Shown here piece after piece: positions 1 to 64,000 of a stretch of 64,000 nucleotides of DNA (the first letter of the stretch is position 1; every line of letters starts with the position of its first letter). A program made the translations under genes and the position numbers. The notes under the pieces were generated by a model, which was not told the DNA's origin, made no database searches, and saw only the letters and a program-made list of their open reading frames with translations. The stretch comes from Ophioderma brevispina (lineage: Eukaryota > Echinodermata > Ophiuroidea > Amphilepidida > Ophiodermatidae): the NCBI GenBank assembly GCA_023653785.1, contig JAMKCH010078878.1:62001-126000 (forward strand). Reading direction: 5' to 3'.

Positions 1-1543
1 CCATTTTAAATACAATTGTGCAGACTCTTGTGCACGGGTCATATGGTTTACCATGTACAAAATTTTGACGATTTTTCCAACTACAAATCATTTAATTTAA
101 AATAAGGCCTTACTTCAACTCAAGTTGGCAGATATACTTATCCCTCACTTGCATGTGTATCGTCGGCTTTCGTCATCAAATAACTCTGCCTTGCTGTCAC
201 TAGGCGGCGCTCGTTACCCCTGGATGTGATTTTGAATCGTCCCTACTGATTTGAATTGGTTCTTGTTCTTTTGGAACCATTTGACTTCTGTTCTGTGCCG
301 TTTCATCAGAGATTCACACATGAATTCAACTTGTTCGTCTCTGTGGTTTTTGACTGGTTTAGTTCAGTGGCGGATATCAACAGGTGGAGCTGTATATTGA
401 AGAAAATTTTACAAGTATTCATTTCTATCTTTAAGGATCAAACAAGTGTATTGAAGAGCAATTTCGGCAGAATATTTCCAAGGAGAGTTACATTGTACAT
501 AAGATGCCCCACAGGTTAGATTCTAAATTGAACTACCAGTCACTCTTTTTGTACATTCGACTGGCAAAAAAGTAATCACATTTTAACAAATCTGCAAATT
601 AGCTCATTAATATTCAATCTGTCAGAAAAGTATACAGCAACCAAACCCATAATAGTCACAGTCAAATTAGGGACCTAAAAAGGTCGAGAAGTGAAAAACA
701 ATTGAAAAGCTGTTGGATACATTTCTCAGAAGTGTCTAATGATTGAATATTATCCAACGTTAGTATTGTGGTTTGGGCCTATTTTACCCTGATTTACAAA
801 TCAAAATGGGAATGGTCACAAGTAGCTTTCACGTGGCTAGCCATTGGTGCCACATTCATTTAGCGCAGGCGCCCGAGCCTTGAAAAGTGGCTCTAGTTTT
901 TCGAGTTACGAACCCTCCCCACCGTGCAGGACAAAACACAACCACCTTTATTTGCGGATAAATATATAATATTTAAGAAAATGATGTTGTGGTTAAATAT
1001 TTGGTGGCAGGGATGATTTCTATGCGAAAAATGAAATTTGGGGTGCAAGTTAAGCGAAATTTTTATTATTTTTATTTTTAAGGTAAAATATTAACAATCT
1101 TCTTTGTATGGTATCCTTTGTTATTGATATAGGTTTATACGTTGCATAAAGGGTTCCGGTAATAACTCTTTTGTGACAACGTGATAAAAGGATGTTTTTT
1201 TTTAGGAAAAAAGGTGATTTTTGGGCTAAATTCACGGACCCTTTTATTATATAGTATAAACAGAACTCTATAATATAAATGTCCGAGATTGGATAGTATT
1301 TGCATGATGATTAAAATTTGTTGTTGTGCCTACCAAATCATAAATCGTTATATTCTTAAGTGTTTTCGCTCAAAACGTATTTTTTTACCAAAAAAACAAC
1401 CCCTGCCCCAAAGTTTTTGACCACAACCATCATTGTTTTAATTATTTATTACTCTCTTTCGAATAGAATGGTTGCGTTTTTTTGTACCGAGGGGAGGGTT
1501 GGTCGACAATTTTGCAGTCCAACCGCTCCACTAATATTATCCA
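1..1543. other. non-coding flank, no gene seen
   Basis: AT-rich sequence with only short chance ORFs. I see no Ig or PEVK exon signature, no tRNA or rRNA, and no clear inverted-repeat element here. It is probably intron or 3' flank of the titin-like gene, since an Ig exon lies just to the right at about 2.1 kb. Confidence 0.5.
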
Positions 1544-2047
1544 AGGCTGATATTCCTCAAGGGAGTCTAATTTTAGACCTGGTTTTAAACTAGGGTTAGT
1601 CTCTCATGAATGGACCTTTTTCTACAATGTACATCCTTTTTAAACACTTTGAGATTGTTTCAACCACAATTTTAAATTGGTTCCTAATATGAGCGATATC
1701 ACACGTATAGGTGTGCATGCACTGCTCGAGCCAATCTGAGCGCAGAGCAAACAACATCACAGCATAAGCCGCTTTTAAGCATAAAACACCACAGCTTGCG
1801 CCTCATTGTTTCTACTTAAATTATTCTGTTGCCCATGTGATATGACACAATAGATACACTGCAGAGGCTAGAAACAATACTTTTATGCGCTAAATTAAGT
1901 GTAATTAAAAGGTGATAACATAAGTAAGGAATCTTTTCACCTATTACAACACTTTCAAAGTATATTTAAGCAAACATGTCCATTCATGAGGGACTAACCC
2001 TGGGTTTAAACCCAGGTTTAAGTTAAACCACCGTTGAGAAACGGCCT
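1544..2047. mobile_element. foldback MITE, copy 1
   Basis: The two ends are long imperfect inverted repeats. The left end contains gggttagtctctcatgaatg and the right end contains cattcatgagggactaaccc. Both continue outward through a TTTAAAC-containing block to terminal GGC. A second, shorter member lies at 60533-60765 with the same terminal blocks and a different middle. No transposase ORF is present, so this is a non-autonomous element. The superfamily is not assigned. Confidence 0.7.
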
Positions 2048-2054
2048 AGTGACA

Positions 2055-2350
2055 CATTTTGACAAAGCTGGACAGACGTTTGACAAATAGACTGGCAGTG
2101 GACTTAAGATCACCAATGGCACATGTGTAATCGCCTTCATCCTCTGTGGTTGACATCCGGATTGACCGTTGCGGATCTTCCCTCGGACAACCATCCATTG
2201 TAGTGTCTTCCAGACGTAGCTCTACCGTCTCTTGTACCCTTGACCTCTGCCTTCTCATTGGAGCCTTCCCCTTCCAAGGTTTCAGTTTGTCTTTTCATTG
2301 CATCGGGTCTTTGAGATCTACCACATTTGGTGGCTGGTGGAAGACATACC
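2055..2350 (-). CDS. titin-like Ig domain exon, partial and frameshifted
   Basis: The minus strand encodes the C-terminal half of an I-set Ig domain: DEGDYTCAIGDLKSTASLFV, with the Y-x-C motif and the final beta strand. The upstream part, where the first Cys and core Trp should lie, is spread over other frames and not clearly recoverable, so a frameshift or decay is likely. No clean GT donor follows the domain. It is the left-most exon seen of the minus-strand titin-like gene and sits against a foldback MITE ending at 2047. It could be a true exon with consensus errors or a decayed exon. Confidence 0.6.
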
Positions 2351-2401
2351 AAACCCTATTTAACAGTTAACTCACACAACTTCCCAATTACATTCCACAA
2401 T

Positions 2402-2611
2402 CAGGAGGTGGCACCAGGGGGATTTCCGGAGGGAAGCTCCTCCACCCACCCCCTGAGAATTTCAAATTTTATCAAAAACAGGGGTTTTAAGCACTAAATT
2501 GTGTAAAAATTAGGGTTTTTTACCTAGATATATATGAGGTGAAATAGTGTAATTTTTGTGTTCCTCCTTGAATTTTCGTGCCTCTAATATTTTGGCCCTG
2601 GCACCACCCTG
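2402..2611. mobile_element. hAT-like MITE
   Basis: The ends form an inverted repeat: CAGGAGGTGGCACCAGGGG at the left, and at the right the reverse complement reads CAGGGTGGTGCCAGGGCC. Flanks are tccacaat and ttacaatg, which give only a weak duplication around acaat. No ORF is present. The CAGG termini suggest hAT, but the target duplication is too degraded to confirm this. Confidence 0.6.
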
Positions 2612-2619
2612 TTACAATG

Positions 2620-2715
2620 ATAGTAGGTAGTTAAAAGTAAAACCAAATTTGAATCTGGTTTGGTCCCCCTATAGGGCATCTTGTTCACCTCACTTCATAC
2701 AATACTGCTGTGTGA
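2620..2715 (+). repeat. SINE-like repeat, 5' half (interrupted by LINE)
   Basis: It matches the head of the full-length repeats at about 30079 (plus) and 59395-59830 (minus): an AAACCAAA-TTTGAATC head, then a block ending TGAGTATTTATT. The matching full copy reads TGAGGATTTATT followed directly by GAGCAAAAGATAATTG. Here that continuation is missing and reappears at about 8028, on the far side of the LINE. The element was therefore split by an insertion. Confidence 0.7.
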
Positions 2716-2999
2716 GTATTTATTTTATTTATTTAAACTGTCTTTAGAAGGCAGGTACCCCGTGACAAGAGCACTTATTCCAAGGAGGCCCTGCATATCT
2801 ACACATTGTAACACATGAACTTATACAGACATTAACATAAAAAAAAAAAAAAAAATACTAACCAGACCAAAAATCAAATAAGCAAGGAGTATAAATGAAA
2901 CTAGAGACTCTAACAGTAGTCCAAAATATGCTTATTTGGAGTTACAATGTAGATTGTTTAATCCGAGATAGACTCCTTGTATATAGTTACCCACATACA

Positions 3000-4340
3000 G
3001 CGATATCAGAAGGAAGAATGTTTGCATGTTTTGGTTGCTCTCATATGGACCGTACGGTTTTCCCTGCTTTAGGTTCCAAGGTGGTTCATACAGCAGCGTT
3101 TTGGTTTGACTTCTGGTATACCCTTAAAATGAACTGAGTGCATAAAGTGAACTGAGAGGAAAGGTAACCTGGGCAGACCTTTAATGCTTTAAAATAAGAG
3201 CATGCATATAGTTATACAACCGATCATAAGTTTGTTCCACTGCGTGTACACATCAATCGTTAAGCCGGAGTTCTAATGTCAGCTGATAAAATAATGCGAT
3301 CTAATCTTTTGAGACTTGAAGTGTTTTCATAAGAATCGTTAGACATTTAGACCGACCGGGCTTGCAATAGTCAAAATGTGGCATGACAGTTGACTTTGCA
3401 AGCATGATAAGAGTCTTTTGGAATTCTATTTAAGTCTTCTTAAAAAACACCAAACACCACAACGTTTGAATACATCAGACATTTGTGATATGATCAAAAC
3501 AAGACATCAAGGATCAAAAATTACATCCAGATATTTAAACTGGTCACCCCTTTCAATAGGTCAATACAGGGCAGATAACATTTTGAAATTATTGAGAACA
3601 TTTACATGTACCAAATACCATAAACGTGGTTTTTCAACATGGCATTCAAAGTTGATTTTGTTATCATCAAACCATTTTAAGAATTTTGTTTAAGTTTGAT
3701 TGAAGTTCAATTCCGAGTGTTTGGATTGTCTGAAGTACACAAAGTGTTGTACATCAGCATACATAGTCCATTGACAGTTCACACTATTTGAAAGATTATT
3801 GACAAAACTGATAACAAGAAGAGGGCAATATAGAGCCTTGGGTGGATTCCAATGTTTGTATGTTTGAAGTCAGAAGGTAGAATTAATGTTGCCTGCCTGA
3901 GTTTCATGTCCACTGAAGATAGATCGAACCATGTAAGTGGCAGACCAGTAATACCATTTTGTGAAATTTTATCAGTGAGACGAGAATGGTTAATCGCAGT
4001 CAAGCCTTTCTGAGTGTCAAGAAAATGCACCTGTTGCACGCCCCTCATCCATATTTTTCAAAATAATCCTAAACTCAAGCAAAGTAGTAGCTGTGGAATG
4101 ATTTGCACGAAAACCTGATGTTATCACGAGAAGGCATAGTCAACAAGGTACGAATAACAATTGATTGTGAACACCTCTTTCCTGATTTTAGATAAGTGGC
4201 AGAACGATAGGTCCGTAGTTCCCCACATCTGACTTGTCACCAGTTTTAAATATAGGGGTAACTTGGCTTTTTTCCATTCTGGCCGGAAAAACCGATGTTT
4301 GTAAGGTGAAAGGTTTGCCAATACAAGCACGGAATTGCTT
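3000..4340 (-). pseudogene. LINE reverse transcriptase remnant
   Basis: Minus-strand fragments in several frames match successive RT landmarks. FPARMEKSQVTPIFKTGDK is at about 4235-4295 and is followed by a VGNYGPIVLP block. LDTQKGLTAINHSRLTDKI is at about 3968-4024, corresponding to the usual LD-SKAFD-x-NH block. A degraded P-Q-G-S-I-L-like block precedes VNNLSN at about 3785-3860. MYADVQHFVYF is at about 3735-3765, where the usual YADD catalytic motif has lost one Asp. Repeated frameshifts and the altered active site show a dead copy. Confidence 0.75.
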
Positions 4341-4859
4341 ATAACGGAGGGCCATCAGCCTTTAGAATTTACAAACTGAAGCATAAATCCTGGAGACTAT
4401 TATAGACATATCACAGATTTGCTTATAAACAAACTTTGGAGAAACATTACAGAAACTGAAAATAGAATCACAGTAGATTAAAAGTTATTTGTAGGTTATG
4501 TGCTGTCTGCCTTATGATCAGCATCAAACTTATCTGCAAGAGAAGAACCAATAGCAGTGAAATAGTTATTAACAAGCATTAGCGTATCTTTAGCTGAGAT
4601 GTGAAACATCATCATCTTACCAGATTGAAGTAGATGATTCTTTGTTAGGAACAGCTTTATTAGAGTAGACCATAATTTTGTTGAAGTTGTTAACGATTTT
4701 CAGCAATAGAAGCAAAATAGAATCTCTTTTTAAGAAAAGTGGACGCATAGTGTTGGCTTTATTGGCGATAAAATTTAGCCTTGCCAATCAGTGGGATCAT
4801 TCGATTTTATGAGCTCTAGCGAAAATAAGTCAGGCGGTCTTTGCAAACAGTCAGAAACT

Positions 4860-5810
4860 CACTAGTGATCCATTCTGGTTTGAGAGCCCGTATCAATACG
4901 TTTTTCCCCTGACGGCGCATGAGCCTCACAGGCTTTACAAAATTTAAATCTTTTCAATCTTCTCAGCAATATCACCATCAGTACAAGTATGACTTGATCC
5001 CAGTTAATTTTCCTAATAGTATTAACCAACGTCCCCTCATTAAAATTTTTTATATGATCTTGTCTTAGAATTTTAGGAGATTGCTTAATCTGCGTATGTA
5101 TTTCCGAACAACATAAATAAGATAACATGATCACTAAGACCCAGCGTGACACCAGAGTTAGAAAATTGTTTCTGGTCGAGACCAAAAGCAATATCAATAA
5201 TTGTCTTACCTCTTTTCAGTAATGCGTGTATGTCCATTAATCAGTTGAGTGAGCTGTGAATGGTTAGAAATATTAGTTACCTTTTTAGCTGGAGACGATT
5301 ACCAATATCAAGATTAAAGTCACCTACAATAATAATACCATCTAATATTAGAAGCACCATTTTGAAAAACATATAATCAATTTTGTCAACATAGTTCAGC
5401 TGTAGCTCAGGACACGATAGACAGTGCCAAATAATTGGTTGGTTTGTGGCAGATGACTTTCAATCCACAAGCTTCCACTCATTAATGAGAAGATCACTGA
5501 TTTCTTTGAATTAATACACTCTTAAATAACAGGCACTACTAACCACCATGATTTGGTATTTTCTATCAATTCTACAAAAGAGTAATCATCAATTTTAATT
5601 CACTTCAATCACATACATCTGGAAGCCAGTTTTTCAGTTAAACAGAGAAAATCAATATTGTTGCTGTTAAGAAAGAAATTTAAGGTAATCAACTTTGTTT
5701 CTTAAGCTCCGAATATGGAGGTGTGTGTGATTTTTAATCCCTTGCCAAGTGAACAGTTAAGGTCAATAAATGGTTCATCACAGAAGGAGCACATTGAGGC
5801 ATGAGTCCCT
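4860..5810 (-). pseudogene. LINE endonuclease and linker remnant
   Basis: The minus strand at about 5630-5740 encodes HIRSLRNKVDYLK and, after a frameshift, NSNNIDFLCLTEKL. These resemble the N-terminal N-x-RSL-x-x-K and DFLCLTET blocks of APE-type endonucleases in LINEs. Further along (4862-5197) an open segment includes VTLGLSDHV-like and NEGTLVNTIRKINWDQV blocks, typical of the endonuclease end and the linker to RT. All frames are interrupted, so no active enzyme is encoded. Confidence 0.65.
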
Positions 5811-6649
5811 ATAGAAACTGATTACAACCAGTTATTTGTTAGCATTATGAATCAATAGTTTACACAATTAACAATGAAAGGATAAAGAAGCACTGAATGC
5901 ATGATCCACAGGCTGTGGGTGGCTTTTAATTTTACAGAACAAATACCAATACATGTATAATCAGGAAAAGGGTGTATGACAGTGAATATTGAACAGAGTT
6001 TAAAGCATAACAGTTTTGTGAATCATGCATATTAAACTTAATCTTGTTGTAAAGATTATGTCCCTGAAGGCTATTAATCATGCCCCCTACGTTTTTGTTG
6101 ACCTATGAGAATTTACATAACCATCTGTATGAGTTACAGAACAGTAGTCTTGCTTTGTATATTTGTAGTAGGTTGTACATTTATACAATCAACATAAATT
6201 AATGCAACCTTTAAGTTCCTTTTTTTCAGTTCAATTTGTTCATGATCATGTCAGTAGATACCTTTAAAAGAAATGTATTCATTGCCAGTGTTTTATTCCA
6301 CTTCGTGTGAGGTGGTCGTCCATTCGCGTCAAGATGTGCAGTTTCATTGTTACTGTTATCTATATATGTCCACTGGAAATATTTACCTTTAATCAAAAAG
6401 TCTGGCATTTAGTTTCGTTCACCCTGCTGATTTCCATGCATTATCCTGAACAGTTAGCGATGATCTTCCTACAGAATTTGGGTTGATGGGGGTGATCATT
6501 GCGCAGTTTTCAACAATAAGGTCGAGACACAAACTCGTTGGGGAACAATTTTTCAAGTTTGTTTGGTGCCACATGGTGTATAATTACTGATGAGGGATTT
6601 GCTCTTCAATAAGGACAGGTGCCAATTTTATCCAGAGTTTAGGTTGCTA

Positions 6650-6800
6650 CCAGGGATGCACAGATTTAGGACTTTCAATCTACGTGACTACGTGCCTCCC
6701 GACAAGGTGCTTGGGGATTGAGTCACCCAAGACTAAACAGTCCGGCTTGACTTCTGAGTAATAGTGTAGTAAGTCAGAAGTTGTAGTGTACGGTGACAGA
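6650..6800 (-). pseudogene. LINE ORF1 esterase-like fragment
   Basis: The minus strand at about 6675-6780 reads SEVKPDCLVLGDSIPKHL. A hydrophobic strand followed by GDS is block I of SGNH-type esterases, known in ORF1 proteins of CR1-type LINEs. It lies upstream of the endonuclease remnant, as ORF1 should. Flanking sequence (6.2-7.6 kb) is broken by stops and I can place no further domain with confidence. Confidence 0.5.
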
Positions 6801-8027
6801 TTCAGTGGGGACAGTTGGGTTTCATGTGATGGTTTTGGAATCTTGGTGCGCGGCTTTAATTTGGTGTTGGCTTATACATCGTCGGGTTTGGGGACGGGTA
6901 CTGTAACGCTTGGGCTGGCTCTGGTATACTCAACTTGCACAACCTCAGCGGTGCTTGTTGGCTATTGTTGGTGTCCCATAAGGTCATCTGATTCAAAGAG
7001 AACTGAAAAACTGTTGATCCGGGGTTGAGAGTGTCACTCGAGTTTTATGGAAACTAGTGAAATTGTTTTGTGAAGTCAAGTTGCAACAGGGGTTTGTGAC
7101 AGTTTGGTGTCTCAATGCAATAGAATCTCAGTCGTGGGTTTCCTTTGAATCTTAGAACACTGTCGCACAGTGTCACAAGTTGGGTTGTCAGCCTGTGTTC
7201 CTGCATCTCTTGTTAGTACAAGGTTCCAACTGGCATTCATTTTCAAAGCATGGTAAACTAAACACTGAAGGATTTTATGGGATGATTTGGAGTTGATGTG
7301 ATAGGCTGAATACACACAAGAGTTTGGAGTGGGCTTTCTTCTTTCTGGTATCAAGGTCTGTGTCTGATCTCAGTAGGAACACTACAACCCACTCTTTGGT
7401 GAAGATGTCCTTGTACATTCATATTATTTGTACTGGCAAACAGGTGATTGTGTTACCTGGGAGGGCTTGTTGTCATTATCCGCATGATCATCTTAATTTT
7501 TCTTTTTTGCCTCTTCTCTGGAATTTCCATACCGGTGCACAAGTTTCAAACTTAGTTGCTCAATAGCATCTGGGTTAATTGCAACAGTTAAGTTGAATTT
7601 GTCTTTTCCATAGTTTTTCCACATAGAATAGTCAAATATTACACTGTTGGTGAATCAACTGGAAGTTTCAATGCAGAGAAGTTGAATACGTAGTTTACTT
7701 CATCCATTGTGAAGTTTAGGCCCTGCGCCATCGTTATTGCTAATTGTGTGGAGCAAGATTTGAGCCACTTGAACCCAAATAGGATCTCCTTACTCAATTC
7801 AGTGGTTCACTAAGCAGTTGGCCATACATCAAATTAAAGATTAATCATGTAATAATAACAACATAATGATTGAATATTGAAGAAAACCACTACATCATTA
7901 TGATCTGGTGTAAACAGCTACAAGAGATATATTTTCAGGCGTAATCAATCTGGAAACAGTCAAAAAGATGCATAATTGGGAGAGCAACAACAGTGTGTGT
8001 GTTGTGTCACAACAGTTAGTCTAATCG

Positions 8028-8215
8028 AATGAGCAAAAGATAATTGCTCGGATGCCCTTCCTGATGTAATATGCTGGATGGCCGCATTAGCTTCTCCAGA
8101 GCCGACGCCTGTAGGTAGGTCTTTATTTTTTAGTTCTATTCTACCAATTTTTAACCATCTACCCTCCGCATTGAATTCATTTTTAAACCCGATGGTGAGG
8201 TTCAGCCGCCTGTTT
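8028..8215 (+). repeat. SINE-like repeat, 3' part (interrupted by LINE)
   Basis: It starts GAGCAAAAGATAATTG, then GGATGCCCTTCCTGA, TGCTGGATGGC, and a block ending near GTTCAGCCGCC, in the same order as the copies at 30 kb and 59 kb. It lacks the internal GGCGGTGGGCCTAGCC segment and the terminal CCTGACCTGA tail. It continues the 5' half at 2620-2715 beyond the LINE. Confidence 0.7.
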
Positions 8216-8411
8216 TACCATCTCTGGATTGTATTAATTTTTTTCCCCCAAACAAAATGCATCCTAATGATGAGACTATTACAGCAACTTTGAAATTTGT
8301 TTGTATAATGCTTGGTAAGATTTTAAAGTCCCCCATAATGCTGTACCCCCATTTCATTATCTGCTGTGAACTCTTCCTTGAATACTTCCGTTCATACAGC
8401 ATTCGTCAGTA

Positions 8412-8655
8412 GCCTTCCTTGTCCCTCACTTCACACTGAAAGTTTGCTTGATCAGGAAGCACGGCTTCCTTGATAACAAGACGGTGCTCTTTACCGAGGC
8501 GTACTCTTGTACGGTCCTCCTGGTTTGATGGGTTTGGGCCGTCTTTCAGCCATGTGACCTCGGCAGTTTCATCGGATCTTTTATCCAGAAGATGCCCGCT
8601 TATCTTCCTTCAACTGTGATTGGGTTCAGTTTCTGTTGGAACTCAACTGGCGGTG
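8412..8655 (-). CDS. titin-like Ig exon A, duplication copy 1 (truncated domain)
   Basis: The minus strand starts after an acceptor CTTTTTTTCACAG. It encodes PPVEFQQKLNPITVEG, then after a frameshift DETAEVTWLKDGPNPS (core Trp), then KEHRLVIKEAVLPDQANFQC (the second Cys). The stretch where the first disulfide Cys should lie is replaced by a frameshifted KISGHLLDKRS segment. The domain stops soon after CEVRDKEG without its last beta strand or a recognisable donor. The same defects occur in copy 2 at 13955-14198, so they are older than the duplication or shared by the assembly. It may be a decayed Ig exon. Confidence 0.6.
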
Positions 8656-9063
8656 CTGTGAAAAAAAGCACATTCCATTATTTTTTTGTATTCTTCTACA
8701 AAACTATTTGGCATTGAACCTCTAAATTTGAGAGTACCAAACATCACATTATTTTTAAAGGATTATTATGTTCTGTCACATTTTTCTAGTCATAGATTAT
8801 CATGGAAGTTGCTGAAAAACCACATATCCTCCACTTGATTTATATTTGACCTTAGCCATTTGTATGGCTCATCACTAATGTCTCAACTAATGGCTGATTT
8901 TGCTAGAAAATCAATTACATTCTGCCCATGTCTAGAATTTTTTTTGAGGCACTCCTTGTATAAGATTTTTCCATGAAAACTAATCCATTTGCATAACAAC
9001 GTCACTCTAGCTTGGTCCTAGTGTGAAGCCGATAGTTCAATAAAACTGATAAATTAACTTAAC

Positions 9064-9332
9064 TCTCGACAAAAGAGTCCAGCCGCAGACATCACGTCAC
9101 CAACACACATTTGTATTCCCCTTCATCATCGGGCCTCACATCAAGAAGTTCCAGTCTTCGCTTCTTCCCGTCAGTGATAGCGTGACTCGTTTCCTGTCCC
9201 TTAATTCCTTGCCATCCTTGAACCAGTTCACTTCTGCCTTCATCATTTGATATTTCACATTCCAATACAGCTTGAGTGTATTTCTTCTAGTTTCTAACAG
9301 CAACGGTCCTTTTTCAGTGGGACCAGGAAACC
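9064..9332 (-). CDS. titin-like Ig exon B, duplication copy 1
   Basis: I-set Ig domain. The minus strand shows FLVPLKKT near the start, LECEISNDE with the first Cys, then after a one-base shift EVNWFKDGKELRDRK with the core Trp, and ITDGKKRRLELLDVRPDDEG followed by EYKC with the second Cys. The likely donor is GAGA|GTTAAG at the low-coordinate end. In this copy the region near 9275-9310 has extra bases relative to copy 2 (14605-14860). It belongs to the Ig run of the minus-strand titin-like gene. Confidence 0.7.
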
Positions 9333-10408
9333 TTGTGGTTGTAGGTTAAATAACAAATTACTGGTGTTAATATAAAGCCAAAATGTTAGGTTTCATACTG
9401 CTCACTTTTACTTCTTGCGAGAGAAATGGACAATAATGCCAGCGTGCTGAGATTTTAATGTGTCTAATGCATGAGCTCTGCAGGAGCAAGTACATTGGAC
9501 AAGGAATAAAATTCAGCGCAATCCATTGATTTTGCCTATTTGTTTTTTAGTCAAAAGTAAATGTCCAGTCTTATCCACGACAGAAAACCATAAGAACTTT
9601 GCCTTAATTAGTGATAAACATAGTTTTGAAAAAATATAATTTACCATGGAAAATTAAAAACAAAAAGTACTATTAGTCCTGCACTATGCACACCCATTCG
9701 AAAGCACCTTACGCAGTTCACAGAGTGCAACTACATTTTCAAATCCAGTCGTGCCCCCATTCGCATATTTTGTTAACGCTCACTTGATTGCTGCTGTATC
9801 TACATAATACGCAGATTGTAATGACTGACATATAACTCATTTCTTTTTGAATCATTTCACCAAAATGTTGCTGCATCCAACAAAATCGACCCTGACACAC
9901 TGCAAATTGCTATTTCAACGACGATTATTAATCTTGATAGTTAATAAAGCATGTTACACACTACAATTATTAAGATCAATTGCGTACACACTGCAACTAA
10001 ACTAATAACGAAGATTGAAGAAGTGTTCCTACTGGAAATATGGCCTTGGTTATGTAAACCAACACACATCACCCCATCTTAATCAACGAAGTGTGCGTGA
10101 CACACTAGTCATTCTCTATATAATCGAATAACCATTCCCTTATTGAAGAAGCTGACTCTTCGTTGAATTAAGCAAATTTAATCTTTCGTTGAAATAAGGG
10201 AAATAGCACACAACACTATACCTTTCAATTTTTTAATCTTCCTTATGCTTAGAGTCGATTAAGAGATTTTGCTAGTACAGGGTCAATGTCACAGACATTA
10301 TGGGGCCATGAAAAATTGACATTTTAGAAGGACAGACATGACTACATTGTCTTTGTTTTTGCCAAGAAACAATGGGGAACAAACCAAAGAAAAGATGATT
10401 CAAACTAC
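9333..10408. other. intron, AT-rich with short degenerate repeats
   Basis: It lies between Ig exons B and C of copy 1. From about 9880 to 10260 it contains scattered variants of ATTAATCTTCGTTGAA and CACACACTA motifs, a degenerate local repeat also present in copy 2 at about 15420-15790. From about 9735 onward the alignment to copy 2 is full of small indels. No coding signal is seen. Confidence 0.6.
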
Positions 10409-10674
10409 CTTCTACAAATAGACCAGCTTGAGTTTTCTCTTGTCCTTTAACACCAAGCATAGTCTGCTGGTCTGATCCCGGTATGGTTCTTGACAATGGA
10501 GTTTACGCACTGGGCCCTCTTCAACAAACTGATACTTCTTTCCTCCTTGATTGGCATCAGCCATCTGAGCCAATTGACTTAGCTTTGGCATAGACACTTC
10601 ACATCACATTCCAGGTAGCTGCTTCTTCAAATTCAATGGTTTCCACCTTTTGCAAAGGTTGCTGATTTTTTGTA
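10409..10674 (-). CDS. titin-like Ig exon C, duplication copy 1 (frameshifted)
   Basis: It is the counterpart of the intact exon at 15937-16200, but several single-base insertions and deletions break the frame. Recognisable pieces on the minus strand are the VETIEFEEAAT-like start, KYQFVEEGPVRKL, and the C-terminal EKTQAGLFVEG block. Acceptor (GAACAG-like) and donor (AAG|GTAGTTTG) remain. Since copy 2 is intact over the same bases, the breaks are either decay after duplication or consensus errors in this segment. Confidence 0.65.
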
Positions 10675-11473
10675 CTGTTCGTATATCAAATGTAAAACAT
10701 ACAAATGTTTCTAGCTAGTGGAAATGAGAAGATAACAAAAAGGACTCCACATCATTTACGCATGTACCTTCACCAACTTTCCCCCCAAAAAACGTGGATT
10801 GAGTGCACTTGGATGAATCCATCGTTAAATAATGATGAAGTTCAAAAATGTGATACTTTTGGATCTGACAAACATATATTTTTTCAATAAAAAGTACTTA
10901 CAATCACGAATGCACTTATTCCATTGCTAATATTTGTTTTTCTTTTTAGGACATCTTGGATTCACAGTACAGTGTCATGCTAGAATACACCAAATTTGGC
11001 ATATGAATTCTGATAAAATTTGTGGGCAGGACTCCTGCCCTTTGACTCCAAAAAAAATCCCCAATAATTTTTCAGGGAAATTGCCTTTTTTGTACTTCGA
11101 AATGGTCTAAAATATTTTTTAATGTAAAAATGAGGCAAACTATTATTACCACCCCATCCTGGTCAAGTACTTGATATCATTGTACAAAACATTGCGCAAA
11201 TTTTTTACCAAGAAATCTTTATAATCCGTGGTATGACAGCCGGAATCCCTGGTGTCAATATTCAGTTGCTAAAAACATTTAAATGTTGGGGCCGACCCAA
11301 TGGTACAGTAGCACCCACGATGTCATTGAATAGTACAAATTTTGCACTTCTAACAGGGCTGAAATGATCCTCTCTCGGTAATCGCAATTTTTCCAGGCAT
11401 TTAGTGTACAACATGAATTTTTTTTTTTTCATTTTTTTTTTGACAGCTCCGACTCAGAAAATCCAACTTATGA

Positions 11474-11625
11474 TATTCAACGAAACAAAAGGAAACAGGC
11501 TTCAGTACAACCCCATTCGGATGAACAACGGTTATTTTTTATCATACATATTTATACTATGACTGAATAAAGCCTGTACTCCATTGGGTGTACTGGGCCT
11601 GTTTCGTTTTTCGTTTCATCGAATC
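11474..11625. mobile_element. inverted-repeat MITE (copy 1)
   Basis: The left arm starts ATTCAACGAAACAAAAGGAA and the right arm ends GTTTCATCGAAT, with matching arms continuing through AACAGGC and the GAATAAAGC loop region. The version at 16982-17125 has cleaner arms. There is no coding capacity. Confidence 0.7.
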
Positions 11626-11919
11626 TAATAGCCGAAAATCCAGGAAAAATTAAAAATGATAAAAATCCGTGGAAATCACAAGCCCTGCTGTAAGAGATCT
11701 CAGGTGGAGATGAAAATCAAAAACCTGCATCAAAGTTGCCTTATAAACTCTCAGTTTATGACACTTTACTTGTTTTTCAAGATGGCCACCGCCGATTTTA
11801 AAAAAAAAAAAAAACAACTGAGTTTTCTTTTAAGTATTTTCAACACTGACACTTTCATTTTCAAAATTTTCCTTTTGGGGGGTAATTTTTGTTAGGTATA
11901 TGCTAACACCATAGCCGTA

Positions 11920-12290
11920 ATCCCGGGGAATGGGGGATTTATCCCCCCCAATAGTTTGAATGAGGGGGGAGGGTCAATACGATCATTCCCCCCCAATGTT
12001 GATCCCGTTCATGTGTTTTTGACCAAAATAAAACCTCATATTTTACCGTATAACTTCAAAAGGCTAAATTTACAGCGCGCTTCTGATTGTTTCTCGCTCA
12101 TTTTGTTCTAATTACAATTAAATTTAACGATTTCAGCTCCTAAATGTCATTTTTTGATCGGCGCTTTGTGCGCACAGTGCTAGTAATGGACCCTTTTTCG
12201 CAAACCCCCCCCCCTTTCATTCATAAATTTTTTCATCACCTCCATCCCCCCAATGTCAAAAAGAATTTACGCGCCACTGCTAACAACAAT
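11920..12290. repeat. C/G-tract interspersed repeat (copy 1)
   Basis: The left end has GTAATCCCGGGG and long G and C runs near 11925-11995. The right end has CCCCCAATGTC then ACGCGCCACTGC. The ends are roughly complementary (GGGGG...CCCCC), which suggests a foldback element. The same block lies at 17400-17785, where about 450 bases (12020-12480 and 17560-18000) are essentially identical. Confidence 0.55.
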
Positions 12291-12548
12291 TTTGTGGAAC
12301 TTAGGGTCCAAAACTTAAGAATTTTTTAAAAAAAGAAAAATTTTAAACAAAAACTTCAAGCTTTTCCCGAATATTCAGAAATGCTAAGCCCATGACTTGG
12401 AAACGGAGTAATATTGAACAATGAAATCGAGTGTCAAAATGGTGTTTTTACCTCCTTATCTTATTATGCTAATAACGAAATTTTGTCCAAAAGTGGATTT
12501 AGGCCCTTTTAAAAAAATGATCTCTTTCAAAGACCACACACCCCTTAC

Positions 12549-12815
12549 TTCCACAAAGACCCCGCTTGTGGTCTTCTCTTCTCCAACAACACAGGAGTAG
12601 TCTGCTTCATCATCACTGAAATCCTTGATGACAAGTTTATGTACCGGACCTTCTTGTACCACTGTGTTTTCAGGTCCTTCCTCAATAGGCCTTCCATCTC
12701 TCAGCCATGTTACCCCCACCTTTCGCTTTAGGTACTGTGACCTCGCATTCAAAGGTAACAGCTTCATCGAATTCATGTTTTCGACATTTTGTAAAAGTTT
12801 GGTTGAATTTGGTAG
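12549..12815 (-). CDS. titin-like Ig exon D, duplication copy 1
   Basis: I-set Ig domain. Acceptor is ...TTTGCAG|CTACC and the donor is GGAA|GTAAGG, one G shorter than in copy 2. The minus strand shows FECEVTVPKAK with the first Cys, TWLRDGRPIEEGPENTVVQE with the core Trp, GPVHKLVIKDFSDDEADYSC with the second Cys, and VGEEKTTSGVFVEVRG. A small insertion before TWLRDG breaks the frame here. The sister exon 18037-18300 is open throughout. Strong similarity to exon C suggests these Ig exons arose by exon duplication. Confidence 0.8.
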
Positions 12816-12953
12816 CTGCAAATATCAGATTTTTGTTCCTCTTCAAATATTCACAATAAAAGACAAGGCTTATCCAGGGGGTGTGTATGTATCTGCACAA
12901 GCTAAGGGACAATGTTTTTGTTTTAATTTATTTGCTCCACATCTTTGTATTAA

Positions 12954-13085
12954 GGAGTCTCTGTAAACCTGGCCCATTTGACACACCTTTTTTCTGACAC
13001 ACTTATGAATTCGCAACCTATTCATTAAGTGTTGCGGAAAAAGTGTGTCGGAAAAAAGTGTCAGATGGGTCAGGTTCCGAACTCC
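12954..13085. mobile_element. palindromic MITE 1 (copy 1)
   Basis: The left arm runs GGAGTCTCTGTAAACCTGG, then TTTTTTCTGACACACTT. The right arm is AAGTGTGTCGGAAAAAAGTG running to GGTTCCGAACTCC. The arms are near-perfect reverse complements. The copy at 18440-18574 is cleaner. Confidence 0.75.
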
Positions 13086-13096
13086 CCTGTATTATG

Positions 13097-13282
13097 GTAT
13101 CCTGAATAATTATGGTAGCCACAATGTGTTTGCGCACCCACTGCAGCTGCACCCAGTTGAATTGAGCAGCCTTGACTGGAATAAAGTGCAGTGATACTGT
13201 ACGTTATTCCGTCAAGGCTGCTCAATTCAAGCTGGGTGCAGGCTGCAGTGGGTGCGCAAATTGGGGCTACCCTGAATATGAT
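13097..13282. mobile_element. palindromic hAT-like MITE 2 (copy 1)
   Basis: Long arms contain TTTGCGCACCCACTGCAG and the complementary CTGCAGTGGGTGCGCAAA around a TGATACTGTACG loop, with AATTGAGCAGCCTTGAC shared inversely. The right end reads CTACCCTG followed by aatatgat. The cleaner copy at 18595-18771 has aatatga before its left GGGTAG, so a 7-8 bp target duplication is likely. It would form a strong hairpin if transcribed. Confidence 0.75.
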
Positions 13283-13570
13283 GGGGAAATTGGGTCTTTT
13301 AATCACTGTTTTTAAAGGGTGTTATTCCCAAAGACTTGCTTGTCCAGGGAGTTAATTCAGCATGCCCCAAAATAATAAGATTCTATAGATAAACCAATTG
13401 CGAAGCAAAATTCAGAATATTGAAGAAAACCACTACATCATTATGATCTGGTGTAAACAGCTACAAGAGATATATTTTCAGGCGTAATCAATCTGGAAAC
13501 AGTCAAAAAGATGCATAATTGGGAGAGCAACAACAGTGTGTGTGTTGTGTCACAACAGTTAGTCTAATCG

Positions 13571-13758
13571 AATGAGCAAAAGATAATTGCTCGGATGCCC
13601 TTCCTGATGTAATATGCTGGATGGCCGCATTAGCTTCTCCAGAGCCGACGCCTGTAGGTAGGTCTTTATTTTTTAGTTCTATTCTACCAATTTTTAACCA
13701 TCTACCCTCCGCATTGAATTCATTTTTAAACCCGATGGTGAGGTTCAGCCGCCTGTTT
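13571..13758 (+). repeat. SINE-like repeat, 3' part (second copy)
   Basis: It is the duplicate of 8028-8215, base for base. It adjoins 155 bases of LINE 5' sequence, showing that the SINE and LINE insertions came before the segmental duplication. Confidence 0.75.
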
Positions 13759-13954
13759 TACCATCTCTGGATTGTATTAATTTTTTTCCCCCAAACAAAA
13801 TGCATCCTAATGATGAGACTATTACAGCAACTTTGAAATTTGTTTGTATAATGCTTGGTAAGATTTTAAAGTCCCCCATAATGCTGTACCCCCATTTCAT
13901 TATCTGCTGTGAACTCTTCCTTGAATACTTCCGTTCATACAGCATTCGTCAGTA

Positions 13955-14198
13955 GCCTTCCTTGTCCCTCACTTCACACTGAAAGTTTGCTTGATCAGGA
14001 AGCACGGCTTCCTTGATAACAAGACGGTGCTCTTTACCGAGGCGTACTCTTGTACGGTCCTCCTGGTTTGATGGGTTTGGGCCGTCTTTCAGCCATGTGA
14101 CCTCGGCAGTTTCATCGGATCTTTTATCCAGAAGATGCCCGCTTATCTTCCTTCAACTGTGATTGGGTTCAGTTTCTGTTGGAACTCAACTGGCGGTG
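13955..14198 (-). CDS. titin-like Ig exon A, duplication copy 2 (truncated domain)
   Basis: It is essentially identical to 8412-8655, including the same frameshift after ITVEG, the missing first Cys region and the loss of the final beta strand after CEVRDKEG. The acceptor is CACAG|CACCGCC. It is probably non-functional or mis-assembled in both copies. Confidence 0.6.
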
Positions 14199-14604
14199 CT
14201 GTGAAAAAAAGCACATTCCATTATTTTTTTGTATTCTTCTACAAAACTATTTGGCATTGAACCTCTAATTTGAGAGTACCAAACATCACATTATTTTTAA
14301 AGGATTATTATGTTCTGTCACATTTTCTAGTCATAGATTATCATGGAAGTTGCTGAAAAACCACATATCCTCCACTTGATTTATATTTGACCTTAGCCAT
14401 TTGTATGGCTCATCACTAATGTCTCAACTAATGGCTGATTTTGCTAGAAAATCAATTACATTCTGCCCATGTCTAGAATTTTTTTTGAGGCACTCCTTGT
14501 ATAAGATTTTTCCATGAAAACTAATCCATTTGCATAACAACGTCACTCTAGCTTGGTCCTAGTGTGAAGCCGATAGTTCAATAAAACTGATAAATTAACT
14601 TAAC

Positions 14605-14860
14605 TCTCGACAAAGAGTCCAGCCGCAGACATCACGTCACCAACACACATTTGTATTCCCCTTCATCATCGGGCCTCACATCAAGAAGTTCCAGTCTTCG
14701 CTTCTTCCCGTCAGTGATAGCGTGACTCGTTTCCTGTCCCTTAATTCCTTGCCATCCTTGAACCAGTTCACTTCTGCCTTCATCATTTGATATTTCACAT
14801 TCCAATACAGCCGATGGTGTTTCTACAGAGACGCGTCTTTTTCAGTGGGACCAGGAAACC
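14605..14860 (-). CDS. titin-like Ig exon B, duplication copy 2
   Basis: Minus-strand I-set Ig domain, 256 bases. It shows FLVPLKKT, then an ETPSAVLECEISNDE block with the first Cys, WFKDGKELRDRKR with the core Trp, KKRRLELLDVRPDDEGEYKC with the second Cys, and a VMSAAGLF end strand. At least one frameshift, between ISNDE and EVNWF, is shared with copy 1. The segment at 14810-14835 differs from copy 1 by substitution and deletion, the first place where the copies clearly part. Confidence 0.7.
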
Positions 14861-15936
14861 TTGTGGTTGTAGGTTAAATAACAAAATTACTGGTGTTAAT
14901 ATAAAGCCAAAATGTTAGGTTTCATACTGCTCACTTTTACTTCTTGCGAGAGAAATGGACAATAATGCCAGCGTGCTGAGATTTTAATGTGTCTAATGCA
15001 TGAGCTCTGCAGGAGCAAGTACATTGGACAAGGAATAAAATTCAGCGCAATCCATTGATTTTGCCTATTTGTTTTTTAGTCAAAAGTAAATGTCCAGTCT
15101 TATCCACGACAGAAAACCATAAGAACTTTGCCTTAATTAGTGATAAACATAGTTTTGAAAAAATATAATTTACCATGGAAAATTAAAAACAAAAAGTACT
15201 ATTAGTCCTGCACTATGCACACCCATTCGAAAGCACCTTACGCAGTTCACAGAGTGCAACTGGACATTTTCAATCCAGTCGTGCCACATTCGCATATTTT
15301 GTTAACGACTTCACTGATTTGCTGCTGTATATACATAAATACGCAGAGTGTATGAATGACATATAACTCATTTCTTTTTTATCATTTCACCAAAATGTTG
15401 CTGCATCCAACAAAATCGACCCCGTACACACTGCAAAATTGCTTATTTCAACGAAGATTAATTAATCTTGATTAGTTAATAAAGCATGTGTATACACTAC
15501 ACTTAATTAAGATACAATTGTGTACACACTAGCAAAAACTAACGAAGATTGAAAGAAGTGTGCCTACTGGAAATATGGCCTTGGTATGTAAACCAACACA
15601 CATCACCTCTTAATTCAATGAAGTGTGCATACACACTAGTCATTCTCTTAATCGAAATAACCATTCCCTTAATTGAAAGAAGCTGATCTGCTTCGTTGAA
15701 TTAAGCAAATTTAATCTTCGTTGAATAAGGGAAGAGCACACACACTATACTTGTCAGATTTTTAATCTTCGTTAACGCTTAGTCGAATTAAGAGATTTTG
15801 CTAGTACAGGGTCAATGTCAGCAGACAATGATGGCCATGAAAAATTGACATTTTAGAAAGGACATGACTACATTGTCTTTGTTGCCATAGAAACAATGGG
15901 AACAAACCAAAAGAAGAAGAATGATTCAGAACTAAC

Positions 15937-16200
15937 CTTCTACAAATAGACCAGCTTGAGTTTTCTCTTGTCCTGTAACACAAGCATAGTCTGCCTGGTC
16001 TGATCCCTGTAGGGTCTTGACAATGAGTTTACGCACTGGGCCCTCTTCAACAAACTGATACTTCTTTCCTTCCTTGATTGGCAAGCCATCCTTGAGCCAA
16101 GTGACTTTGGCTTGTGGCAGAGACACTTCACATTCCAAGGTAGCTGCTTCTTCAAATTCAATGGTTTCCACCTTTTGCAAAGGTTTGCTGAATTTTGTAA
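15937..16200 (-). CDS. titin-like Ig exon C, duplication copy 2 (intact)
   Basis: A complete 264-base exon (88 codons) on the minus strand with acceptor GAACAG|TTAC and donor GAAG|GTTAGT. It encodes one I-set Ig domain: VTKFSKPLQKVETIEFEEAA, then LECEVSLPQAK (Cys), VTWLKDGLPIKEGKK (Trp), VEEGPVRKLIVKTLQG, DQADYACVTGQEKTQ (Tyr-x-Cys), AGLFVEG. Exon borders coincide with domain borders, as in titin I-band Ig exons. Length, splice sites and conserved residues make this one of the most secure exons of the window. It should act as a folded spring or binding module in the sarcomere. Confidence 0.9.
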
Positions 16201-16981
16201 CTGTTCGGTCAAAAATGTAAAACATACAAATGTTTCTAGCTAGTGGAAATTAGAAGATAACAAAAAGGATCCACATACAATTTACTCATGTACCTTCACC
16301 AACTTTCCCCCCCCCAAAAAAAATACAGTGGATTGATGCACTTGTGATGAATCCATCGTTAATAATGATGGAAGTTCAAGAAATGTGAATACTTTTTGGA
16401 TCTGACAAACATATATTTTCAATTAAATTACTTACATGCGAATGCACTTATTCAATTGCTAATATTTGTTTTCTTTTTAGGACATCTTTGGATTCACAGT
16501 ACAGTGTCATGCTAGAATACACCAAATTGGCATTATGACTTCTGATAAATTTGCAGGCCTCCTGCCCTTTGACATCAATATTTCAGGGAAATTGCCTTTT
16601 TGTACTTTCGAAAAATGGGTCTAAAATATTTTTGAGATGTAAAAATGAGCAAAATATTTTACCCCATCCTGGTCAAGTACTTGATAAGCCATTGTAAAAA
16701 AACATTGCCAAAGATTTTACCAAGAAATCTTTATAATCCGTGTATGACAGCCGGAAAATACCCTGGTGCAATATTCATGTTGCTACAAAACATTTAAAAT
16801 GGTGGCCGACCAATGGTACAGTAGCACCCACGATAGTCATTGAATAGTACAAATTTTGCACTTCGAAACAGGGCTGAAAATGATACTCTCGGTAATCTCA
16901 ATTTCCAGTCATTTAGTGACAACATGAATTTTTTTTTTCATTTTTTTTGACAGCTCCGACTCAGAAAATCCAACTTATGAT

Positions 16982-17125
16982 ATTCAACGAAACAAAAGGA
17001 AACAGGCTCAGTGCACCCATTGGATTACACGCTTTATTCCGTTATCATACAATTTATACTATGACTGAATAAAGCATGTAATCCAGTGGGTGTACTGGGC
17101 CTGTTTCGTTTCGTTTCATCGAATA
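16982..17125. mobile_element. inverted-repeat MITE (copy 2)
   Basis: The left arm is ATTCAACGAAACAAAAGGAA and continues AACAGGCTCAGTGCACCCA. The right arm is the complement, TGGGTGTACTGGGCCTGTTT to CATCGAAT. The loop contains GCTTTATTCC and GAATAAAGC. About 144 bases, no ORF. Confidence 0.75.
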
Positions 17126-17399
17126 TAATAAGCCGAAAATCCAGGAAAAATTAAAAATGATAAAAAATCCGGGGAAATCACAGCCCTGCTGTAAAGAGAA
17201 TCTCAGGTGGAGATGAAAATCAAAAACCTGCATCAAAGTTGCTTATAAACTCTTCGAGTTATGACACTTACTTGTTTTTCAAGATGGCCGCCGATTTAAA
17301 AAAAAAAAAAACACTGAGTTTCTTTTAAGTATTTTCAACACTGTATCACTTTCAAAATTTCCTTTTGGGGGTATTTTGTTAGGTATGATGCTAACAACC

Positions 17400-17785
17400 A
17401 TAGGCGTAATCCCGGGGGGATGGGGGGATATATCCCCCCCAATATTTTGATGAGGGGGATGGTCAATACGATCATTCCCCCCCCAATGTTGATGCCCGTT
17501 CATGTGTTTTTTTGACGCAAAAACACCTCATATTTTACCGTATAACTTCAAAAGGCTAAATTTACAGCGCGCTTCTGATTGTTTCTCGCTCATTTTGTTC
17601 TAATTACAATTAAATTTAACGATTTCAGCTCCTAAATGTCATTTTTTGATCGGCGCTTTGTGCGCACAGTGCTAGTAATGGACCCTTTTTCGCAAACCCC
17701 CCCCCCTTTCATTCATAAATTTTTTCATCACCTCCATCCCCCCAATGTCAAAAAGAATTTACGCGCCACTGCTAACAACAATTTT
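17400..17785. repeat. C/G-tract interspersed repeat (copy 2)
   Basis: It is the duplicate of 11920-12290, with GTAATCCCGGGGGGATGGGG at the left end and CCCCCCAATGTC plus ACGCGCCACTGC at the right. Confidence 0.55.
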
Positions 17786-18036
17786 TGTGGAACTTAGGGT
17801 CCAAAACTTAAGAATTTTTTAAAAAAAGAAAAATTTTAAACAAAAACTTCAAGCTTTTCCCGAATATTCAGAAATGCTAAGCCCATGACTTGGAAACGGA
17901 GTAATATTGAACAATGAAATCGAGTGTCAAAATGGTGTTTTTACCTCCTTATCTTATTATGCTAATAACGAAATTTTGTCCAAAAGTGGATTTAGGCCCT
18001 TTTAAAAATGAGCTCTTCAAAAGACCACACCCTTAC

Positions 18037-18300
18037 CTTCCACAAAGAGCCCAGCTTGTGTCTTCTCTTCTCCAACAACACAGGAGTAGTCTGCTTCATC
18101 ATCACTGGAAACATCCTTGATGACAAGTTTATGTACCGGACCTTCTTGTACCACTGTGTATTTAGGTCCTTCCTCAATAGGCATTCCATCTCTCAGCCAT
18201 GTTACCTTCGCTTTAGGTACTGTGACCTCGCATTCAAAGGTAACAGCTTCATCGAATTCAGTGGTTTCGACATTTTGTAAAGGTTTGTTGAATTTGGTAG
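18037..18300 (-). CDS. titin-like Ig exon D, duplication copy 2 (intact)
   Basis: A 264-base exon (88 codons) on the minus strand, acceptor ATTTGCAG|CTACC, donor GAAG|GTAAGG. It encodes KFNKPLQNVETTEFDEAVT, FECEVTVPKAK (Cys), VTWLRDGMPIEEGPKY (Trp), VVQEGPVHKLVIKDVSSDDE, ADYSCVVGEEKTQAGLFVEG (Tyr-x-Cys). It has the same length and architecture as exon C and high residue identity to it. The Ig domain is complete with all core residues. Confidence 0.9.
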
Positions 18301-18439
18301 CTGCAAATAATCAAGAATTTTGTTTCTCTTCAAATATTCACAGATAAAATACAAGGCTTATCCAGGGGGTGTGTATGTATCTGCACAAGCATAAGGAAAA
18401 TGTTTTGTTTAATTTAATTGCTCCACATCTTTGTATTAA

Positions 18440-18574
18440 GGAGTCTCTGTAACCTGGCCCATTTGACACACTTTTTTCTGACACACTTATGAATTCGCAA
18501 ACCTTATTCCATTAAGGGTTTCTGAAAAAGTGTGTCGGAAAAAAGTGTCAGATGGGTCAGGTTACGGAAACTCC
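18440..18574. mobile_element. palindromic MITE 1 (copy 2)
   Basis: The left end reads GGAGTCTCTGTAACCTGGCC, and the right end's reverse complement reads GGAGTTTCCGTAACCTGACC. The inner arms are TTTTTTCTGACACACTT and AAGTGTGTCGGAAAAAAG. Flanking tatta occurs on both sides and may be the target duplication. Confidence 0.75.
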
Positions 18575-18594
18575 CCTGGTATTATGGTATCCTG

Positions 18595-18771
18595 AATATG
18601 AGGGTAGCCACAATTTGCGCACCCACTGCAGCCTGCACCCAGTTGAATTTAGCAGCCTTGACGGAATAAAGTGCATGTGATACTGTACTTTATTCCGTCA
18701 AGGCTGCTGAATTCAACTGGGTGCAGACTGCAGTGGGTGCGCAAATTGTGACTACCCTGATATGATGGGGA
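18595..18771. mobile_element. palindromic hAT-like MITE 2 (copy 2)
   Basis: The arms share GGGTAGCCACAATTTGCGCA, then CCCACTGCAG, GCACCCAGTTGAATT and CAGCCTTGACGGAATAAAGT, reversed on the right side. Terminal GGGTAG/CTACCCTG with aatatga-like flanks fits hAT. Confidence 0.75.
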
Positions 18772-19077
18772 AAGGGAGGTATTAACACTGTTTTAAAGTT
18801 TTTTATTCCAAAGACTTGACTTTCCAGAGTAATTCAGCGCCCCAACAATAATAAGTTCTATAGAAATAAACCCATGCAGGAAGGAAAATCAGAATATTAA
18901 CCCAAAACCTTATTTTGGGTAAAAATAGGTCTACATCTGCCTATAAATTACAGGGTGTCTAAAATAGTCACACCATCGTAAGATCTGAACAATTTAACAG
19001 TGGGCAAAAATATGACACCTGTACTGATCGTTGCTGCACTGTGGCCTGAGTGGATCAGATGTGTCAAATTAGATTCA

Positions 19078-19415
19078 ACTTAAAGAGACATAGGACATTT
19101 CAAAAAGAAGTGCCCCCCAATTGTTTTTAACGCAGTTTTTTATATTAGATCCCACCGAAGTAAATAAAGCGAATACACCGTCTTTAAGGAACAAGTAACC
19201 AATTTATTATTTTCGTCGTTGCACAAGAGAAAGTCAAAGCATGTTTTTCATAGGGACGATTATGATAGGCAAGTTCAAAATAAGGTTTTTCGGTTTTCAT
19301 TGTACTTGTTTGTTCCGATAAACATTTGAAAATTCTCGGTAGCGGTCTAGAATGATCAGTGCAATTTGAGAGGAAAATAGTATCCTCAAAATCTCCTCCT
19401 GGCACTTTACAGTGT
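19078..19415. mobile_element. TTAA-flanked MITE family I, copy 1
   Basis: It starts TTAAAGAGACATAGGACATT and ends near CTCCTGGCACTTTACAG. A second copy lies reversed at 23460-23862 with matching internal blocks such as GAATACACCGTCTTTA and AGAAAGTCAAAGCATG. The outer ends are short inverted repeats, TTAAAGAGACAT / TTTACAGTGACA. TTAA ends hint at piggyBac-type mobilisation. Confidence 0.6.
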
Positions 19416-19535
19416 GAACTGTGCTATTTGGGTAAAAGTATTTCCGATGCATGATTGAATAGAGAAGATCATCCTTTAAACATTTTGTGCACCTTAATTA
19501 AGATCCTGTTAAAAAAATCAAAACATTATACTCAC

Positions 19536-19790
19536 GTTCTATGAATAGACCAGTTGTGGTATTAGTTCTCATACAACACAGTGTAATCAAGCCTGTCTTC
19601 TTTAGCAACCATCTTTGACGATAAGTTTCCTTACAGGACCTTCCTCCACGATAGTGTACTGGTCCTTCTTCAAGTGGCATGCCATCTTTAAGCCAGGACT
19701 TTGGCTTTAGGCAGGAGACTCGCATTCAAAGGCGACAGCTTCTTCAAATTCAGTTGTTTCTACATTTTCAAGGGTTTGTAAATTGGTGGA
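19536..19790 (-). CDS. titin-like Ig exon E (frameshifted)
   Basis: Minus-strand exon, acceptor CCCTTTCCAG|TCCACC, donor GAAC|GTGAGT. It shows an ENVETTEFEEAVAFECE block with the first Cys, then, in shifted frames, SWLKDGMPLEEGP-like (core Trp), VEEGPVRKLIVKDG, and a terminal TTGLFIER strand. At least three single-base shifts occur. Layout and wording follow exons C and D closely, so this is a third member of the same Ig exon series. Confidence 0.75.
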
Positions 19791-19895
19791 CTGGAAAGGG
19801 AAACAAAGAATTCACCAATTATAATGATTAAAAACAATCAACACTTCTCATTGTTAAATAATTAGTTATGAGTTAATTTAAGAGTAAGGTACTAA

Positions 19896-20233
19896 TTAAA
19901 GGGGCATTTCGTGATCCACAGCCCGTCCCCAGACTTGCCTAAAAAATGTTGAGATTTTTATATCATCTATGTTAGCCTTACTAATACACGTGTGCCCAAA
20001 TTTACATGCAATTCGGTCACAACTGTAAGAAATCGCAATTTTGGTATTTTCTGGTCCGTAAACGGACAGAAATTACAGGCTATCAGTATCCTCTTGACCG
20101 TGGAAACTAGCAATTGCTCTAACACAAAACCGCAAGATCGGGATCGCCTCAAATTTTCGGAAGAATCTTTCTCAGGATATCTAGTGATCAATGAATAAAA
20201 CAAGAGGTGCTGAAATCACGAAATGCACTTTAA
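19896..20233. mobile_element. TTAA-flanked MITE family II, copy 1
   Basis: The left end is TTAAAGGGGCATTTCGTGAT and the right end is ATCACGAAATGCACTTTAA. The inverted ends are bounded by TTAA on both sides. A diverged reversed copy lies at about 58085-58400 (shared block CACTAGATATCCT). No ORF. Confidence 0.75.
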
Positions 20234-20640
20234 GTTATGATCCATAAGGTACTAAATTAAATGATGTAAGGTACTAAGTTAATTAGGTAAGTTACTAAGT
20301 AATGAGCAAGACACTAGATTAATAAGGTAAGGTACTGAATTAATGAGGTAAGGCACTATGATGTAGGTACTAAAACCAATTGAGACGAGGTACAGAAAAT
20401 AATGAAGTAAATGAGATAAGATACTAAATTAATGAGGTATGGTGCTAAATGAATGAGACAAGGTCATAATTAATAAAGCATGGCAGTAATTATTGAGGTA
20501 AGGTACATCGTAATGAGATAATGTATTAAATTAATGAGATGAGGTGCTGAATTAATGCTGGCCAAGGGTACTTAATGAGTTAATTACTAAATTCAAGAGG
20601 TAAGGTACAAAATTAACTCTTTCATTCACCCTTCCCAAAT
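20234..20640. repeat. minisatellite, about 22-bp degenerate unit
   Basis: Roughly 17 imperfect units of the type GGTACTAAATTAATGAGGTAA run through this stretch, with many single-base differences. It is intronic, between Ig exons E and F. Confidence 0.8.
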
Positions 20641-20787
20641 AAATCTGGCTTTTTGTCCTGTGTGCAATTGTGGACACGTGTGAGTGATTGTGCTTGTTTA
20701 TACACAATGCATATTGTGCCTTGCCTTAATATCTTTCAAATTAAACTGTTGGCCAATATGATAGTGTAATTCTCAAGCTCACCCTAC

Positions 20788-21056
20788 CTTCAACTTTCAG
20801 CTGGGCTACGGACTCCACGTCGCCTACTACACAGCTGAAACTCCCCACATCTTCTGGTTTGAGCGTCATGTAAACAAGGGACCTAGCCGCATTCCATCTT
20901 CTACTATCTCAAACTTGGTTCCAGTCACTAGTGGCTGTCCATCCTTGCTACCATCTGGTGGCAGCCTTTGCATTGGAGATGGTGCAGTCTAGCTTGGCTA
21001 ATGTGTCAAACTCAGTGGCTTGTATGTCTTGCAGAGGGATCACAAATCGAGTTGCC
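20788..21056 (-). CDS. titin-like Ig exon F
   Basis: Minus-strand exon, acceptor TCATAG|GGCAAC, donor GAAG|GTAGGG. It encodes TRFVIPLQDIQATEFDTLAK, LDCTISNAKAAT with the first Cys, a shifted RW-QGW-like segment where the core Trp lies, then LVYMTLKPEDVG, SFSCVVGDVESVAQLKVEG with the second Cys and last strand. The usual Tyr of Y-x-C is Phe. A small frameshift interrupts the middle. It is the first Ig exon after the 9-10 kb intron in transcript order. Confidence 0.75.
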
Positions 21057-21360
21057 CTATGAGTGAAAAGAACATAAAATTGTATATATTGTACATACAG
21101 TGAAAAATCATATATGGAAAGAGAATGGTAGAGATTCCATAACTGGAATTTAGTTGGCCTGACTGTCAATGGACAGTTCCATTTGAAATCTCCACAACCT
21201 TAATTAGACCAGCCCACCCCCACAGGAGCTTTCAAAATTCAGAAAATCAGGTGTTTTTTTTTTAAGCAATAAATTGCAATAAAATTCAGTTTTTAAAAAA
21301 TCATAAAAAACGTAAAAAAAATAGCCCCCCCCCCATGATTTACCTGGAGCTTGCCCCCGG

Positions 21361-21565
21361 ATTAGACCTATGTGACCCTGCCTGATATACAGGCACAAAA
21401 TCTTGGCCCCAGGGGGGTAACTGGTGTATTCTGCTCAGGTAATCACCCACATTACACAAAACCTGAGACCTAACAGAGCCCATTAACTCCAACTGAGATA
21501 GCCTGCCTGCTTGAATGCACATGTACATTGTGTAACCATCGTGAAATACCCAGTGACACAATCAC
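21361..21565 (-). repeat. inverted repeat pair, left member
   Basis: Its reverse complement matches 22157-22335, sharing AGGTCTCAG then TTTTGTGTAATG, GGGTGAATTACCTG-like and AATACAC-AGGTACCCCCTGGG-like blocks. The pair encloses about 600 bases and could be two insertions of one family or the ends of one element. Confidence 0.6.
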
Positions 21566-22156
21566 AATGAGCTGAGCATACAGGGTTGGTATGCCGCATC
21601 CTTCTGTGTTATACTTTGTTCGGTCTGAGTTTGGGGGGTGATGTCATGATGCGACTTGCATTCGCTCTAGCGTTTTGATTGCGCTGCCTTTCTTCGTGTG
21701 CCGAAAATGCTGCAATTCAAGGTCGACCGCGTGCGTTCTCGGGTGCAAAACTACACACGGCAGTGACGTACCCCCCAAATTGAGAGTCGAACAGAGTATA
21801 GTGTGCAGCTCCGTGGTACAGGGGAAAGCGGCAAAAAATCCAAATTTCAAGACGTCGCCATTGGTTTAGCAGTTGTAAAGGAATATTTTCTCATTCCAAA
21901 CCGTTGAGTTGAAGAATCAACTCCCCTGGACGGTTATTGTGAATGTTTTGTATGACTAACGAACGAGGACGAGGTGGTATGTATAAGGACCATGGGAACA
22001 CCATGACCGACTCACATCAAAGGCACCCAAATTGGTTTGTGGTTTGCACTCGGTATTTTGCTGTAATTGCTTTGACATTTTTTGGTGAGTTGCTACATGA
22101 ATGAGGCTTGGCCGCCCTGCCTGATTGTGTAGAGTAAAAAGTCAGCTCCTTGTGTA

Positions 22157-22335
22157 GTGTACAGGGTATTTCAATGGATTACCTCATCTGAATGTGCGCC
22201 AATATTGTCATCTTCAAGTTGGAATATAAAATGGCCTATCAGGTCTCAGCTTTTGTGTAATGCGGGTGAATTACCTGGAGAGAATACACAGGTACCCCCT
22301 GGGATCTTGGCATGTTTTTCAATTAGTATTTTGCC
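22157..22335 (+). repeat. inverted repeat pair, right member
   Basis: Opposite-orientation match of 21361-21565, including GGGTATTTCAATGGATTAC and the TACCCCCTGGGATCTTGG-like block. Confidence 0.6.
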
Positions 22336-22627
22336 AAGTCAGATAAGTTGGAAAGTTTTCGAAATATCATATTTTATGACCAGGGTCTTGCTCTTTCAAA
22401 TAACACCTTGCTTGTAAAAATGTCGTTCAAAAAAGGGTGAGATAGATATATTCTGAAAGACGCTAACGAAAAACCTAACCAAAAGTTGTACTTTATGGAG
22501 TTTTTTCAATGGTTATTGTGTGGAGCAATGCAAGAATTGCTGTGTATGATTTTTACACAAAGGGAGTTTCCGGCTGAATGAGTGAGTGCGATATAATTAT
22601 AATTTCTTACAAAATTCAGCCTGGAAA

Positions 22628-22708
22628 AATATCTATGGTTGGGTGCAGTATCACATTAGGCCGTAGGCCGAGGGGATACAGCACCCAAAACCATTGGTAT
22701 TTTTCGTA
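22628..22708. repeat. hairpin-forming sequence
   Basis: The left arm AATATCTATGGTTGGGTGC and right arm GCACCCAAAACCATTGGTATT are near-complementary around a loop with AGGCCGTAGGCC. It is probably a very short MITE. Nothing coding is seen. Confidence 0.55.
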
Positions 22709-23459
22709 TTGGCGTCAAACAAACGGGGAGAACAAATTTCTCATTTAGTTGACATTGGAAATACGGAAAGTTGGTCAAGCATAGAGTAGATTCAGATATC
22801 TAGAATAGCACATCGCATCATTTGATCATGACATGGCCCAAGCAGGGCTATCAGCTTTTGAAAAAATTAAAGCACTATCAGGATTGCTCAACCAGAAAAT
22901 AAAAAAAAAAAAACAAATAATCAAAATCAGATTTCTGCTGTTTGACCAAATTTAAGATTCTAGCTTTACCCCACATGCCCAAGCAGGGGTATAATTTCGT
23001 AGCAGAGTGCGAGAATCGGCTTGATCTCAAAAATGAATTTTGAGGGAATCATTCTAATTCATACTCGGTGTGAATTACATGTTAAAAGTTTACGAGAATC
23101 CACATGATTCCCCCAAATCAAAGTACGAGAATCTTTACGAGAATCTATTCTTGGATTCGCGCGAAATTCTAGCCCGGACAAGTAATAGGACAAAAGGAGC
23201 TAATAGTAATAGGACAAAACGGATATTTTGGTCATTAGTCCGTATGGATACTCTACAAAACGTTTAAATTCAATGCACAATGCCAATGGAGATTCATAAT
23301 TTGGACAATGCCTGTTTTCTTCCTTTTCTATCAAATATTTCGCTTGGAAAAAAAATAAATTATAGAATTCTACAAATTTATTCTTCACTTTAAGGCAATT
23401 CCTGCAAATCAATTATAATGTTTTGGCTATTTGCTTTGGGGTGAATCACTGATAGTTGT

Positions 23460-23862
23460 CTTTACAGTGACAGGAGATTTTTCGGATATGAATTTCTCTC
23501 CAAATTTCACTAGATCGGTCGTAGACACCTAACGAGAACGTTTAAAGCGTTGATTGGACCAACAGGTGCACCCAAGAAAACCGCAAAACCTTGTTTGGAA
23601 TTGCCTGCTATCGTAATAGTTCCAATAGAAAACCATGCTTTGACTTTCTGTCATGGTCTCATGGCGTCGTGGAGTCATGTGGTAGTGCATGACAGAAACT
23701 ACTTAATCAGCATTTATATTACAATAAAGACGGTGTATTCACAGCTTATTCACTTCAGGTGTGATCTAATACATTGGTAAGCATTCCAAATATGAAAAAC
23801 CCCGGGCTCGAAAAAAATTGGGGGGGTTGCTTTTTCTGGAAATCTCCTCATGTCTCTTTAAC
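23460..23862. mobile_element. TTAA-flanked MITE family I, copy 2
   Basis: It is in reverse orientation to 19078-19415. Shared blocks include CATGCTTTGACTTTCTGTC, AAGACGGTGTATTC and, at the right, ATGTCTCTTTAA. It is about 65 bases longer than copy 1, with extra sequence near 23640-23700. Confidence 0.6.
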
Positions 23863-25219
23863 CACAACTTCAGTAGGCCTGCCATAGACTTTAGGGACTA
23901 GACCACATCAGGCCCCTGGCCTAACTACTCGGGTACCTACTAGTCTAGGCCCGTCTCTAGGATCTATTAGGTGGCCTTACAATAGTACAATCAACAACAA
24001 CTAAACTACGTCATGGGTCGACCAGCTTTCCCCAAAATGCCAAACCAAGGCAGCCTGACAGGCTGCAAGTTCAAAGTCTACAAAAGAGGCATTGCACAGT
24101 AGTTGAATTCTGGGCAAAAGTGTAGTAGGACCTACATGGTTACGGGTAAATCTACTTAAACCAAAAAAAAAACCACAAAACTAGATCAATCACTTCAGGA
24201 AAACCCTCTTCGATCCCAATGGCTGTTTATTAAAACTACCATTTGTGTTAAAATAGTCCTTAATTGAAGGAAAATTGTCAAAAAAAATCAATTTCGAGGT
24301 TAACGATAAGACGATTAAACACGTCACGGTGAGGCTGGACACCGCGTCAGTCTTGCGTGTAGCGATTCTATGACCAAAACACGCGTTACCCAATCGGATG
24401 GCCCCTGGTTATACATCTAACTTTTGGACCAATCAGTGATGTTACCAGAAGTAGTTCGGCCATTTTAGAATGGCGTCTTCACTTTAGAACGAGTGCAGTG
24501 TTACTCGGAATATTCTATCCTTTTCTACCAAATCCACTTCTTTTGAGTATTAACCCTGTTTTCTAGGACACGGAATATTAATTTTATCGATGTAGTAAGT
24601 TTTATTGATTTTGTTTAATTTTTGGTTGTCTTTTCAGGGCAGAAATGTTGCCGATTCTCGGGACGATTTCAAAAGTTGTTGTTTAACCTTTTCTGTTTTA
24701 CCCCATAATTTACCCTCATTTTTCAAGCCCGCCCTCTTCCCAAAAAAAATTACCTTGTTTGAAAGTGTTCACGGGAGCTATATCTTACTTGTCTGGTTGC
24801 TGTAGAATGATGGATTAGAAAGATTTCATCCCTACTATAGGGTTAGGGTCCTAAATACACTTTTCACGAATTCTGCAGAGTATGCATGGGCCATGGCCAC
24901 TGCACAGTAGACTGGGGAAACATTTAACTCACCTTTTTGAAACACCTCTGGCAGTAGTCACCATACACATGGGAATTTCAAAATTAATTAACATGAAGAA
25001 ACATAGAAATAAATTACTCTATCAATGTGTTTGCATTGTAGTATCACAACAGCCATGTTGCAAAAAGGGCCATATTGGATTGGGCTTACAGAACCGGGGG
25101 GGGGTTAGGACATGCCATCCAACAGCAACAGAAAGAATAGGGGGAAGGACGCCCGGATGTTCGTTACTTGAGTTGGGAGGGTTGGCAATTTCCGGGACAT
25201 ACTAGTATTTCCCACCTAG

Positions 25220-25312
25220 GGCGGTAAATAGTGGGCAATACCGGGAAATACTGGAAATACCGGGAAATACCGGGAAATACTGGGAAATACCTGATCGATA
25301 CCCGGAAAATTA
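25220..25312. repeat. short tandem GGGAAATACC units
   Basis: Imperfect tandem copies of ACCGGGAAATACTGG run through this stretch. Related units in opposite orientation lie at 26460-26575, which suggests subterminal repeats of the enclosing element. Confidence 0.65.
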
Positions 25313-25448
25313 CTATGGGATGAAAGTAAATTTGAAGACTTCATGGGGGTTAACCTCAAATAAATATTTACGTTATATAATTGGCAATTGGCAAGACTCT
25401 TTAACACCACAGATTTTTTTTTTAAATTCAAATTCAAATTCAACTACA

Positions 25449-25702
25449 TAATGATTATAATAAAAAGAAAGATATCAGTAGCTTCCCCAATGCATTGCTT
25501 AATTGGAAGGTTTTGTACAGAGTTGTCATGGGAATCGTTAGGGAGATGTTTGAAAACCACTTCTTTAAATGCAAGTGTGTGATAAGTAGTGTCAATTTAG
25601 CCATGTTTCATCACTTAACGATTCACATCAGTACTGTACAAAAAACCTCCATTGGAAGCAATGCATTGTGGAAGCTACTGAATTAATCTTTTTATAATAA
25701 CC
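25449..25702. mobile_element. foldback MITE nested in the hAT-like element
   Basis: The left arm has ATTATAATAAAAAGA, then CAGTAGCTTCCCCAATGCAT, GGAAGGTTTTGTACAGAG. The right arm reverse-complements to ATTATAAAAAGATTAATT, CAGTAGCTTCCACAATGCAT, GGAGGTTTTTTGTACAG. The central loop is about 75 bases. Confidence 0.75.
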
Positions 25703-26642
25703 ATCAAAAGTTATAGCTTAATTAGCAATAATCAGAGAAGGCTACCCTGGGTGTGACAATCAGACCTTCATTACTGAGCTCAATTTGTCCAGAGCTCCTT
25801 ACAGTTTTCCTCAATAGACTTTCAGGAGCTCAATTAAATTGAGCTCCGTATTACTTGAAGGCAGTTTTGTTATGACATGCAAGTATTATGGAACCCCTTG
25901 TTGTGCCCTACATGTTAAATGAAATCAGGCGAGTATTAACGAGCTCTAAATTTAGAAATGAAGGGTGTGCACACTATAGGGTTTGGTGTTTATGAAAAAG
26001 AAGCAAGCACAATATGATAAAATTAAGAAATGAATAACTAAATTTAGAATTAAAAAGCTGCCATGCAGTTAAGGGTTCTGCATTCCAGCCAATTCTTACT
26101 GTGCATCTAACACGTAATTGGTGGATGAGCATACATGTACACAACACTCTGGTCTGCTGACAAAGTTCATTTCTTTACCTGTGCCATTTTAGTGAGTATT
26201 ATCCTATGTGCTATTTGCCACTGAATGGATAGTCATTTTGATTTATTAAGAATTGTTGAGAGGAATGAGGGATTATTGAAATGTGCAAGAATCTACAGAT
26301 CACAAGACTCGAGTCCAATAGCCAAGTTAGTGAGAAATGCAATGCCATCAACCCCCTCCCTGGGTCATTTATTGTCATGAGTGCTTATCTGTGTTTGTTA
26401 GTTGATTTTCATGATATTTTAAATAAAATTAATTTTTGAAATGGTCAACTTTTTGATTATTTCCGGTATTTATCCCAGTATTTCCCGTTTTGGTCCAAAA
26501 TTGCCTGGTGGTTATTTTACCGTAAATACCGAGTATTCTACCGCCCCGGTATTTTCCCAGGCGGGAAATAACGGCCACCCTGTGGAGTTGAGGATTTTAA
26601 GGTGCGAGGCTCATGAGCCTCTATGGAAAAAATCCTACACGT

Positions 26643-26998
26643 CCATTAAAGGTGCAACGAGAGATTGCAGTCATCCTATTTTCTGTGATATGTTGTGATT
26701 TAATTAGATTAGACGCTTAATAGATTCCCCACCTATTATTTGATTACAGAAATAACTAAAATGAACAAAAAAGGTGATTTTATATATACTTATATTTCAA
26801 TAGAAAACATAGGCTAATTTCGTATTTGCTCTATACAAATTAGAATTTCACAATGTTTGTACCAAAGAAACAGTTTTTCGCTTAATCCTCCAGATGGGGA
26901 TTTTTTTATATAAAGCCTTTACAAACAGTGCCAAAATCAAGAGTTTTTTAATATTTGGCGGACATCTGTTATTTGAACTCTCCGTGTCAAACCGTTAA
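26643..26998. mobile_element. TTAA-flanked MITE family III, uninterrupted copy
   Basis: It starts TTAAAGGTGCAACGAGAGAT, and its far end (CTCCGTGTCAAACCGTTAA) is a diverged inverted copy of that. The internal block AAACATAGGCTAATTTCGTA and the following TTTGTACCAAAGAAACAG match, reversed, the two halves of 29881-30660. About 355 bases, no ORF. Confidence 0.75.
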
Positions 26999-28760
26999 TA
27001 TGCCTATGATATTCCTCCAAAACCGCGTGATGAATTCATTCAAGTTTTACCATACGGCAACGAAGACATCACTTTAAATGCAATATTAGCAAATTTTTTG
27101 AAGAGCGCCCCAATTTTTTAAAAATTTGGAGATTTTTACACGGTTTGCATTGGTAACTGGCTAGTAATCTGTACCTGTGAATGGTTTAAGCTCGAAAATG
27201 TTCTATATTCACAAACAAGGAATTTTTGTACTAGAATACTTATTATCGGGGCACCCCGCATAATATTCAACGGCTGCTGGACGGTCTTCCCAATAGTGAA
27301 ATAGCCGGGTAATCTCAACCATGTATACGGTCTACGCTCATCCCTTATTTGTTTATTGGTTCCGGCAAATCAAGTTAGAGTTTATTTTTCTCGAGGTGGC
27401 CACAGTTCTCAGGACGGACATAATGTAGCATTTCCATCTCTGACGTTAAGTCCAAACTGGGAGCCAAATTCAATTACAAAATCACTTATTTTGTGATAAA
27501 TACGCATTTGTTTTATCATTCCCGTTCCCCAGTTAGAGTTTTCCTACACCCAAATTACCAACGTAACTGTGCAAAAATAGCAAATTTTGAAAAACATTAA
27601 AAAAAAAAAAAAATTGCTATATTGCTTTACAAGCAATTTTTGTTCTGCAAACTTTAGTTCGTATAAGAAATTTGGAAAAATGCATTTTAAATTCAATTTT
27701 TTCCGCGTCAAATTCCAAAAATCCCTAACTGCTGATAAAGTTATTTATTCCAAATTTAGTCTCATTCTCATGTTAAATTGTGTCCTACACGCCTATTGAC
27801 TCCACAAGGTCCGAGTACAAACGTGTACAAAACCACAGGCGCTCATGGCAACAACCACCTATACCCCCGAAAAAAAAAAACGTATTGACAGGATCTGGCT
27901 CATATCGCCCATATTTTGCTCAAATTTCCTTTCCAAGCCCGATTTTGTCATAGTTGATCGCATTTTTTCGTGAAGTTTAACGTATAGATCGTTTTATGGG
28001 TGTGGCCTTTGCAGTAAACCATTTCGCACCTGTTGACAGAAAAATGACCGACGTATCAACAGCCTTTAACACCATAAATCTATATTCATGTTTACTGGGC
28101 AATTTATATAGATTGCAAATTTCCGAGTATGACTGCCAAAAAAATCCGAACCTCCCCCCCTGGACTGAATATAGCCAAATCGGCATTGTAACTTCCGGTA
28201 ATATTTTTAGGACTCCTTTCCTGACCTTTGACGTCGTCAATATTTCAGGACAATTGTCTTTTCACCAGTAATGTCGAAAAATAGACTAAGATATTATTTG
28301 ATATTGAAAAATAGAAAATATGTTTTACTCTATCCAAATAATTTCCGGCATTGATTTTTTATTGGCGATAAATTGCTGGAATAGTTTTATAAAAACATAA
28401 TTATTGAAACCATAATCAATCTTGATTTTGTCACAGGTCATGAGTCCTAAAAAGTGGCAAAGCCTTCCCACAATGCACACTAATCTGTAATGCCGATTTC
28501 GCTTATTCAAATCGGCATCACATCCGGCGACTCTATGCTAGTCCTTTCAAAGACTTACGGTAAGAGTGCGCTAGTACGCGTATCGGACGTTACACTCAGA
28601 CTGACTACAGTCTAGCCCTGGTCACGAATAGTTAAATCTATGACCGTTAATATTGACTTACATACACTATTTTGCAGTGGGTTAATCCACTAACCCCACC
28701 GGATTTGGAAGTCAATATTTATTCCTTAATTATCATTATATTACTAAAATTATGAACGAT

Positions 28761-28963
28761 ATTTTGATTACCACCAAATAGGCGGGCCTCATAACAGTGC
28801 GAGCTGATATCGAATAATGTCGGCGCAAGGCAATGCAAGAGGCGCAGAGTGTATAATTATGCATGGCGCGCGTGATTCTGTGCAACGTCGAGTAATTTGG
28901 TTTACTTTTACTCGCAGAGCGATAACAACCGAATAATTCCGGCCTTTTGGTGGTAATCAAAGT
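28761..28963. mobile_element. MITE with TTTGATTACCACCAAA ends
   Basis: The left end is TTTGATTACCACCAAATAGG and the right end complements to TTTGATTACCACCAAAAGG. About 200 bases, no ORF, flanked by TA-containing sequence that would fit a Tc1/mariner-type element. Confidence 0.65.
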
Positions 28964-29880
28964 ATAGGGTTTAAGAGGAGATTTTGTCATGAAACTGAGA
29001 CAGAGACTGCCATAAGTAAATTACACAGTTGCAGTTCCCCCAAATCCCCAATGCCCCCAAATCGAGCATATCGTGTTCTACCCCCTCTGTCCTCAGAGGG
29101 GCTGGCCGAACAGTCTCTTCTTCCACAGAGGCACAAGATCATTACATAAATAGATTTTAATGGTATGTAAAGTAGGGGTCTAATACTGTGGTGTAATCAT
29201 CACGGAATCAGAATATATTTACTGGTTAGAAATTCCTACCACCATACTGAAATAATTAATTTGCTGTTAACCATGAGATTCAAGTATTCAGGTCTACTAA
29301 ATGATAAGGAATATTTAATTTAGTCTGTTAGCCACTGAGTGATTCACTAATGAAAAAGTCAAAATCTAATACAATTGCAGGAATAGTCATAAAACTGAAG
29401 GATAAGGTCTGTAGAAAATCACATGAGTTATTGGATGCAACTTAAACTTGACAAAAAAGGAAGACAACAGCAGTGTTCCAAGATATAATCTCCTTCACTT
29501 ACGTGTTTTCTAGGCAAAGTGTCCATACAGAGGTAAGACTAAATAATCCCATTTTCCTTATAGGTTGCGTTCAGTCCTCGAGTACTTGTAGGGTATGGTT
29601 TAAGATAGCTATCTTGTTACAGATGTGCAAAAATCTGATTTGTATGATTTTGTCATTTTCTGTTTAGCAAATCACTGAAGTGGCCATTTAATATTCATGT
29701 CTACTAAATGCAAATGGCCATCTTTGGAAGTTTTAGAGAGCTGAAAATTTGCACAGGGGTAGTGTGAGTTTCAAATGGAACATCACATTTTTTGCCTCCA
29801 CTTGATGTCTCACCCGGGGGGGGGGGACTTAGGGTCTATCAGTAGAGGAGTGAAGTATAAAAAAGGGGGTTTCACTAATT

Positions 29881-30660
29881 AAAGGTGCAACGAGAGATTT
29901 CACATATCAGGTTTCCCTAAAATATTCAAAAGTACTGATTTTTGCCCTGATGCAAAGCTTTCGATCAGAAATATCCCCATCTGAAAGGATTAAGCTTAGA
30001 AATGTTTCTTTGGTACAAAAATTTTGAAATTTCTAATTTCGTATAGGAGCAAATACAAAATTCAGCCTATGTTAGTGTTAGACCAAAGTTTTAAATCCGG
30101 TTTTGTCCCCGTAAACGAGGGTGGCCGGATTCACCTCACACTCAGCAATACTGCAGTATGAGGATTTATTGGAGCAAAAGATAATTGACCGGATGCCCTT
30201 CCTGACGTCAATCCACAGTTATCGGCGGTGGGCCTAGCCTTTGGGCAACTTTGCCCAACATGCAAGGCAGCATGTGCTGGATGGCAGCCATTAGCTCTCC
30301 AGAGCTGACGCCCTTGTAGGTAGATCTTCTTTTTCATTCTACCAGGGTAACCAGCTACCCTCCTCATCAGATTCCTTACAAATCCGATTGGGGAGTCGGT
30401 TTAGCCGCCGACGACTCGGCCCTGGGACAGGTAGTACTGGTTACCAGGATACCAGTAGCAGGTCTCAAAGAAAACCTGACCTGACAACCAATGTTTTATA
30501 TTAAAATATAAGCAAATCAAAATCACCCTTTTTTCTCTCTTTTAAGACATTTCTGAAGCCAAATACAAGGTAAGAAATCTATTGAATGTCTAATCTATAT
30601 GAAATTGCTATTATGACAAAATATTTGGGTCCCTCAAAATCTCTCGTTGCACCTTTAATA
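29881..30660. mobile_element. TTAA-flanked MITE family III, copy split by a SINE-like insertion
   Basis: The left end is TTAAAGGTGCAACGAGAGAT and the right end is AATCTCTCGTTGCACCTTTAA. The terminal inverted repeat is near-perfect over 18 bases and TTAA lies at both borders. With the insertion at about 30079-30492 removed, the length (about 370) matches the copy at 26643-26998. Confidence 0.8.
30079..30492 (+). repeat. SINE-like interspersed repeat, full copy
   Basis: Its order is an AGACCAAAGTTTTAAATCCG head, TGAGGATTTATTGGAGCAAAAG, GGATGCCCTTCCTGACGTC, GGCGGTGGGCCTAGCC, GCTGACGCCCTTGTAGGTAG, ACTGGTTACCAGGATACCAG, and a tail of CCTGA units. It is flanked by atgtt on both sides, and the empty site is visible in the MITE copy at 26.8 kb. 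I see no tRNA-like A/B boxes, so 'SINE' is a working label. Its length of about 415 bases is shared with 59395-59830. Confidence 0.8.
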
Positions 30661-30861
30661 GTAACCAAATTTTGTTTGAAAGTGGCATCATTGGGTACTG
30701 GGAAGCCTAATATGTGAAATTATGTGGATCAATGGCCATTGCCAGACGACACCAAAATCAGGCTTGGAATTTTCAAACAAGCATCCATCCTTAAACATGG
30801 CAGTGAATATGCTAAAAGTTAAAAACATCTTATAGAGCCAAAATCTGCAATTTATGATGAT

Positions 30862-31065
30862 CAGGCCCGTACGCAGGGGGGGAGGGAGCCCACTTTTTGC
30901 TTAATTTTTTGATAAAAAGGTCCAAAATTTAGAGAAATTTTGACAAGAAAGTCCACTTTTTGGTGATTAAATGTTCAAAAACTCCCAAAGAGGATGTTTT
31001 TAGGGGGGTTAGGTCCACTTTTTCGAAGTCCCGCACCCCCCAAATAAATCCTGCGTACGGCCCTG
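30862..31065. mobile_element. hAT MITE, CAGGGCCGTACGC family, copy 1
   Basis: The element begins CAGGCCCGTACGCAGG and ends CCTGCGTACGGCCCTG. It is bounded by a perfect 8-base direct repeat, atgatgat, on both sides. It is 204 bases long with no ORF. A family mate with its own perfect 8-base duplication is at 50978-51229. Confidence 0.9.
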
Positions 31066-31114
31066 ATGATGATGTTAAGAGTAATGTGTAATTATACAAT
31101 CACATGCAGTCAAC

Positions 31115-31298
31115 CAATGGCATAGCCAATAGGGGCAAGGTGCCACCCCTTAAAAACAAATTGAGATAAAATTGGAAATTTTGGTGAAAAATCATGCAAA
31201 ATCAGACGTTTTTGGAGCCTAGTTACCCTCCGAGTGGGACGACATTCCATGAGCGGGCTTTTGCCCACCCCAGAACCAGAAGGCTGCCTACGCCACTG
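31115..31298. mobile_element. hAT MITE with CAGTGGCGTAGG end
   Basis: The right end complements to CAGTGGCGTAGGCA and the left end is CAATGGCATAGCCA. Flanks cagtcaac and cagtcaat agree at 7 of 8 bases. 184 bases, no ORF. It inserted 50 bases from the preceding MITE. Confidence 0.75.
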
Positions 31299-31439
31299 CA
31301 GTCAATGCTGTCATATTAAGTTACATTATTCGGGTTACTTGTAATGCCCTATTCTGACAAGGCCTAAATTGTTATCCCTATATTTTTAAAGAAATTTCTG
31401 CCAATAGTTTACCGGAGGTGATTTTGCTAAAGTGCTTAC

Positions 31440-31563
31440 GTTCTACTGACAGAGTGGCAGAGGACCTCTTGTCTCCTACAACCACTGTATATGCTGCCTG
31501 GTCTGCCTTGACTACATCATGTACCACCAGCATCAGCGTGCGACCTTCTCGCTTGATTTCAAC
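31440..31563 (-). CDS. titin-like Ig domain, C-terminal half exon
   Basis: A 124-base minus-strand exon, acceptor TTCCAAAG|GTTG, donor GAAC|GTAAGC. It encodes VEIKREGRTLMLVVHDVVKA then DQAAYTVVVGDKRSSATLSV. This is the second half of an Ig domain whose first half is the exon 32500-32654. The residue that is usually Cys in the Y-x-C motif is Val (YTV), so this domain lacks the canonical disulfide. The intron inside the domain is unusual compared with the one-exon Ig domains elsewhere in the gene. Confidence 0.8.
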
Positions 31564-32499
31564 CTTTGGAATCAAGAATTACATGGACATAACTGAGTTG
31601 AGCACTTTTCAGACTATTATAATAATGTTACGTAGCATGCTACAGTATCAAATGAAAAAAAAAAAGAAAGTTAGAACATTTCGGACATTTTGGCTGAGGA
31701 CAATGTTGTCCAGAGTCATGTCATATCACACATCCTGGCATTAAGATAATGGGGTGGGGAAGGGTAAGTTCAAAACATGACTTTGAACTGTGGCGTTTGG
31801 GTGCCAGACCTAAACTCAGATCCAACAACTTAGCTTACTTTGTTCATAGAGCTATCTTACCATACCATGGTTTTATTAATTTTTGTTAGAGTTACAACAC
31901 TAGATAAGCACCCAGACAGCTTGAAAAGGGGTTTCTGAACATAAAAGCAAAGCTACTTCCAATTAAAAAATGCAGGAACATACAACAGACATCAGTTCGA
32001 ATGGGACAATGTCAAAGTACTTGAGCAGGAACATTAAGACTTTTCTCATGTTATGGTTTTAAAGGTCATACATAGCCTGAACTGAATGGATATAGGCCTG
32101 GGCTTGATCCTATTTAGAACCAACTGCTGCTACCAAACTTCTGTCATATAGGTTGGAAAATTCCAAATTTACAGGAGTACAAATATAGCATTGCCATCTG
32201 CTGAAGATAGACCTACTGGTCAAGCAGTAATGGTGCAAAGGTGGGTACAGGGACAAGACTTGAGCCACCCACTTACCCCCTTGCAACCAAAAAAACCTAA
32301 AAATTGCATGCCCAATTTGGAAATTTCATGACTTTCTCTTTCAGAAATGTAATTTACCCCAGTTTCTCCCCTGGCAGCAAAAACCTTTCTAGGTGAGTAC
32401 AAATTTAAACCACCTTCTTCGTTACTTAAGAATATGATGGATAACAATCTTTGTTAAATAGACCCATATGGGTTTGATAATGTCACTCAAGTTCTTTAC
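31564..32499. other. intron splitting one Ig domain
   Basis: About 936 bases without coding signal. It includes an A-tract near 31652-31665. No mobile element was recognised. Confidence 0.6.
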
Positions 32500-32654
32500 C
32501 TTCTCAGTCTGAGGGAGAACCTGTCCTGCCTTTAGCCATGTAATCTCCACTGACTCATCAGGCTCCTCCTGGAGCTCACACTGGAATGAAACAGTCTCTT
32601 TCTCTGGCACCTTTTTGCTCTCAAGATGTTTCAAGAAGGAGATGGGTTTAGGAG
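32500..32654 (-). CDS. titin-like Ig domain, N-terminal half exon
   Basis: A 155-base minus-strand exon, acceptor TTTCCTCAG|CTCC, donor GAGAAG|GTAAAG. It encodes PKPISFLKHLESKKVPEKET, VSFQCELQEEPDESVE with the first Cys, ITWLKAGQVLPQTEK with the core Trp. It joins exon 31440-31563 to complete one I-set Ig domain. The reading frame is open throughout. Confidence 0.85.
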
Positions 32655-33620
32655 CTGAGGAAATTCAAAGAGTGTTTTGGTTAAGTAAGAGATGTAGATG
32701 CATTTATACACAGGTATAATTGCAATGCACTTTGATGACATTCTATAGTCATATCTGCAAAGTAAAGTTTAAAACAAGATTTTGAATGCTCAGAACCAGC
32801 CTTTTCAAGAGAAGGATTTTGTTTAATTATGAACCACCTAACAAAAAATTGAAGAAGATGATTGTCATTGTACTTTCATCTGATAAATATTAAAGGTGGG
32901 TGGGTTGGAAATTACCTTTATATAATTTTGGTCCATCAAAATTCATGACAAATATCCACTGGGAAACACTTATTGAGGAGAAAAATGGAGCTCAACGACT
33001 TATTTGGGATCTTTTTAGGACTGCCTGAGGCATGTGGTGCTTACTCACTTGATTGGGATCTTTTTAAGAATCTTAGAGAAAAAAAGAGGTTTGATAAACC
33101 TAATGACCTCTGGCTGTCAACAGTGTTCCCCAGAGGAATTATTAATCCAAATACGCATACAATTCAAAACAAGAAAATAGACTTTTCCTCTGTCATTAAA
33201 ATTAAAATACTGACAATATTCTTTTTTTTGTGAAACAGAAATTGACATAGTTTCACTCCATTTTGGATAAATGTGGTGGGTCCTGAAAATACTCCTTTGA
33301 AAGGATAGACCCTTAACTCAAGGGTATGGAAGACATCCAATATATTGTATGCAAAATACTGGCCAATTCCATAATCCTTTGAAAAGAACAAAAACAAATT
33401 TAAATTTATGAGAAGTATAATGGTATGATATGATGAAAAGGGAATCAGTGATCACCATCATGGTGAAAAATTAATTGGAACACCAGAGTTCCAATACTTT
33501 TACCAAAGCATGTGTGGGAGGCTACTAAGGTGAAACATGTACACATATTTGATCTTTGCTCAGAGTGGCACAGACATTGAAAAAAGAGGTGGTAAGTTAT
33601 GAAGCATTAGATTACATCTG

Positions 33621-33807
33621 TATTATAATCTGTGTCGCTACCTCTGTGCAGTGACGTCAGCACAAAATTTGTTGGTCACGAGTAAATCGCTCGCACTGAC
33701 TTGATCAACGGCGATTTTATGTGCGCGCACAAAGACAGCATTTTTGACGCGGGGCGTAAATCTTGTGCTGACATCATTGCACAGAGGTAGTGACATGGAC
33801 TATAATA
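33621..33807. mobile_element. MITE with about 50-bp inverted ends
   Basis: The left arm TATTATAATCTGTGTCGCTA, CCTCTGTGCAGTGACGTCAG and the complemented right arm TATTATAGTCCATGTCACTA, CCTCTGTGCAATGATGTCAG match at most bases. TA-rich termini fit a Tc1/mariner-type MITE. Confidence 0.8.
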
Positions 33808-34018
33808 GTCTTAGGTTCCATCACTGTTTGCTACATCCCTAGTGGATAGCATAAGAGTAGTGTTTTTAAAATAAAATCACAGTTTTAAATTGAACCAAGT
33901 GCAAGTGTTTTTATTTAAAATTTTTGAGCACTGGCAACTATGGGGATAGAAAAATACCAAGAATACTAAACATTATGTTAATCCCTTTTGAGCACTAATA
34001 TGTGGTTATTCATAGGGT

Positions 34019-34229
34019 TACTGTAAAAGTGATAATTTTCGCGTGTGTAATTTTTCGCGTTTCAGCGTTTTTAACATTTTTGCTTGTTTTTAAATTCGCT
34101 CTTTTCAGCTATCCTACATAGACCTACACACAAATAAACATTTTCGCGGGTTTTTAATTTCGTGCTAGCTCAGAAGCGCGCGTAAAGCGCGAAAATTAAT
34201 GTAGCGCGAAAATTTCCACTTTTACAGTA
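34019..34229. mobile_element. MITE with TACTGTAAAAGTG ends
   Basis: The left end is TACTGTAAAAGTGATAATTT and the right end complements to TACTGTAAAAGTGGAAATTT, each followed by TCGCG motifs. About 210 bases with TA at the borders, no ORF. It is probably mariner-related. Confidence 0.8.
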
Positions 34230-34540
34230 TATCATGGAATTAGCCAATCAGAGACATGGTAAGAAAACTTGGAGGTTCACTCAGCTTTAGAGGGTCTATT
34301 TCTATTGGTTACTCAGCAGGTTATATCATGTTACACTATGTAATGGTCCAATCACAGGTGATATTAAAAAGGTGGTTATCTAAAGTGATTGCTGGATGAT
34401 TTACAAATATCATGATAAGCAAATAATTAATATCAAGCTGACTGTATCTAAAATCCAGTACACAATGAAGGACATCAATTGAAAATGGTTATCAATATAT
34501 TTCTGATGGGATTTGAGCCCCAGACCAGATAATAATATAC

Positions 34541-34831
34541 CTTCAATTTTGGGGGCTTCGTGTACATCAAGCAAGGCTGCAGTACGATGGACACCCAGTT
34601 CACAAGAATATTCATCAGCTTCTTCAAAGGTCACGTCATGTATTGTGAGGGATCTTCTTCTTCCTTTTGAGACAATCTCAAACTTCTTGACATCTGCTTT
34701 GGTAATCTCCACACCTGATTTGAACCATTTTACATCAGCTTGTACATCTGACACTTCACAGATGAATTCTACTGTTCTTGAAGGTACTGTAGTTATAGGC
34801 TTAAGCTCCTCAACAATGGTGAACTCGGGTA
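34541..34831 (-). CDS. titin-like Ig exon (intact)
   Basis: A 291-base minus-strand exon, acceptor ATCCAGCAG|TACC, donor GAAG|GTATAT. It encodes PEFTIVEELKPITTVPSRTV, EFICEVSDVQADVKWFKSGV with Cys and Trp, KKFEIVSKGRRRSLTIHDV, TFEEADEYSCELGVHRTAAL with Tyr-x-Cys, LDVHEAPKIEG. This is the same Ig subtype (PxFxIVEELKP... RRSLxIHDV... EAP) as the exons at 60995, 62069 and the Ig at the start of the 57-52 kb exon. The frame is fully open. Confidence 0.92.
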
Positions 34832-34878
34832 CTGCTGGATGCAAGACGGGGCCATCCGTGTGAGTACATGTAAGATAT

Positions 34879-34985
34879 TGGGTGCCATTGGGTGCCATTT
34901 GGGTGTCATTTGAGTGCCATTGGGTACCAACATAGTGTAAACTGGGTACCAACAGAATGTGAACTGGGTGCCAGTTGGGTGCCAT
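34879..34985. repeat. TGGGTGCCAT-type minisatellite
   Basis: Imperfect tandem units of TGGGTGCCATT / TGGGTACCAAC lie immediately upstream (in transcript sense) of the Ig exon acceptor. Confidence 0.7.
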
Positions 34986-36789
34986 GCAGGATACTTACCA
35001 TTGGTGCAAAGTGCTTGTAACCATGGTATAACAAGCATACCAGAACAAGGCTTAACTCTTATTTGCATGAAAGTGCCATTCAAGGTATTATGGTAATACA
35101 TTACAGTGAGGAAGATAAGGAGCAAATATTAGATCATTTAGGCAAAGAAACATGATTTGTATGCCCTTAATGATTTGAAGAATACAATTTGGAAAAGATT
35201 CCAATTCATATAGATATAAATCAAGTAGTCTGGTAAAAGTAGACTTTCGTGGGCAACAAATCATTTGTTTCTTGGTCTCAAGACAAATGCTGGAGAATGT
35301 GACAGGAAGCTGCATGGAAAAAGGGAACAACTTGCCTAATTAACAGTGCACAAAGAGAACCAAGTTGCCAGGTAAATATTTGTAACAAAATGTCTTCATC
35401 AGATAGGTAAACTCCAAGCTGGTGCATTTCAATTTGAATGAAGTGTCATTAGAGTTGTGTAAATGTTGACCTTTGATTAAAATACTACTGTGCATACAAC
35501 AAAGATTTTGTGGATGAGTATTGTCAGTCATTCATAATGGAAATACAGCATTCCCTGGAATGCATATGTCATCTGGCATTGCTAGAGTAGGGCCTACAAA
35601 CAGACATATCTTGATTCTAGAAGATCCCTGGCGGATGGGTAAATCTTACTGCCCAACCCATTACTAAGTAAACCTTTCAGCATGTAAAAGGCACTTTATC
35701 GTTGATTTCGCTTGGCAACTCTCAGATATAAAATGATCCTTAGACTTAGACATCCAAGGACATCTTCAAGTGTGTGGTTTGTTCAGAAAGTTTACCATCA
35801 AAAAGGTCAGCCACAATGTATTTTACACATTTTCAATATGCTGTGGGTTCGGGTATGTTCACAGCTGCTAGCTATGACAGGTGTGACTTTTTTAACAAAG
35901 CAATAATGCACATTTCTAATATTTTTTTATACTATGGAACTTTGATCTGGGTAGGCATGAAACAGCATCTGTCAATTCGCTAATTTTTATTATTGGTAAC
36001 TAGCAAAAATGTGTTCATGCCAAAATAAATAGCTGGGAACAGCCCAGAGGCATTGACAAGGGTCAAAAGACATTTGACCTCTGACTGACCTTTGGCCCAT
36101 ATGACCTCATTTTGATTTTTAAATATTTGCCAAAATATGCAAAATAACTCATTATCATATTGATGAATATGCAAATGAATTCAAACAGTAGAGTTTAACA
36201 TGTTCTATCATTGTACCAAGTATGAAGTTATAGTCAGTCAATGTGTTCAAGAGTATGAGTTCAGTAAGTGCAGGTATAACATTTTTACAACACACAGACA
36301 CACAAACACTACATAGGCCTTCTGCCAAAATATTACTTAAGTGTCAACCTGCAGGCAGACGACACAAAACCTGTGCAAAACACACTTTTGCTCTAAATTG
36401 AACAAGAAATTGAAAATTATTAAAACTGTGTTCTCTTACGTAATAAGCTTGAAACATACAAGGTGCTACATGCACAAATACTTCACAAACAATATCAAGA
36501 GAAACAGCAAACGTGATAGTACAACATAAGACATTGAAATGATAGAAAAACATTATAACTTCTTGACATGGCTATGCCAATTATCAAAGGTTTATAACAA
36601 TGGTACTATTTGTAGACATTATAATAAACATTAGTAAATGGAGTTGAAAAAATTAGAACATTTCTAGACCAAAGCTAATAACTATTTATACTATATGACA
36701 CTTAATTCTATATGCAAATCATAGAATCTAAAGCAAAGGGATTATCAACTTAGTTGTATCTTCTAGAAAAAAAGTTAAAACATGGTCAG

Positions 36790-36960
36790 TTGCAATTTTT
36801 GTGACGTTTGCACTGAAACCCTGATTAACCAAATTTGCATTTTAAAATGGGGCATTTTGATGACAGTTTGCACGGAAACCCTGATTAACCAAATTTGGGC
36901 AATTTGTTTGTAAAAGGGGCACTTTGATGACAATTGGAGCACTGCAACCCTGATTTGGAG
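36790..36960. repeat. tandem repeat, about 70-bp unit, 2-3 copies
   Basis: GTTTGCACTGAAACCCTGAT, TAACCAAATTTG and GGGGCATTTTGATGACA blocks recur, ending with a partial unit GCACTGCAACCCTGATTTGG. Intronic. Confidence 0.75.
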
Positions 36961-37705
36961 GGAAATTATTTTAAGACCCCAATTTAACCATTCCTCATCA
37001 TAAAGAACCGGCTTTTAATTCTTTGTCATTGAAGGAACTGCCCACCTTAGACCTCCTCTGTTGAAATTCTAGTAGGTACGCATACGTCAAGTTCATACTG
37101 GACAAGAGCAGACGATGGCGGCCAAGCCATCATTCAATATTGCAACCACCCAAAATATCAAAAGAAATTACAGCAATAGGGAGTACAAACCACAACATTT
37201 GGGTGTTTTGATGGGGGTTGGTCATGTGGTCTTCCGATGACCCACAACGACCTCGCCTTGTTCTTTATTCATTTTTGGATAAGACAATATTCCTTGACAA
37301 CATATAAAAAATTCAAAATTTTTCATCCAGATTTTGCTTTTATGTGTTGAACCAATGGTGACATCTAAAATTAGGATTTCTTTGGCTTCCCGCCCCTGAA
37401 GAGTGAAGTTTTTACTTTGTTTTTCATTCAGGACACAATTTTGCTGCAAGACTGCAAGATGACTTATTAAACTTTCCATCCAAATTGTTACAATCCCTTC
37501 ACTATGAATTATTAGTGAGTATCTGGTTGATGGTAAATGTAATACCTACGCTAAAGATGGGATGTTTCTAAAGCCAAATGATAAAAGTGATTGCTTCTAA
37601 CAGAAACATACACTACATGACAATTACATCTTTATTATGATCACTAAAATAACAGTCCTAGTTCTGAGCATGACATTTGACCTTGACCTGCTATGACACA
37701 GTAAC

Positions 37706-37775
37706 CTTCTTCTTCAGTTGGTGCCTTTTCTCTGATTATCGGCGCTTCTTCAACCACTTCTGCCTTCTTGCGTTG
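37706..37775 (-). CDS. small PEVK/linker exon
   Basis: A 70-base minus-strand exon, acceptor ATATTTCAG|CAACGC, donor GAAG|GTTACT. It encodes QRKKAEVVEEAPIIREKAPT followed by EEE. This K/E/P/V-rich content is like titin PEVK exons. It is too short for a family match and rests on splice sites and composition. Confidence 0.6.
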
Positions 37776-38183
37776 CTGAAATATGAGAAATAAACGACAC
37801 TTTCTCATATTTTACATGATCATTAATGGGTTTAGAGTTTGTTATTGGTCGGTCACATAATGTTCTCATACCCCAAAATAATAGCACAAGTTAATAGACT
37901 TGATACCCATTTTTATACCTAAAATTTTTGAATCCCCATTATCCCTACCGGAGACATTAATTTGGCAGTTGAAATTGAATCTTTTGTTTTATCTATCACA
38001 ACTTTTGAAAAAAATGTGTTTTTATAACATGGTAACCATCATTAATTATGAACTGAAAAGGCATATTCCAATTAATCAAACCCCATATGTATTTATGTAC
38101 TCAGTTTCTAGTGTGTTTTCCTGGGTGCGTATACGGAATTAATGTGGAATAGATTATCTGTCTTAAAAACTACATTGACATAC

Positions 38184-38375
38184 CGCTGCATCCATTCTTC
38201 TTTCCTTTTCTTCATCATGTTTGAGTCTTCAGATGACACGGATTCAAAGATGCTGCTTCCCTAAGCTAGACTCATAATCTTTGGGTTCTACATCTTCAAG
38301 GATCTTCACAATGTCTTCCAGAGTGAGCTCCTCTTCTGATTTGGTTGAGGCGGATGTGTCTTGAGATGAAGGTCC
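38184..38375 (-). CDS. linker exon, acidic
   Basis: A 192-base minus-strand exon, acceptor TTCTTCAG|GGACC, donor GCAGCG|GTATGT. It encodes GPSSQDTSASTKSEEELTLE, DIVKILEDVEPKDYESSLG, then after a one-base shift a SVSSEDSNMMKKRKEEWMQR segment. Splice sites are good. There is no known domain and it may be disordered or a protein-binding linker. The length is a multiple of three. Confidence 0.65.
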
Positions 38376-39979
38376 CTGAAGAATGATGTAAATTTAGCAT
38401 CAGCAATTAAAATAATTAATCAATTAACTAGATACAGAATGTTAATTAATATGACTGGCAATCGGGTGTGTCTACTTGGCTTTTAATGGGCTGTGGTATA
38501 CAGCACCTTTCATAGGGCAGAGACCAGTAGCGTGTCAATCATTATCTGGTGCTTTTTCAAAAATGTTAATGTATTGTATTTAAGTATTACCCAAAAAATG
38601 ACCCTCTGCTGACGTGTGATTGCGTGGTGTGCATCTATAGGCTCTCATTTTGTAATCTAATGGTCATGTAGGTTCAATTCCCTCTTCAAAAGGGGCCCCC
38701 CCCCCAAACAAATTTTTTAAATTACTGAATTTTAAGAGTTAGAATTACAATGAAAATATTAGAGTGCAAATGAATCAGAGAATATAAATGGTCCTGAACC
38801 TATTTGTCATGGTTTAACACCAGAGTATTAGTTGATTGATAAGGTTACCTGATCAGCCCCTAGTTCCACTCATGTAACTTAGGCATCATCTTTTAAAATT
38901 TGGACATAATCTAAACTGTTCTGTGGAGTTCCAATGCCATTTCAGGTTTGAGATGTTTTGAAGATGTCTATTTCCTAAATAAAAAGAAAGAATACTTTTG
39001 GCTTTTGACATACATATCATCTCTAGAGTCTGTACAATAATTGTCCTTACCAATTGTAACCGATGTCTTTACAAGTTGTTCCCACAAAGTTCATGCAACA
39101 TGTACACAGCTGCCAAATTTGGCAAGCCCAATGTAGACCAACAGGGTAAGTTGCACCTGAATTTCATGTGAAGTTTTGAATCTGGAAACAAAGGGTTTAT
39201 CGTAGACACGTGATGCATAAACTCTCAAGAATGCCTATAATATACCGTTATTGCAATAATTAATATTTAAGAAGCCACATTTGCAGCTGTAAAGTTGAGC
39301 AGAATCTGTCTGTTATCTTGGCTTAAAATGGCACCTTTCACTACACACAACTCATCTTGACTAGATAGTCTATGATAACATCAGCCATGAAAAAGTTAAG
39401 ACTATCTAGTATGATCATCAGGACTAAGTCAGCCCCTAGCCGCTTGTTTAGTATGGATGAATCATATCTACAGTAATAATTGTTCAAATTTAATAGACAC
39501 TCATTAGATAAGGACCTAGTATGGATCCATTGCTAAATAGTGACCCATTCTTGTAGTATATATTAAGACCCCATCTATAGAGCATACTGAACCTACACAG
39601 TCCAACGGCGTGTCCATGTTCGCTCAGGCTGTTTGAAGGCAAATAAATACAATCTTTAAAAAACAAATTTCCTATATTAAGCTGGATTTGTGGGAATGTG
39701 TTGACTTGATTTGAAATTTTTTTCTTTGATATTATTCTTAAAGACCTTGTAATGTTACGCATAAAAAAATAATCTACTTCAAAACTTACTGAAAAATCAG
39801 AATTGTCAAAATACAAGATATGGAGTGGCTCATCTTCCTAAATTATCAACAAGGCATTCTGATTAAAAGAGAAATATATATTCATAATGTTTGAGTGTTC
39901 TTCCATGAGTAGCATCAATTGATGTGGAAGCTGTTGGCTTCTGTTGCACTTTGGCTACATATAAACATCCGGTACATAC
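38376..39979. other. intron, nothing recognised
   Basis: A C-run is at about 38696-38705, otherwise AT-rich sequence without exon or element that I can support. Confidence 0.5.
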
Positions 39980-40274
39980 CTTCTGAATTTTATGCTGCAG
40001 CTGGTACACTTCCAACTTTTCTTTCGCCTGTACATCAGGGATAACTGTTTGCTTCTTCTCTGTACCTACTTCATTAGTAAGAACACATGATATTGCCCTC
40101 ATCGTGAGGGAACACTATGGATGAGGAACTTGTACTCCTCCTTTTTCTCATCATGTTTGAAGATATACTCTGTTTCTTCAAGTGGGTTGATGCCTTTGAA
40201 CCATTGGTTTTGTTTTTTTTTTAATTTTTGGAGGATTATAACACCCATCTTGTAGCGGAAGATGGCCTTTTCAC
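39980..40274 (-). CDS. Ig-like domain exon (second part)
   Basis: A 295-base minus-strand exon, acceptor AACATCAG|GTGAAA, donor CAGAAG|GTATGT. It encodes GEKAIFRYKMG, then QNQWFKGINPLEETEYIFKH with the core Trp, DEKKEEYKFLIHSVPSR, a shifted DEGNIMC segment (second Cys), and VIPDVQAKEKLEVYQLQHKI. The first Cys position is Tyr (FRYKM). It continues the exon 40783-40925, which ends DVSEG. A frameshift lies near 40100. Confidence 0.75.
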
Positions 40275-40410
40275 CTGATGTTGAATGAAATTTGCAATTA
40301 AATTTCATGAAGATATATAAATTCAAGACCACAATCTGAGATCTTGACTAATATCATTTGGCATTTAGATTTTTGAATGTGTTTTAAATAAGTTTCATCA
40401 TACTCACCAG

Positions 40411-40576
40411 GGCCCGTTCCCAAAATTTGTGCGTAACCCTATGTGTAAACTAATCATGCTATGTCATTGACACAACAACCTTTCATATTGATTACAAAGT
40501 GCTTTGGACCAATTGATCCACCTCAGGCATGACATATTATACACCAGATTTACGACTAGAGTTTCGGGAACAGACC
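40411..40576. mobile_element. Harbinger-like MITE
   Basis: The left end is GGCCCGTTCCCAAAATTTGT and the right end complements to GGTCTGTTCCCGAAACTC. A GGGCCNGTTCC start is typical of PIF/Harbinger MITEs. About 166 bases, inside the intron between two exons of an Ig domain. The target duplication is not clear. Confidence 0.6.
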
Positions 40577-40782
40577 GCCAGGATGCCATTTTTAGAATTG
40601 CCATTAATGGGCAGTTTGTATCAACATATCCGTAAAAATGGGATCAAAAGAAGCAGAGAGCTATTCTGAACAATACAATATCAAAATATCTTATTGTCCA
40701 TTAGGGCACCTACATACTACATTTTTAAAAGTTTATAGGTTTTAACTCACACTTTATCTTTTCCCTAAATAGGCCAGCTTAC

Positions 40783-40925
40783 CTTCACTGACATCAAGTT
40801 TCTTTGTTCTCAACAAAGAATGGTGCTATCAACTTGGATTTAGGGGTGACTTTCAGCTTAGCTGTTCTGCGCCGACCCTCAATCTCAATGGGTATTCGGG
40901 TTCATCATCCAGTGTTGTTGTCGAC
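40783..40925 (-). CDS. Ig domain end plus start of next Ig, exon
   Basis: A 143-base minus-strand exon, acceptor CTAATCAG|GTCGAC, donor GTGAAG|GTAAGC. It encodes TTLDDEPEY, IEIEGRRRTAKLKVTPKSKL, IAPFFVENKE and LDVSEG. The GRRRTAKLKV part looks like the last beta strand of one Ig domain, and APFFVENKE...LDVSEG is the start of the next, completed by exon 39980-40274. Two single-base shifts are needed. The Cys- and Trp-bearing exon of the first domain was not found upstream. Confidence 0.7.
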
Positions 40926-41159
40926 CTGATTAGAGCCAAAATCAAAGGAATCATAGTTTAGTGGAGCTAGCTGTCGCTATACGCATACTGCTTATAAATT
41001 TGTATGATATTTTCAAAAAATTTAAACGTTTTTATATTTCTGACATATTCATTCTATGTGTAATGTGATGAATATGTTACTAAACATATTTATAATGTAC
41101 AATAAAAGTGGCATGGCAGAAATACCACTGGTAGCATTTGCCTTTTAATCAGGCTGTAA

Positions 41160-41420
41160 AAGAGGAGAGGCAGAGGGGCAGATGCCCTCTGAATTCCAAA
41201 AAGCTCCTAAATCTGTGAAAAAGAGTTTAAAAAGGCAAAAAACAGATTTTTGTGAGTGGAGTGAGCCAATTTTTTTTTTGGCCAAGTAAAGGTGAAAATT
41301 TCGATTAAAGTCCACTTTTGCCAAAATTCTTCAAAAACCCTTTGCAATTTTGGGCAAAAGTCCCCTTTTTAAAAAAAATTGTCCCTCCCCTAAACATAAC
41401 TCTGGTTCAGGCCTGCGTCT
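41160..41420. repeat. probable interspersed repeat
   Basis: The left part GAGAGGCAGAGGGGCAG and right part GTCCCTCCCCTAAACATAAC, with runs like AAAGTCCACTTTTGCC and AAAGTCCCCTTTT, resemble the GTCCACTTTT-rich interior of the hAT MITEs at 30.9 and 51 kb. The ends are not clear. Confidence 0.4.
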
Positions 41421-41507
41421 AAAACCAGACGTAGTAGCTGTAGTAGCCTTGTAGTAGAGAGTTAATACAAAATAAAACATTTTAGCTTGACCGAGTCTTT
41501 CTATATC

Positions 41508-41594
41508 ACCAGCATAACACCAGCATAACACCAGCATAACACCAGCATAACACCAGCATAACACCAGCATAACACCAGCATAACACCAGCATAC
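41508..41594. repeat. 11-bp tandem repeat, about 8 units
   Basis: Perfect or near-perfect tandem copies of ACCAGCATAAC. The period of 11 is not a multiple of three. On the minus strand it reads open as a Cys/Trp/Val/Leu repeat, which is coincidental. Confidence 0.95.
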
Positions 41595-41849
41595 CCAGAC
41601 GGGGTGCATGAACACCCCAAAGTTTACAAAACAGTTATACAAAATCCGCCTATTTTACTTATTGGAGGCCCCCTGCACCCTGACTGCACCCCAAGTTCAT
41701 CCAGGACTAGGTGAGCATGCGCAATGAGCATTTATTAGCATAACCTCCGCGGCTCGAAAAGCCTAATTGCGTTATACAACACAGATAAAGCACAGAAGTA
41801 ACATTAATAAATATGGCTGATATATTAGAACCTAATCATATACCATATA

Positions 41850-43720
41850 AGTAGAGCAGTTTGGGGAACAGCACCATGGCAATGAATGTAGAAAAGAAAA
41901 GGCAGCCAAACCCCAGAATTATGAGGAATTAACAAATTGATGTAGTTGGATGGGGCTCTTAGCACATCGTCAGTTGGCGAGCACGTAATGGGGAGATTGG
42001 GTTGCTATTGCGCATTGTCCTGCCAGGATCTCCACTCTACTGTGTATGAAGCAGTCCCTGAAACGCTCATATTGAGGAAGAGAACGGGCAAAAACCCTGC
42101 AAGGAAGTGCGCCTCCCTCCGAGTAAACGAGATCCCGGTTACAATATCAAGTGCTCATTCAAATGGATACATATTGACTACCAAGAATTATTTTAAAGTT
42201 TTCTGAATTTCTCCAATGTATGAGATTGTTTGATAGTAAGTGAGGAATGCCAGATGACATCGACATATTCCAGTTGGTCTAACATAACCACAATACACAA
42301 TAAGAAGCCTCAGATGTATTGAAACCGCAAAAACGTTTGAAGAGTACGAGCAATGAACAACGCGTGTTTGCATTCTTGCACATATTGTACATATTGAGTT
42401 CCCCTTTTAGATTTTCTTGTAACCTAACCCCCAGAACTTTACTGATGGCAAACAAAATGCCAAAGAAATGATTCCCGCAATTTTCAAGGGTCAGGCTGGG
42501 TTGGTGGATTTCCATGAAGCTACTTGGATTGCTTGACATTTGGTGGGATTAGTTTGGAGATGGTTGGCCTCAGACCATTCCAGGAAGTCATCAAGATCAG
42601 ACTGTAATTTACTTTCCTCGTTTGTTGCATGACTATTTCACAAACCGTAAGATCGTCAACGTAATTTCCCTAAGATGTATTGCAAGTACTGGCAAGCAAT
42701 CATTGATGACAACCTGGAAAGTAATAGGGCCTAATTTCGTACCTTGAGGAACAGCGGCTTTGAGGAAAGCGGTCAGACCAAGTTTGATTGTATCTAACAC
42801 ATTGGCGACGATTATGGAGAAAACTACATATCCATGGAACAATAGCCCCCCGGACACCCAAGGCAATCTCTTATTCAATGGCATATTGTGAATTGAACAA
42901 GATCGAAGGCCTTGGAAAAGTCCGTGAGGACTACCGTTCCACGCCGTTATGTCTCTGATCAGAACCAAATAAAGATAGTGCATTAAGTTGACTAGATAAG
43001 GATTGGTAGACAGAACGTTTTATGGAAAAGAAAGTTGTCACGGTAATACAGTACAACCCTGCATGTTACCAATTGTTGATATCAATGTTGTTTTGAATAT
43101 CTTGCACAACCCATTTAAGAGCTATGGAAACCTTCACAATTTTTAAGCAAAGATATCATTCCGTGCTAAGGCGTCTTGAGCTATCAATTCAAGAGGAAGT
43201 TTGCTTTTGGAATGAAACCGACAAATGGCATACTTCCAATTGGTGAGGCACATACCCTCTTCGAATGAGCAATTAAGCACATCAGTTAAAGGGCCGCTAA
43301 CTCATAAGCAAACTCTTAATTATTTTAGGTTGAATAACCATCAGGTCCACAAACTTAGAGAGCTTACTTCCTAGCTCATCGTACACTTCCTCAAGGAATA
43401 CAACGTAGGGCTGCTCTGTGAGCAGGTAAGTAAGCAGGACGTTGAGCAATATAAGGGGATTGATAATGAGAGGTTACACCCACACATTTGGAATTGATAG
43501 CATTAGCCATGTCTTTGTGATTAGATTTGGTCAACCCAGGGAGGCATGCTAAGTCTCAGAAGTGTTTGAATTAATCATTGACTTAATCTGTTGGTACCAT
43601 TTGCGCGGTTCAGTTTTTCTGCAGATTTTCTAGACTCTGTTAAGCTGTGTAGACACTTAGACTTTTTCAATTTCCCTCTGAACTTCATTTCCTTTTAGGC
43701 TACGCCCAGTCTAGAGTTAT
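41850..43720 (-). mobile_element. second CR1/L2-type LINE relic (RT part)
   Basis: Minus-strand RT landmarks are in order: VVLTDFSKAFDLVQF at 42901-42934 and upstream bases; AAVPQGTKLGPIT at 42721-42757; VDDLTVCEIVMQQTR at 42616-42660 (Y/FxDD-type active site); a Q-S-D-L-D-D-F-like block then WSEANHLQTN at about 42545-42600; LEYVDVIWHSSLT at about 42235-42275; IHSRVEILAG near 42030. Frames are broken throughout. No endonuclease was recognised, so it is probably 5'-truncated near 43.7 kb. It is distinct from the 2.7-8.0 kb LINE in its motif sequences. Confidence 0.75.
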
Positions 43721-43985
43721 CAATTAGCAACAATGCGGTCTGACGTTTTAGAAATGGAGTCTTTTATGCGTGGTTTAATCACCACGCTCCTATTCTCCAT
43801 TTTAATGCAAAGAAAAATTATTATTACAGAAACTATGGCCGGACAAAAAACCCAAACAGGAAAACATTACCTGAGAACAGCAAGTGTTCCATATGATTGC
43901 AATCTTGTACTCTTTGCAGAGTGTAAGCTGCTTGGTTGCCCTAAACCATTTTGACTTGAAGTTCTTGCTTCTCGGCTTAGCTCAC

Positions 43986-44050
43986 CGTAAAGGCCCTGCT
44001 GTTCCTCAATGGGTTGAGGTCATTGGGACCATCCACAATTTGAACGATTT
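43986..44050 (-). CDS. small linker exon
   Basis: A 65-base minus-strand exon, acceptor CATTTTGCAG|AAATCG, donor TTTAC|GGTGAGC region. It encodes EIVQIVDGPNDLNPLRNSRA then FT. Splice signals are good on both sides, but it is short and there is no domain, so confidence is moderate. Confidence 0.45.
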
Positions 44051-44925
44051 CTGCAAAATGAAAAATGCAAAATAAAACATCAAAAATGTTACAGTGTTAT
44101 ACAAATAATAGAAAGATATAATCAGTTTAAACAACGTTGGTCCATTTTGGAAAATGGTGAAGTGAATGGTCATTTTATGGTCGGTAAGCCAACATCGGGG
44201 CGAAGTCGGGAAAATGGTGGGGGGGAATAGTGTTTATGTCGGCTGACCAACGTCGGGGGCAAGGTTAGCCCATCGACTCGATAATTAGCAATTACTATTA
44301 GGCCTAATTAATAAAGGAAATTAGTATAGCCGAAACGGAAATCTGGGCTTTTAGCAAAAATAGAGCTCGACTTCCCAGACCCAACCACATTGTGCTATAA
44401 AATAAAACATGCCTTTGCAGTGATCATTTTGTTTGTATTTTGTACACTTTGTTTTCACCACAATACAGGGATTCCCTGAGCTTTTCCAGTTTTTTTCACA
44501 ATGCTGTGCAGCTCTGAGATGTAGGTCGCTATTTTGAGTCTTTAGTCTTTTACTTATTGTGTTAAACCTGTTGAACATTTTTTACAATGATATATTATAT
44601 TTTGCCCTTGTTATCAAGCAGTGATGTAGCTCAATTGCAGACCGGCCTCAATGGTACTATTCGACTTCTAATTACAAAGTCCCTGGTCGATTCTCGGTCC
44701 AAGGTAAGTTGACTTTCTGGCACTATACTACGTGAATCAAAAAAAAAATTGTGCAATGATTGCAGTGATCTTGACCTTGATAAAATCACGGAATCATAGC
44801 GTGTGTGTTTTAATAAAGCAAATCTAATACACTCCAAGTGTTGAATAAAATGAAGAAATGGACTGAAAAAATAAGCCAGATATGACAAAAATTATTTAAA
44901 TCAACAATTAAAAAAAAGAAAAAGT

Positions 44926-45105
44926 GGGGGGGGGGGGGCTTTGGGGGCTAAAGCCCCCTCAAAGTTCTCAAGAAAAAGAGGAAGGAAGAAAGAGGAAGGG
45001 AGAAAGAAAAAGAGGAACAAAGAGGAAGGAGAAAAGAAGAAGAAGAAAACAAGGAAGAGGAAAAGAGGAGAAAGAAAGAAAAAGGAGAAAAGCAGGAGCG
45101 ACTCG
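44926..45105. repeat. poly-G and purine-rich (GAA/AAG) low-complexity tract
   Basis: A run of about 14 G is followed by about 130 bases almost entirely A and G (AGAAAAAGAGGAAGGAAG-type). On the plus strand it reads open as a Lys/Arg/Glu-rich chain, but this is composition only. Confidence 0.9.
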
Positions 45106-45224
45106 TTTCACGGTTCGCACTCGTACACCAATCTGTAAGGGTTAATGCGATGCCATGCAGCTCTGTATGGCCTGAGAGAGAGAGAGAAGTGTCGGAAGAA
45201 GTACGCAAGTTAAGGCGTTTTCAG

Positions 45225-45420
45225 GTCTTAAAACCCTAAAACCTCAGGAGATTCCGGGGGCTTGCCCCCCTGGACCCCCGCCGGCCGTTGCCCCTCGACC
45301 CCACCAGGGGCCCTAAGGCGGGCCCCTGGACCCACCCGATAGTCGCTCCGCTCGCTTCGCTCTCATAGTTCGCACATCTTTAGTACAGCCCCCTCAATAA
45401 AAGTCGTGCCGACGCCTAGC
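45225..45420. repeat. GC-rich interspersed repeat
   Basis: GATTCCGGGGGCTTGCCCCC, TGGACCCCCGCCGG, GCGGGCCCCTGGACCC and CGCTCCGCTCGCTTCGCTCT stand out from the AT-rich surroundings and contain short palindromes. It looks like an interspersed element. The family is unknown to me. Confidence 0.5.
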
Positions 45421-46274
45421 ACATTCCAAGTGGGATTTAACAGTTAAGATATTGTTAATGTGCGATATACGGAGTATAGCATTATGGACTATGAAAGTAA
45501 TGATAACCCTTGTTATCTTGTGTTATTGATTTTTTTTTTTTTTTTTTTTTTTCATTTAGGAATAGGCCATGATTCCTATTGATCTCAAAAGGGCATTTAA
45601 AATGATCACACAAAATCTCACCTAATTACTCCTGATGTGTAAATGAAAAAAGGCTTTTCAACACTACTACTGTAATTAAGGTATTGATATAATGCCAATA
45701 AGGGTCTAAGCTCTTCTTGCAATCTTAAAACAATGGGAAGATCTTTTTGTCTTCTTGGCTCTTACAGGTGATGGCTGTTTGGATTTGTCAGAATAACTGG
45801 ACACATTCGTATAAATAGATTAATTGACTAAGCCGTATGTTGAAATATCAAGAAATGTCAATATTATAGTTTATATTGACAAAGGCATCATGATATTATA
45901 CATTCTCACAACGCAAGTGTAATGGTGTGTAATTCCCCTAGGAATGGAGCAAAAGGGGTGTGCATACAACCCCACCATATCTATGCATTATTTTTCAGCC
46001 GATTCCTTTACATTTTTTCAACACATGAAGTATATTTGATGTGATTTTATAAAAACACACAAATCCTATGATATAGTGATTGCAACTAAGGTCAATAGCA
46101 TCTTAATTCTTGCACAAGGTTTTTGTTGAATTTCACTGTCGTACTAATAACTGTACCTAAACCATAAGATAAAACTATACTGGTGTATTAAAATGTGTAA
46201 CACCATAGGGACTTTTTTTTTTCCATTCAACAGCTCAATTATATTGGTACAAAATAATGTTAAAAAAGTAGCTA

Positions 46275-46865
46275 GCCAATGTTGGGTTACCAGATACAAT
46301 GACGTTGGGCCTGATGACCGCCTGCCAACGTTGTGCCAGCATGAAGTAATACATTGGGCAGTTGGGCCCACCAATATTTAATGCCTATCCAGGATGTGTC
46401 CCACCATTAATTTAAAACGTTGGAACATGTCACAGTGAGGTTGGCTCACGTCAAATATAACTTGTTATTCCACATGGGCGCCATATGTTGGCCCACTGTT
46501 GCCCCGACATCAAAATGAGATTTTCTGCCAACTTGGGCTGGTGGAACATTTTTACAATCAGTTCCAACGTCTTATGTTGAAGTTGACCCAACATAGTCCA
46601 ACGTTGGGCCAACCAAGTTGTGCAATCCAGGATGTTGGTCCACCATTATTTAACTTTGGAACAATGTCCACTTGAGGTGGCCAATCAAACGTCAAATATA
46701 GACGTTGTATTCATGGCTCCATGATGTTGGCCCACTGTTGCACCGACATCAAAAATTGATGTTCTGCCAACGTTGGGCTGGTGACATTTTTACATCAGTT
46801 CAACGTCTTATGTTGACGTTGCCCCAACATAGTCCCAAAAGTTGGGGCCACGCATATTGTTATCT
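46275..46865. repeat. about 240-bp tandem repeat, 2 units plus partial
   Basis: Units start at about 46388 (CCAGGATGTGTCCCACCATT) and 46627 (CCAGGATGTTGGTCCACCAT). Both carry ATGTTGGCCCACTGTTG, CCGACATCAAAA, CTGCCAAC-TTGGGCTGGTG and CAACGTCTTATGTTGA. Short CCAACGTTGGGCC-type palindromes recur inside. Confidence 0.85.
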
Positions 46866-47099
46866 GGGAAATTAATAGGAGTAATCTTTCCACTTGTATA
46901 TTTAAAATTTTGTGATGTCAGGCTTGCCTCAAATGATAAGGAAAAGATCCTTCTGCAAATTGATTTTTTTTTGACTATTGATATCATGTCATTTTATGTT
47001 TTCAGGCATATACCAATGTTTTTGTAACTTATGGGGGTATTTTAGACTGCTGCATTAATTTTTGGCAATCTTTACATACATACCTATGAGAGTGAGTTT

Positions 47100-47355
47100 T
47101 CCTTTGTTGGTCTTTTGGCAGCAAACACTTGTAACTGTTTCCAATGTCATCAGTCTGTTCTAATACCAGTCCAGTAAAGACCTCCTACGGCCTTCTTTCT
47201 TAATCTTGTGTTTGTCGCTGTCTCGGTATGGGGGTGGCTCTCTGTAGTACCCTTCCAACCTCCGCAGCTCGCTTTGCTGACTCGTCTTCAAGGTCCCCAT
47301 CTCTGGTTCCTTTGTACAGTGATGTTGTCGAGCATCTTTGTGAAGATTGCATCAA
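47100..47355 (-). CDS. probable exon with Ig-like pieces, frameshifted
   Basis: The minus strand after CCTTTCAG|TTGATG encodes DAIFTKMLDNITVQ, like the N-terminal strand of an I-set Ig. Then, in other frames, it encodes RDGDLEDESAKRAAEVGRVL and REPPPYRDSDKHKIKKEGRR then RSLL, which recalls the KYKIxxEGRRRSLxI strand of Ig domains. Cys and Trp landmarks and a clear donor are missing. At least two shifts are needed. It may be an Ig exon damaged by indels. Confidence 0.45.
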
Positions 47356-47551
47356 CTGAAAGGAACTATATTTTTTTTTCCAATGTTATTTACAATCCTT
47401 AAATTAGTCAAAGATAAGGTATACTCAACCATTTTGTTTGATGAATGGAATAGTGCCAAGTTTGTACGAACCTTCTCGCTGTTGCATTATCTATTATTAG
47501 AGAAAGGGCATTTCATCACATGAATACAATAATGAATTAGACTCAATTTTA

Positions 47552-47740
47552 TCTTTCCTTGAGTCAGTGGCCTCTTGAATGGTTCTTCATGCACTGGTTT
47601 TCACCAGCAAGAACCATTTTAAGAGCCCTGACCAAAAAATTTGGATATAATAGTATAGGTGATTGGAATTTCGACAAAGGGTCAGCTATTGCACTCACAA
47701 CATTCTTGCACTTTACATGACAATTTAAGAACATACAACC
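47552..47740. repeat. hairpin-bearing repeat, copy 1
   Basis: GAGTCAGTGGCCTCTTGAAT, GGTTCTTCA and, inverted, AGAACCATTTTAAGAGCCCT form a hairpin. The following GTCAGCTATTGCACTCACAA and TTCTTGCACTTTACATGACA match the copy at 50172-50390. Confidence 0.65.
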
Positions 47741-48612
47741 TAGCACAAAGGTGGTCACTGATTGCCTTCTTTCAAACTGAGCTTTAAACTTTGGGATAAG
47801 AACTAGCCTTTTAGCAATTATTTACTTGAATGTTACGGTGTAATTCCTAATGCCTTGCGAGGTCATTCCCGACAAGATTCATGCTTTGAATTTTACAGGA
47901 TGTGAGAAAAGAAGCACATATTCTAGTATTTGTTTAATACTTCAACATCTCGGGTATAGTATATATTTCTTCTTCAGTTTGAATACCAAAGTGCATGATA
48001 TCCAATTCAGCTTTTACATTTTTCTGCAATTTTCATAACAGTTACTGTTGATGACGGCTTTGTATTAACTACTGTTGAAAACAGACTAAACTAAGGCTAA
48101 ACATAAATCCTATCCAATTACAATCTAGTTCAAATGTATGTGAGAATGTTAAAAACAGTTTTATAGACACCATTTAAAGATATAAATGCTCACATAAAAG
48201 ATTTGAAAACCAAGTTTTGATTCTGATACAATTGTGATCTAAATAATTTTATTGGGGGGCTAACACTTACCCTGACTATTTAACCGAAAATAAGCTGCGG
48301 TAGAACTTCAAGTATTTATGGTTTCCATGTCTTATTATTTTATTATGTATATCATTCAAAAAATCTTATGCATACACTGGAAACAAAAAGTTTTGATAAG
48401 CATTGCACATGATAGTCTATTGTAGATATGTTTTTCATGCAGTAATTGCAGGAATTGAATTCAATAATCATTGTAATAGACATTCTATAATCATTGTAAT
48501 GGACATTCTATAACTCATTTGAACAAGCCATATTAAGCTACATCTCATATCCATAGATTATTGACATGATTGTATTAATAACAGCAAATGCCTATAATCA
48601 AAGTGTCCGCAC

Positions 48613-49500
48613 CTATTTTATAGTCTTCTCTTCTTCATCTGAAGGAATCTTGACTTCCTGTTGGTTTTTAAAAGTTTTTAGCCCGATATTGTCCTGCTCA
48701 GGTATCTCAGTAATTTCCTCAACCTCTTGTTGTTTAGCGATAGAAGCATCTGTAACCCGTTTTTCAAAGTCAGCACAGAGGTTTTATCATTTCTGCTTGT
48801 TTCTTGTGGTCGACTGTTGCCCATCCGCAGCGTCAGAGGGCCCAGCTTCTTGTTTGTCCCATTCAACTTCTGAAGAGGGATATCAGCTTCGTTCAAGTTC
48901 TTTCACACTGGTATATACGCCTTGAAATGTGTCTTCCACCTCAGGCTTCACCTGTGTAGTTCTTACAAGGGCTTGCACATTCAAATGCTTCCATTCAGTT
49001 TACTGCTTCAAGCGTCAGGTTTTTTTGAAATTTTGGGACGCGCTTTCTCCGATACTTCAGCCTTTGCGTCATCCTTTGTCCTAGCGATTCAATACATACA
49101 CCTGCTGGGTTGGCAATTTTTCGACTTGATCGTTCAAAAAGCTTTCTGAAGGGAACAATTTCTTGAATGTCTGTTGTTTCTTCTGTGCCTGCTCTTCCAC
49201 GTCCTACCAATAAGGGTGGGCCTTTGGACTTTGCGTCTTTCAGGAACTGTCATGTCAGCCTCCACATCTTCCTTCTTCAGATAACATATGTAGTTTCATA
49301 GCTATCCTTCACCATGGTCTCCTCTTCTTCTGCAACATATACGTCTGATAAAAACCTTTCTCCTGTCTTGTAGCACCGATTGGGTACATCTTTCTTGTAG
49401 TATCTACACTCATCTGTCCAATTTGTCTTGGTTTAAATACTGCTTCGACATCCGCATGTTTTTCTTTTAGATCTACCTCCTCTGCTATGCAAAAAGTGGT
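48613..49500 (-). CDS. acidic PEVK-like coding region, frameshifted
   Basis: The minus strand carries protein-like pieces in changing frames: EVDLKEKHADVEAVFKPRQI near 49470, ATRQEKGFYQTYMLQKK near 49370, PEVEDTFQGVYTSVKELE near 48910, FEKRVTDASIAKQQEVEEIT then EIPEQDNIGLKTFKNQQEV and KIPSDEEEKTIK near 48610-48760. Composition is rich in E, K, V, P and T with no Ig landmarks, so it looks like elastic-region sequence. Many single-base shifts make the exon structure unclear and it may be two or more exons. Borders are approximate. Confidence 0.6.
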
Positions 49501-50572
49501 AAAATACGTCTTGAAAGATATAGTTCTTGGTTTAAAATTGTCAAGCTACTGCAAAAGTGCTTCCATTGGTGCTGCAGTGATTTGACTTCCAGGAATAGTG
49601 GGCTTGCAAAGAGGTGTGCTGCTGCCCAGGAAGGTGTGCCTTTTGGGATTGGGAAGTAGACCTGGACCTACTGTATCATAAAAGAGTTATGGACCGAAGT
49701 GCTTTTGCGAGACAGCAATTGTGCTTAAAAGATACAATACTAGTAATTGCAGAAACAATCACTTTGAAATGAAGGAGTGTATGTGAACTTGGTGATAATG
49801 CTTACTGCTAGTGGTTCAAATGTTCATTTTCTTAAAACATTTACTGTGTCCATCCAAGATGGCCGCCAATCAGTGATGCAAAATTCAGCAGACATTATGA
49901 ATGAGGATATTTAAATTGTAAGTGTGAAAATGCATTTCAGTCTCAGTGCAATGGTATACAGTAGCAATAGGTTGAATGAAATTCCAACTCTGAATAAAAT
50001 GGAACCCCTAATATGTCCGATTGCAGCCCACAAAGGAAGGCAGATATTTAACAGCTAAGTAGCATACATGCCACTTTGGTGCAGTAAGGGCTAATTTTCC
50101 ATGTGAGTGCAAGCTCATAAATGCAATAGCTGCCATTTGTTAGAAATTCCCATCAAACATACTACTATATCAAGTCTTTGGTCAGTTGGCTCTTGAAATG
50201 GTTCTTCAGGTGATACAGTCAGCTGAAGAACCACTTTAAGAGCCACTGACTCAAAGAAATATAAATTAAAGGTCATCCTAATACATGGCAGCACATAGAT
50301 GTATCATGGCAGCTATTGCTCTTATGACCTTCTTGCACTCACTTGACAAATTGTTATAATGACAAGTTTACAAACAATTTGTGATCATGTTTATCATATC
50401 ATTGTGATGCACTGAAGCTCTCATACTAGCAGTATCTGAAGTTTAAAGTGCATTGGGTGCATGTGTCATTTCATTGTTGAAGTGTGGTCATGACATGTAA
50501 AATTTGTGAGGTGAAAAATAGAGGGGGAACAGAATGTTACATTGTGCCAATTCTGATCATATCATGTAATAC
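49501..50572. other. intron, possibly with part of an exon at its left edge
   Basis: Minus-strand PKRHTFLGSSTPLCKPTIPG at about 49580-49640 is open and might extend the preceding coding region. The rest is non-coding and includes the hairpin-bearing repeat at 50172-50390. Confidence 0.45.
50172..50390. repeat. hairpin-bearing repeat, copy 2
   Basis: GTCAGTTGGCTCTTGAAATG, GTTCTTCAGG and the complementary CTGAAGAACCACTTTAAGAG, CCACTGAC form a hairpin. The downstream AGCTATTGCTCTTATGACCT, TCTTGCACTCACTTGACAA matches 47552-47740. Confidence 0.65.
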
Positions 50573-50677
50573 CTTCAGGTTTCAGTGGTTCCAGCTTCTT
50601 TTCTTCAACTTTCTTTTCAGGAACCTCTTTCTTTTCTGGTTTGGCCACTGCTTCGACTGTAACTGCTTTTTCTGCTT
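50573..50677 (-). CDS. PEVK exon, 35 codons
   Basis: A clean 105-base minus-strand exon, acceptor TGTCATCAG|AAGCAG, donor GAAG|GTATTA. It encodes EAEKAVTVEAVAKPEKKEVP then EKKVEEKKLEPLKPEG. This is the classic K/E/P/V composition of a titin PEVK exon. The length, 35 codons, equals the repeat period in the large exon upstream, though this exon has no Trp. Open throughout. Confidence 0.88.
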
Positions 50678-52222
50678 CTGATGACATAACATGATTCTTA
50701 AAGGTCAATTTCAGTTCATACCGGCATGCCAATGAGTGCAAACAGGTGCCGTGGTGATGAAAGCATGCACAAGAAGGTGTGAGTACTTCAGAGGATTTTA
50801 TTGATTTCGTGCATCATTTCTTACCTTTGCTGTTTAGGAATGATTTCAAAACACAACTGGTCAACTGGTAAATACCACCAGCTGAACCATTTTCTGGATA
50901 TTGTTTGCAAGACAATACGGATCAACAGCTATTTATCACTTATTGATTAATATTCATGTTTTGAAATTGTTCCTTACCAGGGCCGTACGCAGGACTGCGG
51001 GTATGCGGGAAGTGGACCTTTTTTCCGAAAAAGTGGACCTTTTCTGGTAAAAGTGGACCTAACCCCTAAAATGGTCCTTTTTTACTTTTTAAACATTTCA
51101 CCGCCAAAAAGTGAACTTTTTTGTCAATATTTCTCTAAATTTTTGACCTTTTTATCAACAAAATCTTCAAAAAGTGGACCTTTTGCCCCTTTTGTGGAAT
51201 TGGGCCCCGCACCCCCGCGTACGGGCCTGTTCCTTACCGTGTTCAAAGTGCCAAGGAATTGCTTTACTTACTGCAGGGTGTGCGAGAACCCACAACACAC
51301 AGAGGGTGTATGGTGAGTGGTGCATTCAGGTGCGACCTCAAAATACAGCTTCTGGTTTCTTAGCAGCAGTAAATCAAAATTCTATTGTGACTCAATTACC
51401 ATACCATAAAATACCAACCAACAGTGCCATTGGTGAAGTGTAAATGTTTCAAATGCACAATACTTGTAAACTTTTGGTTATCAAAAACAAAAGCTTTTAA
51501 AACATTTTGTTTAAACATTCAGCTTTAAAATTTCTTTGTGGTACATAGTATTACAATTGATATAACTATTTCAAACAAATGAACTTTGGCGAGGATTTGA
51601 AGGAGTGCCATTGTCTATGACATCTTCAAATCATATTTCAGCCAAATATATAAATGATCATACCCCAATACAGCTGTTAAAATAATACTTTACCTCATCT
51701 CCACTTCCACTATAGTTTGGGTACACAATGCTAATATATTCTATGAATTTGCAATCTAGTTTGAAGCAGTTTGTAGGACTCATCATCTGGAGTGAGATCT
51801 ACTTTATTTGATACAAAAAAAAATTATTATGTAGTACCAAAGCTTGAGTGGGACCTTTGGTTATGTAGAACCTATGGGTGATGGGTATAGGATCACAGCA
51901 TTCAGTATTCTGGAAGAGGAAACTGGAACCAACAATAATAAGTATAATTTCAAAAGGTAGCTACAAATTTCAATAACACTATAAAGTCAAGAACTTCCCC
52001 ATAAAAGATTCGAACTAGTAAGCAATTAACAAATTTTGTGTGTGCCACCTACTTGAACTCAAACTGTAACCATAACCCTATCCATCATCGTATCAACTCT
52101 AACAATCCAAACTTGGGATCACACCATATAATAAAACACACTCCAAATATCGCCATCTATTAACAAAAGCCAAGGATCCATGCATTGGGGGCCCCATGCA
52201 CCGGGATAAATATATTCAATAC
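50678..52222. other. intron with one hAT MITE
   Basis: It holds the element at 50978-51229. The rest is AT-rich without exon signal. Confidence 0.65.
50978..51229. mobile_element. hAT MITE, CAGGGCCGTACGC family, copy 2
   Basis: It begins CAGGGCCGTACGCAGGACTG and ends CCCGCGTACGGGCCTG. It is bounded by a perfect 8-base direct repeat, ttccttac. 252 bases, with AAAGTGGACCTTTT repeats inside, related to the interior of 30862-31065. No ORF. Confidence 0.92.
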
Positions 52223-55200
52223 CTTGTGGAACAAGCTTTTCTTGCATAATAGTCTCTTCCTTCGTGATAAGTTTGGGTTTGGCCTCAACAGGGATCTCGG
52301 CAACCTCCTCTTCCTTGGGCGCTTTCTTGACCTCAACTTTAGTAGTTGCAGCAACATCTGCCTCGGAGATTTCGGCCTCTGTAGTAGTGCATACTTCTGG
52401 AGCTTCCAACTTCTCAACAACAAATTCAAACTCTTCTGGTGCTTCCCAGAATGGAAGAACTTTCTTGGGTTTAGCTTTAAGCTCAGCAGTAACTTCAGGA
52501 ACTTCTTCCAATGTCACCTCTGCCGTTTTAGCAATCTTTGTTTTCTCTTTTACTTCCTCAGCATCTACCTGTGTCTCTTCCATTATTTTAACCTTAGTTG
52601 TTATTTCATCCTCCAAGGCCTTCTTTTTCTCAACTTCAACTCTTTCCCTTTCAGATTCTTTCTTCATCTCTATTTCTTCAGAGGTAACCTCTTTAGGTAC
52701 CTTCGTTATTTCTACTTCTCGTTTATCTGGTTTGGGAGCATCTTCAAGTTCAACTTCCGTTGTGGTTATAGGTTTCCTTGGTTTAGTAACTTCAATTTCT
52801 TCCACTGCTTCTCCCTTGGTGGGTTCTTTTTCTTCTGGAGTGATCACTTCTCTTTCTTTGTCTTCAACAGTAACCTCCTCAGGTTTTATCTTCTCAATCA
52901 CAAATTCAAAGTCTTCAGGAGCTTGCCATGGGATAATTGGTTTAGTGACAGCAACTTCTTTAGCTTCAGGGATTTCTTTTTCTTTCATCTCAAGCTCTGC
53001 AGTTATAACTTCTTTTGGAATATCTCTTGATTTTAATGATACTTCAACTGTTTCCTCAGGTATCTCTTTAGTCTCAACTTCAACTTCAGCAGCTTCAGAT
53101 GGCGCCATTGTGACTTTAAGCTCTGCAGTGTCGATCTCACTAGGTGCTTTCTTCAGAACAATTTCCTCTTTTGCAGCTTCTTCTGGTATTTGTTCTACTA
53201 CACTTATCTCTTCTTTAACTATCTTTCCGAGTTTTCTTTGGTATAACAACTATTTCAGCTTCCTCGGGTTTAGCTTTAGTCCTTCTTCAACCTCTTTTGT
53301 GACAGTTACCTCAACCTCTTCTTGTTCAAGATCTTCTTCTTCTTCTTCAAGCTTTGTTGCAATTTTAGCCTTAGGTACCCTAGCAATCTGGACACCCTCT
53401 TTCGTATCAGGCTTTGTTTTAGGAACCTCTTGTATTTCTGCTTCTTCTGTGAGTTTTTCCTCAGAGACTTCAAACTTTTCAATTACAAATTCAAAGTCTT
53501 CAGATGCCTGCCAAGGTATTTCGGGTTTGATGGTAACAGGTGCTTCTAGTTCTGTAGTAACTATAGGTTTTCTTTCTTTGATTTCTACTACATCAAGTGG
53601 ACCAGGTGCCTCTTCAGCTTCAACTTCTGTTGTCTCAGCTTTAACAGAATCTGGTTTCAGTGCAAGCTCTTCAGTGACTGTGGTTTCGATTTCTTCGTGG
53701 TCTTCTTCTATTTCAACATCTGTCGTAAACAATGCTCTGGTTCTTTTTCTTGTAACAATTTCAGTCGTTTGTTCTGGTGCCTCTGCAGTAATGGTTGTTT
53801 TTGGCGCTTCTGAAACTTCCACCTCTGTAGCAGCAATTGACATTCTTTTCTTTGGGTGGACCTCCCGCTCAGTGGTGACGACTGATTCTGGCGCCTCTTC
53901 AACATCAAATATGGCAGTGACTATATCTTTTGGTTCCTTCAGCTCCATTTCTGTAGACACAACAGCTGAAGACTCTTGAGCTTCTAAAACGGTTGGTGTT
54001 TCCGCAACTTCAATTGTGGTCTCAACTGCTTCCTCTGGCTTTTCAACAACAATTTCAAAATCCTCAGGTGCTTGCCAAGCAACTGTTGTTTCCTTCTCAG
54101 CAATCAAAACTTGTTCTGGAGGAAAAGTTCCAGCTTCTTGTGCCGTTGGTATACCAGTGTCAGTTTCTTCGGTTGTCACCCACGGAACTTGTTCCTCTTT
54201 TTGAGCTACTACGATTGCAACAGTTTGTTCTTCTTCAACTCGCGTCTCTTCAGTAACTGTTTTTTCAAGTGCTAATTCTTCTGGTGCTTCTCCCTCTACC
54301 GTAATTTCTCTTTCAACAACAGACACCGGTTCTGTTGAAATGGTCTCTGCTTCTGCACTAGGAGTTTTAGCTTTTTCGTCTTTCGTAACCTCCCATATGA
54401 CATCTTCTTTTCTGCCTGGGGCTTGGACAAAGGAAACGGTGACCTCTTCAGCTGCTTCTGGTTTACCAGTTTCTATTGTAATATCTTCAGGAGCTTGCCA
54501 TGGTACGGGTGTCTCAGTCTCAGCAGCTGATACTGATTCTACAACCACTGGCTTTGCTCTGTCAGACGGTATCTCTTGTTCGTCTTCTGTAGTTTCCCAC
54601 GCAATGTCTGTCTGGGTTTTCGGAATTTGTATGGCTTGACCTGGTACCTCTTCAGCTTCTGCAGGTTTTTCAATAACGAATTCAAAATCTTCAGGAGCTT
54701 GCCATAGCTGAGAAGTTTCTCTCTTAGCAATTTCCATAGTCTCTGTTGGTTTAACCACCACTTCTCTACCTCTGAGAACATCGGCTTCTTTCTCAGCGGC
54801 ACCTTCCCAAGTTGTATCCTCCTTTCGCTCATGAGTTTCTACAGCAACAACAGTAACTTCCTTTGCATGCTCTCCTTCCTTTACTATTTCAAAGTCTGCC
54901 GGTGCCTGCCAGGGAGTGACTGCTTCTGTTTCAGCAACTGTTACAGCCTCTGTTTGCACGGTACCAGCTTCAGTGACAGGAATTTCTTCCTTGTCTCTTT
55001 GGTACTTTCCCATGCCAGTTCTACTTTTTGTTCAGGAACTTTAACGGCTGTTGTTGGTTGTTCTTCAGCTTTTTTGGTCTCAACAGATACTTCAACTGCT
55101 TCTCCAGCATGCCAAGTGGTAGTTGTTTCTGTCTCTGGGACAGATATGGTTTTAGCTGGAACAGTAGCTGCCTCTTCTGCTACCAGTTCAGCCCCTTCTG

Positions 55201-57000
55201 CTTCTCTTGGTGCTTCCCATGCAACGTCCGCCTGCCTATGTAAGACTACAACTGGCGTCGGGGGAACCTTTTCTGCTTCGGGCTTGTCAATGATAAGCTC
55301 AAACTCATCTGGAGCCTGCCAGGATATGGTAGTTTCAGTTTCTACAGCAGCCACAGGTTCAGTTGACAAGGCCCCTGCCTCTGTTGTGGGTACTTCAACC
55401 TTTTCTTCTGTAGTAGTTTCCCATGGAATCTGCTTTTCTTGTTCGGTAGTCTCTACTGCAGCCGGTGCTGACTCACGGACCTCATCGACTTTCTCAATGA
55501 CAACCTCAAATGATTCAGGAGCTTGCCATGGCATAGTTGTCTCTCTGTCAGGCACAGTGACAGTGGCTATTGGTGCAACATCCGCCTCCTCAGCTTTGGC
55601 AATATCACCTTCAGTCTCTGTTGTAGATATCCATGTCAGTTTCTCTTCTTTGTCAGGAGCTTCAAGGGCTGCTGTAGATACTTCTGTCACTTCCTCTGGT
55701 TTATCAGCTGTTACCTCAAAATCCGTGGAGGCTTGCCATGGTACTGTTTGCTCCTTTTTCGGCATACTAAACATCCCCCCCCCCCCCCCCCCCGCGTCCG
55801 TTGGAATAACGCCAGCATGTTCTTTTGGGACTTTTGTAGCAGCATCAACCGTTTCTTCCCAAGGCACCTGCTCTTCTTTCTGGGTTGCTTCAACTGCAGA
55901 AGTAGTTATCTCCTCTGCTTCAGGTTTTTCAATCACTACTTCAAAGTCCTTAGAAACTTCCCACGGCATTGTTGCTTCAACCTCGGCAATTTTGATGCCT
56001 TCAACTGGTTTAGTTTCGGCTGTTTCTGATACAAGAGTTACATCTGGTCTTTCTTGTACTGCTTCCCATGGAACATGTTCTTCCTTTTCAGGGACTTCAA
56101 TGGCAGCAGGCGAAACTTCTTGAACTTGGTCTGATTCGGCAACAGCAAGTTTAGTTTCCTCTGAAGCTTGCCATGTTAAAGAAACTTCTGTTTCAGCAAC
56201 TGAAATACCTTCAGCAGGTTTTACCACAACCTCCTCAGTTTCTAGTAAATCAGAAGGCTTCTCTTCAGGTGCTTCCCAACGAACTTGCTCTTCGGTTTCT
56301 GTAGTCTCAATAGTGCTCGGTGTTTCTTTGGCTTTCATTTCAGGCTCATCAATTACCCGCTCAGTTATTTCTGAAACCTCCCATGGAACTTGTTCTTCTG
56401 TTTCTGGAATCTCAACCGATGCCAAAGGTACTTCTTTTGCTTCACCTAACTTTTCTATAACTACTTCAAAGTCCTCATGGGTTTCCCATGGAACTGCAGC
56501 CCCCTTCTCTGCTGTTGAAACCATCTCCAATGGTAGTTCTGATACTTCTTTAATGGCAGGTGTTTCAGATACATCTTCTTCTGGTTGTTCCCATACAGGT
56601 TGTTCCTCTGTTTCGGGCACCTCTATTGCAACAGTTGGAAGTTCCTCGGCTTCAACTTTCTCGACAACTACCTCGAGTTGTTCTGGTGCTTGCCAAGGAA
56701 TAGTTGGAAGAGACACAGGTTGTGGAGCTTCAAGGACTTCCAAAGATGTTGATGTACGACGACCTGATACCTCGCATGTGTACTCTCCAGCATCCTCTGG
56801 GGTCACATCATGAACAACTAGCGACCTTTTCCTTTCGACAGTTTTTGTCTCAAACTTGACTTCATCTGCGTGAATTTCTACATTGTCCTTGAACCATGTT
56901 GCGCCAGCCTCTTCATCTGATACGACGCAGACAAGTTCTACTGTTTCGGTAGGAGTAGCTTGAACTGGTTTCAATTCTTCAACAATCTCATATGTTGGTT
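52223..57000 (-). CDS. titin-like giant exon: one Ig domain plus acidic Trp-punctuated PEVK-like array
   Basis: A single minus-strand exon of about 4.8 kb (about 1,590 codons), acceptor TCGCCATGCAG|AACC, donor CACAAG|GTATTG. The first about 97 codons form an I-set Ig domain: PTYEIVEELKP, VELVCVVSDEEAGATWFKD (Cys, Trp), RKRSLVVHDVTPEDAG, EYTCEVSGRRTSTSLEV. From about 56700 to 54040 comes an array of about 26 units of 34-35 residues, each opened by a Trp (typical WQAPEDFEVVIEKPEAEEV alternating with WExxE...PVxVAETET types). From about 54040 to 52230 are E/T/V/A repeats of the TTEVEVEEAP kind with only three further Trp. It is strongly acidic and poor in Lys in the array. One frameshift near 54990 and two near 53240-53280 break the frame, probably consensus errors. 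The presumed role is an elastic or binding segment of a sarcomeric protein. Confidence 0.9.
55775..55793. repeat. 19-base C run inside the coding array
   Basis: On the coding strand it is a G run giving six consecutive Gly. The frame stays open. The unit containing it is 41 residues between Trp instead of 35, so the run accounts for the six extra residues. Confidence 0.9.
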
Positions 57001-58084
57001 CTGCATGGCGAACAAGAAGCAATGTAGATTATGTCAATTTGTTCATTTTGGATGGTTTCCATGCAGGTCTATAGGTTGGTCTGATGTCATGGCGGCATTC
57101 AATATCCACTCAGGTTCATGCAATATCTCACCACTCTTTGGAAATGTAGTTATGATGGTATCCATGAGGAAGCAAGCAAATGTCGATGACCTGACACACA
57201 TACTTCACATCACCCATGCAATGATACGTTGTAAAGAGGTTGCATGGGGTGACTCGGAATTATAACATGCTCTTGCAGAATGGAAAGTATATACATTGGT
57301 ATGAAGGAACAATAAGGAGCCTACTTATGATGCACTATGAACTTGGGAAAAGTATCACATATTTGTGTACATATATGTTGTCCATGCAAATGAGATAACT
57401 TCACACCATATGGAATATATCCAGAGGAAAGGGCACTGCATCCAGAAGATAGGAGAGACCAACATTGACGATTTGGAAGGAAAAATCATCATGCAGTTTC
57501 AATAATGCGGAGATCATTTGGGTAAATAATAAAAAAGGTTACAGTATCCACTATTTATGTGCAATTATTTGCATAGAGCATTAAGACTCAAACATATGGT
57601 TCCATGCACAGGCATCATAGAGGTAGCATATAACAGAAAGAATGATGGTTTTTTAGAAGGAAATTTCCCATCATGCAATATAAATGATACAGAAATTTTG
57701 GAAAGCTATAATAAGGAATGGGTATTTCTGCTGTTTAAAAATCTATCGTTATATTTCATAGGAATCACAGGCCTTTGCTTCTATCTATGATACAACAGAT
57801 GTATAAGTGTATACAGTGTATACAAGACAATAATGGGTAGCATAAGTCCAGGGCAATGTCCATCAAGCGATGCGGATGATGCAGAAACATGTTTAAGAAT
57901 GGGAGAATAAAGGAAGGCTGAGGTAGTTGTAACTGATACCCATATGAATCTTGGCAAAATAACAAGAGTGTATTGATAGATTTTGTATTGAGTTAGACGG
58001 ACCCTGTTCAAACGTAAGAAAACACTGGAGTAGGTTTTGTGTAGTTAAAATTTCAGTGCCAGCACATCGGTCATGGACAGCGTA

Positions 58085-58400
58085 TTTAAAAGTGCATTTC
58101 GCAATTTTGGCACCTTCATTTTTGTTAGTTCACTAGATATCCTCAAGAAAAGGTTATTTCCCCGATTTCATTTGATTCTGACAGTACGTTTTGATGTAAC
58201 GAGGGGATGTTCTTACTGCGCTTCCCCATAGGCCACTGTGTTGTAACTTTTACAGACAGAAAATACAGAATTGCGAATGTTTTCCAGAGTTGATCGAATA
58301 TGCACTTAAGATTAGGCAGACATACTATCTTAGGCCAATGGTTCACTTTGTTGTAGGTAAGTCGGAGGGACAAGGCTGTGGATCAGGAAATGTGCCTGAA
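58085..58400. mobile_element. TTAA-flanked MITE family II, diverged copy
   Basis: The left end TTTAAAAGTGCATTTCGCAA, then TTCACTAGATATCCTCAAGA, matches the reverse complement of the right part of 19896-20233. The right end GGCTGTGGATCAGGAAATGT matches the complement of its left end. Confidence 0.6.
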
Positions 58401-59394
58401 GTTGAAAGTGTCAACGCAAATGTTGGTTCCCTGTCATTTTATCTACCCCACAGCTAAGCATGCAGAATTCTGTGACACAGTATTTTAAGTCGCTGGGCTA
58501 AAAGGCACAATTCTTTCAGCCCCAAATTAATGTGTAGCACTTGCCAAGAGATCTGGCGTACCCAAAAGGAAACTTTCGAGGGTTTGGAAGAAAGGTATCC
58601 ATCATGCAATGCAGCAATACAATAGCATATTTAGAAGAGGAAAATATGTGGTAAGGTACTTGCTGTTACTCTTTGGACTCTTGGGGAAATAAGGAAATGT
58701 ATCAGAGGAAAAGGTTCAATATATCGTAAACATGCATTCATGATGCATTTGTATCAAAGACAAAAAATAATAGTAAAACGAGTATAAGGGAAGTGAGATT
58801 TCACAGAAGCGCAGCCAGTCCAATATACAATGCGAAAAGACATGCACTTGTAGTACAAGATTCGTCATGGATGGTCTGAAGATTTATGGAATTGGTACTA
58901 ACATCCAGTCATGATGATAAGCATGGGGACATGCTGCAAATAGCTAACATCTACACTAAACTAAATCAAAGACTATAGATATCTAGGAACAATTCATTCA
59001 CAAAAGAGACATCCAGGAAAAATAAGTATCACATCATATGTATGGGAGATTCATAGAATGAAGGAGTGAAATAGTAATAATAACTACAAAAATGGGAAGA
59101 AATGAGGATGACAATGAAAAGACTTGTAAAGAATCGTTCCAGACCAAGCAATGCAACGCTACTCTATTCTACCATAGCAAGATACCAACAAGCATCAATA
59201 ATATGTCTATACATTATATGAAGAACACTGATTTGTGTATTGCATCACATGAAATCTTAAGAAAACAGACTAATTACTCTCGTATATCTTTTAATATCTT
59301 GTCACGTACACCAATTGAATGTATTTCCAAATAGCACAGTCAATCAATAACATTTTTGTACCTGATATATGTCATATTCATTTTCAAAAAATAT

Positions 59395-59830
59395 TGGTTA
59401 GGTCAGGTCAGGTTTCTTGAGGTCAGCTCAGGTTTCTTTTGAGGGCCTGCTACTGGTATCCTGGTAACCAGTACTAACCTGTCCCAGGGCCGAGTTGTCG
59501 GCGGCTAAACCGTCAACCCCATCAATTTTCTATTGGAAATCTGATGAGGAGGGTAGCTGGTTACCCTGGTAGTATGAAAAAGAAGATCTACCTACAAGGG
59601 CATCAGCTCTGGGGAGCTTGGCGGCCATCGAGCACATGCTGCCTTGTATGGTGGGCATAGTTGCCCAAAGGCTAGGCCTACCGCCGAAAACTGTGGATTG
59701 GCATCAGGAAGGGCATCCGGTCAATTATCTTTTGCTCCAATAAATCCTCTCACAGCAGTATTGCTGAGTGTGAGGTGTATCCGGCCACCCCCGGATTTAA
59801 AACTTTGGTTTTACTACTACCACTACATTG
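59395..59830 (-). repeat. SINE-like interspersed repeat, full copy (minus)
   Basis: It is the reverse orientation of the repeat at 30079-30492, with all blocks present: GGTCAGGTCAGGTTTCTTG tail, CTGGTATCCTGGTAACCAGT, GAAGGGCATCCGGTCAATTA, TGGAGGATT-type centre, and a CCGGATTTAAAACTTTGG head. Flanking attgg on both sides is a likely 5-base target duplication. Confidence 0.8.
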
Positions 59831-60532
59831 GCCCACTGCATACTTAGTAATACTTTCGGAATAGAAAGTTATCAGTTTGTATTACCAAGAACAGCTTTGT
59901 CATAGTTCTTTTCATCCTAATGCGTGTGAACAAAAATCAAGTATGCTCAACAGGGTCTAAGTTACAAAACTACCAATTACTATGTACACAAGAAAAATGC
60001 AATGCACGTTTACATCATACATGCAAAATAATAAACATGTTGAAAGTTAATGGTTCAGTAGGGAATAAGTAACAACTGTCAGACTTTCAGAAATAAATAA
60101 TAATGATAATGATAACAATAGCAAAAAATGAGAGAACAAAAATCAAATGATTGAGATAGCAAGATTGTAACACACACATACAAAATGCTCAGGCTATATC
60201 AGTTTTAAAGCATTCTTATTCAGATTTAGTGCAAGTCTTAAACAAAATAATGAAGTGTACATTATAACTCTGTCACTTTAACTTTTAAATCAAAAGAAAA
60301 ACTAATTTAAACCTAGTATTGTAATGTATAATAAAACTCTTCTTAACCATTTTGCATGGGAGTCAAGTAGAGCTGACAAAGAGCTGACAAACAATTGAAT
60401 AAATTGTCAGAAATTTAAACTGGATGACCATATTTGGAATGAAAATGCAAAATGCATGCAAATGAGCCCAAACATGCCTAGTTTTGGTCAGTTTTTAGCC
60501 AGATATTCATTAAAAACCTTGTTTAAACACCA

Positions 60533-60765
60533 AGGCTGATATATTTTTGAAATGAGTCTAAATTTACACCAAGGTTGAAACCAGGGTAAGTCCTTAATGA
60601 ATGGACAATTTTTCTTTCAATGTACAATATAAATATGATAGGTGATAATTTTTTCCACCTATGACATCATACTCTCAGAGTATGTTGAAAAGGGTCCATT
60701 TATGTTGGACTAACCCTGGTTTAAACCTTGGTGTAAAGTTAGACTCCCTATGAGAATAACAGCCC
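60533..60765. mobile_element. foldback MITE, copy 2
   Basis: The left end AGGCTGATATATTTTTGAAA, GAGTCTAAATTTACACCAAG and the complemented right end GGGCTGTTATTCTCATAGGG, AGTCTAACTTTACACCAAGG match. The inner arms TCCTTAATGAATGGAC and GTCCATTTATGTTGGACTAA also pair. Same family as 1544-2047. Confidence 0.7.
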
Positions 60766-60994
60766 TGGAAATTATTTTTGTTAATATGTACTAAATTTTA
60801 CTTGTCACTGGCAAAACTTTAACATTTTAAAACGAAATTTTGCAATTTTTAAATTTGAGAAGAAACCCTGTTCTACTTTCATTCTAGACGAGTACATTTT
60901 CAAGATAATTTGGTGTTGCTATTTTCAATTTTTTCCTCGGAAGAATAAGGGGAATAGAAAGGCATACAATAAAACATGCGATCATATGAAATAC

Positions 60995-61288
60995 CTTCAA
61001 GTTTAGCGACTGGGGCTTTGTGTACTTGTAGAGAAGTAGTTGATTTACGACCACTGACTTCTACAGTGTATTCTCCTTCATCTTCAGGTTTGACATCATG
61101 AATCACAAGTGATCGTTTCCTTTCGGTAGCTTTGGTCTCAAACTTGACATGATCTTCTTTGATGACCACTTTGTCCTTCATCCAGGTAGCCTCTGCTCGT
61201 TGGTCGGAAACTGTGCATACTAATTCCACAGTCTGGGCAGGAGTGGCTTTCACAGGTTTAAGTTCTTCGACGATTTCAAAGATAGGTT
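60995..61288 (-). CDS. titin-like Ig exon (intact)
   Basis: A 294-base minus-strand exon (98 codons), acceptor TCCCACCAG|AACC, donor GAAG|GTATTT. It encodes PIFEIVEELKPVKATPAQTV, ELVCTVSDQRAEATWMKDKV (Cys, Trp), HVKFETKATERKRSLVIHDV, KPEDEGEYTVEVSGRKSTTS, LQVHKAPVAKLEG. The second Cys of Y-x-C is Val (EYTVEV), so no canonical disulfide can form. Open throughout and very similar to the Ig at the head of the next exon. Confidence 0.92.
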
Positions 61289-62068
61289 CTGGTGGGATGC
61301 AGGATACTAAAGCATGAAGATCAGATTTGCTGTACAAGGTAATGATGTGCTAATCGTGCAGTGGGTTCATGCACACTCAGACTTCCAAGCCATTACATTA
61401 AGAATATTTTGATACAAATGTACTTAGTGATCTACGATCAAATGGGTAAAGGTTTGGACTTTCTACACACAGATTGTTGTAACAAGTAGAAAATATTCTT
61501 ATGTGAGATCAACATGGAACTTATTAAGAAGGAATATGCAGATTCTGGTCAGTTTGACAAAGTAGAGTTTCAATATCTATTATGTCAAATTTTTAGCAGC
61601 ATTTGGAATAACGTATTGATGTTAGGCGGAATTTGTAAATTATGTCAATGTTATGCGGAAATCAAATTGGGCAAAATAAATATGAATATAAACATGCATA
61701 TTGAAACCATTTATGAAAATATAATACATTTGTAACTGATATCAACATTGTTGTATTGATACAAATATACCAATCACACCATGTAGGTTCCAAAGAAAGG
61801 ACACAATTTGCAATATTTTTGGACAATTGTGTTAGCTAAGGTTGATTGATTCAGCGACAAATCATAAATTTCATTATTTCTAAGGCATGGTATCAATTGT
61901 TAGACAATATTTCAGTATTTATGTAAGTAACACAGGCTTAAGAAGTATATGGTACAATTAGCAAACAGGCAAAACTTTTATTTCTCTTCAAGAAGTAATT
62001 TATACATAGCGTGCAAAGATCATACTGCATCACGTTGCATGGATACAGGCAGATATCATGCTGTATAC
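61289..62068. other. intron, nothing recognised
   Basis: AT-rich, about 780 bases. A plus-strand ORF at 61514-61735 has no recognisable domain. Confidence 0.6.
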
Positions 62069-62367
62069 CTTCGAGTTTCTTGACAGGTGCTGTTTGGATT
62101 TGCAATGGAGCAGATGTACGGCGACCTTCTACCTCACACACATATTCCCCTTCGTCTTTAGGACTGACATCGTGGATCACAAGTGACCGCTTTCTTTCCA
62201 CAGACTTCACCTCAAACTTGACACCATCTTCGACAACCTCTTTCTCATCTTTGTACCATTTTCACTTCTCTGCTTTATCATCCGAGACCACGCATACAAA
62301 TTCCAACTGTTTGAGCGCGCTCTGTCTGAATCGCTGTACTTTCTTTCCACTATAGTCAAACTTGATT
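62069..62367 (-). CDS. titin-like Ig exon with an internal stop
   Basis: About 299 bases on the minus strand, acceptor AACTTAATAG|AATC, donor GAAG|GTATAC. It encodes ESSLTIVERKYSDSDRA, then after a shift QLEFVCVVSDDKAE (Cys), a TGA stop where the Trp-bearing KWYKDEKEVVEDGVKFEVKS follows, VERKRSLVIHDVSPKDEGEY, VCEVEGRRTSAPLQIQTAPV, KKLEG. The last two thirds are well conserved. The stop and shift lie close together at about 62265-62315, so a small consensus error or a local mutation could explain both. Confidence 0.8.
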
Positions 62368-62875
62368 CTATTAAGTTGGTAGATGCATATTAATCTTAAA
62401 AAGGTGTAGTTTGTTTCTCACATAAATCCAAAAGATAGTATGATTCAACAGGACAATGCTAATGTCCAAGTCAAGTAACAATCTTTATTATCACAAAAGG
62501 AATTAATCAAGAAAATGTCATCATGCATTGAATCACCACTTCGAGTCAGGTTACTGAATGACGTTATGGTCTGATATTTTCATATTGTCTGTGCACACAA
62601 AACTCTATAAAAGGTGACGTTTGTCTTATACGTGAACTACATATTCCAACAGAAAAACTAGACAGGCAACGTACTTCCTCATCCGTCTTTACATAGGTCA
62701 TACATTTTTTTAAGTCGGTGAGGTTAATACACATTCCATTTTGTTTTTGTTTAGCTACCGCCCATGCAATGTCCTAGTTGATATCATATGAATTAGACCG
62801 CCTGATCACGGTGACATCATGTTCCTGCATGCTATGTAGTTTGTCATATTTGATATCTGCATATTATATCCCTTT
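62368..62875. other. intron, nothing recognised
   Basis: About 500 AT-rich bases with no exon, repeat family or RNA gene that I can support. Confidence 0.55.
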
Positions 62876-63207
62876 AGCTTTAGCCTTTTTGAATCTTGAT
62901 TTCTGCTAGCACCGGAACTTCTTCTGTCACAACTTCCTCGCGAATAATCTCTTGGATGCTTTCGAACGTTTGGACTTTCATTCAAATTCTTCAGGTCTTG
63001 CAAATTGGTCTGTGCAACTACACTTTGTCTGGTTTAGGGATTTCATCAACAGTTTAGGTGGCTTTCTCCAGCTCTTCCAGCTGTTTCTTTTGGAATCTCT
63101 TCAACCTCAAGAGCAACCTCAGCAGTGTCAGAGGTTTTACGTGCCTTTTGTCACAGTAACCTCGGTAACAGCCGATTTTGAACTCTTCCACAGCTTCATG
63201 ACAACCT
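62876..63207 (-). CDS. acidic PEVK-like exon, frameshifted
   Basis: The minus strand after GCGTATGCAG|AGGTT shows EVVMKLWKSSK, SAVTEVTVTKGT, a TAEVALEVEEIPKETAG-type segment, then TNLQDLKNLNES, and in another frame FESIQEIIREEVVTEEVPVL, AEIKIQK. E/V/T/P-rich content matches the tail part of the large exon at 52-54 kb. Several single-base shifts are needed. The donor was not identified. Confidence 0.65.
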
Positions 63208-63955
63208 CTGCATACGCAAAAATCTAACATGAATGTTGATGTAAATAGCATAAAGACCTTTTAAAAACTGATTTGCAAGTGTAAAAATCACACGTGAAGA
63301 ACACAAAATTCAAATGAAACACACACTTTGGGTTTTTTTATATTCAAAATAATGAAAATGTCATCAACATGCTTCTCTTGTTGCACTAGTGCAGTAACAC
63401 AATGTAACATTCAAATATGTGCATATAACAAACGTGATGGATGTGAATAGTGTTTTTAAATTTCTTAAAATACAAAGTAGTGAAATAATTTATGAAAAAA
63501 TGTGGCATTCATTGAACAGTAATGAGAACATGCTTATCTAACTGTACCAATTAAAATAGCTTTAATGAAAACAGATGTTTCTTCATTACACAACATGCTT
63601 AAAATACATAGTATCATAACAAAGTTTGATGAAACAACCTTTAAAATACAAAAGAGAATAAGCAGACGTTTTAAGAATCCTTACGTGCAGTGATGGATAC
63701 AGTGAAGCAATAAAATTTGCAGTAATACAAAAAGAGCAGCCATAATCGTGAATTGCAGCAAATTAAAATTATAAACAACGCAGTAACTTTGCTAAAATGT
63801 TATTGCAACAAACATTAACTGTTGAAATAATCTCAAATAACATCCAGGTGTCCGTGCAAGAACGTGTCTCTGTGAGGCTAGGTGCTTGGTGCAGAAGAAA
63901 CGGAATTCTAAAAATGGTCCTCCATTTACTTCTTTTAAGTTGTTTCGTATTTTAC
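63208..63955. other. intron, AT-rich
   Basis: About 750 bases with no coding or element signal. Confidence 0.6.
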
Positions 63956-64000
63956 CATTGGTGTAACTTCCTCTAAAGCCTCCTTTTCTTTTCTTTCTTC
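63956..64000 (-). CDS. PEVK-like exon, partial (runs off window)
   Basis: The minus strand from the window edge encodes EERKEKEALEEVTPM, ending at donor CAATG|GTAAAA. The E/K-rich composition fits a titin-like PEVK exon. The rest lies beyond base 64000. Confidence 0.55.

Follow-up and report, generated by a model that had tools for sequence, protein, structure and literature searches.

An acidic, tryptophan-punctuated protein unit is repeated 26 times within one very large exon of a titin-like gene of the ophiuroid Ophioderma brevispina. The window, that is, the whole stretch of DNA analysed, comprises 64,000 nucleotides (assembly GCA_023653785.1, contig JAMKCH010078878.1, positions 62,001–126,000). 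With moderate confidence, we favor a reading in which the array would form a PEVK-like, acidic, disordered spring within a titin-like protein of an invertebrate and would bear aromatic sticker or docking sites at regular intervals. The features, in window coordinates, are as follows.

52223..57000, minus strand: large exon with an Ig domain, the Trp repeat array and a PEVK-like tail; assembled length 4778 bases, both ends in phase 1
56738..56971, minus strand: I-set Ig domain heading the large exon; Pfam PF07679 (E 1.2e-10), our own Ig profile and PDB titin 3b43_A (E 4.8e-23)
53973..56695, minus strand: array of 26 units, 14 of type A and 12 of type B; Trp opens 25 units and Gly opens one; super-repeat of ~69–70 residues
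55739..55861, minus strand: unit 9 as tabulated, 41 residues, six of which form a Gly run
54912..55012, minus strand: unit 17, site of a frame break; its 101 bases are one fewer than 34 codons require
54183..54293, minus strand: unit 24 as tabulated, 37 residues, Gly replacing Trp (GEAPEE)
54077–53973, minus strand: last unit (unit 26)
52223..53972, minus strand: PEVK-like tail by composition, without a regular Trp period
53475..53513, minus strand: free-standing A motif WQASEDFEFVIEK; type A profile 19.8 bits, model positions 1–20 only
52890..52928, minus strand: free-standing A motif WQAPEDFEFVIEK; type A profile 23.0 bits, model positions 1–22 only
52410..52448, minus strand: free-standing A motif WEAPEEFEFVVEK; type A profile 17.2 bits, model positions 1–23 only
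61026..61259, minus strand: upstream Ig exon, a sister of the large-exon Ig domain without the repeat; our own Ig profile, 70.7% DNA identity over 256 aligned columns
34569..34802, minus strand: next well preserved downstream Ig exon; Pfam and our own Ig profile

The large exon is bounded by an acceptor ending in CGCCATGCAG, which precedes 57000, and a donor (CAAG/GTATTG) at 52223/52222; both are putative splice sites read by eye from genomic sequence rather than from transcripts. Its assembled length leaves a remainder of 2 when divided by 3, and adding the single base that unit 17 lacks would restore a multiple of 3. Pfam places an Ig domain only at residues 14–90 of the first open reading frame (ORF) and finds no family in the second and third ORFs. 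Among the 60 of 95 PDB matches listed for the first ORF, titin is the top sequence match, and the best stretches lie within residues 11–110, corresponding to the Ig part. Ig exons were found on either side of the large exon with our own profile; the I-set class was assigned by Pfam in two exons, and the other Ig exons were recognized by our profile. Neither FN3 nor kinase domains, which characterize the A-band part of titins, were detected among the four ORFs run against Pfam, and Rfam matches and tRNAs were both 0. The presence of tandem titin-type I-set Ig domains supports a titin-like gene, the context that had been proposed from the sequence alone.

The units follow each other end to end, with lengths of 33–41 residues, and their Trp codons span 56695–54077 of the minus strand. 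Twenty-two of the 24 Trp–Trp gaps measure 33–35 residues; the remaining two measure 41 (the Gly-run unit) and 71 (34+37, spanning the Gly unit). The gap from 55012 to 54911 crosses the frame break and was bridged with an X to give 35 residues; leaving this gap out gives 21 of 23. In 20000 shuffles of the same 904 residues, gaps of 33–35 averaged 0.8 and reached a maximum of 6, compared with the 22 observed. The regular array described in the sequence-only reading, with 26 units, a Gly substitution and a 41-residue Gly-run unit, was thus reproduced; the location given for it (54040..56700) also holds except at its end, since the last unit extends slightly further, to 53973.

Over 905 residues (including one Pro ahead of the first Trp and excluding the last five residues of unit 26), the array contains 21.7% Glu and 6.0% Lys, in agreement with the earlier description of dominant Glu and scarce Lys. 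The net charge per residue is −0.175 and the charged fraction is 0.328. The combined P, E, V and K content, to which no cut-off was applied, is 48.6% in the array and 56.1% in the tail. Tyr is absent from both the array and the tail, and Cys from the array. Strict periodicity of aromatic residues, as had been claimed, is true of Trp but not of the others: Phe occupies position 7 in 8 of the 14 A units and in none of the 12 B units, which have two Phe at other positions.

The proposed 35-residue period is seen in the Trp gaps, but represents half of an alternating unit. Type A (WQAPEDFEVVIEK...) and type B (WE..E...) units alternate, resulting in the deeper period of ~69–70 residues, and none of 20000 label permutations was equally good (the A/B labels of units 1–4 were given by eye). 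The alternation is imperfect: ungapped identity is 0.188 at lag 35 versus 0.186 at lag 69, unit 4 is out of phase, and an A–B pair (units 3 and 21, 0.52) ranks among the 12 most alike unit pairs. Hydrophobic residues have preferred positions, with V/I at type A columns 11–13 and also at 34, 36 and 43.

The fraction of identical codons at matching residues between units is 0.453, compared with 0.460 expected at saturation, counted across all unit pairs together. Judged by this saturation of synonymous codons, the array is old. Trp is kept in 25 of 26 units, against a commonest-residue share averaging 0.45 over the other scored columns. Because Trp is retained although synonymous sites are saturated, selection probably holds its position, as had been suggested earlier; since no orthologue was found, this conservation is that between units inside one gene.

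No relative bearing the repeat was found within the length bands searched (382–4161 residues). These bands, calculated from a 0.55–1.75 length rule, covered proteins up to ~4200 residues and excluded full-length titins, which are thousands of residues longer. With the whole first ORF as a probe, nothing reached E≤0.001 among 7997 candidates scored (382–1216 residues); acid-rich words perhaps filled this candidate list, which is suspected because ordinary titin Ig fragments also failed to appear. Units 19 (in part) to 23 alone matched none of 1228 candidates (1308–4161 residues) at E≤1. Residues 1–175 of the conceptual exon protein retrieved 17 proteins among 1026 candidates (875–2784 residues), apparently via their Ig domains: obscurin-like and titin-like vertebrate proteins, a putative titin of the sea cucumber Apostichopus, myosin light chain kinases, VEGF receptors and one unnamed Ig/PEVK-like protein. 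All 17 have at most three Trp gaps within 32–36 and lack a W[QE]AP motif, and the A and B profiles score nothing above 2.2 bits on them. As for the HMM check suggested in the earlier reading, no Pfam or NCBIfam model fits the array repeat, and the second ORF has no PDB sequence match at E≤1. Within these databases, the repeat may be called an undescribed family. A Trp-periodic titin repeat appears in no title or abstract start among the open-licence PMC papers listed.

Structure prediction did not bear out the suggestion of a defined fold. The single-sequence model of the whole ORF has a pLDDT below 50 at all 695 residues, Ig domain included. A three-unit model, built with an alignment of eight rows (the stretch and seven sister stretches; units 8–10 with the Gly run were left out), has a mean pLDDT of 52.7 with no residue at or above 70, and DSSP assigns nothing. 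Since the first model failed even on the Ig domain and the second alignment had just eight rows, these predictions hint only weakly at a disordered array.

The tail (585 residues, the first five being the last five of unit 26) consists of 24.6% E, 12.1% K, 11.8% V and 7.4% P. It shows no strong period, lag 27 being just 1.9 standard deviations over the mean of lags. At ~53290–53225, its frame is interrupted either by two frame shifts that compensate each other or by one TAG (53252–53250). Three times in the tail, the first ~20 residues of type A appear again by themselves, and the A profile has no match outside the large exon in the window. Because of this recurrence, the segment has the look of a linear motif in its own right. 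The free-standing copies also make the periodic ligand envisaged earlier more likely, and such a ligand is possible, though itself only putative. Outside the exon, a single weak match to the B profile (plus strand, 44308–44397; E 0.5, 7.5 bits) was taken as chance.

Several other explanations of the array were considered. Recent tandem duplication, in which Trp has no function and regularity is an echo of copying, would account for the tandem arrangement within one exon, but we give it hardly any credence. Synonymous positions are saturated over all unit pairs together, TRF (which misses copies less than ~70% alike) reports no DNA tandem repeat in 52119–57028, and old unselected copies are not expected to keep a one-codon residue in 25 of 26 units; the explanation is thus refuted unless the all-pairs saturation hides a subset of recent copies. 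A pseudogene or assembly artefact might be suspected, as the frame is interrupted at two places within 4.8 kb, in unit 17 and near 53250 (two shifts or one stop), and further Ig exons are broken, e.g. near 62261. However, the breaks sit in otherwise open coding frames, the same frame is used before and after the second break with a PEVK-like stretch in a third frame between, the missing base of unit 17 corrects the exon length, and the array periodicity continues on either side of that unit. Such breaks would look like those of an unpolished assembly, and we consider a pseudogene or artefact quite improbable. Kettin has Ig domains with ~35-residue spacers, and its spacing beside Ig domains resembles that of the array; it was rejected since Ig is confined to the head of the first ORF, with no alternation of Ig and spacer between units. 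A nebulin-like ruler, binding one actin subunit per unit, shares the module length of ~35 residues. The conceptual exon protein, however, has no SDxxYK and the array no Tyr, no helix is predicted in it (low-confidence models), the chain is acidic, and the higher order is two units instead of seven, whereas nebulin modules are described in a passage of PMC3859903 as alpha-helical, with an extension of ~5.5 nm each. The nebulin link, raised earlier as speculation, is accordingly dropped as very improbable.

Each unit, or pair of units, could alternatively fold as a small structured module, like beads on a string, consistent with the near-fixed length, fixed Trp and preferred hydrophobic positions. 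We regard this as unlikely, as no structure is predicted (by weak tests), the chain is acidic without Cys, the units accommodate a Gly run and vary in length between 33 and 41, and the A motif occurs in the tail without the remaining unit. Somewhat more plausible, though still improbable, is that the array shares a family with the non-Ig repeats described in arthropod I-connectin or nematode Ce-titin, and so represents a known kind of spring in another animal; this would be compatible with the sticker-spring mechanism. Crayfish I-connectin reportedly has 68- and 71-residue repeats (Fukuzawa 2001), close to the super-repeat here, and C. elegans Ce-titin is reported to contain two new possible elastic regions (Flaherty 2002); against such kinship, no Pfam model matched the array. 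Set beside the array by description only, the former is reportedly an invertebrate spring of titin type whose non-Ig repeats are likewise long (~70 residues) and charged, and the latter has novel regions of an invertebrate titin proposed to be elastic.

The closest comparison for the favored sticker-spring reading is the PEVK segment of titin/connectin, which likewise is a disordered-looking chain rich in Glu, Val, Pro and Ala, made of repeated short modules beside I-set Ig domains. Vertebrate PEVK is coded by many small exons, whereas the array lies in a single large one. Against textbook PEVK, the array has one Trp per unit, hydrophobic stretches and few Lys, and its periods of 33–35 and ~69–70 residues differ from the 28-residue PEVK repeat given in PMC3859903, where PEVK is also treated as a modified entropic spring in which short quasi-stable elements occur. 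In the proposed mechanism, a PEVK-like elastic segment would be encoded in one exon immediately after an Ig domain. Its strongly acidic, probably unfolded chain would act as an entropic spring, with a Trp roughly every 35 residues, every second of which as a rule opens the conserved hydrophobic motif W-Q-A-P-E-D-F-E-V-V-I-E-K. These seemingly selected Trp/A-motif sites would probably act as weak stickers or as docking points, evenly spaced on the spring. The A motif is the likely functional element and the rest of the unit mainly spacer, since three copies of the motif alone occur in the tail, separated by long spacers.

The usual picture of a titin spring is a disordered chain that is tuned through its length and charge. 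A single-codon aromatic residue that keeps its phase in 25 of 26 units, old and diverged as these are, would point to selection on more than bulk composition, and the array may show the extent to which elastic titin has been rebuilt in an invertebrate lineage. A two-unit peptide (~70 residues) would provide a compact test object for sticker-type elasticity or periodic docking. More tentatively, the array could be a ruler-like docking strip, in which a new linear motif (W-Q-A-P-E-D-F-E-x-V-I-E-K and variants) is present up to 14 times, and these copies and the three free ones of the tail bind a periodic sarcomere partner or each other, so that passive stiffness would depend on reversible aromatic contacts. 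The spacing along such a strip would be roughly one motif per 70 residues, or ~22–26 nm when extended.

A titin-like gene runs along the window's minus strand. With an Ig profile grown from two exons, 22 Ig-like rows were obtained between 62.3 kb and 0.3 kb, every one of them on that strand; many rows are partial, overlapping or weak, and a 24-base one is certainly due to chance. Frame shifts evidently break many of these stretches. The tryptophan repeat lies in one large exon of this gene, read as follows.

57000-52223, minus strand, large exon delimited by its splice signals, assembled length 4778 bases, both ends in phase 1
57028-54944, minus strand, first ORF
55031-53253, minus strand, second ORF, overlapping the first in a different frame

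The exon shares its phase with the upstream Ig exons and contains, in order, an Ig domain of the I-set family (Pfam, E 1.2e-10), the Trp array and a PEVK-like tail (52223-53972). The best PDB sequence match of the Ig-bearing ORF is titin (3b43_A), and the Ig domains place the encoded protein among titin-like proteins. The head Ig (56748-57003) is 70.7% identical in DNA to the preceding Ig exon (61039-61291, minus strand), and we infer that the repeat-bearing exon may therefore stem from duplication of an Ig exon followed by growth on the 3' side.

The array comprises 26 units (u1 to u26), 25 opened by Trp and one by Gly; the tabulated units confirm these counts of the sequence-only reading, including its single 41-residue unit. 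The Trp-Trp gaps measure 33-35 residues in 22 of 24 cases (21 of 23 without one gap that is bridged by an X at a frame break), whereas in 20000 shuffled versions of these 904 residues the number of such gaps averaged 0.8 and never exceeded 6.

The units alternate between two types, with the rough consensus W-Q-A-P-E-D-F-E-V-V-I-E-K..E.A.E......VE.P..EEQVP for type A and W-E-.-T-.-E........EA...P.E.VSVAETETTVP for type B, the labels of units 1-4 being our own assignment. Mean identity is 0.323 and 0.346 for units two and four apart, and 0.246 and 0.219 for units one and three apart. Within units 5-26, mean identity is 0.331 over the 110 pairs of equal parity and 0.219 over the 121 pairs of unequal parity, a difference reached by none of 20000 label permutations; units 1-4 were excluded here, since unit 4 resembles an additional unit of type A by which the phase is shifted. 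Two observations speak against a clean double period: the ungapped identities at lags 35 and 69 are equal (0.188 and 0.186), and the A-B pair u3-u21 is among the 12 most alike pairs.

Three further matches to the A profile occur in the tail, WQASEDFEFVIEK (19.8 bits), WQAPEDFEFVIEK (23.0 bits) and WEAPEEFEFVVEK (17.2 bits), each covering only the first 20-23 profile positions. From the last array unit through these motifs, the Trp codons are spaced by 188, 195 (by DNA position; 192 in the joined protein) and 160 codons. The best tail match of the B profile scores 1.9 bits. Outside the large exon, ORFs of 25 or more residues contain no A match at E<=1, and the one B match at that threshold (E 0.5) is taken as chance. 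Since the A motif alone recurs in the tail, it appears to form the functional unit, with the remaining repeat mainly a spacer.

Synonymous sites between units are saturated, because aligned units use the identical codon at shared amino acids at a frequency of 0.453, compared with 0.460 expected from codon usage alone (Trp, Met and unit 17 excluded). The array is old; TRF reported no tandem repeats in 52119-57028. The retention of Trp, a one-codon residue, in 25/26 units despite this age (next best column 0.73, mean of the other scored columns 0.45) provides the strongest evidence here, obtained without any orthologue, for probable purifying selection on Trp.

The change of frame between the two ORFs lies in unit 17, where the Trp-Trp distance is 101 bases and 34 codons would need one more. 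The exon length leaves a remainder of 2 on division by 3, and adding the missing base would make it whole. The second ORF stops at a TAG near 53250 and a third continues in the same frame; the surrounding stretch is PEVK-like in the third frame only, and we therefore read two compensating shifts here, probably at about 53290 and 53225, though one wrong base in the TAG itself could also be the cause. The frame breaks in the exon are read as likely marks of unpolished sequence rather than of a pseudogene.

The array has a net charge of -0.175 per residue, 32.8% charged residues and neither Cys nor Tyr; its P+E+V+K content is 48.6%, and that of the tail 56.1%. An AlphaFold2 model of three units with seven sister stretches had a mean pLDDT of 52.7, and DSSP assigned nothing. 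Disorder of the array is weakly favoured by these predictions, and only weakly because the single-sequence model of the whole ORF stays below 50 throughout, Ig included.

Among the 17 proteins drawn by the Ig-bearing residues 1-175, none has the Trp repeat, and units 19-23 alone found no match at E<=1 among 1228 candidates; these searches covered proteins of about 382-4161 residues, a range beyond which full-length titins lie. No Pfam or NCBIfam model matches the array. Among PDB sequences nothing matched the second ORF, and for the first ORF the best stretches, in the 60 of 95 matches listed, fall in the Ig part. The array thus appears new in the sense of lacking a match in these sets. One of the 17, P0011 (2584 residues), alternates Ig domains with long stretches rich in Glu, Lys and Val; this Ig-PEVK architecture lacks the Trp repeat.

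By composition and place the array belongs with PEVK-like springs, but it does not fit the 28-residue PEVK repeat; the speculative link to nebulin was excluded on the nebulin signature. Its nearest precedents are the long crayfish I-connectin repeats, reportedly of 68 and 71 residues, and the regions of Ce-titin said to be possibly elastic, and it could turn out to be a known family if it compares with these crayfish or nematode repeats. Small PEVK-like stretches on the minus strand at 50565-50813 (Lys-rich, EKAVTVEAVAKPEKKEVPEKKVEEKKLEPLKPEG) and 37647-37811, both downstream of the large exon, resemble PEVK exons of the ordinary short kind.

The segment probably acts as an acidic entropic spring of the kind proposed for PEVK (PMC3859903), with its aromatic sites as putative weak stickers or docking points. 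Taking a rise of 0.31-0.38 nm per residue, the extended length would be about 11-13 nm for one unit and about 22-26 nm for a pair; no conclusion is drawn from these lengths, because the choice of rise could match several sarcomeric periods.

Other repeats in the window include a 5.5-kb direct tandem duplication (7872-13421 and 13415-18898; 92.3% identical over 5659 aligned columns, 284 gap positions) that carries Ig exons of the same gene, with shared frame breaks in its Ig pieces (8.4/9.1 kb and 14.0/14.6 kb). A dispersed repeat about 370 bases long (59422-59793 and 30116-30485, opposite orientations, 89.8% identical) lies outside the exons seen, and an 11-bp minisatellite, ATAACACCAGC, occupies 41503-41593 (8.3 copies, 98% matches).
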